37,088 nucleotides of DNA from a virus, in IMG/VR virus record IMGVR_UViG_3300028844_003966, positions 1 through 37,088 of that record, one strand, 5' to 3'. Both the position numbers and the translations under genes were made by a program. The notes below the pieces were generated by a model, which saw only the letters and a program-made list of their open reading frames with translations, made no database searches and was not told where the DNA came from. This document shows, one piece after another, positions 1 through 37,088 of this stretch (position 1 is its first letter; every line of letters starts with the position of its first letter).

Positions 1-39
1 CTCTTTTATTTTATCTTTTATTTCTTGTGTATATGCCAT
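1..39 (-). CDS. 5' end of an unidentified gene, cut by the window edge
   Basis: Only 13 codons are inside the window (MAYTQEIKDKIKE...). The ATG at 39-37 follows the stop of the upstream minus gene by 2 nt, the tight packing seen throughout this phage. The fragment is too short to identify. It continues the fibre/adhesin transcription unit to the left. Confidence 0.55.
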   Translation of the reverse strand, partial: MAYTQEIKDKIKE

Positions 40-41
40 GA

Positions 42-434
42 TTACAAGTTTGGTCTACAACAAAAATCTGAATCCGAAAAAGAATCAATAATGTTGATAA
101 TAATTTCATTTTTTATCGGTAATATCTCGTTACCTCTATCTCCTGATATTTTAAATTCTCCAACAAAACTCCCTATTTTACTTGTTTGTTTTTTTGTGAA
201 TTGTGTTTCTAAATAATAACTTTTTAAAGGACTATCACCCGTAGATTCTTTTTCTTTTACAATTACAGAATTTCCTATTATTTTATAAATCCCCGTTTCT
301 TCATCTTTCATATTAAAAGTTATAGTAGACGCAGAAAAACTCCTGTAGGTATCACGAAAAGACGTCTCACTATCTATTGTGACTTCTACCGAAATCTTTG
401 GTAACGTGCTATTTTTCTTAATATAAAAATCCAT
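42..434 (-). CDS. Small virion-type protein, possibly baseplate/fibre attachment (BppU-N-like)
   Basis: A 130-aa soluble protein with no signal peptide or membrane segment. It is rich in short beta strands. The stretch around residues 75-97 (YLETQFTKKQTSK, then GSFVGEF) resembles the beta-sandwich N-terminal domain of phage baseplate upper proteins (BppU family); this is a memory-based resemblance and weak. It sits 1 nt after the fibre-like gene 436-1086 on the same strand and immediately before the next gene, so it is co-transcribed with fibre genes. A structural role is inferred from context. Several Cys and acidic residues mark the C-terminus. Confidence 0.55.
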   Translation of the reverse strand: MDFYIKKNSTLPKISVEVTIDSETSFRDTYRSFSASTITFNMKDEETGIYKIIGNSVIVKEKESTGDSPLKSYYLETQFTKKQTSKIGSFVGEFKISGDRGNEILPIKNEIIINIIDSFSDSDFCCRPNL

Positions 435-435
435 A

Positions 436-1086
436 TTAATAAACCTTTGTTAATGTGAAAAAGTCAGTATATACATATGTGTCTGATGACGTGGTATCAA
501 ATTCTATAGTTACATTTAACACATTTTCTATTGTGGTATTAAATGTTGTGGTATTATGGGTCTCAAAGGAATAACCATTCACAGTAAAGTTACTATTCTT
601 TATGGTTCTAATTTTACCTTTACTTAAAATTTCACCAACACCCGCACCACCTATCGAGGTGATAACAAAGTCAAGGTCTATATCCATCAAAACCTCTTCA
701 CCTGAGGTATTGTAGTTTATAAAACCTGTATCTGTTAAAATCGCACTATCAGAATAAACTCTTATCCTAAAATCGTTATTGCCGTTAGATAAATGACCTC
801 TAATAGTTGCTTTAAATGTATCACCAGCAGTAAATCCATTTGCAGGAACAGTCAAAGTACCCACGCCAGGGCCAATAATAGTCTGTTCTGTGGTACCACT
901 AATATTTGCGGTTTCACCTGTTTGAGAGTATAATCCGTATATTATCCTAAAATCATCATTTGGTCTTAAGAAATCACTTCTTAACATTTTATATGTCGTG
1001 TCTTGAGCTGCATTATCCACAACAATGTACGTACCTATAGGATTACCTGTATATTGTTCTAATTCTGATATTTTTAAATTTGCCAT
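436..1086 (-). CDS. Tail fibre/adhesin-like protein
   Basis: 216 aa. It opens with MANLKISELEQYTG, a form very common at the N-terminus of phage tail fibre and virion appendage proteins (MANLKIS-L). The rest is beta-rich, Gly/Thr/Asn-rich and low in Lys and Cys, as expected for a beta-sandwich or beta-helix fibre segment. It lies downstream of the 733-aa adhesin gene with a 24-nt gap holding a TATTTATA motif 12 nt from its ATG, so it may have its own late promoter. A virion location is inferred. The receptor-binding role is not shown by any specific motif. Confidence 0.6.
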   Translation of the reverse strand: MANLKISELEQYTGNPIGTYIVVDNAAQDTTYKMLRSDFLRPNDDFRIIYGLYSQTGETANISGTTEQTIIGPGVGTLTVPANGFTAGDTFKATIRGHLSNGNNDFRIRVYSDSAILTDTGFINYNTSGEEVLMDIDLDFVITSIGGAGVGEILSKGKIRTIKNSNFTVNGYSFETHNTTTFNTTIENVLNVTIEFDTTSSDTYVYTDFFTLTKVY

Positions 1087-1098
1087 TATTATTTTTTT

Positions 1099-1106
1099 TA
1101 TAAATA
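1099..1106 (-). promoter_or_regulatory. TATTTATA motif, candidate late promoter
   Basis: Sense strand reads AATATTTATAAAAAAAATAATAATGG. The octamer ends 12 nt before the ATG of gene 436-1086. Genes on both sides are minus strand, so orientation is unambiguous. Confidence 0.5.
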
Positions 1107-1110
1107 TTAA

Positions 1111-3312
1111 TTAATTTTCATACTCAATACCGTCCCCATTTTCAGATGTCATTATATCTGAGTTTTCAAATAAAATGAAAAACGTTTCAGATGATGATGG
1201 AGTTGGTGTGTTAGTTACCGAAGGTGTTACTGTCGGTGTTGATGAAATACTGATAGTCGGTGTGACCGAAGGAGTGGTTGATACTGAAATAGATGGTGTA
1301 GTCGTAGGTGTAGTGGTAGTAGATGGTGTTATTGACGATGATGGTGTTGTGGTTATTGTAGGTGAAATACTGATAGTCGGTGTGACCGAAGGAGTAACAG
1401 TAGATGTCGGTATTGGTGTCGGACTGATTAAGCACGACTCACACTCAGGACACCAAAAATCGTACAAACCAAAACGGTCTTTTAGTAGTCTAAAGTTATG
1501 TTGTATTTGAGGTGCAGACAACGGCTCAACATACATTCTAAATTGTGAAATAGCACCCATAAATGTACCACCGAATGTTGGTTCCATTACTATATCTGTA
1601 GTTAAACCTGACAAACTTGTTCCCGACAATGTTTGGTTTGGCATTAACTCAGGGTCTTGTATGTATGGACCTGTTAAACCTGAACAACCACTAAAGACTA
1701 AACTTTCTCTTAGTCCTTGGGTACCTCCACCTAATGAAATATTGAATGGAACCCCTAACTGTTTTTCTTTTTCGGTATTTAATTCGTGAGGTATTATCTC
1801 CTCAAAATCATTAATAGTCATAAATCTATAACCATTAACATAAATGTATAAATTACCTAATCTATCTAAGTACTGGTCAAACCATTTTTGGTTTATATTA
1901 ATATAATTCCTTAATTTTTCAGACACACTCCCCGGATGGGTATGTGGTGGCATAATTATATTCGGAGAAGCACCGTTTACTTCAGATGGGTATAATAATT
2001 GTCTAACATCCCCTAATCCACCCTTATTTAATAAATCACAACTATCTACAAAAGAGTTATACCTAGAAAAAACGGCACTAATCATAACCCATTGTTCAGA
2101 AGTACCCGAAGGACATAATTCATAATTACAATCGTCATATATTCCTTTTGATGAACAAGTTTCAACAATTGTATATCCCGATGAATAAGTTAATCCTGTG
2201 TTTTCACAAGTTCCTGTTGTAATACAGTCACCTGTGAATTTTATATATTTAACGCATATTTTTGGGTTTTCAGGGTCTCCTGATAATCTAAATGAAAGGG
2301 CGTTTGAAAACAAATCCAAGTCGGGGTCTTGTAGTGATGTAGTACCTGTAGTTGTATAACTTCCACATCCCCCTGTTTTATGTTCCTGTGTTGTTGCAGT
2401 TTGAGGGTAAACTGTGATACACTCCGAGTTAGTGACTCCTGTATCTGCACAAGCACAGGTTTTAATACAGTTAGTTAAACCTGAAGTTACTCTAGTATAA
2501 CCACTATCACTTACAGGACTTCCTGATGATGGGTGATAATATTTATTTTCCGCTCTTGTACCCATAAAGAAGAACGTACCAGAATTGTCGGGATAAACAT
2601 CATTAAGATATGTTTGATTGGAAGATAAAGAATACTCGTCGGTTTTTCTTGGTTTTAACAAAAATTCCGTTGTCCATCCTTTATTAAATCTTTCAGGTAA
2701 TACTTCATAGTCATATCCTGATAATTTATAAAATCCTTGGTAGAACCCCCCATAAAATTCGTTATAATAACCTACAGTATCCCCTGTTTTTGAAATTATA
2801 TTGTATACCGTCTGTCCTGTGTTACCTGAAAATCTATGATTTGGTGAACTAGTATAACCAGTTACAGGATGCATTTTAAATCTTCTATCGTAATAGTGGG
2901 GGTTAAATTTCTCAAAATCATTTATACCCATAGTAAACGTTAAGGTTTGTCCTGTCATACTATCATACAAACCATTATCAGTTGCGGTTAAACCTATATC
3001 ACATAGTGTTGTTGCAGTTTTACAACTTAAATCTTCGTTATTTGGGTTATAATAATTTTTTGAGATAACAGTATTACCTGAATAAAATATGTTCCATAAT
3101 AAAACATCTTTTTGATTAGATAACGCTGAGTTAAAATCTATATTAACTGGTAATCTATTACCGTCTTCTTCTCCGATTAATTTTGTAGAATATACTATCT
3201 CAGAGTCATATCCGTCATAATTTGACGATAGTGTAATATCATAATTACCTATCTCTGATAACCTCGCATCAAATCTATTAAAATAATAATTTTTAATATT
3301 CTGTCCAGACAT
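1111..3312 (-). CDS. Large tail-associated adhesin with lectin-like domain and Thr/Pro/Ser-rich C-terminal repeats
   Basis: 733 aa. Residues about 210-260 and 470-610 look like halves of a concanavalin/laminin-G-type jelly roll: WTTEFLLKP, then FFFMGTR, YVNGYRF, and FMGAISQFRMYVEPLSAPQIQHNF (quoted to LSAPQ as the diagnostic part), as in phage LamG-like host-binding proteins. The middle is unusually Cys-rich for a phage protein (CNTG, CACADTG and similar clusters). Residues about 640-715 form a low-complexity stalk of PTVTPS/ISISPT units, followed by an acidic tail. An ATG preceded by GGAGT is chosen as start. Upstream is TATTTATC at 3326-3333. Likely a receptor-binding fibre or decoration protein; the exact virion position cannot be told from sequence. 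Confidence 0.65.
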   Translation of the reverse strand: MSGQNIKNYYFNRFDARLSEIGNYDITLSSNYDGYDSEIVYSTKLIGEEDGNRLPVNIDFNSALSNQKDVLLWNIFYSGNTVISKNYYNPNNEDLSCKTATTLCDIGLTATDNGLYDSMTGQTLTFTMGINDFEKFNPHYYDRRFKMHPVTGYTSSPNHRFSGNTGQTVYNIISKTGDTVGYYNEFYGGFYQGFYKLSGYDYEVLPERFNKGWTTEFLLKPRKTDEYSLSSNQTYLNDVYPDNSGTFFFMGTRAENKYYHPSSGSPVSDSGYTRVTSGLTNCIKTCACADTGVTNSECITVYPQTATTQEHKTGGCGSYTTTGTTSLQDPDLDLFSNALSFRLSGDPENPKICVKYIKFTGDCITTGTCENTGLTYSSGYTIVETCSSKGIYDDCNYELCPSGTSEQWVMISAVFSRYNSFVDSCDLLNKGGLGDVRQLLYPSEVNGASPNIIMPPHTHPGSVSEKLRNYININQKWFDQYLDRLGNLYIYVNGYRFMTINDFEEIIPHELNTEKEKQLGVPFNISLGGGTQGLRESLVFSGCSGLTGPYIQDPELMPNQTLSGTSLSGLTTDIVMEPTFGGTFMGAISQFRMYVEPLSAPQIQHNFRLLKDRFGLYDFWCPECESCLISPTPIPTSTVTPSVTPTISISPTITTTPSSSITPSTTTTPTTTPSISVSTTPSVTPTISISSTPTVTPSVTNTPTPSSSETFFILFENSDIMTSENGDGIEYEN
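1243..1275. repeat. 33-bp direct repeat, copy 1 (partner 1363-1395)
   Basis: Begins TGAAATACTGATAGTCGG on the plus strand and is identical to 1363-1395, exactly 120 nt away. It lies in the Thr/Pro/Ser repeat stalk of the adhesin gene, so both copies encode the same peptide (TPSVTPTISIS). Confidence 0.9.
1363..1395. repeat. 33-bp direct repeat, copy 2
   Basis: Perfect copy of 1243-1275. The spacing of 120 nt is a multiple of three, so gain or loss by recombination would keep the reading frame. Confidence 0.9.
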
Positions 3313-3325
3313 ACTCCTTTTTTAA

Positions 3326-3333
3326 GATAAATA
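3326..3333 (-). promoter_or_regulatory. TATTTATC motif, candidate late promoter for the adhesin gene
   Basis: One mismatch from TATTTATA, 13 nt before the ATG at 3312. It is back to back with the plus-strand motif at 3346-3353, giving a divergent promoter pair in a 56-nt intergenic gap. Confidence 0.4.
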
Positions 3334-3345
3334 CTTCTTTTGTTG

Positions 3346-3353
3346 TATTTATA
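3346..3353 (+). promoter_or_regulatory. TATTTATA motif, candidate late promoter for 3369 onward
   Basis: TTGTATTTATAGAAAAAAAG, ending 15 nt before the ATG at 3369. Followed by an A-run as at other copies of this motif. Confidence 0.5.
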
Positions 3354-3368
3354 GAAAAAAAGTATGCT

Positions 3369-4133
3369 ATGAAGTCACATCTTTATGATACAAGAAAAGA
3401 GGCAAAAGAACAGGCTGACGAGCTTGGTTGTAAGGGAACCCATATCCATAGAATGGAGGGTAAAAAGAAATATATGCCTTGTTCTACACACAAACAATAC
3501 GAAAAAATAGTTAATTCAGAGGATGAATCTAAAGAAGAGTTAGACGAGTTAATTGACTTTGATGGGACTATGAATAACTCTAAGGTCCCTATTCTCGACC
3601 CTATGACAACTGCACCGGGTTTAAGTACAATGGACAAAAGAGTGGCAGCAGGTCACCAAACACAAGACCCACTAATGAGGGGTTATAGAGTTTATTATGG
3701 TGAGTCGGTTGTTAGGGAAGAAGATATGGCGGATGCATTTGGTTATGATGAAACAAAATTTATGGACGCCGACGACACAATTAATTATTTTGTTGACGAA
3801 TTAGATTTTGATGAGAGTGACGCTGAGGACAGAGCTTCTGAGATGGGAAAAGACCCCAAGTTAGATGATACCTCAAAGTTTAAAAAACTTAAAAACTTTG
3901 TTATGAAGGGAAGGTTAACAGAAAAAGAAAAAGTTTTTACAAAAGAGGATATACAAAAAATGGCGGAAGAAATAATTCTTAAAAAATCTGACGATAAAGA
4001 GTTAACTAAAAAAGAATTAAACGGTGATAGTGTTTCACCTATTATAAAAAGAAATATTAAGGCTTTAAAAAATATGGCAAGCGCTGAAGGTATCTCAGTA
4101 CCACAGTTGATTAAAATGTTAAAAAATGAATAA
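3369..4133 (+). CDS. Conserved phage protein with N-terminal GC-GTHIH...MPC-TH motif
   Basis: 254 aa, strongly acidic in the middle and Lys-rich at the end. The N-terminal 45 residues contain ELGCKGTHIHRMEG and YMPCSTHKQYE; two Cys and three His spaced like a small metal-binding knuckle. I recall this motif from many T4-like and marine phage virion proteins. The rest has no recognised domain. An earlier ATG at 3364 gives only ATG CTA TGA, so 3369 is the start. First gene of a five-gene plus unit behind a candidate late promoter. A structural role is inferred from that unit, with no catalytic motif visible. Confidence 0.6.
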   Translation: MKSHLYDTRKEAKEQADELGCKGTHIHRMEGKKKYMPCSTHKQYEKIVNSEDESKEELDELIDFDGTMNNSKVPILDPMTTAPGLSTMDKRVAAGHQTQDPLMRGYRVYYGESVVREEDMADAFGYDETKFMDADDTINYFVDELDFDESDAEDRASEMGKDPKLDDTSKFKKLKNFVMKGRLTEKEKVFTKEDIQKMAEEIILKKSDDKELTKKELNGDSVSPIIKRNIKALKNMASAEGISVPQLIKMLKNE

Positions 4134-4590
4134 AGACTTATATAATAGAAAGGCTAAATTACCTGAATCATTAAAAAACCATTTACAAAAATCATTTGAG
4201 ATGGTTGAAGGTGATAGTAATACCGAAGGTTATAATCGTAATAAAGAATTGCGTGAGACTGGTATTATCAGTTATCCTGTATTGAAAAGAGTAAAGAATT
4301 GGTTTGACTCTTATGAAGGTGACGGTAAAGACTCTCCTTATGTTCTTAATGGAGGCGATAGGATGAATAAATGGTGTAATCATGTTTTAGACCATTGGAG
4401 GGGTTCTTTAGAAAGTGGTAAGAAAATTAAAGGAGATACCGGTATGGAGAATCAATATATTGATAATCACGAAAAGGACGGTATTGTAATTAATCCTCAT
4501 GACAAACACGAAAGAGGAATTAACAAATATGACACTTCAATAACTGAAGAAATTAAAAAAATAAATCAACTATTTAAAACAATAAAATAA
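4126..4590 (+). CDS. Conserved hypothetical phage protein
   Basis: 154 aa, overlapping the previous gene by 8 nt. It contains LRETGIISYPVLKRVKNWFD and GGDRMNKWCNHVLDHWR, a pattern I associate with an uncharacterised family found in T4-like phages. No membrane segment, signal peptide or catalytic motif is visible. The C-terminus is charged and probably helical. Its position in a run of short genes under a late-type motif suggests a virion or assembly role. Confidence 0.6.
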   Translation: MNKDLYNRKAKLPESLKNHLQKSFEMVEGDSNTEGYNRNKELRETGIISYPVLKRVKNWFDSYEGDGKDSPYVLNGGDRMNKWCNHVLDHWRGSLESGKKIKGDTGMENQYIDNHEKDGIVINPHDKHERGINKYDTSITEEIKKINQLFKTIK

Positions 4591-4883
4591 TGGCTACACA
4601 AAATGACAAGTTAGATTTTTATCAACCAAATAATCAGTTGTCTGCTATTGCGGAGGCTGAAAGAGGTAAATTATTTCCTAAAAATGATTTTTCACCACGT
4701 TCTGAAAAATATTCACAAGTACACCCTGACGCAGTTGCTGACGGTGATGAAATCGGTAGAGGTACGGGTTCTTTCTTAGACGTATATAATCAAAACGCAG
4801 GTACATCCACAGACGTTTTTGAAAGAAAGGACGATATTAAGATTAATAAATATAACTCAGGTAAACCATATACCGTAGAATAA
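4590..4883 (+). CDS. Small hypothetical phage protein
   Basis: 97 aa, starting on the last base of the previous stop codon (TAATG). Hydrophilic and probably largely unstructured: many Asn, Asp and Gly, and few hydrophobic runs. No domain recognised. The next gene again overlaps its stop by one base, so it is translationally coupled on both sides. A head/tail accessory role is a guess from context only. Confidence 0.55.
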   Translation: MATQNDKLDFYQPNNQLSAIAEAERGKLFPKNDFSPRSEKYSQVHPDAVADGDEIGRGTGSFLDVYNQNAGTSTDVFERKDDIKINKYNSGKPYTVE

Positions 4884-5281
4884 TGAAACTACTTACGACA
4901 GTTAAATCATTAATAAATGAGATTGCCTCATTGAGTGATATCCAAGACTCAATAAGGAAGAAAATTGTCGTAACCGTATATTATGATGGTGATATGCCAG
5001 GTGGTAAAGGTTATAGAAGAATAGAACCGGTATGTATTGGGTATAGTAAGTCTGGTAATTTGGTTTTAAGGGCTTGGGATATTGATGGGGCTTCCCATAC
5101 AAATACTATAGGAGAGAAACCATTACCAGGGTGGAGAATGTTCAGAACTGATAAAATATTTACTTATCAACCAACTACTGATAATTTTACAGAGATGAGA
5201 CCCGGTTATAACCCAAACGGAGATAAAAGTATGACAAGGGTACTTTTAAACGCAGAATTTAATACAGATACAGATGAGTGA
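4883..5281 (+). CDS. WYL-like domain protein
   Basis: 132 aa. Residues about 25-105 read like a WYL (Sm-fold) ligand-binding domain: IVVTVYYDG, then YRRIEPVCIGYSKSGNLVLRAW, then GWRMFRTDKIFTYQ. These match the strand order and the 'R-IEP' and 'GWR-F-ldkI' signatures of that family. WYL domains in bacteria usually sit behind a DNA-binding helix-turn-helix and sense nucleic acid or nucleotides. No HTH is present here; the N-terminal 25 residues form a short helix only. Located among virion-type genes and overlapping both neighbours, it may be a structural adaptor that reuses the fold, or a free regulator. Confidence 0.55.
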   Translation: MKLLTTVKSLINEIASLSDIQDSIRKKIVVTVYYDGDMPGGKGYRRIEPVCIGYSKSGNLVLRAWDIDGASHTNTIGEKPLPGWRMFRTDKIFTYQPTTDNFTEMRPGYNPNGDKSMTRVLLNAEFNTDTDE

Positions 5282-5837
5282 TTTAATGCAAAAATTAGCA
5301 ATTTCTAAAAAAATAATGGATAAACATAATGAAGTATCAAGAGGTAATTCTTTAGGTGGGATACCAATTTCAGAAAATGTTAACGCAAACTACAACATAC
5401 CGCAAGACATGATAGAACAACCAAAAATACAAGAAACTATCAGTACTAAACCTATTAATCAAGAGGCGGTATTAAACTCTAAGTTACCCGATGAGATAAA
5501 AAAATTAATGTTAGAAAACCCCATATCGCAACCACAGTTAAATGGACCTACCCTATCAAATGAAATTGTTGAGGGAGCGGCAAGACTAATGAAAAAAAAC
5601 TCACAAAGTCAGGGAAGTATACAAGAAACTAATTATACAAACACGTCTAATAATGATTTAAAACAAATGATAAGAGACGTTGTTAGAGACACTGTTAGAG
5701 ACGTAGTTAAAGAAGAACTACAGAGTGCTGGTCTAATAAGTGAAGGGGAACAAAAAACAAATGAGACACTTTCATTAAGAGTAGGTAAACATATTTTTGA
5801 AGGTAAGGTTTTAAAAATTAAAAAAGTAAAACAATAA
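5274..5837 (+). CDS. Conserved hypothetical phage protein with helical C-terminal segment
   Basis: 187 aa, overlapping the previous gene by 8 nt. The N-terminal half is polar and Asn/Gln/Pro-rich, probably disordered. Residues about 128-152 (LKQMIRDVVRDTVRDVVKEE) form a heptad-like amphipathic helix suited to oligomerisation. A terminal LSLRVGKHIFEGKVLKIKK segment is beta-like and basic. Last gene of the 3369-5837 unit. No terminator hairpin follows, so read-through into the glycosyltransferase block is possible. Confidence 0.55.
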   Translation: MSDLMQKLAISKKIMDKHNEVSRGNSLGGIPISENVNANYNIPQDMIEQPKIQETISTKPINQEAVLNSKLPDEIKKLMLENPISQPQLNGPTLSNEIVEGAARLMKKNSQSQGSIQETNYTNTSNNDLKQMIRDVVRDTVRDVVKEELQSAGLISEGEQKTNETLSLRVGKHIFEGKVLKIKKVKQ

Positions 5838-5886
5838 CTTTTCTTATTAGTCATTTTTTCATATACTTTTTCTAAATAGAATAAGT

Positions 5887-7098
5887 ATGTCAAAAATTAA
5901 TGTTTTAGTATTACCATCTGACCGAACAGGTGTTGGTAAATACAGGTCTGTTGACCCCCACATATTTCTACAAAATCATCACTCAGAAGATTTTCATGTA
6001 GATATAGATTATGAACCAAAAATTAACGACGACAATTATTGGAAAAAGTATCAAATAGTACATTTTCACAGAGTAATTGGTCGTAACTATGAGCAGTCCC
6101 CTTTAATTATTAAAAAATTAAACTCTATGGGTATTGTCACTATTTGTGACTTAGACGATTACTGGATGCCAGGTAAAGAACATCCAGCATATGAGTTAGT
6201 AAGAAAAAACAATTTAGAACTCCACATAAAAAATAATTTAGCCGCTGCACAATATGTTACAACGACAACTAAATTATTCGCTAACGAAATAAGTAAAATA
6301 AATAAGAATGTTTTTGTTTTACCAAATGCAATAGACCCCGAAGAAAGTCAGTTTAAAGCTGAAACAGAGAAAAGTGATAGGTTAAGATTCGGATGGTTAG
6401 GAGGGTCATCCCACCTGCACGATTTAAAACTACTCCAAGGAACAACTAATAAACTATCGGAGTTTAAGAATGAGTTTCAAATGTACCTTTGCGGGTTTGA
6501 TACAAGAGGTAGTGTTACTGAAATAAACCCTAACACTGGTGAACAAAAACAGAGACCTATTAAACCTGAGGAGACTGTATGGATGAGATATGAGGAAATT
6601 TTCACGGACAATTATCGTCTAATGGATGAGGAACAGAAATCTCATTTGATGAAGTTCTCGGATGAAGAGTATGGTAAAAAAGATACTTTTTATACTCGTG
6701 TGTGGACACGTCCTATTACCACATACGCGAAAAATTATTCTAAGTTTGACGTTTCATTAGCACCTATTAAAGACACTATGTTTAATAGGATGAAATCCCA
6801 ACTCAAGGTTATTGAGGCGGGTTTTTATAAAAAGGCAATTATCGCTTCTGATATCGGACCATACACTATAGATATCGTCCATGCCCTTGATAAGGGTAAT
6901 TTTACTGATGGTAATGGATTATTAGTGGATAAAGGTAGAAATAATGGTGATTGGGCTAAATACATGAAAAAACTAATTAAGAACCCTTCGTGGGTAGAAG
7001 ACTTAGGAGAAAGATTATATGAGACAGTTAACGGAACTTATGACCTTAAAACTGTCACTAACAATAGAGCAGAAATTTACAAATCTTTAGTAAAATGA
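5887..7098 (+). CDS. Glycosyltransferase, GT-B/GT4-like
   Basis: 403 aa, usual length for a GT4-type enzyme. The N-terminal domain has CDLDDYWMPG (residues 87-96). The linker and C-terminal domain have FGWLGGSSHLHDL (168-180) and a donor-site-like segment KVIEAGFYKKAIIASDIGPY near 318-338. In GT-B enzymes the C-terminal half binds the nucleotide sugar. The acceptor and sugar cannot be read from sequence. First gene of the large overlapping glycan block, preceded by a 49-nt gap without a TATTTATA motif, so it may use another promoter class. It overlaps the next gene by 4 nt (ATGA). Confidence 0.8.
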   Translation: MSKINVLVLPSDRTGVGKYRSVDPHIFLQNHHSEDFHVDIDYEPKINDDNYWKKYQIVHFHRVIGRNYEQSPLIIKKLNSMGIVTICDLDDYWMPGKEHPAYELVRKNNLELHIKNNLAAAQYVTTTTKLFANEISKINKNVFVLPNAIDPEESQFKAETEKSDRLRFGWLGGSSHLHDLKLLQGTTNKLSEFKNEFQMYLCGFDTRGSVTEINPNTGEQKQRPIKPEETVWMRYEEIFTDNYRLMDEEQKSHLMKFSDEEYGKKDTFYTRVWTRPITTYAKNYSKFDVSLAPIKDTMFNRMKSQLKVIEAGFYKKAIIASDIGPYTIDIVHALDKGNFTDGNGLLVDKGRNNGDWAKYMKKLIKNPSWVEDLGERLYETVNGTYDLKTVTNNRAEIYKSLVK

Positions 7099-7796
7099 TT
7101 GACGTACCATTAAATAAGCTTTTATTTTTTGACTTGGAAACTGTTGGTGTTGAAAAAGACTACACTACATTAAATGAGAAAAACCCTGAAATGGGTCGTC
7201 TTTTTGAAAGTTACCGTAACTGGTTTGAAAAACGGTACCCTGAAGATGAGGGTAAAAGTCTAGATGAAATTTTTACAAATCACGCAGCATTAGTTTCAGA
7301 TTTTGCAAAAATTATTGTCGCTTCTTTTTCTTTCATAACTCCGAGTGGTGAAATACATACCACCACATTTGCCGATGATGATGAAAAAAAACTATTACAG
7401 GGTGTTAAAGAACTTTTAAATAAGGTATTAAAATTAGATTTCTATTTATGTGGACACAACATAAAAGGGTTTGATATGCCGATGTTATCCAAAAGATTTG
7501 TAGTAAATGGTATTAAACCACCTAAAATCTTACCTACGTTAGGTACTAAACCATGGGATTTAAAAGCAGTTGATACTAAAGAACTCTGGCAGTTTGGGTC
7601 ATTTAACTCACCCGCATCTCTAGATTTAATGTGTGTTGCTTTAAACGTACAAAGCCCAAAAACGGGAGAGGTATCGGGTAATATGGTACATGAGACGTAT
7701 TGGGATTTAAATGGTCTACAACCTATCGCAGATTACTGTGAGAGGGACGTGAAAGTATTGGTTGATGTAATGAATAAAATTTATAATTTAAAATAA
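7095..7796 (+). CDS. 3'-5' exonuclease, DnaQ/PolB-exonuclease-like (RNase H fold)
   Basis: 233 aa. The four-acidic-residue site of the DEDD family is visible. Motif I is FFDLET (D13, E15), motif II GHNIKGFDMPML (N122, D127) and motif III YCERDVKVL (Y214, D218), which fits the DEDDy subtype with Tyr. It resembles the stand-alone exonuclease family related to the proofreading domain of family B polymerases. The probable role is trimming 3' ends in DNA replication or repair. It lies between a glycosyltransferase and dUTPase, so nucleotide/DNA genes are embedded in the glycan block. Confidence 0.85.
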   Translation: MIDVPLNKLLFFDLETVGVEKDYTTLNEKNPEMGRLFESYRNWFEKRYPEDEGKSLDEIFTNHAALVSDFAKIIVASFSFITPSGEIHTTTFADDDEKKLLQGVKELLNKVLKLDFYLCGHNIKGFDMPMLSKRFVVNGIKPPKILPTLGTKPWDLKAVDTKELWQFGSFNSPASLDLMCVALNVQSPKTGEVSGNMVHETYWDLNGLQPIADYCERDVKVLVDVMNKIYNLK

Positions 7797-7797
7797 T

Positions 7798-8403
7798 ATG
7801 TTTAATAAATTTAACGAATTTAAAGATAGCTTAAAAACTTTGAAAGAAATTGAAAGTAAGTTAGCGGATTTTGATATGTCAGACGCAAGTCAGATGTTTG
7901 AAAAGTTGGGTATTGATATGGACCAAATTGAAGAACATTTTGAAAATGAACATAACACTATACCTAAAATTAAATTAGAGTACGTTTTAGACTCATCTAA
8001 TCAAGAACCTGAATACGCTTATGAGACAGACTCAGGGTTTGATTTAAGGGCTAATGAGGACGTTGAGATTGAGAGTTTGGGTCGGGCACTTGTACCTACA
8101 GGACTATATCTAAATGTCCCCGAAAGATGTGAAGTTCAAGTCAGACCTAAAAGTGGATTGGCGATTAAACGAGGATTATCAGTTTTAAACACACCGGGGA
8201 CTGTAGATTATGGTTACACAGGTGAAATTAAAGTTATAATGTTTAACCTAAGTAATGAAACTCAAAAAATTAATAAAGGTGATAAGATTGCACAGGCGGT
8301 TATCTGTCCCGTGGCTCAGGGCAATCAAGTAGAGTTAGTCAGAGTAGAAGAAATAAAGGAAAAAGATAGGAATGCAAATGGATTTGGTTCAACTGGAAAC
8401 TAA
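7798..8403 (+). CDS. dut: dUTP diphosphatase (dUTPase)
   Basis: 201 aa, with all five trimeric-dUTPase motifs in order: SGFDLRA (79-85), RPKSGLA (116-122), TPGTVDYGYTGEI (132-144), GDKIAQ (161-166) and RNANGFGSTG (191-200). It hydrolyses dUTP to dUMP and PPi, keeping uracil out of phage DNA and feeding dTMP synthesis. The catalytic Asp is in motif 3 (D137). Residues 1-55 are an extra N-terminal helical, acidic extension that standard enzymes of about 145 aa lack; its function is unknown and could be oligomerisation or partner binding. The gene starts 1 nt after the exonuclease stop. Confidence 0.93.
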   Translation: MFNKFNEFKDSLKTLKEIESKLADFDMSDASQMFEKLGIDMDQIEEHFENEHNTIPKIKLEYVLDSSNQEPEYAYETDSGFDLRANEDVEIESLGRALVPTGLYLNVPERCEVQVRPKSGLAIKRGLSVLNTPGTVDYGYTGEIKVIMFNLSNETQKINKGDKIAQAVICPVAQGNQVELVRVEEIKEKDRNANGFGSTGN

Positions 8404-8782
8404 TACGAGCCCCGTATTGGCAAACGAAAAGAAAAATTACCTTATTGATATTGATGGTACAATAACGGATGATATCCCTAACGAACAACCCGAAAGGATG
8501 TCATCTTGTTTACCTTTTGATGAAGCTGTGGAGATAATTAACGGATGGTATGATGAAGGTCACATTATTACGTTCTTTACCTCAAGAACTGAAGACCATC
8601 GTAAAATAACTGAGGAGTGGTTTAAAAGACATAACATAAATTATCACAATCTTTTAATGAATAAACCTCGTGGTGGTAACTATCATTGGATAGACAACCA
8701 TATCGTTAGAGGTACGAGGTATAACGGTCAGTGGACCGAATTAACAAAAAAGACTGTAGAAATAGAAGTATTTGACGACTGA
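8372..8782 (+). CDS. HAD-superfamily phosphatase
   Basis: 136 aa if the ATG at 8372 is used. The HAD motif I is LIDIDGTITDD, with nucleophile D26 and acid D28. Motif II is FFTSRTE, and a terminal WIDNHIVRG segment supplies the distal acidic site. Small phage HAD enzymes of this type act on phosphorylated sugars or nucleotides; the substrate cannot be told. The ATG lies 32 nt inside dUTPase. An in-frame TTG at 8417 would give MANEKKNYLIDIDG and no overlap, and TTG is apparently used elsewhere here (17692), so the start is uncertain. The stop overlaps the next ATG (TGATG). Confidence 0.8.
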   Translation: MQMDLVQLETNTSPVLANEKKNYLIDIDGTITDDIPNEQPERMSSCLPFDEAVEIINGWYDEGHIITFFTSRTEDHRKITEEWFKRHNINYHNLLMNKPRGGNYHWIDNHIVRGTRYNGQWTELTKKTVEIEVFDD

Positions 8783-10647
8783 TGATTACAATAGGATTTA
8801 GTACAAGGGAAATTGATGAAAAGTTTATAGACCACATTAAAAAAACCTGTGGTCCAAAAAACATCGAAATAATCCCATTTGAAAATAAAGGGACTCACTC
8901 ATTAACCGAGGCATACAATATCATTCTTGAGGAATCAACGAATGATATTGTTGTACTTTGTCATGATGATATTTATTTCGATAAAAAAGGATGGGGTAAT
9001 AAATTAATTAAACATTTTGAAAAAAACCCTGAGTACGGTATTCTTGGAGTTGCAGGAAGTGTTGAGTTACCTAAGTCAGCTAAGTGGTGGGAAAACCCCT
9101 CAAAAATGAGGGGGATTGTTAATCACGAACACGAAGGTAAAAAATGGGAGTCAAAATACTCAAATAGTCAGGGTAATAAATTAGATGAAGTACTACTCGT
9201 AGATGGGTTGTTTTTTGGGTTAAGAAAAGACAGAATTAAAAAAACATTCGATGAAGATGTTAAAGGATTCCACTTTTATGATATCAGTTTTACTTTTGAT
9301 AATTTTTTAGAAGGTGTTAGGATTGGTGTCATGTACGACGTGAGAATTACTCACAAATCTATAGGGCAAACAAATGAAGAATGGGAAAATAATCGTGAAA
9401 AAATATCATTTAAATACCAAGACTTATTACCTAAAAAAATATTAAAAACTCAGGATGATGTTTTAAACATATTGGTATTATCTAAAAATCTTGAATTAGT
9501 TAAACACCCTTTGTTAAACGGACATAATTTAACCATAGTATCAGAATTAACAAATAAAAAAAACAATATTTTTTCACTTGAGTCGATGCCAGGGACATTC
9601 ATCGGTGACGGAAAAAAACAAATAAAAATAGGAGGGGGTATAGTTCCAACCGTTTATGGTAGATTGTATAAAAATAGTAATATTGATTATGATTTAATTA
9701 TTTCCGATTCTAAATTCTTATCAGATAAGGTAAAGGTTGTTTACCCGAACACTACTCATTTAATTGTTAGTGACCATTTGTCATCACACAGTTCAATTAC
9801 GTCGATAAAAAAATTAGAAAAAAATTTATTTGAATTCTATAATCAAAACATAAAAAAACCTAAGGTAAAAGTATTGACTGGATTTTCAGAAAAAGGGGGG
9901 TCGACGTATGCGATTTCAAGACTTGTAAATTTCTTTAATAAAAAAGGTATTGAGACCGTATTGTATGGTCCACATGATTATCATTTAAACATATGTAAAT
10001 CGGATTTACACTCTAACTTTAATTTTGAACCTGACGATATTTTAATAACACATTTTGTTGATTTACAAAAAAGACCTAACGTTAAAAAAGTTGTTTTGTT
10101 TTGTCATGAAAAAAACATTTTTGAGGTATCCAAATTACAACCTCACTGGGATGAAGTTGTTTTCTTAAATAAAAAACAAAGAAATTATCATAATGGTTAT
10201 AATGGAAAGCACTCAATTATACCTAATTTTAATGATATGTATGAAGTTATAAAAACAAAAGATAGTGTAGGAGTCACTGGTATTATTGGGTCCATTGATT
10301 ACAACAAACAAACCCACGTATCAATTCAACGAGCATTAAAAGATGGGTATAAAAAAATTATTTTGTTTGGTGTGGTAACCGATAAGAAATATTATGAGGA
10401 ATATGTTAAACCGTTAGTTGATGGTGTGACTGTTATTGAGTATGGATTTTTAGAAGATAAAATTAAAATGTACTCAATGATTGAGTCAGTATATCAGTCA
10501 TCACTAAGTGAGGTAGCCTCTTTAGTTAAAGATGAATGCGAGATGACAAATACTAAGTTTTTTGGTGTTCCTTCAATAGAAAATGACGGAGAGAAATTTG
10601 ATGATGAAGAAATATTTAATAAATGGAAAAAAGTATTAGATTTATGA
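8782..10647 (+). CDS. Two-domain glycosyltransferase (GT-A plus GT-B-like)
   Basis: 621 aa, about twice the length of a single-domain enzyme. Residues 1-215 are a GT-A domain: VLCHDDIYF (58-66, DXD-like metal and nucleotide-sugar site), LLVDGLFFGLRKD (138-150) and FHFYDISF (163-170). After a spacer, residues 361-621 start again with KVKVLTGFSEKGGSTYAISR, a GT-B-type Rossmann opening, and run through GVTGIIGSIDYNKQT and a terminal SEVASLVKDE segment. It could add two sugars in sequence, or the second half could be a degenerate domain used for acceptor binding. It is in the middle of the glycan block, with a 1-nt gap to the next gene. Confidence 0.78.
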   Translation: MITIGFSTREIDEKFIDHIKKTCGPKNIEIIPFENKGTHSLTEAYNIILEESTNDIVVLCHDDIYFDKKGWGNKLIKHFEKNPEYGILGVAGSVELPKSAKWWENPSKMRGIVNHEHEGKKWESKYSNSQGNKLDEVLLVDGLFFGLRKDRIKKTFDEDVKGFHFYDISFTFDNFLEGVRIGVMYDVRITHKSIGQTNEEWENNREKISFKYQDLLPKKILKTQDDVLNILVLSKNLELVKHPLLNGHNLTIVSELTNKKNNIFSLESMPGTFIGDGKKQIKIGGGIVPTVYGRLYKNSNIDYDLIISDSKFLSDKVKVVYPNTTHLIVSDHLSSHSSITSIKKLEKNLFEFYNQNIKKPKVKVLTGFSEKGGSTYAISRLVNFFNKKGIETVLYGPHDYHLNICKSDLHSNFNFEPDDILITHFVDLQKRPNVKKVVLFCHEKNIFEVSKLQPHWDEVVFLNKKQRNYHNGYNGKHSIIPNFNDMYEVIKTKDSVGVTGIIGSIDYNKQTHVSIQRALKDGYKKIILFGVVTDKKYYEEYVKPLVDGVTVIEYGFLEDKIKMYSMIESVYQSSLSEVASLVKDECEMTNTKFFGVPSIENDGEKFDDEEIFNKWKKVLDL

Positions 10648-10648
10648 T

Positions 10649-11395
10649 ATGGTAATATTAACAACATTATATAATTCAGAAAACTATGTTGAAAGATGTT
10701 TATACTCGATTATGAGTCAGACATTTAAAGATTTCAAATGTTATATTACTGACGATTTGTCAACAGACAATAGTGTTAATATAGTAAAAAAAATCATAGA
10801 AACTGACGATAGGTTTATACTAATAGAAAATAGTGAAAAGTTATATCAACCCGGTAATTATGACCAAGTAATCAGATATAATGAAAATATAAGTAATGAT
10901 GAAATTTGTGTTGAAGTTGACGGCGATGATTGGCTACCTGATTCTAAAACATTAGAAAGAATAAATAATGTGTATAATGACCCTAACGTTTGGATTGCAA
11001 ACGGTAGTTTTAGATACTCTAATGGAATGAGCGGTTTTTCAAAAAAACAACTAAATTTTGAGTCGATTAGAACGCAGCGTTTTACTGCGTCTCACATAAG
11101 AACTTGGAGAGCGTTTTTATGGAGAAATATTTTAGAAGATGATTTATAAGATGAGGACGGTACATATTGGAAAGTTACTGGTGACTTATCATTTATGTAT
11201 CCCATGTTAGAGATGTCAGGAGAAGAACACTATACTTTTATGAAAGATATAAATTACGTTTATAATGAACAAAACCCGATTAATGACCATAAAGTTGACT
11301 TAAAGTTGGTTAATGATATTGCCGTTAAAATAAGGAATAAAAATCCATATAAAAAAATAACTAAAAATGAAAAAAATTTGGTACGCCCCATATAA
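10649..11395 (+). pseudogene. GT2 glycosyltransferase interrupted by an in-frame TAA
   Basis: Codons 1-166 form a GT-A domain: ILTTLYNSENYVERCLYSI at the start, YITDDLSTDNS (32-42) and VDGDDW (90-95), the metal-binding DXD of GT2. Codon 167 (11147-11149) is TAA. The same frame then stays open with DEDGTYWKVTGDLSFMYPML up to the TAA ending at 11395, which is exactly the C-terminal half expected of these enzymes (GDLSFM-PMLEM-G). One base change would restore a 248-aa protein. The C-terminal end overlaps the next gene by 29 nt. It may be a true nonsense allele, a sequencing error, read-through, or two separate polypeptides (restart ATG at 11195 gives 66 aa). Confidence 0.8.
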
Positions 11396-12509
11396 ATTTG
11401 AGTCTTACGGAGAAGAAGAAATTAAGGCGGTAGAGGAATCTTTACGTAGTGGATGGTTAGGAGGACAAGGACCTAAATCTGTTGAGTTTGAAAAAGCTAT
11501 TGCTAAAAGATTTGGTAAGAGATTTGGAGTTTTTGTTAACTCAGGTTCATCCGCTTGTTTATTAGCACTAGCGGCTTTAGACCTAATTAGAGGTTCTAAA
11601 GTGATAACACCCGCTTGTACATTCTCAACAACGTTAGCACCCATAATTCAGCTAGGGTATGAACCTGTATTTGTTGATGTCGGATTAACTAATTATGTGG
11701 CAGACATCGATGAGATTATTTCTGAAATAACTCCTGAAGTTAAAGCAATTATGTTACCTAATTTAATTGGTAATAAACCCGATTGGAAAAGACTTAAAAC
11801 CGAGTTAAAATTATTAGGTAGAGAAGATATCTATTTAATTGAGGATTCAGCAGACACTATAACTGAAACTATGGAGACTGATGTTGCAACCACTAGTTTT
11901 TATGCATCTCATGTTATTACCGCTGGAGGTGTTGGGGGGATGGTCATGTTTAATGATGAAAAACACGTTATAAAGTGTCTACAATACCGTGATTGGGGTA
12001 GATTGGGTAATGACTCAGAAATAATGGATGACAGATTTAATCACCAAGTCGATGGAATTCCTTATGACCACAAATTTTTATATAGTGTATTAGGTTATCA
12101 TATGAAATGTAGTGAAATGAATGCGGCTTTTGGTTTAGTACAATTAGAAAGATTTAAGAAGTTTTCTAAAATAAGAAGAGATAATTTTGAAAGGTATCTT
12201 GAGAATTTAAAGGGAGTAGGAGATTTAATACTTCCTGATGATATGATAAAACCTAATTGGTTAGCGATACCACTACAAACTGAGAAAAGATTTGAATTGT
12301 TGACGTTTTTAGAGAATAATAATATTCAAACTAGGGTCACATTCGCGGGTAATGTTACAAGACATCCCGTTTATCGTGAATATTTACAAGACTTTAAAAA
12401 TTCAGATACTATTATGAAAAATGGTTTCTTGATTGGGGCACATCACGGAATGACCCTTGAAGATGTTGATTACGTTTGTGATAAAATTAAAGAATTTTTT
12501 AATGGATAA
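11367..12509 (+). CDS. ColD/RfbH-like PLP-dependent sugar 3-dehydratase (DegT/DnrJ/EryC1/StrS fold)
   Basis: 380 aa, full length for the DegT family. The PLP-phosphate and ring contacts are visible: NSGSSACLLAL (58-68) and IEDSAD (158-163, D160). At the Schiff-base lysine position it has SFYASHVITAGG (177-188), so His182 replaces Lys. This exchange defines the PMP-dependent 3-dehydrases that make 3,6-dideoxyhexoses (GDP-sugar ColD, CDP-sugar RfbH/DdhC) rather than aminotransferases. RDWGR (208-212) and YDHKFLYSVLGYHMK (233-247) also match the RfbH family, but RfbH's 2Fe-2S cysteines are absent, closer to ColD in that respect. GGVGG replaces the usual GEGG. The substrate is inferred, not proven. 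Confidence 0.82.
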   Translation: MKKIWYAPYKFESYGEEEIKAVEESLRSGWLGGQGPKSVEFEKAIAKRFGKRFGVFVNSGSSACLLALAALDLIRGSKVITPACTFSTTLAPIIQLGYEPVFVDVGLTNYVADIDEIISEITPEVKAIMLPNLIGNKPDWKRLKTELKLLGREDIYLIEDSADTITETMETDVATTSFYASHVITAGGVGGMVMFNDEKHVIKCLQYRDWGRLGNDSEIMDDRFNHQVDGIPYDHKFLYSVLGYHMKCSEMNAAFGLVQLERFKKFSKIRRDNFERYLENLKGVGDLILPDDMIKPNWLAIPLQTEKRFELLTFLENNNIQTRVTFAGNVTRHPVYREYLQDFKNSDTIMKNGFLIGAHHGMTLEDVDYVCDKIKEFFNG

Positions 12510-13186
12510 TGAGACCTTTAATTTTAGGAGACGGATTATTAGGTTCTGAATTAATAAAACAAACTAAATGGGACTTTCTGTCTAGGAAGTCCCATAACTT
12601 TGATATCAAAAATTTTAGTGACTTTATTAAAGATGAATACGATATTATTATTAACTGTATCGCAAATACAAACACGTATTCAGAAGAAATGGACTCACAC
12701 TGGAATGTTAATGTTCAGTTTGTTAATGAACTAATTGACTATTGTAATGATAAAAATATTAAATTAGTACATATTTCTACAGACTATGTTTATACAGGGT
12801 CTGATATAAATGCCAATGAAAATACTGTTCCGGTTCATTGTAACACATGGTATGGTTATACTAAATTAGTTTCTGATGCGATAGTACAACTCAGGTCTAA
12901 TAACTACCTTTTAATAAGGTGTACTCAAAAACCAACACCATTTCCTTATGAAAAGGCATGGATAGACCAGATAGGTAATTTTGATTATGTTGATGTAATT
13001 TCTGATTTAATAATAAAATCAGTCAAAAAGAATTTATCAGGTCTATATAACTTAGGTACTGAGACTAAAACAATGTTTGAATTGGCGTCAAGAACCTCTA
13101 ATGTTAGTAAGTCCTTCTCACCTGTTAGTGTACCTAAGAATACGTCTATGAATGTGACTAAACTACTGACTGATTTAAATGAATAA
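12509..13186 (+). CDS. NAD(P)-dependent sugar reductase/epimerase, RmlD/ColC-like SDR
   Basis: 225 aa, short for an extended SDR (usually 280-320). The Rossmann motif is ILGDGLLGSEL (5-15). HISTDYVYTG (88-97) gives the catalytic Ser/Thr, and YGYTK (115-119) the Tyr-xxx-Lys pair. These are typical of dTDP-4-dehydrorhamnose reductase (RmlD) and related 4-keto-sugar reductases. Its start overlaps the stop of the ColD-like gene by one base, so the two are coupled. A ketoreductase is just what is needed to finish a dideoxysugar after a 3-dehydratase, as ColC does after ColD. The missing length is in the C-terminal substrate domain, so specificity is uncertain. Confidence 0.78.
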   Translation: MRPLILGDGLLGSELIKQTKWDFLSRKSHNFDIKNFSDFIKDEYDIIINCIANTNTYSEEMDSHWNVNVQFVNELIDYCNDKNIKLVHISTDYVYTGSDINANENTVPVHCNTWYGYTKLVSDAIVQLRSNNYLLIRCTQKPTPFPYEKAWIDQIGNFDYVDVISDLIIKSVKKNLSGLYNLGTETKTMFELASRTSNVSKSFSPVSVPKNTSMNVTKLLTDLNE

Positions 13187-13886
13187 CCCGTTTTTTTCAA
13201 TATCAATACCAACCTATGGTTATAACGGTAAAGGTTCGGAATTTTTAAACTTTAGTCTTTCTAAATTAAGTAGTCAGACTTTTAAAGATTTTGAAGTCGT
13301 TATATCAGACCACAGTACCGATAATACGATAAAAGATATTTGTAGTGTGTGGGGTGATAAGTTAGATATTAAACATCAGTTTAATGAAAGAGGAAGGGGG
13401 GTAATATCTCCTAATATAAATGAATCAATGAAGCGGTGTGAGGGTGAATGGATTAAGATACTATTTCAAGACGATTTTTTATATGATGAATTTTCATTAG
13501 AAAAACAATTTGATTTTATTAAAAATAATAATAAAATGATATGGTTTTTTTCTAAGTTTTATCACAGTAATGATGGGGTTAGATTTTACAGACTACACCA
13601 ACCAAAATGGAATAACACTGTATGGGCCGGTAACAATACTCTTGGTTGTCCTAGTGGGTTGACTATTAAAAATAAAGATATATTATTTTTTGATGAGAAC
13701 TTAAATTGGTTAATGGACTGTGATTATTATCATAGTATGTATTTAAAATATGGAGAACCCAACATATTAGATGACATAACTGTAGTTAATAGAACTTGGG
13801 GTAATCGATTAACTGATACCATAACACAAGAAATAAAAGATAGAGAATATATTATTGTAAGTAACAAATATGAAAAATCTAAATAA
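13179..13886 (+). CDS. GT2-family glycosyltransferase
   Basis: 235 aa. GT-A fold signatures: SISIPTYGYNGKG near the N-terminus, VVISDHSTDNT (40-50) and ILFQDDF (94-100) as DXD-equivalent metal site. WLMDCDYYHSMYLKYG near residues 185-200 fits the acceptor-side region. It overlaps the SDR gene by 8 nt and the following gene by 17 nt. It is a likely transferase for the sugar made by the two preceding enzymes, by position only. Confidence 0.82.
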   Translation: MNNPFFSISIPTYGYNGKGSEFLNFSLSKLSSQTFKDFEVVISDHSTDNTIKDICSVWGDKLDIKHQFNERGRGVISPNINESMKRCEGEWIKILFQDDFLYDEFSLEKQFDFIKNNNKMIWFFSKFYHSNDGVRFYRLHQPKWNNTVWAGNNTLGCPSGLTIKNKDILFFDENLNWLMDCDYYHSMYLKYGEPNILDDITVVNRTWGNRLTDTITQEIKDREYIIVSNKYEKSK

Positions 13887-14520
13887 TGTTACTTTAGTTT
13901 GTGTTACCTCAGTAAATATTGGTGGGTCTATTTATGCGTTGGAAAAATCTTGTAAAAATATTAAATTTAATGACGTTATTTTATTTACCGATTCTGACGT
14001 ATCACATGATTTTATAAAAATCATAAAAATACCTAAATTAGATTATATTAAATACAGTGAGTTTATTGTTTATGAATTACATAAACACATAGAGACTGAC
14101 TTTGTTTTGATAGTACAAAATGATGGATTTATTGTGAATTCTGAACAATGGAATGATAATTTTTTAAATTATGACTATATTGGGGCACCGTTTCCGATAC
14201 CAGATGAGAACGATAAAATATCATATAGAACACCTAAAAATGAATTGGTTAGGGTTGGTAATGGAGGATTTAGCCTAAGAAGTAAGAAATTATTATCATT
14301 ACCGACGGAATTAAATTTAGAGTGGAAATCTTATTTTAATTATTGGAATGAGGATGGATTTTTCTGTGTACATAACAGAGAAATTTTGGAAACTAATGGT
14401 TGTGTTTTTGCGCCAATCTCTGTCGCCGCACAATTTTCACATGAAAAGGAAACTAAAGAAACTGAAGGCATTATCCCTTTTGGGTTTCATGGTAAAAATA
14501 GTAAATATATTAATTTATAA
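13870..14520 (+). CDS. DUF5672-type putative glycosyltransferase
   Basis: 216 aa. Diagnostic stretches in order: VTLVCVTSVN at the start, DFVLIVQNDGFIV (77-89, carrying the NDG metal-site equivalent), YIGAPF, VGNGGFSLRSKKLL (129-142), NEDGFFC and a terminal PFGFHG. These match DUF5672, a family found in glycan clusters and thought to be a GT-A glycosyltransferase. The family is uncharacterised as to sugar. Overlaps neighbours by 17 nt and 1 nt. Confidence 0.8.
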   Translation: MKNLNNVTLVCVTSVNIGGSIYALEKSCKNIKFNDVILFTDSDVSHDFIKIIKIPKLDYIKYSEFIVYELHKHIETDFVLIVQNDGFIVNSEQWNDNFLNYDYIGAPFPIPDENDKISYRTPKNELVRVGNGGFSLRSKKLLSLPTELNLEWKSYFNYWNEDGFFCVHNREILETNGCVFAPISVAAQFSHEKETKETEGIIPFGFHGKNSKYINL

Positions 14521-15221
14521 TGTTTGATTTATTTACCATACTATACGAAGGTAACTATAAATTTTTTTTTGATGAAAAAAAATGGTTTTGGGTTTTTAAT
14601 AATAAAAATTTAAATAGTAAAATATTAGTAATTAATAATTTAGATAGTTTAGATGATTTAAATAACAAAATTGAAGATTTTAAAAGAAAATTTGAATTTA
14701 GTGTTGTTTATGTTACTAAAAATAAATTTATTGATTTTGGGGTGGATTACGATGCGTTTAGAACCTCTTCGATTTATTCCTCACCTTATTTCACTATGAT
14801 TGAACGATGTGACTCCGAATTTTTATTTTGTGTAAATGAAGACTGTATGAATAATCTATACATTTCAGAAGAATATGTAGAAAATTCTATTAAAACATTA
14901 ATATCTAATGAAAATTGTTTTTTTACAACGGTTTCATGGTCAGACGTAGAAAATACTGGGTTACATGAAATGTTAAACTGTAACTTAGACTTACATGAAA
15001 CCGAGTTTTTTTACCCATCTAATGGGTTTTCTGACCAACTTTTTTTCTGTAACATAGAAAAAATTAAATTAATTAATTTTAATTCTAAAAGTCACCCGTA
15101 TTTAGGACCTAAATATTGTGAAAATATGTGTTTTGAAAAGAAGGTGATGGACTTTTTTAAAACATATGTGAAGTATAGAATGATTTATAAAGGAAAAGAT
15201 TATTATATACACAATAAGTAA
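14520..15221 (+). CDS. Hypothetical protein of the glycan block
   Basis: 233 aa, very Phe/Asn/Lys-rich. I recognise no family. The layout (early hydrophobic strand, EFLFCVNEDCMNNLYIS around residues 99-115 where a GT-A enzyme has its DXD, and a terminal aromatic stretch) loosely resembles a GT-A transferase, but no clear motif is present. It is coupled by one-base overlaps (TAATG) to the genes on both sides, so a glycan function is inferred from context only. Confidence 0.6.
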   Translation: MFDLFTILYEGNYKFFFDEKKWFWVFNNKNLNSKILVINNLDSLDDLNNKIEDFKRKFEFSVVYVTKNKFIDFGVDYDAFRTSSIYSSPYFTMIERCDSEFLFCVNEDCMNNLYISEEYVENSIKTLISNENCFFTTVSWSDVENTGLHEMLNCNLDLHETEFFYPSNGFSDQLFFCNIEKIKLINFNSKSHPYLGPKYCENMCFEKKVMDFFKTYVKYRMIYKGKDYYIHNK

Positions 15222-15940
15222 TGGATAACAATAAGATAATAACCACAGGTGCTAAATTAATAATCACCGACTTTAATCATTTACCCGAAAACCCCAAGGA
15301 TTTTTGGATGGATGAATACACGGATAACTATATAGTGTATGATAAGGCGCATAGATTTAATGAAACTAATAAAATAATCCATAAAGAAAATTTAGGGTCA
15401 AACATACATGAGATATTTGACTTCATTCACAATCATTATGATGACTTACCCGAAATAATGATTTTTTGTAAAGGGGATGTTTTCCCACGACACTGCTCAG
15501 AAGAAAAATTTAAAAAAATAATAAATAACACAGAGTTCACACCAATACAAAACTATATAAGAAACACACCGAAATATTCCTATAACATTTATGCATATGT
15601 TGATGAAAACGATTTGTATTATGAGAAACCTATTGAGGTAAATACCACAGTTAGTAGGATACATAAAGCAAAATACATATTCAATTATCATCAGTTATTG
15701 AATGAAATTTTCGAAGACTCTTATGTCGGTGAATATATTTGTTTCGCGCCTGGCGCAAATTACATAATCACTAAAAATGATGCGTTAAAATTCAATAAAA
15801 ACTTTTATAAGACAATGTTAGGATTTATATCTTGGACCTCAATACCTGGTGAGTCTTATTTATTTGAAAGGGCATTATTCACAATTTATGGAAGTGATTT
15901 TATTATTAAAAATAAATATAAGAATAATGGTAACGACTAA
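15221..15940 (+). CDS. DUF3431-like protein, putative glycosyltransferase-related
   Basis: 239 aa. FDFIHNHYDDLPEIMIFCKGD around residues 66-86 (quoted as IHNHYDDLPEIMIFCKGD) followed by RHC, and GANYIITKNDALKFNKNFY later on, resemble the DUF3431 family, which occurs in glycan clusters and is thought to adopt a transferase-like fold. No catalytic assignment exists that I can verify. The last 14 nt overlap the next gene's chosen start. Confidence 0.6.
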   Translation: MDNNKIITTGAKLIITDFNHLPENPKDFWMDEYTDNYIVYDKAHRFNETNKIIHKENLGSNIHEIFDFIHNHYDDLPEIMIFCKGDVFPRHCSEEKFKKIINNTEFTPIQNYIRNTPKYSYNIYAYVDENDLYYEKPIEVNTTVSRIHKAKYIFNYHQLLNEIFEDSYVGEYICFAPGANYIITKNDALKFNKNFYKTMLGFISWTSIPGESYLFERALFTIYGSDFIIKNKYKNNGND

Positions 15941-16838
15941 TTTGACGGGTAATTTAGGGAATCACATGTGGCAGTACTCGGTTTGTAGGGTGGTCGCAGA
16001 AAAATTAGGATATGAATGGGGGGTAAACCCATCACCAACCCATGACTATCATCGAGGTATGAATCAAATGTATTTTATGGACGTTGATTTTGGTATATTT
16101 CCTGAAGGTGACTTTAATGACTTTCACGAAAAGTGGTTAACTTATAAACATGTTGACGATGTTAATATAACTATGTTAGATAAAAGAGTTTATGAAATAC
16201 CTGATTGGACTCGGTTGATTGGTGATAATGGAGCGTTTGGTGGAATATATCAGTCAGAAGATTATTTAATTGATAGAAAAAAGGATATCGTTGAGTGGTT
16301 TAAAATAAAAGATGTTTATAAAAATGAATATGATAAAAAATTAATCGATTTGGGTATTACTTTAGATGAGAATACCTGTGTAATTAATTTTCGTGGTGGA
16401 GAATATAAAAGTATACCTAATGTAATATTAAGGAAAGAATATTGGAAAAATTCAGTAGAACATATTAAAAATATAAATCCTAATATGAACTTTATTGTTA
16501 TTACTGATGACCCGAATACTGCGAATAGGTACATACCATATGGTTTTAAAACTTTTCATGTAGATATTGGATTTGATTTTTATGTAGTAAATAACGCTAA
16601 AAATTTAATTATATCAAACTCGACTTTTGGGTGGTGGGCCGCGTGGTTAAATACTAAATGTAATATTACCATCGCACCTAAATATTGGGCTAGACACAAT
16701 GTTAGTGACGGTTATTGGGCTACGGGTGATTCATACACAAGAGGGTTTACTTATATGGACAGAGAAGGTAAGTTATCTTTATATGATGAGTGTAAAACGG
16801 AAGCTATAAAATATTATAAACAAAAAGGGATATTATGA
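15927..16838 (+). CDS. GT11-family alpha-1,2-fucosyltransferase-like enzyme (first copy)
   Basis: 303 aa from the ATG at 15927. A longer reading from 15849 adds 26 residues without family similarity and overlaps the upstream gene by 92 nt, so it was rejected. The GT11 signature near the N-terminus is TGNLGNHMWQY. The peptide INFRGGEY is the counterpart of the family's HxRRGDY donor motif, here altered. FVITDD and LIISNSTFGWWAAWL are the third and fourth motifs. Known GT11 enzymes move L-fucose from GDP-fucose to the 2-OH of galactose. The altered GGEY motif makes donor or acceptor identity uncertain. A second family member is at 17692. Confidence 0.82.
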   Translation: MVTTNLTGNLGNHMWQYSVCRVVAEKLGYEWGVNPSPTHDYHRGMNQMYFMDVDFGIFPEGDFNDFHEKWLTYKHVDDVNITMLDKRVYEIPDWTRLIGDNGAFGGIYQSEDYLIDRKKDIVEWFKIKDVYKNEYDKKLIDLGITLDENTCVINFRGGEYKSIPNVILRKEYWKNSVEHIKNINPNMNFIVITDDPNTANRYIPYGFKTFHVDIGFDFYVVNNAKNLIISNSTFGWWAAWLNTKCNITIAPKYWARHNVSDGYWATGDSYTRGFTYMDREGKLSLYDECKTEAIKYYKQKGIL

Positions 16839-17689
16839 GTAAAATCTACGATTGCTTTAATTTCTTTAACGAATTAGATATTTTAGAATTAAGATTAAAT
16901 ATTCTAAATGACTATGTAGATTATTTTGTCATCGTTGAATCTGATGTAAGTCATTCGGGAGAAAAAAAACAATTTAATTTTGAGATTAATAAATCTCGTT
17001 ATAATAAATTCATAGATAAAATAATTTATTATAAAATTACCGATACCCCGAACGATTTTTTAAACCTAAATGAAACCGAAGATGTCGAATTAAATAAAAT
17101 CAATGAATTTATTATTAAACAAACTAACAGATTTAATCGTAAAACTCAACAGGATTATGGTAGAGACTTCTTTCAAAAAGAATCAGTAAGAAGACCGTTA
17201 ATTAATTGTAATGATGATGATATTATTTTATTTTCAGATTTGGATGAAATACCTAATCCTGAAATCATAAACGAGTTGAGTGGGTATGATTTAGGCCACA
17301 AAATACTTAGTTTACGACAAAATACGTATTATTACTATTTAAATGTATTTAAACAGTCCGACTGGTACGGAACTAAGATATTAAAATATAAAAATCTTAA
17401 GGACTTATCGTTAAATGAAGTAAGGGGTGATGTAACTCTTAGTGACAAGATTGATAATGGAGGATGGCATTTTAGTTTTATGGGTGGTAAAAAAATGGTT
17501 GAAAAAAAACTAACTTCATATTCGGCCAAAGACTTATCATCTAAAAGAGTTTTAGAATCAATCGAATATAATATTGAAAATAACATAGACCCTTTTTTTA
17601 GAGGTAAGTTAGAAACTGTAGAAATTGATAATACTTTTCCTGAGTATTTGAGGAATAATATAAACTCATTTAATCACCTAATAAAATAA
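16835..17689 (+). CDS. GT17-like glycosyltransferase
   Basis: 284 aa. The N-terminus KIYDCFNFFNELDILELRLN followed by DYFVIVES and SHSG is typical of family GT17 (the family of the bisecting beta-1,4-GlcNAc transferase and its bacterial and viral relatives). SDLDEIPNP (134-142) carries the DXD-type metal site, and GWHFSFMGG (210-218) is the other diagnostic block. It overlaps the fucosyltransferase-like gene by 4 nt. The sugar donor in phages is not known. Confidence 0.85.
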   Translation: MSKIYDCFNFFNELDILELRLNILNDYVDYFVIVESDVSHSGEKKQFNFEINKSRYNKFIDKIIYYKITDTPNDFLNLNETEDVELNKINEFIIKQTNRFNRKTQQDYGRDFFQKESVRRPLINCNDDDIILFSDLDEIPNPEIINELSGYDLGHKILSLRQNTYYYYLNVFKQSDWYGTKILKYKNLKDLSLNEVRGDVTLSDKIDNGGWHFSFMGGKKMVEKKLTSYSAKDLSSKRVLESIEYNIENNIDPFFRGKLETVEIDNTFPEYLRNNINSFNHLIK

Positions 17690-17691
17690 TT

Positions 17692-18468
17692 TTGATTACC
17701 TGTGCTTTACAAGGAGGTCTAGGAAATCAGATGTTTCAAATATCATCTGCGATTGGTCATGCAGTTAAATATAATATCAATTATGGGTTTGATTTAAATT
17801 ATTGTCACACACCAGCGCAGGGAAATGTCGCTAACAAATATAAAAATAATTTCTATAAAAATTTAAATTTAATAGACAATTTAAATGAAATACCAAACCT
17901 AAAAATTTTTAGAGAAAAAGGATTTTTTTATCAAGAAATTCCACACGAAAACAATTTATGTTTGGTCGGTTATTTTCAGTCTGAAAAATATTTTAAACAC
18001 GTAAAACCTTTAATAAAAAATACTTTTGAATTTGACAATTTAATTAAGTTTGAGGTAAAAAACTTTATTAATTCTTTTAGTGGTAAAACATGTGCGGTTC
18101 AAGTTAGAAGAGGGGATTATGTTAAATTACCTAATTACCACTTAGTTTGTGATATAAATTATTACAATAATTCTATGAGTTATGTAGGACACGATGTTAA
18201 TTTCATATTCATATCAGATGACATCGATTGGTGTAAAGAGAACTTTAAAGGAGATAATATATTTTATAGTCCGTTTAATGATGAAATATATGATTTGTGT
18301 CTTATCTCTGAGTGTAACCATAAAATAATATCAAATAGTAGTTTTGGTTGGTGGGGTACATGGTTATCAGATAAAGAAGGAGTAACTGTATGTCCTAAAA
18401 GATGGTTTAATGACGGAGGTCCGAAAGACTATCAAGATATTTACTTAGATAACTGGGTCAAAATTTAA
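17692..18468 (+). CDS. GT11-family alpha-1,2-fucosyltransferase-like enzyme (second copy), TTG start
   Basis: 258 aa. All GT11 blocks are canonical: LQGGLGNQMFQ (6-16), VQVRRGDYV, FIFISDD and IISNSSFGWWGTWLS. The first block normally follows the start by about five residues, and the only codon that fits is TTG at 17692, so a non-ATG start is likely. It is diverged from the copy at 15927 and has the intact RRGDY the other lacks, so the two probably differ in specificity. Last gene of the glycan block; 62 nt to the next gene. Confidence 0.87.
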   Translation: MITCALQGGLGNQMFQISSAIGHAVKYNINYGFDLNYCHTPAQGNVANKYKNNFYKNLNLIDNLNEIPNLKIFREKGFFYQEIPHENNLCLVGYFQSEKYFKHVKPLIKNTFEFDNLIKFEVKNFINSFSGKTCAVQVRRGDYVKLPNYHLVCDINYYNNSMSYVGHDVNFIFISDDIDWCKENFKGDNIFYSPFNDEIYDLCLISECNHKIISNSSFGWWGTWLSDKEGVTVCPKRWFNDGGPKDYQDIYLDNWVKI

Positions 18469-18490
18469 CCTATTTACAAAACACACTAAG

Positions 18491-18521
18491 ATATTATTTT
18501 ATAACTAATAAAAAATAATAT
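18491..18521. promoter_or_regulatory. AT-only inverted repeat upstream of phoH
   Basis: ATATTATTTT (18491-18500) and AAAATAATAT (18512-18521) are perfect 10-bp arms around an 11-nt loop. It lies in the 62-nt gap between the glycan block and the PhoH gene, ending 9 nt before its ATG. It could be an operator or weak hairpin. The pure A/T composition makes chance more likely than for a GC-bearing repeat. Confidence 0.3.
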
Positions 18522-18530
18522 TTCGTATTA

Positions 18531-19232
18531 ATGACAATAAGAAAAACAGAGTCGGTTGTGACCGACAAAAAAAATACAATAAAAAATATTGTTGGTAGAA
18601 CTAGTAGAAGAAAATTTCTAACTGAAAACCAAAAAATATACTATAATGAATTAATAAATAACGAAATAACAATATGCTCAGGACCTGCAGGTGTTGGTAA
18701 GTCTTTTGTTGCGATGAGAGCGGCGATTGATTTATTAATGGATGAAAGTAATTCATATGAGAAGTTGATAATCGTTAGGCCAGCAGTTGAAGCTGAAGAA
18801 AAATTAGGTTCACTACCAGGCAACTTAGAGGAAAAACTTGACCCCTATATTTTCCCATCATATTACTTACTTAATAAAATAATAGGTAAAGAATCGAGAG
18901 AGAAACTTAAACAACAGGACGTCATCGAGGTTTTTGCATTGGCATACATGAGAGGTATGAACATCGATAACTCAATACTAATTTTTGAAGAGTCTCAAAA
19001 CTGTACGCCTTCTCAGATGAAATTACTACTAACACGAATAGGGTTTAATTCAAAATTTTTCATATCTGGTGACGTTGAACAAACGGACAGGTATAGGGAT
19101 AAAACACAATCAGGTCTTTATGATGCATTACACAGATTTAAAAATATCGATAAAGTGGGTGTTTTTGAATTTGATAATAATGATGTTATAAGAAATCCAT
19201 TAATCAGTAAAATACTTGACAGATACGAATAA
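18531..19232 (+). CDS. phoH: PhoH-like ATPase
   Basis: 233 aa. Walker A is GPAGVGKS (51-58) and Walker B ILIFEESQN (149-157). The connecting VRPAVEAEEKLGSLPG (82-97) and GDVEQTDR are typical PhoH-family sequence. The family is a P-loop NTPase/helicase-like group common in T4-like and marine phages; its role in infection is unsettled (RNA metabolism and phosphate stress have been proposed). It heads a new run of coupled genes, with a one-base overlap to the next gene. Confidence 0.93.
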   Translation: MTIRKTESVVTDKKNTIKNIVGRTSRRKFLTENQKIYYNELINNEITICSGPAGVGKSFVAMRAAIDLLMDESNSYEKLIIVRPAVEAEEKLGSLPGNLEEKLDPYIFPSYYLLNKIIGKESREKLKQQDVIEVFALAYMRGMNIDNSILIFEESQNCTPSQMKLLLTRIGFNSKFFISGDVEQTDRYRDKTQSGLYDALHRFKNIDKVGVFEFDNNDVIRNPLISKILDRYE

Positions 19233-19879
19233 TGAAAATTGCAATAGATTTAAATGGTGTTGTACGTGATATTTTCACAAAAACGGAACAGGTTTACACT
19301 AAATTTTATTTAGATGAGTTTGAAGAGACTCAGTCTGCAGAATTTGATAAGGAAACTAAGGAGTGGGTAGGAGAAGATACTAAAGATGATTTTAAGTATG
19401 AATTAAATCTTCCCGTCACTTCTATGAATCTAATTGACCATTTTAAATTTAAAGAACAGGATGAATTATATAACTTTTTTTATGTTGACTTTCCTATGCA
19501 GATTTTTGGACATAGTCCATCAGTCAGTGCCAACACCTTTAATGTTTTAAACGATTTATATGTTGATTTAAGAGATGAGAACGAACTTACAATAATATCA
19601 GACGAGATTGGTAAGTCTAAACCCGCAACACTTTTCTTTTTATCAAAATATGGTTGTTTAATTGAGAACATAAAGTTTTATTCTAAAATAACTATAGAAG
19701 ATGTTTATGACACGTTTGATGTTATCATAACCTCTAATCCTGATTTACTGTCTATAGATAGTGACAATAAAACTATCATAAAAGTAAAAACCTCTTACAA
19801 TTCAGAATTTAAATCAAATTATGAGATTAATAGTTTATCAGACTTGAGGGAGGTTTTAAATAAAATTAATTTGTTGTAA
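19232..19879 (+). CDS. HAD-like protein with altered motif I (DLNG)
   Basis: 215 aa. The N-terminus IAIDLNGVVRD (4-13) matches HAD motif I, but the second Asp of the DxD pair is Asn (N8). That Asp is the general acid/base of HAD phosphatases, so the enzyme may be inactive, slow, or a binding protein. TIISDEIGKSKPATLFFLSKYG around residues 115-136 fits motif II and the Lys of motif III, and DVIITSNPD fits the fourth. Related DLNGV proteins occur in other T4-like phages, I believe, so the change looks conserved and not a defect. Substrate unknown. Confidence 0.7.
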   Translation: MKIAIDLNGVVRDIFTKTEQVYTKFYLDEFEETQSAEFDKETKEWVGEDTKDDFKYELNLPVTSMNLIDHFKFKEQDELYNFFYVDFPMQIFGHSPSVSANTFNVLNDLYVDLRDENELTIISDEIGKSKPATLFFLSKYGCLIENIKFYSKITIEDVYDTFDVIITSNPDLLSIDSDNKTIIKVKTSYNSEFKSNYEINSLSDLREVLNKINLL

Positions 19880-19881
19880 AT

Positions 19882-20151
19882 ATGTTACAAGTATTAGGTG
19901 AACATTACTACATTGACTTGGAGAATGTTAGTAGAACTATTGATATGCCAAGTCAGAACATTTCGGGTGAAACTGAACAAACTATAAATTTAGTCTCTTT
20001 TGAAGTTATTAAGATGATGTTAGAAATTATAATGACAGAAAGAGATGAGGTAGATGAGAATCTGGGAGTTCATTCTACCAAAAATTTAAGTATTCCCTTT
20101 AAGGTGGCTTTTAATACATTATTAAAACATGAAATATTAAAACATTTATAA
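19882..20151 (+). CDS. Small hypothetical phage protein
   Basis: 89 aa, acidic, two predicted helices in the C-terminal half (VSFEVIKMMLEIIMTE and FKVAFNTLLKHEIL). No domain recognised. It starts 2 nt after the HAD-like gene and ends 2 nt before the next, so it is part of the same unit. Its last codons contain CATTTATA, one mismatch from the late-type motif, 3 nt before the next ATG. Confidence 0.6.
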   Translation: MLQVLGEHYYIDLENVSRTIDMPSQNISGETEQTINLVSFEVIKMMLEIIMTERDEVDENLGVHSTKNLSIPFKVAFNTLLKHEILKHL

Positions 20152-20153
20152 AA

Positions 20154-21224
20154 ATGAATGAAGAAACGTTACATAAAGTAGAGCAATCTATTAAAAATTT
20201 GTCTGACAAAAAAAATAGAATTTATTTTTTATGTCAAGATACTAAAGGTAATGCGAAAGCGGGGGTGAGAACAATCTACCAAATCGCATTATCGCTAAAA
20301 GAGAACGGGTTTAATCCTGTAATAATGCATGAAAAAAATGACTATGAAGGTGTTACATCGTGGATGGGTGAGGAATACATGGAGTTACCCCACCAATCAA
20401 TAGAAGCTCAGGACCTACAGGTTTCTCCTGAAGATTTTATTGTTGTACCTGAAATTTATGGTCACGTAATAGAACAAGTATCAAAACTATCTTGTGGTAA
20501 AATAGTCCTATGTCAGGCATACGACCACATGTTAGAAACTTTACAACCTGGTACTTCGTGGTCACAATATGGTTTTTTGAAATGTATTACAACGAGTGAT
20601 ACACAAAAAAAATATTTATCAGATATAATGGGTAACGTGTCTTTTGACATAATTAAACCACTTATTACTGAACATTATGGTCCTAAGGAGGTTCCCTCAA
20701 AACCAATCGTGTCTATACATACAAGAGACCAAAGAGACACTATGAAAATAATAAAAACTTTCTATTTAAGATATCCACAATACAGATGGATTACCTTTAG
20801 AGATATGAGAGGTTTAGACCAAAAAGAATTTTCAACATATTTAAAAGATTCTTTTGTATCTGTATGGGTAGATGACACATCAGGATTTGGGACCTACCCT
20901 ATTGAGTCTATGTTGAGTAAGACCCCTGTTATAGGTAAGGTACCTAACATGAAACCTGATTGGATGACAGACAATAATGGTGTATGGACTTATGAATTAA
21001 ATAATATTCATGACATATTAGCTGAGTTCATCCAAAATTGGTTGGAGGATAATATTAGTCATGAATTATACACTAATGGGTTAGAGACGGCGAAAAACTT
21101 TAATAATAAAGAAGATTTTACTAATGATGTGGTTTCATTATTTACTTCATATATTGAAAGTAGAAAGGAAACTTTTGAAACACAGTTAGAAAGGATAAAA
21201 GTACAAGAAGAAGAAACAATATAA
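20154..21224 (+). CDS. Glycosyltransferase, GT-B/GT4-like
   Basis: 356 aa. The opening IYFLCQDTKGNAKAGVRTIY is a Rossmann start with a Gly-rich acceptor loop. In the C-terminal domain, GFGTYPIESMLSKTPVIGKV (around 245-265) has the layout of the GT4 donor site (G-G-P-ESM-G-PVI). The remaining C-terminus is helical and charged. It lies outside the main glycan block, between small phage genes and a GT2 gene. Its placement next to late genes suggests virion glycosylation, which is inference. Confidence 0.72.
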   Translation: MNEETLHKVEQSIKNLSDKKNRIYFLCQDTKGNAKAGVRTIYQIALSLKENGFNPVIMHEKNDYEGVTSWMGEEYMELPHQSIEAQDLQVSPEDFIVVPEIYGHVIEQVSKLSCGKIVLCQAYDHMLETLQPGTSWSQYGFLKCITTSDTQKKYLSDIMGNVSFDIIKPLITEHYGPKEVPSKPIVSIHTRDQRDTMKIIKTFYLRYPQYRWITFRDMRGLDQKEFSTYLKDSFVSVWVDDTSGFGTYPIESMLSKTPVIGKVPNMKPDWMTDNNGVWTYELNNIHDILAEFIQNWLEDNISHELYTNGLETAKNFNNKEDFTNDVVSLFTSYIESRKETFETQLERIKVQEEETI

Positions 21225-21228
21225 TATT

Positions 21229-22059
21229 ATGGAAAAATTAAATATATCAGTAGTATTACCTATAGAATCGTCTAAACATAAAAATTTTGATTCTTTACTG
21301 AATGGTTGTATTACCTCGTTAAAAAATCAGATTAAAGTGTGTCCTGAAAGAGGTGACGTAGTCGGAGATATTGAACTTAATATTGTTCACACGGGGGAAG
21401 AGTCATTGTTAGAAAAATTAAATAGTTATGACTATAGTGGATTAACTTATAACTTAATTCATAATGAGGGAAACTCAGACTTTTGTAGTCAAGTTAATTA
21501 CGGAATAAGTAAATCATCATATAAATGGGTCAGTATCTTAGAGTTTGATGATGAGTACTCAAGTATATGGTTTAAAAATGTCTCCCGTTACGTGGAGTCG
21601 TATCCTGATGTTAAGGCGTTTTTACCATTAGTTGTCGATACTGATGAAAAAGGTGTTTTTGCTGGCTTTACTAATGAGGCGACTTTTGCCGCTAACATGA
21701 ACAGTGAGATTGGAATTTTAACCAATGAGGTGTTGCTAAATTACCAAAATTTTCAAACAAGTGGTACTGTATTTGACAAGTCTTTGTTTGATGACTTTGG
21801 GGGATTTAAAAAGTCTATAAAACTAACATTCGTATATGAATTATTATTGAGACTTACTTACAATTCTGTAAATATAATGACAATTCCTAGAATCGGATAC
21901 AAACACTCAAATATGAGGGAGGGTTCAATATTTTGGAATTATAAGTTTGGGTCTAATCCTATGACTCAAGACGAGGTTAGTTTTTGGATAGAGTCTGCGA
22001 AAAAAGAACATTTCTTTAAAGAAGATAGGGATATAAAATATGAACTAGTTAATCCTTAA
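21229..22059 (+). CDS. GT2-like glycosyltransferase
   Basis: 276 aa. GT-A layout: ISVVLPIESSKHKNFDSLL at the start, VSILEFDDEYSS around residues 101-112 as metal-site equivalent, and TSGTVFDKSLFDDFGGF (acceptor side). The first motif is degenerate compared with ordinary GT2 enzymes of this window. Gene overlaps the sigma factor start by one base (TAATG), so it is co-expressed with late control. Confidence 0.72.
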   Translation: MEKLNISVVLPIESSKHKNFDSLLNGCITSLKNQIKVCPERGDVVGDIELNIVHTGEESLLEKLNSYDYSGLTYNLIHNEGNSDFCSQVNYGISKSSYKWVSILEFDDEYSSIWFKNVSRYVESYPDVKAFLPLVVDTDEKGVFAGFTNEATFAANMNSEIGILTNEVLLNYQNFQTSGTVFDKSLFDDFGGFKKSIKLTFVYELLLRLTYNSVNIMTIPRIGYKHSNMREGSIFWNYKFGSNPMTQDEVSFWIESAKKEHFFKEDRDIKYELVNP

Positions 22060-22802
22060 TGAATTTATCCGGCACCAGTGAAGATAATCAAATAAAAAAA
22101 AGAGGTAGGAAGAAAAAACCTCAAAACTATTTTGATGTTAGGGAAGAAAAGGCTGTTAGGCTTTTTCTTTCCGCATCGACTTGGTCCGAAAAAAATGAGA
22201 TATATAACGAGTTTTTAAGGGGTCCTTTAGATAAGATGATTGAGTCTATTATACGTAGATATAAATTATATAGAAAAGGTATGGAGTTTAAAGATATACA
22301 TCATGATACTCATTCATTTTTAATGACTAAAGTTGACAAATTTAAACCAGATAAAAACAAAAAGGCTTACTCATATTTTGGTACTATTTGTAAAAACTAT
22401 CTTATGGGTCAAATAATAAAAGACCAAAAAGAACAAAATAGAAAAATATCATATGAGGATATCACCACAAAATTAGAAAGTCGTCCTGATATGATTTATT
22501 ATTTAGAATATGAAAAGGTGGTGCCTGAACAAGTAATAAAAGAATTTATAAAAGAACTTGATAGATTTATGAATGAAACCGACCTAAACAATAATGAAAT
22601 TAAATTAGGTTATGCTTTAATGGAGTTATTTGAAAATTATGAAGAAATATTCATAGGTACTGATAATAACAAATTCAATAAAAATATCATACTCCTATCT
22701 CTTAGAGAAATGACAAATATGACTACAAAAGAGATAAGGACATCCATGAAAAAATTTAAAAATCTTTATTTTGACCTTAGCATAAAACTAAACAATCTAT
22801 AA
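22059..22802 (+). CDS. Late-transcription sigma factor, T4 gp55-like
   Basis: 247 aa (T4 gp55 is 185). Residues about 60-133 match a minimal sigma region 2: LDKMIESIIRRYKLYR, then KDIHHDTHSFLMTKVDKF, then AYSYFGTICKNYLMGQIIKD with basic and aromatic positions used in -10 recognition and core binding. The N-terminus is Lys/Arg-rich (KKRGRKKKPQ). Full region 4 is not visible, as in gp55. The C-terminus ends with LYFDLSIKLNNL, which could serve as a sliding-clamp-binding tail as gp55's does; that is inference. It would direct host RNA polymerase to late promoters, probably the TATTTATA sites found in this window. Confidence 0.78.
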   Translation: MNLSGTSEDNQIKKRGRKKKPQNYFDVREEKAVRLFLSASTWSEKNEIYNEFLRGPLDKMIESIIRRYKLYRKGMEFKDIHHDTHSFLMTKVDKFKPDKNKKAYSYFGTICKNYLMGQIIKDQKEQNRKISYEDITTKLESRPDMIYYLEYEKVVPEQVIKEFIKELDRFMNETDLNNNEIKLGYALMELFENYEEIFIGTDNNKFNKNIILLSLREMTNMTTKEIRTSMKKFKNLYFDLSIKLNNL

Positions 22803-22817
22803 AATATAACTTTAAAA

Positions 22818-22825
22818 TATTTATA
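22818..22825 (+). promoter_or_regulatory. TATTTATA motif, candidate late promoter for the virion unit
   Basis: AAAATATTTATAGATATGG. Genes on both sides are plus strand, so orientation is unambiguous. It ends only 3 nt before the ATG at 22829. Confidence 0.5.
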
Positions 22826-22828
22826 GAT

Positions 22829-23200
22829 ATGGGAAGACCTAAAAAGAAAGAAATAGTATTAAGTAAAGACTCTGTTCTAAGTCTAATGCAAGAAATTTAT
22901 AATGAACTTGTTGAGCAGAGAGCGACCGCAATACGTATACAAAACAAAATGTTGTCTTTGTTAAAGGGGGCTGAAGACATGGCGGTTATTGGTCCCGTTA
23001 TAAAAGAACAACAAAAGATAATAAATGACACTATAGAAAAAAAACTGTCATTGTCTAAATTACAATCAAGTATATGGGAAAAATCCTCAAACACGTCAGA
23101 AGAAGACTTTAATTTGGCGGAAATGGATGACGATGTTTTGCAAGCTCTGATAAATAAAGACTTAGACAAGGATAATAGTGATGGATATAAAATGAGTTAA
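22829..23200 (+). CDS. Small helical phage protein, function unknown
   Basis: 123 aa. Basic N-terminus MGRPKKKEIVLS, then long helices (residues 15-75) with coiled-coil-like spacing, and an acidic tail. The MGRPKK start and helical make-up would fit a small terminase or head-completion protein, but no motif decides this. Only 3 nt separate the upstream TATTTATA box from the ATG, so the mRNA would be leaderless or nearly so if that box is a promoter. The next in-frame Met is residue 20, too far to be preferred. First gene of the baseplate/virion unit. Confidence 0.6.
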   Translation: MGRPKKKEIVLSKDSVLSLMQEIYNELVEQRATAIRIQNKMLSLLKGAEDMAVIGPVIKEQQKIINDTIEKKLSLSKLQSSIWEKSSNTSEEDFNLAEMDDDVLQALINKDLDKDNSDGYKMS

Positions 23201-23202
23201 CT

Positions 23203-25161
23203 ATGGCAACAGATGTAAAACAGGGATACAAAGATGCCTCGTCAAAGATTAATTCTTATAAAACCACAATCTCTACACAGGCAAACGAAAAGGTATTAGA
23301 AAAATTATCGGCAGGTAATAATTTTGAAATGTCTAAGTCTGAAGCGACCAAGCAGTTAAATGCTATGGGAGATAAAAAACAAAGACTTCAGTCTGAAATA
23401 AAAAATCAGTTTGAGGAATTAATTGACTTGGTAAAGGCATCAATCCCGTCAAATCCAACATCTAACTCAAAGACTATAGACTTTTTATTAAAACAAGTTT
23501 TAAGTGCTTCTCAAAATACTAAAAGTAGAATTTCTGAGGTAATTGTTGATGAAGCATTATCGGTTGCGGGTTGTTCACAAGAACAGACTTTTGACGGTAG
23601 TGAAGTCGGTGCACCTCCTTCATCTTCACCTAATAAAATTTACATTAGGGTTAATCAAATAGATTTGTTTAAATTATTAAACAAAGACCCTAACGAAGGA
23701 AATAACAAAATTTTATATGAGTTAAATCAACCTGTCACTGGTTCAATTCCATTTTCTATGGATAGAGAATTATATAATAGATTACAAAATGAGGGTACAT
23801 CACTAAACAGTGAATATGGTAGTGATTATATAGGGGCGTCAGGGAAACAAATTATGGATGTCAATTATGTGACATCTTATGTGAAAGACGGCACCACTTA
23901 TTACGGAGACTTTTATGAAATAACATTAAGAAATAGACCGAACTTAAACAGAATTTCAGATTTTTTAAGAGATTACTATAAATCTATTGATATGTTAAAT
24001 TTTGATGGGTTAATGGTAAAAATAATGAATTCGTTATCTAATTTTATTGACATATCGGCAAAATTAAGTGGTGATGAAAAAGAAGAGCAATCTAAATTTG
24101 AAAAAACAGTACAAAGAATTTTAGGTTTATGTTTTGATAATAATAAAGAAATAGATGTGTCGGGTACCGCTAAATTATCTTCTTTAGACAATATTGATGA
24201 GTCTTTTTTTGAAATGACTCCATTAGACCTCAAAAACATAGAAAATGAGGTAAATAACATGATTAACGGTGTGACGGAATTTGAGGACTGTGGTAATGTA
24301 AAACTTCCTGTAGACGTTCAGTCAATCGTTGATGATATAAGTGAGATACGTGAGATACCTGATAATCAAAAGGTAGATGCTTTTATACAGAAGGTTGAGA
24401 ATATGAGTAAAAATGACAACTGGAAGTTAAAGTTACCTGACGGTATAAATATTGATATCGCAATAAAAGATGGGATATTAAAGTTGATACCTAGAGCTGT
24501 CATAATGACTATATTATCACCTAAAACATTATTGGGGTTAATGATTGTATTAAAGTCTTTAGGTAGTGCAATTATTAATGAGATTGAGGACTTCCCATCT
24601 TTTATGAAAAATATGAAAAAGTTCATAATTAATATATCTACAAAAATAATGTCTATTTTCGTAGAAGAACTTTTTAAGTTATTAAAGGCGAACATAAGAA
24701 AATTAGTTGAGACTTTAATGGTGGAAATAGTCAAAGAGTCTAAAAACGCTCAAGCCAAAATTATTTCAGGTGTTTTATATGTATTATTACAATTGGCGTC
24801 TGCGGTCATTGATTGGCGACAATGTAAAAGTGTCGTGGATGAAATATTAAATCTTTTAAATCTTGCGTTACCAGGAGGAAGTAGACCCCCAACATTTGCA
24901 CTTGCAGGTGCTAGACTATTACCTGGGTTTTCACCGACAAGGGCTATGGCAAATGTGACCGAAAACATACAAAAATTAGGACTACCGACGGGAGATATGC
25001 CTGATGGTTCACCAAACATAGCGCTACCCGCAATGTTTCAACAGGTCAAAGGTGTTAACGACGAAAAACTATCAAACTCCGCAACTCACACATGGTGTGC
25101 TCCTGTTGCTGTCGGTTTAGTGGCTACGGGACCAATAAGATGTTCAGGTAAAGAAACGTAA
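23203..25161 (+). CDS. Large virion structural protein, probably tail/baseplate
   Basis: 652 aa. The N-terminal 120 residues are helical and charged with coiled-coil character. The middle contains YIRVNQIDLFKLLNKDP, then a long acid-rich helical stretch. Residues about 430-540 are hydrophobic alternating with Lys (IPRAVIMTILSPKTLLGLMI and so on) and may pack in an oligomer rather than span a membrane. The C-terminus is Pro/Gly-rich with THTWCAPVAVGLVATGP near the end. I recognise the general type from T4-like phage virion sets but cannot name a T4 counterpart. It is followed by a 64-aa gene and the baseplate hub gene, which supports a baseplate location. Confidence 0.62.
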   Translation: MATDVKQGYKDASSKINSYKTTISTQANEKVLEKLSAGNNFEMSKSEATKQLNAMGDKKQRLQSEIKNQFEELIDLVKASIPSNPTSNSKTIDFLLKQVLSASQNTKSRISEVIVDEALSVAGCSQEQTFDGSEVGAPPSSSPNKIYIRVNQIDLFKLLNKDPNEGNNKILYELNQPVTGSIPFSMDRELYNRLQNEGTSLNSEYGSDYIGASGKQIMDVNYVTSYVKDGTTYYGDFYEITLRNRPNLNRISDFLRDYYKSIDMLNFDGLMVKIMNSLSNFIDISAKLSGDEKEEQSKFEKTVQRILGLCFDNNKEIDVSGTAKLSSLDNIDESFFEMTPLDLKNIENEVNNMINGVTEFEDCGNVKLPVDVQSIVDDISEIREIPDNQKVDAFIQKVENMSKNDNWKLKLPDGINIDIAIKDGILKLIPRAVIMTILSPKTLLGLMIVLKSLGSAIINEIEDFPSFMKNMKKFIINISTKIMSIFVEELFKLLKANIRKLVETLMVEIVKESKNAQAKIISGVLYVLLQLASAVIDWRQCKSVVDEILNLLNLALPGGSRPPTFALAGARLLPGFSPTRAMANVTENIQKLGLPTGDMPDGSPNIALPAMFQQVKGVNDEKLSNSATHTWCAPVAVGLVATGPIRCSGKET

Positions 25162-25165
25162 GAAA

Positions 25166-25360
25166 ATGGAAGATAAATTAAAACGAGTAATTACAGATTA
25201 CAAATCTTTACCCAATAAGGATTTAGAATTTGGTTTAGAAAAAATTAGTGAGGACTTTGAAAGTACTAAGGAATTATTAATTAAACTGTCTTTACATTTA
25301 GATTCTTTAGAGGAAAATTATAATAAGATTTTAAGTGAATATAAATCAAGAAATAAATGA
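25166..25360 (+). CDS. Small coiled-coil protein
   Basis: 64 aa, almost entirely one or two amphipathic helices with Leu at heptad spacing (LLIKLSLHLDSLEENYNKIL). It starts 4 nt after the previous stop and overlaps the hub gene by 4 nt (ATGA). Likely an accessory or chaperone-like partner of the two large structural proteins on either side. No family recognised. Confidence 0.6.
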   Translation: MEDKLKRVITDYKSLPNKDLEFGLEKISEDFESTKELLIKLSLHLDSLEENYNKILSEYKSRNK

Positions 25361-26946
25361 TTAATAAGGGAGATAACTTTCAGGATGTAAAACGAGGTCA
25401 GATTATCTATAAAGGACAATGTATAGATAGTAATGACCCTATGCGTTTAGGTCGTATTAGAGCTATCTTAAGAACCGAAAACACCCAAGACAGGGAGTTA
25501 GCTAATGAAAATTCCGGTAAACAAACTTATGTAGAGTGGGGAGAAAAAGACCCATTTGTTTTCAAGCCTTTACTCCCATTTTTTATCAACACTCCACCAA
25601 AAGAAAACGAATATGTCCACCTTTTTTATAACAACATCACTAGAAAGGGTGATAAGGATAAGTTTTATATTGGAGGTGTTTATAGTTCACCTACCACATC
25701 TAAGTTTGAGAAGTACGACTCAGCGGTAACTAACTTTGATGAGGGTAGTAGAAACAAACCTTTTGAGGATATCTTAGATGAGTCACGAGAAAAATATCGT
25801 TATAGTTATTCTGAGGGTGTTTATTCAGAACCCGAAGATGTTGCACTGTACGGTAGGGGTTCATGTGATATCGTAATCAAAGACAACACCGTTTTATTGA
25901 GGGCTGGTAAAAATAAAAATTTTGAGAGGGGTCAAATACCGAGAAAAAATGATGAGAGGGCTTTTATACAATTAAGTAAATTTGATTATAGAACTCTTTA
26001 TGGTAGTCCATCAAAAAAATTTATTTTTAGTTTTAAACACGAAACTTTAAAAAAATTAGTAGAGTATACTTTAATTAACCCTGAAAATAATAGTAATTTG
26101 TTTATGGGTGAGATATACATCTATAACTTAGCAAGACAGGACGGATTAAGTATTAGTACTGCAGATATAAACATCAATAAGGTAATACCTGAAAGTTCAA
26201 AATCACTTCAAACAAAAATTAATTTTGAACAAAAAAAGATGTCCGAAGTCATTAAATTAATTAATGATGTTTTGGAGGGTGTTGTTAAAGGTAGTATACA
26301 GAATGTTGTTGATGAGGATACCGTAGGTATCAGTATCAACGGACCACAGAAATTTGATAAAGGTAACACATTCCCATTCTATTTTAGACCACAACTAAAT
26401 TTATATAACAAATTAGGAGGTATAACACCGTCTTCTAATATGCAAGAAAATTATAATATTAGTTCATTACTTGCGGGTGTTAAAATTAAAACCACAGATT
26501 TAAGCCCTGGTTATTCATTAGTGTATGATGACAAAAAAACAGACACGGTTCCTTTTAAACCTGTGCCACAAGAATTAATACCTAAAAAGACAGAAAGATA
26601 TAATAAATCTGTCGGGGTTATGGGTAGTGACGAAATATACTTATTGTCTCACACATCAAAAAACCCACCCAATAAAGAGAGGATTGATTTATCAAATACT
26701 TTATATGGTATTGATGAGAATATGGTGGCAGATATTATAGAACCTAACACATCATCATTAGTCAGAGGTGAAGAATTATTAGAATTATTAAATCTTATTG
26801 TTAGATTTTTAGTTAGTCATGTACACCCATGGCACGGGACTACTCCTGTACCCACAAGTTTTGATGGTACAAAAGTGGATGATATATTAAAAGAATTGTT
26901 AAACGCACAAGATAAGATATTAAATAAGAAAATTCGGATAAACTAA
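25357..26946 (+). CDS. Baseplate hub/central spike protein with OB-fold (gp5-like)
   Basis: 529 aa. Residues about 14-110 have the gp5/VgrG-type OB-fold pattern: GQIIYKGQCIDSNDPMRLGR, then YVEWGEKDPFVFKPLLP, then ENEYVHLFY and KFYIGGVYSSP. There is no lysozyme domain (no catalytic Glu-Asp-Thr signature), unlike T4 gp5. The C-terminal part has LVRGEELLELLNLIVRFL and SHVHPWHG, a region seen at the end of related hub proteins. It would sit at the centre of the baseplate under the tail tube. Co-transcribed with the structural gene upstream. Confidence 0.72.
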   Translation: MINKGDNFQDVKRGQIIYKGQCIDSNDPMRLGRIRAILRTENTQDRELANENSGKQTYVEWGEKDPFVFKPLLPFFINTPPKENEYVHLFYNNITRKGDKDKFYIGGVYSSPTTSKFEKYDSAVTNFDEGSRNKPFEDILDESREKYRYSYSEGVYSEPEDVALYGRGSCDIVIKDNTVLLRAGKNKNFERGQIPRKNDERAFIQLSKFDYRTLYGSPSKKFIFSFKHETLKKLVEYTLINPENNSNLFMGEIYIYNLARQDGLSISTADININKVIPESSKSLQTKINFEQKKMSEVIKLINDVLEGVVKGSIQNVVDEDTVGISINGPQKFDKGNTFPFYFRPQLNLYNKLGGITPSSNMQENYNISSLLAGVKIKTTDLSPGYSLVYDDKKTDTVPFKPVPQELIPKKTERYNKSVGVMGSDEIYLLSHTSKNPPNKERIDLSNTLYGIDENMVADIIEPNTSSLVRGEELLELLNLIVRFLVSHVHPWHGTTPVPTSFDGTKVDDILKELLNAQDKILNKKIRIN

Positions 26947-26947
26947 G

Positions 26948-26955
26948 TATTTATA
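26948..26955 (+). promoter_or_regulatory. TATTTATA motif, candidate late promoter
   Basis: AAGTATTTATATAAAAAACT, ending 13 nt before the ATG at 26969. Plus-strand genes on both sides. Confidence 0.5.
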
Positions 26956-26968
26956 TAAAAAACTTAAT

Positions 26969-28480
26969 ATGTCAATCCACAGGTCTTATTTTAGTAAAAA
27001 TGACACTATAATATCAGATTCAGTTGCGAATACAGGTAGAAATCCTATCACTGAATTATTTTTCGGTAACGTAGAAGACACATCATCTAGTGTTGGTTTT
27101 ACTAGATTTATTTTTGACTTAGACTTATCAGAGTTACAGACAAAATTATCTAATGGTGAAATCGCAACAGGTTGTAGTTACAATTTAACACATACGTTAA
27201 ACATGACTAACACCTCTTTTTTTGATGATGCACTATTAAATGAAAAATGGTCTAATGAAAGAAGAAGGGCATCTTCTTTTGATTTAATCTTATTTAGAAT
27301 ACCAAAAACATCGGGAACCACGGGTAATCCCCAAACATGGGACGAAGGTGTAGGGTTTGATTATTATAAAGGAGTCTCAACTATTTCACCAACAACAGTA
27401 TCTGTAAGAAATATTGGACCTACAGATAATTCATATTCTGATAGACCTACCAACTGGATTCAAAGACAAAGTAATATTGATTGGTCTCAACAAGGTATAT
27501 ACGATAATACAAACTCGTTAACAGGTACATCCACAGGTTTAAATTATAGTGCAATCACAATAGTTGATACTCAACATTTTGAACGTGGTAATGAGAACAT
27601 AGAGTTTGACATGACCGACGAAATTAACAGTATTTTAACGGGAGGTACTACAGGTTCCACAGGATGGGGTATTGCATTTTTACCTAGTATAGAAAATATA
27701 TCAGGTTTAACCGAAAACTATACAGTAGGATTTTTTACACGTCATACACAAACATTCTATGAACCTTTCTTAGAAACATCATATTCTGACTTAATAGAGG
27801 ACGATAGAAACACGTTTTACGAAAAAAGAAATAACAAACTATATCTATACTCATTTAAATATGGTAACCCCCAATCATTTGACACAAACCCAACAGTAGA
27901 TATATTGGATTCAAATGGTAACGAAATAAACGGTTTTACAGGTCTTACAACGTGTCAAATACAGAAAGGAGTATACGAGGTTACCGTAAGTGGTTTAACC
28001 GCGTCTACAATCCCCTGTGTGTTTTATGATAATTGGAAAGGTCTGACTGTGGATGGGGTGTCTATCGGTAATGTAGAAAATCAGTTTGTTGTACATAATT
28101 TATCGGGATTATATCAAATAGGTCCTAATAATAATGACCCAAAAATATATGGTTTTGACTTTTATGGAATTAAACAAGACGAAAAAATATTAAATACAGA
28201 TATAAGAAAAGTTAATGTGGTACTTAAAAAGGCTTATACCACACAAGAAGTATTAACTCATGTGGATGCCTCTTATAGAATTTACGTAAAAGAAGGCACC
28301 ACTGAAGTACAAGTGCAGGATTGGACTCCAATTAATAGGACTAATTCAGGATACTACTTCTTATTTGATACAAAAGATAAAATACCTAACGAATACTTCG
28401 TTGACATAAAAGTCGTCTCAGACAGAGAGGTTAATACCTATAAACGAGAACTTAAGTTCCAAATAGTAAACAAAAAATGA
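26969..28480 (+). CDS. Virion structural protein, beta-rich
   Basis: 503 aa. Opens MSIHRSYFSKNDTIISDSVANTG, a start I associate with a conserved virion protein of T4-like phages from Bacteroidota. Beta-rich, aromatic and Thr/Asn-rich, with TGRNPITELFFG and a FTRFIFDLDLSEL jelly-roll-like opening (residues about 45-60). The second half has domain-like repeats of Ig type (VDILDSNGNEINGF, VNVVLKKAY). Probably a baseplate wedge, fibre connector or decoration protein. It has its own late-type motif and overlaps the following gene by 4 nt. Confidence 0.62.
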   Translation: MSIHRSYFSKNDTIISDSVANTGRNPITELFFGNVEDTSSSVGFTRFIFDLDLSELQTKLSNGEIATGCSYNLTHTLNMTNTSFFDDALLNEKWSNERRRASSFDLILFRIPKTSGTTGNPQTWDEGVGFDYYKGVSTISPTTVSVRNIGPTDNSYSDRPTNWIQRQSNIDWSQQGIYDNTNSLTGTSTGLNYSAITIVDTQHFERGNENIEFDMTDEINSILTGGTTGSTGWGIAFLPSIENISGLTENYTVGFFTRHTQTFYEPFLETSYSDLIEDDRNTFYEKRNNKLYLYSFKYGNPQSFDTNPTVDILDSNGNEINGFTGLTTCQIQKGVYEVTVSGLTASTIPCVFYDNWKGLTVDGVSIGNVENQFVVHNLSGLYQIGPNNNDPKIYGFDFYGIKQDEKILNTDIRKVNVVLKKAYTTQEVLTHVDASYRIYVKEGTTEVQVQDWTPINRTNSGYYFLFDTKDKIPNEYFVDIKVVSDREVNTYKRELKFQIVNKK

Positions 28481-28731
28481 GTGTAATTAGATTAACAGAG
28501 TCAGAACTTGTTGAAATGATACAACAAATAATTTCTGAGAAAAAGAAAAAATCAAAGAAGAAAAAAGACACTACTTTGTGTGCTAGAGGTAAGTCAGCAG
28601 CTAAGGCTAAATTTGAAGTTTACCCATCAGCATACGCTAACGGATACGCAGTTCAAGTGTGTAAAGGTGATATGCCAGGATTAGACGGTAAAAAAAGATG
28701 TTCAGGAAAGTATTGTTCGGGTAAGAAATAA
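28477..28731 (+). CDS. Small basic phage protein with VYPSAYANGYAVQVCKG motif
   Basis: 84 aa. The N-terminus IRLTESELVEMIQQII is a short helix motif that recurs at the start of many proteins in T4-like phages of Bacteroidota. A poly-Lys linker follows (28-41). The C-terminal domain holds CARGKSAAKAKFEVYPSAYA and four to five Cys, seen in many phage and virus genomes and possibly metal-binding. Function unknown; the basic charge suggests nucleic-acid contact or packaging in the head. Coupled to the preceding gene by ATGA overlap. Confidence 0.68.
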   Translation: MSVIRLTESELVEMIQQIISEKKKKSKKKKDTTLCARGKSAAKAKFEVYPSAYANGYAVQVCKGDMPGLDGKKRCSGKYCSGKK

Positions 28732-28743
28732 ACCCTATATTTG
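28712..28743 (+). promoter_or_regulatory. Bacteroidota-type host promoter (TTG - 20 nt - TATATTTG)
   Basis: ATTG at 28712-28715, a 20-nt spacer and TATATTTG at 28736-28743 match the -33 TTG / -7 TAnnTTTG form of Bacteroidota vegetative promoters. It lies 17 nt before the ATG of the small gene at 28761, so that gene may be expressed early from host RNA polymerase. Confidence 0.5.
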
Positions 28744-28760
28744 TAAAAACTTTCTTGGAA

Positions 28761-28931
28761 ATGAGCCTAGTTAATCACAGAACATATCAATTACTTAAGG
28801 AAAATGAAGTAATTGAAGAAACCGAAGCCGCGACTTTTGACCGTGCAATCGATTATTTTTTTGACAAATACCCTGAAGCATATTCTGATAGTAGATATCA
28901 GTTTAAATATGTTAGGATGAGTCACGAATAA
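28761..28931 (+). CDS. Small 56-aa phage protein
   Basis: ATG at 28761, TAA ending at 28931. Sequence runs MSLVNHRTYQLLKEN at the start and ends YQFKYVRMSHE. Acidic with two short helices; no domain recognised. Support for being real: it fills the gap between two gene blocks, ends 2 nt before the convergent gene's stop, starts 17 nt after a good Bacteroidota-type promoter, and has normal codon use for this phage. Easily missed because of its size. Confidence 0.6.
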   Translation: MSLVNHRTYQLLKENEVIEETEAATFDRAIDYFFDKYPEAYSDSRYQFKYVRMSHE

Positions 28932-28933
28932 TT

Positions 28934-29197
28934 TTAATATTCTTCTATAAGGATTTTAAGACCACCAGACCCTTTAATAACTCTGTGGAAGGTCTCCTTA
29001 GGTATTTCTAATTTAACTCCTTTTTTGAGGGGTATAGGGAGCTCATTGTCCATCTGAAACAACCACTCACTATCCTCTAATACCTCAACGACACGGTTTT
29101 CTTTATCCATATGCCAAACGAGTTCTTTCTCAGATACGTCTGAAGAGAAAACTCGTTTGAATTGATTGTGAGAGATGTTTTCTTGTGTATATATCAT
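28934..29197 (-). CDS. Small cupin-like protein
   Basis: 87 aa from the ATG at 29197, which overlaps the upstream stop (TGATG). Upstream in-frame GTG and TTG codons exist but are less likely. The pattern VWHMDKENRVVEVLED, WLFQMDNELPIPL, then FHRVIKGSGGLKILIEEY is that of a conserved small beta-barrel protein found in cyanophages and other T4-like phages. The His/Glu/His placement (HMD, FHR) suggests a cupin metal site. Function unknown. It is convergent with the 28761 gene, 2 nt apart. Confidence 0.68.
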   Translation of the reverse strand: MIYTQENISHNQFKRVFSSDVSEKELVWHMDKENRVVEVLEDSEWLFQMDNELPIPLKKGVKLEIPKETFHRVIKGSGGLKILIEEY

Positions 29198-30096
29198 CAC
29201 CAAAATCTACCTGATACGTTTTTACCAAAATCTTTGTGTGCCCTACAAGCCCAATACCCTGCTTTAGTTTTGTCTTTTTTCTTTTCACACTGATGTCTTG
29301 CAGCAAATGATTTTCTTGCTTCCGGGTCGTTCCATTTTGCGGTCATTACAGGCGAACCATAACTAACTTTTTTTACTTTACCTGTTTTAGGATTACGTAC
29401 ATATACATACCATTTTTTTGAACCTCCTGATTTAGGTTTATTTAAATTAACTTTTTTACCTTGGTACTCCGCCTCATTAATTGACCCGTATTCGAAGGGC
29501 ATATCTAAAGGTATTTCTTTTCCCGTTTTAGTTTTAACGATAGTACCTAAATCAGACTCTAATAATTCTTTATCAAACTCATCAAAACCATATCCTTGAT
29601 TATAAAAATCTCTCGCTTCATTTATAACTTTAAAATATTTATCACTACCATATCTAAAGACGTTTTCAGTTAATGATATTTTATTATCTAAATGATACTT
29701 TAATTCTTTTGACATTTGTTCTTTTAAAACAATACCTTTAATATATCTTTCTAACATTACATTTTCGTTTTTAGATTTTTTTTTATTAAAGTTTTTAACT
29801 TTAATTCTTGTTGGTTTTTGACCCTTACCTGTTTGTGTGTCTTTTCTTTCCTTCTCCCTTTTCCTTCTACAGGCGGAGTCTTTAGCTTCTTGTGACATTT
29901 TACCCGCAACACCCGCAGCTCTACATACAGGGTACGCGCCTTTATCAGCATCTTTTCTACCACATGATGGATGTCCTCCACCCTTCTTTTTTTTACAAAT
30001 ATTAACCCACGGTCCCTTAGGTTGTTTAGAACCTTTCTTTTTTTTCTTTTTACCGAACCATACCGCTAAATCTTCTGATAAAATATAATTATCCAT
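29197..30096 (-). CDS. Lys/Cys-rich phage protein (head or DNA-associated type)
   Basis: 299 aa from MDNYILSEDLAVWFG (ATG at 30096). A longer reading from 30174 adds 26 residues that run through the promoter motif, so it was rejected. N-terminal 75 residues: WFGKKKKKKG, PWVNICKKKKGGGHPSCGRK and YPVCRAAGVAGKM, a DUF5872-like pattern known from phages. The C-terminus KSFAARHQCEKKKDKTKAGY then WACRAHKDFG is another widespread phage signature (RH-C...W-CR) with possible zinc-binding Cys/His. The middle is acidic and helical. Likely virion or packaged basic protein; exact role unknown. Confidence 0.68.
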   Translation of the reverse strand: MDNYILSEDLAVWFGKKKKKKGSKQPKGPWVNICKKKKGGGHPSCGRKDADKGAYPVCRAAGVAGKMSQEAKDSACRRKREKERKDTQTGKGQKPTRIKVKNFNKKKSKNENVMLERYIKGIVLKEQMSKELKYHLDNKISLTENVFRYGSDKYFKVINEARDFYNQGYGFDEFDKELLESDLGTIVKTKTGKEIPLDMPFEYGSINEAEYQGKKVNLNKPKSGGSKKWYVYVRNPKTGKVKKVSYGSPVMTAKWNDPEARKSFAARHQCEKKKDKTKAGYWACRAHKDFGKNVSGRFW

Positions 30097-30117
30097 TTGA
30101 CTTTGTGTTACTTTTTT

Positions 30118-30125
30118 TATAAATA
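30118..30125 (-). promoter_or_regulatory. TATTTATA motif, candidate late promoter for 30096 to 28934
   Basis: Sense strand AATATTTATAAAAAAAGTAAC, 21 nt before the ATG at 30096. The plus strand of the same site reads TATAAATA 20 nt before the ATG of the divergent gene at 30146, so this one site could be read in either orientation. Confidence 0.45.
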
Positions 30126-30145
30126 TTAGGTAAATATCATTTATC

Positions 30146-30397
30146 ATGGAAGAACAAGACGAAAACATAAACACATTATTTAATACAATAAATTATAGCG
30201 AACAACACGAATTAAATAAATTTATTGATGATATGAACTTAGACCAAGCTCTATTTTGTTTAGTTCATGCAACACGACACGCACACAATAGAGGATTATA
30301 TAATATAGAAGAGTCTGAAGTCGTATCAAAGGCAATTAGAATACTAACTACACCACAACCTTTACCACAAGAAGACATTAATGATGGGCAAAAATGA
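30146..30397 (+). CDS. Small conserved hypothetical phage protein
   Basis: 83 aa, helical. The block HELNKFIDDMNLDQALFCLV, then ATRHAHNRGLYNIEESEVV is one I recall in many marine T4-like phages, with no function assigned. His- and acid-rich; no membrane segment. Divergent from the 30096 gene across a 49-nt gap. Overlaps the next gene by 17 nt. Confidence 0.62.
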   Translation: MEEQDENINTLFNTINYSEQHELNKFIDDMNLDQALFCLVHATRHAHNRGLYNIEESEVVSKAIRILTTPQPLPQEDINDGQK

Positions 30398-30587
30398 TTT
30401 AATTAGTAAAATACTCACACTACAATATGAAATTACAAGTGAGGTTTTAAAAGGACATAAATCAAATGATTGTGATAAATTTAAAGATAATAGAAAAGAA
30501 TTAATGGAATTACGTTGTAAGTCATTTGGTGAAGATTCTAAAATTTGTAAATCAGAAAGGTCTAATTATAGAAAATGTGGTAAATAA
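30381..30587 (+). CDS. Small Cys-containing phage protein
   Basis: 68 aa from MMGKNDLISKIL (the second Met is equally possible). Helical with four Cys (CDKF, LRCKSF, KICKSE, RKCGK) spread over the C-terminal half, like coiled-coil-helix or small metal-binding proteins. No family recognised. Ends at the bidirectional terminator that separates it from the capsid gene. Confidence 0.55.
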   Translation: MMGKNDLISKILTLQYEITSEVLKGHKSNDCDKFKDNRKELMELRCKSFGEDSKICKSERSNYRKCGK

Positions 30588-30588
30588 A

Positions 30589-30612
30589 AAAGGGAGACCG
30601 AAGTCTCCCTTT
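30589..30612. terminator. Bidirectional intrinsic terminator
   Basis: AAAGGGAGAC-CGAA-GTCTCCCTTT: a perfect 10-bp stem with a 4-nt loop between the convergent genes 30381-30587 and 30634-32379. A-rich upstream and T-rich downstream flanks fit termination from both sides. Confidence 0.9.
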
Positions 30613-30633
30613 CTATTTTTACTAAGATATAAA

Positions 30634-32379
30634 TTATCTTAACTCTCTTAGGTCAAATGTTCTAACACCATCAACCATGATTCTACCGTAGAATCTGTTG
30701 TTCACCATCTTCTTAGCGTATCTTGTCATGATACCCTTGATTGGTGTGAAGTTGAATGGGTTATACATTGTTGGTGTCAACTGAAGAGGTACGTATGGAG
30801 CGTATACATATCCTGTATCAAGTAACGATGAACCTTTGTGTCCCAACAATACTGTGTTTGGTGGGAAGTAAGGGTCACGGTAAACCTGATATCTACCTGA
30901 TAATGTACCTACTCTTTCGATACCCATGTTGTACTGGTCCTGGTCAGGAGCCGCGTTTGAAACGTGGAAGTACTCAAGGTCGTCAAAGATTGCTGAAATC
31001 TCAGAAGAGACAACAATCCAGTTAGCACCACCTCTTAAAGTAGACTTATGGATTTGAGCAGAAATCTGATTGATTGCTGTAATCAATGTCTGATTCCAAT
31101 CCTTTTGGTTGTACGCAGTTGAAGTAGTGTTTAACTTTCTCCATCCATCGTAGTCCCATCTTAATGTCCAAGCCGCACCTTTTCTTAAGTCTCTTAAGAT
31201 TTCACGGTCGATTTCAGCCGCAACCTGCTCTGACAACAATGCTGTCAATTCAGCCTCAGCGTCAATGTTGTGGAACGCTGAAACGTCTTGAGCGAGTTCT
31301 GGTGACCACTGAGCTCTTAACTTTCTTTCTGTTACAGAAACAGTAACAGCCTCTAAGTCAAACGAAACTTCACCGATAGCGTCTTCGAATTCCAATGTTT
31401 CGTAGATTCTGTAATCAGCTTGTAAAGTCCATGCAGTGACTGTCTGTCCAGTATAACCGTCAACAGTGGCATCACCACCAAGTGCAACTGGTACACTACT
31501 ATCAATAGACAAGTAGATGACACCGTCAGCATCACAAATGTTATCATATGAACCACCAGGTCCATCAGTTGGGAATGTAGTTGGTGTAGATGAACCGTAC
31601 TGAACGATACCCTTACCATACTTCTGAGTTACAACTCTGAATGGTAAATAAGTTTTGGTTGAACCTGTGTAGTAAACTTGCAATGAAGAAAGGAATTCTT
31701 CAGTGTCCATAGCGTTACCGTCAGGTCCGATTAACTTACCAGCACCTGCGTTTGAGAAACCTGATAATGCAACTAAGATTTCTTTTACGTTAAGACCTGT
31801 GTAGTCTGAACCCAATGAACCGACTACTAGCTCACCACTACTCCACTTAACAGCGGTCAATGACTTTGTTACATCACTAAACTTACCTTTAGAGTAGTCA
31901 AACAATCCTGCTGGGTCATCCTCAGGGATTTCACCTTCGTAGAAACGGTCATACAAGTTTGTTGCATTAGTGTAACCTGAAGTGCTTGATGTAGGACCAC
32001 CTGGTGCTCCGAATGGAGGGATGTGTGAACCGTCAGAATTTCTGTTCTGAATCTTTGGTACAAAGTAGAACAACTTACCGATTGGTAGGTTCATAGCCTG
32101 TACAGAAACGATGTCGTTAGCCAACAACTTAGAGAAAACTCTTCTTACGATTGGGAAAACAACAGTTTCAAAAGAACCTGAACTGTCAGAAGCAGCTGCT
32201 TCGTTTATCAAATGAGACGCTTGGTTTTCATACAACTGCGCCATATTTTCTTTTAAGTGACCCTTAAGTCCGTCGAGGAACCCTAACTTGTCCCACTTGT
32301 TGATTGTGTCTTCCTTGATAACTTTTAAGTGCTTAAGACCGATGTTACCAACTAGACCTGATTCTAATAATGCTCCCAT
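30634..32379 (-). CDS. Major capsid protein, T4 gp23-like
   Basis: 581 aa (T4 gp23 is 521). After an N-terminal helical prodomain, ETVVFPIVRRVFSKLLANDI then VQAMNLPIGKLFYF matches the conserved gp23 stretch at the start of the mature HK97-type fold. LRAQWSPELAQDVSAFHNID and AEIDREILRDL are typical of the later region. The T4 protease consensus is (I/L)xE; INE at residues 58-60 followed by AAAS lies where T4 gp23 is cut, so E60 is the probable maturation site. Codons are shifted to C-ending Asn, Phe, Tyr and Ile codons compared with most genes here, as in a very highly expressed gene. No TATTTATA box precedes it; expression likely runs from the box before the scaffold gene. Confidence 0.92.
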   Translation of the reverse strand: MGALLESGLVGNIGLKHLKVIKEDTINKWDKLGFLDGLKGHLKENMAQLYENQASHLINEAAASDSSGSFETVVFPIVRRVFSKLLANDIVSVQAMNLPIGKLFYFVPKIQNRNSDGSHIPPFGAPGGPTSSTSGYTNATNLYDRFYEGEIPEDDPAGLFDYSKGKFSDVTKSLTAVKWSSGELVVGSLGSDYTGLNVKEILVALSGFSNAGAGKLIGPDGNAMDTEEFLSSLQVYYTGSTKTYLPFRVVTQKYGKGIVQYGSSTPTTFPTDGPGGSYDNICDADGVIYLSIDSSVPVALGGDATVDGYTGQTVTAWTLQADYRIYETLEFEDAIGEVSFDLEAVTVSVTERKLRAQWSPELAQDVSAFHNIDAEAELTALLSEQVAAEIDREILRDLRKGAAWTLRWDYDGWRKLNTTSTAYNQKDWNQTLITAINQISAQIHKSTLRGGANWIVVSSEISAIFDDLEYFHVSNAAPDQDQYNMGIERVGTLSGRYQVYRDPYFPPNTVLLGHKGSSLLDTGYVYAPYVPLQLTPTMYNPFNFTPIKGIMTRYAKKMVNNRFYGRIMVDGVRTFDLRELR

Positions 32380-32406
32380 TTTAATAATTTTTTAAGGATT
32401 TTATTT

Positions 32407-33669
32407 TTATTTTAATTTACTCATTAAATCTTTCATTCTTAAGAACTGAGGATTTTCATAAGTTTTACTCTCAATTAGATTGTTAGCAGAACCCTTAGTA
32501 GGTGTCTTAGTAACTTTAGATTGTACTGATTCAGTAACAACATTTTGTTCCTTACCTCCCAAGTCTTCTTTAACTGTCTTATAAAGAGATTTTGATTCTT
32601 TAAGAGTTTCGACACCATCGAAACGTCTTAATATATTTATTTTTTCTTGCTTCGTTGTAGAATGTTCTGTGAATAAACGTGTAGCGTATGCCAAGTTAGA
32701 ATTAAATACCGCGACCTCATTTAACTTTTCCTTAAAGATGTTGAGTGCTTTTCTGTACTCTTCATTCTTTTCTCTAAGTTGAGTTAGTTCTTTTTGAACT
32801 GACTCATTATAACGAGATTTGTTTGGAATAGTTTTTGGTTTTGGTAAACCCTTACTCTTTTCTGAAGAGGCTCTTTGACCTTGAGCTAAACTTCTTTCGG
32901 TCATTTCTTCCTCTTCTTCAGACATTTCTTCTTCAGTGGTTTCGTAATCTTTGTGAGACTTAGAGTCGTCACCTTTCTTACCTCCCCAACCTTCACCCAT
33001 TTCTTCATGAGTTTCTTCTTCTTCGTAAGCTTCTTCTTCTTCACCAATTTCGATTTCATATACAACGTCTTCTTCTTCGTAAGCTTCGTCACCTTCAGAC
33101 ACTTCGTCTTCAGTTTCCATAACTTCTTCTTCATCTTCTGATTCACCTAACTGAATCACATATTCTGCGTCTGTTTCGGTATCGGCCAAATGAACATCAT
33201 CACCGTCTTGTTTAACAATGATACCATCATCTTCACCCATAGCCTTAAAGACCTTTAAGATTTCGTCGTCAGAAGCTGCAGTTAAATCGAGTGGTAAAAG
33301 AACTTCTTCTTCGTCGTCAACTTCCAAGTCGTCACCAGGTAAATCAGTCATTAACATTTCCTCATCACCCATTTCCAACTCTTCGTCTTCTTCATTATCA
33401 GAAAGTGCGTCGTCTAAGTCTAATTCAAGACCTTCTTCCTCACCTTCATCTTCATCCTCAACATCCATATCTAATTCAAGTTCTCCTTGTTCAGATATTT
33501 CAGTATCAGAAAGTTCAATCTCATCTTCTTCAGATAAAGATTCTTTTACTAATTCGCTGATTTCTTCCTTCATAGTAGAAGCAAGTATTCCTTTTGCATT
33601 GTTTGTAATAGCCTCTTGCAAGTTTTCCATTTGCAATAAAGCTTCTTCAACTAAGTTTTTTTCTGCCAT
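32407..33669 (-). CDS. Prohead core scaffolding protein, gp22-like
   Basis: 420 aa. Residues about 45-245 are extremely Glu/Asp-rich (long E/D runs). Residues 285-345 form a coiled coil (LTQLREKNEEYRKALNIFKE). The C-terminus is basic and ends PQFLRMKDLMSKLK. T4 gp22 is a helical acidic scaffold lying between protease and capsid genes; this gene has the same position and character. T4 gp22 is smaller (269 aa), so the acidic insert is extra. It is presumably degraded by the prohead protease. Upstream is the palindrome-embedded late motif at 33701. Confidence 0.8.
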   Translation of the reverse strand: MAEKNLVEEALLQMENLQEAITNNAKGILASTMKEEISELVKESLSEEDEIELSDTEISEQGELELDMDVEDEDEGEEEGLELDLDDALSDNEEDEELEMGDEEMLMTDLPGDDLEVDDEEEVLLPLDLTAASDDEILKVFKAMGEDDGIIVKQDGDDVHLADTETDAEYVIQLGESEDEEEVMETEDEVSEGDEAYEEEDVVYEIEIGEEEEAYEEEETHEEMGEGWGGKKGDDSKSHKDYETTEEEMSEEEEEMTERSLAQGQRASSEKSKGLPKPKTIPNKSRYNESVQKELTQLREKNEEYRKALNIFKEKLNEVAVFNSNLAYATRLFTEHSTTKQEKINILRRFDGVETLKESKSLYKTVKEDLGGKEQNVVTESVQSKVTKTPTKGSANNLIESKTYENPQFLRMKDLMSKLK

Positions 33670-33689
33670 TTTTAATATTTAGCAATCGT

Positions 33690-33721
33690 TTATTATTACA
33701 TATAAATATGTCTAATAATAA
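33690..33721. repeat. Near-perfect palindrome centred on the late-type motif
   Basis: TTATTATTACATAT (33690-33703) is complementary to ATATGT-CT-AATAATAA (33706-33721) apart from a 2-nt insertion. The minus-strand TATTTATA (33708-33701) occupies the centre. Confidence 0.6.
33701..33708 (-). promoter_or_regulatory. TATTTATA motif, candidate late promoter of scaffold and capsid genes
   Basis: Sense strand ACATATTTATATGTAATAAT, ending 31 nt before the ATG of the scaffold gene, the longest leader among these motifs. It follows the terminator at 33756-33775, so the capsid pair needs a promoter here. Confidence 0.55.
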
Positions 33722-33755
33722 AAAAGTGTTTTTTTTATAACTTTTAGCAAAAAAA

Positions 33756-33775
33756 AATCGGGGTTTCCCCCGATT
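33756..33775 (-). terminator. Intrinsic terminator after the DUF4494 gene
   Basis: On the minus strand AATCGGGG-GAAA-CCCCGATT, an 8-bp stem closed by a GNRA tetraloop, followed by a run of T. It separates the protease/DUF4494 unit from the scaffold/capsid unit. The opposite strand also has a T-rich flank. Confidence 0.88.
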
Positions 33776-33783
33776 AAAAAAAT

Positions 33784-33834
33784 TTTCGTACATGTATACG
33801 ATATTTATATACTTTCGTATCTACATACGATATT
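33784..33834. repeat. Tandem pair of 22-nt imperfect palindromes
   Basis: Copy 1 33784-33805 and copy 2 33813-33834 share TTTCGTA and ATACGATATT, 18 of 22 bases identical, with a 29-nt period. Each is itself an inverted repeat (TCGTA...TACGA). They lie between the end of the DUF4494 gene and the terminator, and overlap a plus-strand TATTTATA at 33802-33809. Confidence 0.75.
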
Positions 33835-34042
33835 ACTCGTAAACTTCGTCAATTTTACTTTCTACACATGCTGTGATTCTCCAATCATATGTAAAGTCTT
33901 TGAAGTTTTGTGTCACTTTAGATTCTACATCGGTAACGTTATACCCCTTAACCAACTTCTCTTCTCTAATCTTTTTGATTTTACCTGAGTTCTCATCAGG
34001 AAGGTCATACTGTACCTTTGCAACAAAATATTTTTCGTCCAT
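33833..34042 (-). CDS. DUF4494-like small protein
   Basis: 69 aa: YFVAKVQYDLPDENSGKIKK, then EEKLVKGYNVTDVESKV and WRITACVESKIDEV. This is the pattern of DUF4494, a small alpha/beta family largely restricted to Bacteroidota and their phages (family knowledge from memory), with unknown function. It lies 21 nt downstream of the protease gene. Its presence supports a Bacteroidota host. Confidence 0.72.
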   Translation of the reverse strand: MDEKYFVAKVQYDLPDENSGKIKKIREEKLVKGYNVTDVESKVTQNFKDFTYDWRITACVESKIDEVYE

Positions 34043-34063
34043 AGTAATTATTTTTAATAAGGT

Positions 34064-34786
34064 TTAATAACCTAAATAATCGGAAAGTCTTTTCATTAAG
34101 TCAACACTTGCACCTAATCCACCGTCAATTCTTGGTTCCTGTGAACGTAGTTGAGTCTCTTCTTCCAAGTTCTCCTCATACTTACCTCTGTCGTCTTTAT
34201 TTAAGAAAAGGTATGCTCCTGGTGTAGAAGGTGACGACACCAAGTCAAAACAGATTAATTCAAAATCATCCTGTACTTCATTTCTTTCCCCCTTCTTTAC
34301 GAGTGAACCTACACCACGAGAAGAAACACCCATAGTAACACCTTGTCTCATTAGATTGGCTGCTTGGTCACCAGGACAAGACACCACACCTCTTTCGTGA
34401 AAACCTGGTGAAGTTAAAAGTTTTATCTTACCCATAAGAGTATTACCTTCCCACCATATCTCAGTGATAAGGTGTGATACTCTGTCCAAATCAATTAATG
34501 ATGATTCAGGGTGGTTAAGTTCTGAGATAGACAATCCTTTTTGAATCGCTTTGTTATATGCGTCAGCCTCTCTCCTTAATATCTTTTCAGGATATACCCT
34601 TCCGTTACGGTTGGGGGTGTCATACTTCTGTAAAGTGGCGTAAAACTCAAAAGGTTTTGAATGGTCTAAATGACCATAGGATTCTCTAATCACTTCTGCG
34701 TTACGACTATCGTGCGGGTTAATTGTTCCTGCGTCCCACTCAACTAAAATACCCCTACCCGTATCGTTTGGTCCTAATATATTCAT
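34064..34786 (-). CDS. Prohead maturation protease, T4 gp21-like
   Basis: 240 aa. The gp21-family catalytic residues are recognisable: H92 in SELNHPESS (88-96), S155/S156 in GVTMGVSSRGVGS (149-161), and D181 in FDLVSSPSTPGAYL (180-193). The N-terminal YDTPNRNGRVYPEKIL motif is also typical. The enzyme sits inside the prohead core and cuts scaffold and capsid at (I/L)xE sites, allowing expansion and DNA entry. It lies next to scaffold and capsid genes as in T4 (21-22-23). The C-terminal acidic tail may be removed by self-cleavage. Confidence 0.92.
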   Translation of the reverse strand: MNILGPNDTGRGILVEWDAGTINPHDSRNAEVIRESYGHLDHSKPFEFYATLQKYDTPNRNGRVYPEKILRREADAYNKAIQKGLSISELNHPESSLIDLDRVSHLITEIWWEGNTLMGKIKLLTSPGFHERGVVSCPGDQAANLMRQGVTMGVSSRGVGSLVKKGERNEVQDDFELICFDLVSSPSTPGAYLFLNKDDRGKYEENLEEETQLRSQEPRIDGGLGASVDLMKRLSDYLGY

Positions 34787-34796
34787 GTTTTTTCTT

Positions 34797-34804
34797 TATA
34801 AATA
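34797..34804 (-). promoter_or_regulatory. TATTTATA motif, candidate late promoter of the protease unit
   Basis: Sense strand ATATATTTATAAAGAAAAAAC, ending 10 nt before the protease ATG. Minus-strand genes on both sides. Confidence 0.52.
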
Positions 34805-34806
34805 TA

Positions 34807-35250
34807 TCAGACCAACTCTTTTGTCGTTTTACTCTTATGTACTTTAAAGTATTTCATACCTTTCAAACAATCAGTATATACTCCATTAATGATTGTTTTA
34901 ATTTTGTCTTTTAGTATTGGTGACTTAAAATCCATATGATTTTTAACATACAGAGTTATTTCTAAATTCATAAAACTCCTTTTCCCCTTTTGTATCCCAC
35001 TACTCCTCAAGTCCAAATCTACTATATTAAACTTCTCAAATAGCTCAGGGTCAACAACCTCAATAAGTGCGTGTTTGATATTCCTTTCTAATATACCAGT
35101 GGCTCTATCCCAATTTTCAAATTCTTTTATGGGTTCTACCCACGATTGTAACACTACATATACTGTTTTTAAATTTTTTGCATCTACAGTTCCGTAATAA
35201 CATTTTGCATCACTAAATAATTTTATTTGTGCCGTTTTTCCCTTCTTCAT
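34807..35250 (-). CDS. Conserved hypothetical phage protein
   Basis: 147 aa, mixed alpha/beta, basic at both ends. QIKLFSDAKCYYGTVDAKNL and VDPELFEKFNIVDLDLRSSG are the most ordered-looking stretches. I recall similar proteins near head genes of marine T4-like phages but know no function. It is preceded by a Bacteroidota-type promoter and an inverted repeat, so unlike its late neighbours it may be expressed early and regulated. Confidence 0.6.
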   Translation of the reverse strand: MKKGKTAQIKLFSDAKCYYGTVDAKNLKTVYVVLQSWVEPIKEFENWDRATGILERNIKHALIEVVDPELFEKFNIVDLDLRSSGIQKGKRSFMNLEITLYVKNHMDFKSPILKDKIKTIINGVYTDCLKGMKYFKVHKSKTTKELV

Positions 35251-35261
35251 ATAATCCCATC

Positions 35262-35290
35262 TTTACTTAAAGTTTATTTATTTAAGTAAA
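35262..35290. promoter_or_regulatory. Perfect 10-bp inverted repeat, operator candidate
   Basis: TTTACTTAAA (35262-35271) and TTTAAGTAAA (35281-35290) are exact complements with a 9-nt spacer. The right arm touches the -7 box of the minus-strand promoter at 35288-35295, so it covers the predicted transcription start of gene 34807-35250. Confidence 0.55.
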
Positions 35291-35319
35291 ATATAGTATA
35301 TTATTAGTCTTATGTCAAA
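35288..35319 (-). promoter_or_regulatory. Bacteroidota-type promoter (TTTG - 20 nt - TATATTTT)
   Basis: On the minus strand, TTTG at 35319-35316, a 20-nt spacer and TATATTTT at 35295-35288, one base from TAnnTTTG. It leads into the gene starting at 35250. Confidence 0.5.
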
Positions 35320-35327
35320 AAAAGTCA

Positions 35328-35335
35328 TATTTATA
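35328..35335 (+). promoter_or_regulatory. TATTTATA motif, candidate late promoter of the bS21 gene
   Basis: GTCATATTTATATATAATGC, ending 4 nt before the ATG at 35340. Too close to allow a normal leader. Confidence 0.48.
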
Positions 35336-35339
35336 TATA

Positions 35340-35525
35340 ATGCTAATAGTAAAAGTTAAAAAAGGTAATATAGAAAGGGCTCTTAAAGAGTATAAGTACA
35401 AAGCACATAGGACTAAACAAATGCAAAAGATTAGAGATAATCAAGAATATACTAAAGATTCTGTAATACGAAGAGAAGAAAAAAAGAAAGCAATTTATGT
35501 AAATAAAAAAAGGGACTCTGAATGA
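35340..35525 (+). CDS. rpsU: Phage-encoded ribosomal protein bS21
   Basis: 61 aa, the normal length. MLIVKVKKGNIERALKEYK, then TKDSVIRREEKKKAIYVNKK match bS21 along the whole length: the MLI-V-V-G-NIERAL-yk start, the K-SV-RRE turn, and the basic C-terminal helix with Y53. bS21 binds the 30S platform near the 3' end of 16S rRNA, where the anti-Shine-Dalgarno lies. Here one plus-strand gene is set among minus-strand head genes. Its stop codon lies inside the terminator hairpin. A late-type motif ends 4 nt before the ATG. Confidence 0.88.
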   Translation: MLIVKVKKGNIERALKEYKYKAHRTKQMQKIRDNQEYTKDSVIRREEKKKAIYVNKKRDSE

Positions 35526-35537
35526 GTCCCTTTTTTT
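35505..35537. terminator. Bidirectional intrinsic terminator between bS21 and membrane-protein genes
   Basis: GGGACTC (35512-35518), TGAAT loop, GAGTCCC (35524-35530), extended by A and T runs on each side. Terminates the plus bS21 gene and the minus unit ending at 35537. Confidence 0.92.
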
Positions 35538-35767
35538 TATTCTTCTGACCCCCTATTTCGGGAGAACTTTTCAATTGTTGTAAATCCTAATCCTGCACCT
35601 ACTATATACATCATACCATCCCAAACAAATTGTTGTAGAGGTATATCCATAAAGATATTTGCAAGGAAGGCGATACACATCATAAAAAATGCTAAGATGG
35701 TAATAAATCTTTTAGATGATTTTTGACCATCCACATCACCCATTAAGGACATGAAAAATTTTTTCAC
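35537..35767 (-). CDS. Small membrane protein, holin-like
   Basis: 76 aa. The N-terminus MSLMGDVDGQKSSKR is cytoplasmic and charged. It is followed by two hydrophobic segments, about 21-41 (FITILAFFMMCIAFLANIFM) and 50-64 (WDGMMYIVGAGLGFT), and a short charged tail EKFSRNRGSEE. Size, two membrane spans and short tails fit a class II holin, which sets the time of lysis. No endolysin is seen nearby, so the role is uncertain. Overlaps the preceding membrane-protein gene by 4 nt. Confidence 0.62.
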   Translation of the reverse strand: MKKFFMSLMGDVDGQKSSKRFITILAFFMMCIAFLANIFMDIPLQQFVWDGMMYIVGAGLGFTTIEKFSRNRGSEE

Positions 35768-35973
35768 TTTAGTTTACTTAAAACCCACCCTTTTAAAAGG
35801 TCCCAGTTTCTGGTAAAGAAAACACCGAAGGCAACACCCGCGAAAATTTTCTGACCTGTAGTCCACAGGAATAAACCTAAGAGTAATCCAACGATACCTT
35901 CAATACCGTTAGCGACAACCCAATCTTTACATAGGTTGTAAATTCTTAATACGAAATCTTTAATTGTAGTCAT
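35764..35973 (-). CDS. Small membrane protein
   Basis: 69 aa with one clear hydrophobic stretch, residues about 22-53 (NGIEGIVGLLLGLFLW, then GVAFGVFF), possibly two short spans, and a basic end WVLSKLK. Overlaps both neighbours by 4 nt. Together with the next gene it makes a pair of small membrane proteins like holin and partner, by context only. Confidence 0.58.
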   Translation of the reverse strand: MTTIKDFVLRIYNLCKDWVVANGIEGIVGLLLGLFLWTTGQKIFAGVAFGVFFTRNWDLLKGWVLSKLK

Positions 35974-36704
35974 AATCCTTTTTCTAATTGTTTTAATTTA
36001 TACAATGAGGTTAATGTTTGTTTAGACTCATTGATTTTGTTTATTGTTTTCTGAATTTTGTCTTTTAAATCTGTATCGGTAGACTCATTTAGGTTTACCT
36101 GTAACTTTTCTAAAATTTGTTTTTTAGTTTTTTCTATCTCTTCAGTTAAGTTTTTACCTTTTAATGAGGTGTAGAAATTAAGTTCTTTTTTTTCTTCTTC
36201 ACTTAACGTCTCTATTTCTTTATTAAGTGTTTTGTTGGCGATTGACATCATAGAAGATATTGGTAAATTTATATTTCTATTTTCCTCGGTAACTTTTTTT
36301 GATAATAAAGTTCTTTTAATTCTCTGTTTTGACTCCAACAAGGACTCCAATTCTTTAACTACGTTTTTAGTATAAATTTGTTTGTCAATATCTTCGTAGT
36401 TGTTGTCAACATCCTCTTTAAGTAGGTCATTTATCCACTCACTTAATTCTTCTATTTTTTTCTTATTATTGTCTATAATAGTCTTTAAGTGGTCAAAAGA
36501 TTCTGTAATGTAATCATCAACAATACTTTCATTTAAACCTTTTTCAGATGATAATTCATCATAAAGGTAATACGCCTCAGATATTGATTTATTCTTTATT
36601 ACGTGGGACGCAAACCCTTTAAGATTATCTTTGAAAGACGGTTTACCGTAACTACTTTCTAACAATCTTTCTATTTTAGTTTTTATTATTCCGAATGAAC
36701 TCAT
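35970..36704 (-). CDS. Helical head-module protein, possibly prohead core
   Basis: 244 aa, nearly all helix with long coiled-coil stretches (EEIEKTKKQILEKLQVNL, IINELEKQ-like heptads), rich in Lys, Glu and Ser, no membrane segment. The T4 counterpart region holds the small core proteins gp67 and gp68 between portal and protease, so a core role fits position and character but is not proven. Preceded by TATTTATT at 36719-36726, 14 nt from its ATG. Confidence 0.55.
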   Translation of the reverse strand: MSSFGIIKTKIERLLESSYGKPSFKDNLKGFASHVIKNKSISEAYYLYDELSSEKGLNESIVDDYITESFDHLKTIIDNNKKKIEELSEWINDLLKEDVDNNYEDIDKQIYTKNVVKELESLLESKQRIKRTLLSKKVTEENRNINLPISSMMSIANKTLNKEIETLSEEEKKELNFYTSLKGKNLTEEIEKTKKQILEKLQVNLNESTDTDLKDKIQKTINKINESKQTLTSLYKLKQLEKGL

Positions 36705-36718
36705 AACATTATTTTTTT

Positions 36719-36726
36719 AATAAATA
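36719..36726 (-). promoter_or_regulatory. TATTTATT motif, candidate late promoter
   Basis: One mismatch from TATTTATA; sense strand GATATTTATTAAAAAAATAAT, 14 nt before the ATG at 36704. Minus-strand genes on both sides. Confidence 0.4.
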
Positions 36727-37088
36727 TCAATCTTTTAGTAATGCGTTCAATTTATCCTCAATTTCACCTAGTGAATGTCTACCTTTTGATAAATCCAAAA
36801 TACTTTTTCCGTTAATTAGGTCGTCCTCAACTAATAAATCTAAATCTTTATTTCTTACAAATCTTTCTACTGGTACCTCTTCTGGTGATTCTCCACCTCC
36901 TTCATCTCCACCACCTAAATCATCACCACCTAAATCACCACCACCTAAATCACCACCACCTAAATCACCACCAAAGTCTAAACCTCCCCAACCTGATGGT
37001 GGAGCACCTCCTAAGTCACCCATTCCAGTATCTGTAGTTTCACCACCTTCGGCATCACCACCCTCACCAGGTTTGTTACCATATAACT
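36727..37088 (-). CDS. C-terminal part of a head protein, perhaps portal (gp20-like), 5' end outside window
   Basis: The frame stays open to the right edge, so only the last 120 residues are present. An internal Met at 37023 is not the real start, since the upstream frame reads GGETTDTGMGDLGG without a stop. It has a Gly/Asp repeat tract (GGGDLGGGDLGG) and a C-terminal helical acidic part (LDLLVEDDLINGKSILDL, ALLKD). Position directly upstream of the core-protease-scaffold-capsid series is that of the portal gene in T4, and Gly-rich acidic C-termini occur in such portals. The assignment is by synteny only. Confidence 0.5.
   Translation of the reverse strand, partial: LYGNKPGEGGDAEGGETTDTGMGDLGGAPPSGWGGLDFGGDLGGGDLGGGDLGGDDLGGGDEGGGESPEEVPVERFVRNKDLDLLVEDDLINGKSILDLSKGRHSLGEIEDKLNALLKD
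36908..36975. repeat. 15-bp tandem repeat encoding the Gly-Gly-Asp-Leu tract
   Basis: CCTAAAT recurs at 36914, 36929, 36944 and 36959, always 15 nt apart, with near-identical CACCACC spacers. Codes for repeated GGGDL units in the portal-like gene and is in frame. Confidence 0.85.

What the first reader, a model, noticed from the sequence alone, without database searches (positions are those of the whole stretch)
35340..35525. Phage-encoded ribosomal protein bS21 among the capsid genes
A complete bS21 lies as the only plus-strand gene inside a minus-strand head module, with its own late-type motif and its own terminator. In Bacteroidota, bS21 helps sequester the anti-Shine-Dalgarno sequence (established for Flavobacterium ribosomes), and this genome has few Shine-Dalgarno sequences. 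A late phage bS21 could replace the host copy and shift translation toward phage mRNAs, including those with very short leaders. Phage bS21 is known from metagenomes, but its position and link to late control here deserve attention.
Basis: partly seen in the sequence, partly recalled or inferred. Interest (0 to 1): 0.85.

Follow-up and report, generated by a model that had tools for sequence, protein, structure and literature searches.

The report
Phage copy of ribosomal protein bS21
A virus of Bacteroidota bacteria carries its own copy of a small ribosomal protein among its shell genes, an arrangement already published for related viruses; what looks new is that the viral copy usually lacks the start signal by which the closest bacterial relatives ration this protein.

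Summary
Window 35340-35525(+) encodes a complete 61-aa bS21, the only plus-strand gene in a minus-strand T4-like head module. It has a phage late-type motif (TATTTATA, 35328-35335). Its terminator is real but bidirectional, shared with the convergent gene.

This arrangement is published: Chen et al. 2022 (PMC9723584) described bS21 on the opposite strand of the head module in Bacteroidetes phages, expressed late, with Tyr54 kept and ribosome substitution proposed. I found the same layout in most of 80 bS21 loci, and divergent bS21 in 78 of 80 loci that carry the neighbour gene. The window is a new member of a known kind.

Three details I did not find in the papers held: (1) the bS21-neighbour gap carries two divergent promoter-like elements, TATTTAT for bS21 (53/55) and a TTGAC-N18-TATA type for the neighbour (54/55). 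(2) Phage bS21 leaders lack the extended Shine-Dalgarno (SD) sequence used for rpsU autoregulation: 0 of 33 and 0 of 56 distinct leaders below -13 kcal/mol, against 29 of 30 Flavobacteriaceae rpsU. (3) Phage bS21s form one clade beside an SD-less second bS21 of Flavobacteriaceae.

Best reading: a functional late bS21, uncoupled from host feedback, that fills host 30S subunits. Preference for phage mRNAs remains untested.

The parts
35340..35525 (+). bS21 coding sequence, 61 aa, Tyr53 = Tyr54 of F. johnsoniae
   Evidence: PF01165 above cut-off; F. johnsoniae bS21 7jil_z E 1.9e-8; residue table
35328..35335 (+). TATTTATA, phage late-type promoter-like motif, 12 nt before the bS21 ATG
   Evidence: enriched before starts in the window and relatives; on the bS21 strand in 53/55 distinct intergenic regions
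35290..35318 (-). TTGACA-N17-TATATT, promoter-like element for the divergent neighbour g147
   Evidence: 11 of 12 consensus matches; TTGAC-N16-20-TA..[AT]T in 54/55 regions against 0.8 in shuffles
35505..35537 (.). bidirectional intrinsic terminator overlapping the 3' end and stop codon of bS21
   Evidence: stem kept with changed letters in the relative L009
34807..35250 (-). g147, at the position of Chen's bS21_CN; hypothetical protein, possibly a neck or tail-completion protein
   Evidence: 78/80 g147 loci have divergent bS21 beside it; model pLDDT 89.8; weak fold hits
34064..34786 (-). prohead protease (Peptidase_S77)
33833..34042 (-). DUF4494 protein
32407..33669 (-). acidic scaffold/core-like protein, named from position and composition
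   Evidence: position between protease and capsid; no family match
30634..32379 (-). major capsid protein Gp23
   Evidence: PF07068 E 1.5e-73
35537..35767 (-). g76, small putative membrane protein convergent with bS21
   Evidence: sequence; conserved in relatives
35764..35973 (-). g69, small putative membrane protein
35970..36704 (-). g244, conserved head-module protein, preceded by TATTTAT
36727..37023 (-). ORF resembling the C-terminal end of the portal protein; probably continues beyond the fragment
   Evidence: resembles by eye the end of the 606-aa ORF beside g244 in L211

Best explanation
The gene makes a working bS21 late in infection that enters host 30S subunits in place of, or in addition to, the host protein. 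It keeps the anti-SD tail of 16S rRNA sequestered through the conserved C-terminal Tyr and so keeps ribosomes suited to the phage's SD-less, short-leader mRNAs. Its own mRNA lacks the extended SD of Flavobacteriales rpsU, so its synthesis should not fall as ribosomes become replete. By filling bS21-less subunits it should also turn down host rpsU through the host's own feedback, without needing a protease against host bS21. Shown here: family membership, kept core residues, purifying selection, conserved place and late-type motif, absence of the extended SD. Shown by others: late transcription in relatives, bS21 autoregulation in F. johnsoniae, incorporation of another phage's bS21 into E. coli ribosomes. 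Inferred: incorporation of this protein, escape from feedback, repression of host rpsU.
For: bS21 identity. Residues conserved in bacteria and kept here include K7, K17, K20, K22, T26, K40, S42, R46, A52, Y54 in F. johnsoniae numbering. dN/dS 0.02-0.21 in 13 usable close pairs. Conserved divergent place. Late-type motif on the bS21 strand in 53/55. No leader below -13 kcal/mol in 33 or 56 distinct phage leaders, against 29/30 Flavobacteriaceae rpsU. Autoregulation by bS21-less ribosomes needs an extended SD (PMC9976891). Late transcription with capsid genes in related phages (PMC9723584).
Against: No protein, RNA or ribosome data for this phage. The host is inferred, not known: in a broader Bacteroidia sample only 7 of 30 bS21 genes had leaders below -13, so lack of an SD is unremarkable if the host is not a Flavobacteriales. 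A few relatives do carry an SD: AAAAGGAGG at -12.2 in L239 and L251, AGGAG at -7 to -8 in L008, L010 and L030. Two of 80 g147 loci lack bS21, so it is dispensable. Many phage genes lack SDs, so an SD-less leader could be simple adaptation to phage-style leaders. The freshwater jumbo group lacks TATTTAT before bS21.
Confidence: 0.55

Rival explanations
1. Specialised ribosomes: phage bS21 replaces host bS21 and, through its altered N-terminal helix and linker, makes ribosomes prefer phage mRNAs over host mRNAs (the hypothesis of Chen et al. and of the first reader).
For: Phage-specific changes lie in the N-terminal helix and linker (F. johnsoniae positions 21-35 and 41), while the C-terminal anti-SD contact is kept (PMC9723584). 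Phage bS21s form one clade.
Against: I found no measurement of mRNA preference. Host mRNAs in Bacteroidota are also SD-less, so the basis for discrimination is unclear. The one tested viral bS21 lowered general translation in E. coli (PMC6375957).
Confidence: 0.2
2. Plain dosage supply: late infection outruns host bS21 synthesis, and the phage copy merely keeps new or damaged 30S subunits complete, with no change in specificity or in host regulation.
For: bS21 joins 30S subunits last and can dissociate (PMC9976891); core residues are kept.
Against: The consistent phage-specific residues and separate clade suggest more than a spare copy.
Confidence: 0.15
3. Translation poison or remodelling factor: phage bS21 makes ribosomes that work poorly on host mRNAs and so shuts down host synthesis.
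For: Ribosomes with pelagiphage bS21 had about 5% activity in an E. coli system (PMC6375957).
Against: Expression is late, when the phage itself needs most translation (PMC9723584); the E. coli result may be a cross-species mismatch.
Confidence: 0.05
4. The protein is packaged in the virion and acts at the start of the next infection.
For: The gene sits among head genes with a late-type motif; Chen et al. raise the possibility.
Against: No sequence feature for packaging was seen; the opposite strand and separate promoter do not suggest a structural protein.
Confidence: 0.05

Closest known systems
bS21-encoding Bacteroidetes myophages, clades a-e (Chen et al. 2022, PMC9723584)
   Same: bS21 on the strand opposite to the capsid, protease and portal genes, next to a conserved hypothetical gene; aromatic residue at position 54; large T4-like phages of Bacteroidetes
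   Different: Here bS21 has a TATTTAT motif 12 nt before the ATG, which the freshwater jumbo-type relatives lack; freshwater origin is not shown for the window. Clade membership (TerL tree) could not be tested because no TerL was identified in the fragment.
bS21 (rpsU) of Flavobacterium johnsoniae (7JIL; PMC9976891)
   Same: Same protein family, about the same length, Tyr54 and core residues kept
   Different: The phage gene lacks the extended SD and thus the known autoregulation signal; differs at G27, R35, P41 and in most of the N-terminal tip
Second bS21 gene of Flavobacteriaceae, often downstream of rpoD
   Same: No SD in the 20 fetched copies; the tree puts phage bS21s next to it
   Different: Chromosomal; distinct KHRNVKVMQNLR segment; the join rests on 64 alignment columns
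Pelagiphage HTVC008M bS21 (PMC6375957)
   Same: bS21 carried by a lytic myovirus, incorporated into ribosomes when tested in E. coli
   Different: Alphaproteobacterial bS21 type, acquired from another host lineage

Membership tests
Ribosomal protein bS21 (PF01165) | Match above the curated family score over nearly the whole model | tested here: met
   36.6 bits against 27, model positions 2-54 of 55. The NCBIfam equivalog TIGR00030 scores 25.3 against its 28.95 cut-off, so it is a divergent member
Bacteroidota-type bS21 with anti-SD sequestration | Aromatic residue at the position of Tyr54 of F. johnsoniae | tested here: met
   Tyr53 in the window; Tyr 92% and Phe 8% in 40 phage sequences
Bacteroidota-type bS21 with anti-SD sequestration | Measured occlusion of the anti-SD on the 30S platform | not testable with these tools
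   needs a ribosome structure or reporter assay
Autoregulated Flavobacteriales rpsU | Extended SD with predicted pairing below -13 kcal/mol | tested here: not met
   window leader about -1 kcal/mol; 0/33 and 0/56 phage leaders against 29/30 Flavobacteriaceae
bS21-encoding Bacteroidetes phages of Chen et al. | bS21 on the reverse strand inside the TerL/portal/protease/MCP region, next to a conserved hypothetical gene | tested here: met
   TerL itself not seen in the fragment
bS21-encoding Bacteroidetes phages of Chen et al. | Late transcription together with core structural genes | not testable with these tools
   only a late-type motif is seen
bS21-encoding Bacteroidetes phages of Chen et al. 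| Placement in TerL clades a-e | not tested
   no TerL identified in the window

The most novel reading that the evidence does not exclude
Phages of Flavobacteriales exploit the host's bS21 feedback. By making bS21 from an SD-free, nearly leaderless late mRNA, they saturate bS21-less ribosomes, so that the host's own autoregulation switches off host rpsU while the phage gene keeps being translated; host bS21 is replaced without being destroyed.
Probability: 0.3. Interest if true: 0.75.

Novelty: new member of a known kind. Interest (0 to 1): 0.45.

Why it matters
Whether phage ribosomal proteins really reprogram ribosomes is open. Bacteroidota offer an unusually clean test, because bS21 there controls access to the anti-SD and its own synthesis is the one well-described SD-dependent event. 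The contrast found here (strong SD on nearly every Flavobacteriaceae rpsU sampled, none of that strength on phage bS21) gives a simple prediction that an existing F. johnsoniae reporter can test.

Tried and rejected
No Rfam family reached threshold in the window, so no described leader RNA; no tRNAs. A sigma-70-like match on the plus strand (35312-35341) was rejected as the bS21 promoter because its second hexamer overlaps the ATG. A known function for g147 was sought by fold: no reliable PDB match (best E 0.02), one strong viral match of unknown function, weak likeness to neck and tail-completion proteins. g147 has no match in the phage record collection, nor has the head-module DNA. The idea that g147 strictly depends on bS21 was rejected: L211 and L250 have g147 without bS21. 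The genome-contig scan for bacterial relatives returned only two loci because the pattern limit was reached; the genome search replaced it. Two further paper searches gave nothing on phage bS21 beyond the papers cited. The main structural paper on anti-SD sequestration (Jha et al.) is not held, so contact residues beyond Tyr54 were judged by conservation only. No structure of bS21 itself was predicted.

Full report
What is there. Window 35340-35525(+) encodes MLIVKVKKGNIERALKEYKYKAHRTKQMQKIRDNQEYTKDSVIRREEKKKAIYVNKKRDSE, a bS21 by Pfam (36.6 bits, cut-off 27) and by comparison with solved ribosomes (F. johnsoniae 7jil chain z, E 1.9e-8). The record is a 37,088-base virus fragment with one bS21. 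Around it, on the minus strand, lie the Gp23 capsid protein, a scaffold-like protein, DUF4494, a prohead protease, g147, two small putative membrane proteins, g244 and an ORF that resembles the end of a portal protein. The arrangement is T4-like. The nearest cultured capsid relatives include Flavobacterium phages of the immuto group (about 42% identity).

The place is conserved. A scan of IMG/VR with the protein gave 80 loci. In most of them the order capsid, core, DUF4494, protease, g147 (minus), bS21 (plus), then g244 (minus) is the same, down to 30-50% identity of the flanking proteins. A minority carry bS21 elsewhere, near a sigma-like gene (L037, L040, L073, L079) or with no head gene hit beside it (L029, L034, L062). 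A second scan with the neighbour g147 gave 80 loci (overlapping the first set); 78 have bS21 on the opposite strand, 88-120 nt away. L211 and L250 have g147 but no bS21. bS21 evolves under purifying selection (dN/dS 0.02-0.21 in 13 usable pairs).

This is already published in outline. Chen et al. 2022 (PMC9723584) described 47 phage genomes, up to 331 kb, with bS21 on the reverse strand among terminase, portal, protease and capsid genes, Bacteroidetes hosts, an aromatic residue at position 54, late transcription, and a co-transcribed neighbour (bS21_CN) on the opposite strand. They proposed substitution into ribosomes and preference for phage transcripts. g147 has the position of bS21_CN; the identity of the two families was not tested, because their sequences were not at hand.

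Promoter-like elements. TATTTAT stands upstream of 9 of 51 window genes (0.87 expected by shift). In relatives it precedes protease (24/24 distinct upstreams), core (12/13), g244 (10/12) and bS21 (13/34), often about 20 nt before the start. In the wider g147 sample it lies on the bS21 strand in 53/55 distinct intergenic regions, against 10 in shuffles. The freshwater jumbo-type group has TATATATC there instead. g147 itself is preceded by TTGAC-N16-20-TA..[AT]T in 54/55 regions, against 0.8 in shuffles, which resembles a housekeeping-sigma promoter. So the two divergent genes appear to use two kinds of promoter. No transcript ends are known. If the TATTTAT element works at the distance of a T4 late promoter (my knowledge, not tested), the window's bS21 mRNA, with the motif 12 nt before the ATG, would be almost leaderless; most relatives have 19-29 nt.

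The terminator. A 14-pair stem at 35505-35537 with A and T tracts on both sides includes the bS21 stop codon and can act on both convergent units. Similar stems, with changed letters in the stem, occur at the same place in several relatives (L009, L010, L014, L029, L030, L034, L036, L060), and none in others.

The leader. In F. johnsoniae, ribosomes lacking bS21 have a freed anti-SD and translate rpsU through an exceptionally strong SD; strengths below -13 kcal/mol mark rpsU in about 80% of Flavobacteriales (PMC9976891). I computed pairing with a 13-base 16S tail typed from general knowledge. Of 30 Flavobacteriaceae rpsU leaders, 29 were below -13. Of 33 distinct phage leaders from the first scan none were, nor of 56 from the second (the two sets overlap somewhat). 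Two phage leaders come close (L239 and L251, -12.2), and a subgroup near the window has AGGAG at about -7 to -8 (L008, L010, L030), in an insertion that the window lacks (alignment). In a wider Bacteroidia sample, chosen by match score, only 7 of 30 were below -13, so the contrast depends on the host being a Flavobacteriales. McNutt et al. speculate that phages might encode a protease against host bS21 and that autoregulation would counter it; neither they nor Chen et al., in the parts I read, mention the phage leaders.

Descent. In a tree of 122 bS21s (64 columns; many forks unresolved) the 40 phage sequences form one group (96/69) and lie beside a second chromosomal bS21 of Flavobacteriaceae (96/89 for the join, with one long-branched MAG sequence between). 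That second gene, often downstream of rpoD, lacks an SD in the 20 copies fetched and in Olleya. Long branches make the join uncertain.

Residues. Positions nearly invariant in bacteria and kept in the window (F. johnsoniae numbering): M1, K7, A15, L16, K17, K20, K22, T26, K40, S42, V43, R46, A52, Y54.

Judgement. Family, place, late-type motif and lack of an extended SD are shown. Incorporation into ribosomes, escape from feedback and any mRNA preference are inferred. The finding is a new member of a published kind; the leader contrast is the part worth following.

Noticed in passing
L084 and L154-L173 (Flavobacteriaceae genomes): Many Flavobacteriaceae carry a second bS21 gene, often just downstream of rpoD, with a distinct KHRNVKVMQNLR segment and no SD in any of the 20 fetched copies or in Olleya, unlike canonical rpsU. 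No account of it was found in the papers searched.
   Followed up: partly
window 35290-35318 (-) and relatives L174-L252: Near-universal TTGAC-N18-TATA element before g147, back to back with the TATTTAT element of bS21, followed by a conserved AATAAAC about 25 nt before the g147 start (49/55).
   Followed up: partly
L056, L065, L066, L075 (freshwater jumbo-type contigs): bS21 is preceded by TATATATC instead of TATTTAT, although other late genes in the same contigs have TATTTAT.
   Followed up: no
L239 and L251 upstream of bS21: Two phage bS21 genes have an AAAAGGAGG leader (-12.2 kcal/mol), close to the host rpsU type: a natural contrast for testing the role of the SD.
   Followed up: no
L250:2674-2946 (-): In one of the two g147 loci without bS21 a different small opposite-strand ORF with a lipoprotein-like start lies in its place.
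   Followed up: no
window 22059-22802 (+): Weak sigma-70-like protein (PF04542 E 0.0026, TIGR02937 E 1.3e-4), a candidate phage sigma factor that might read the TATTTAT motif.
   Followed up: no
window 5887-18468 (+): Long block of genes that look by eye like glycosyltransferases, a DegT-type aminotransferase and sugar epimerases, with a dUTPase-like gene, between structural genes.
   Followed up: no
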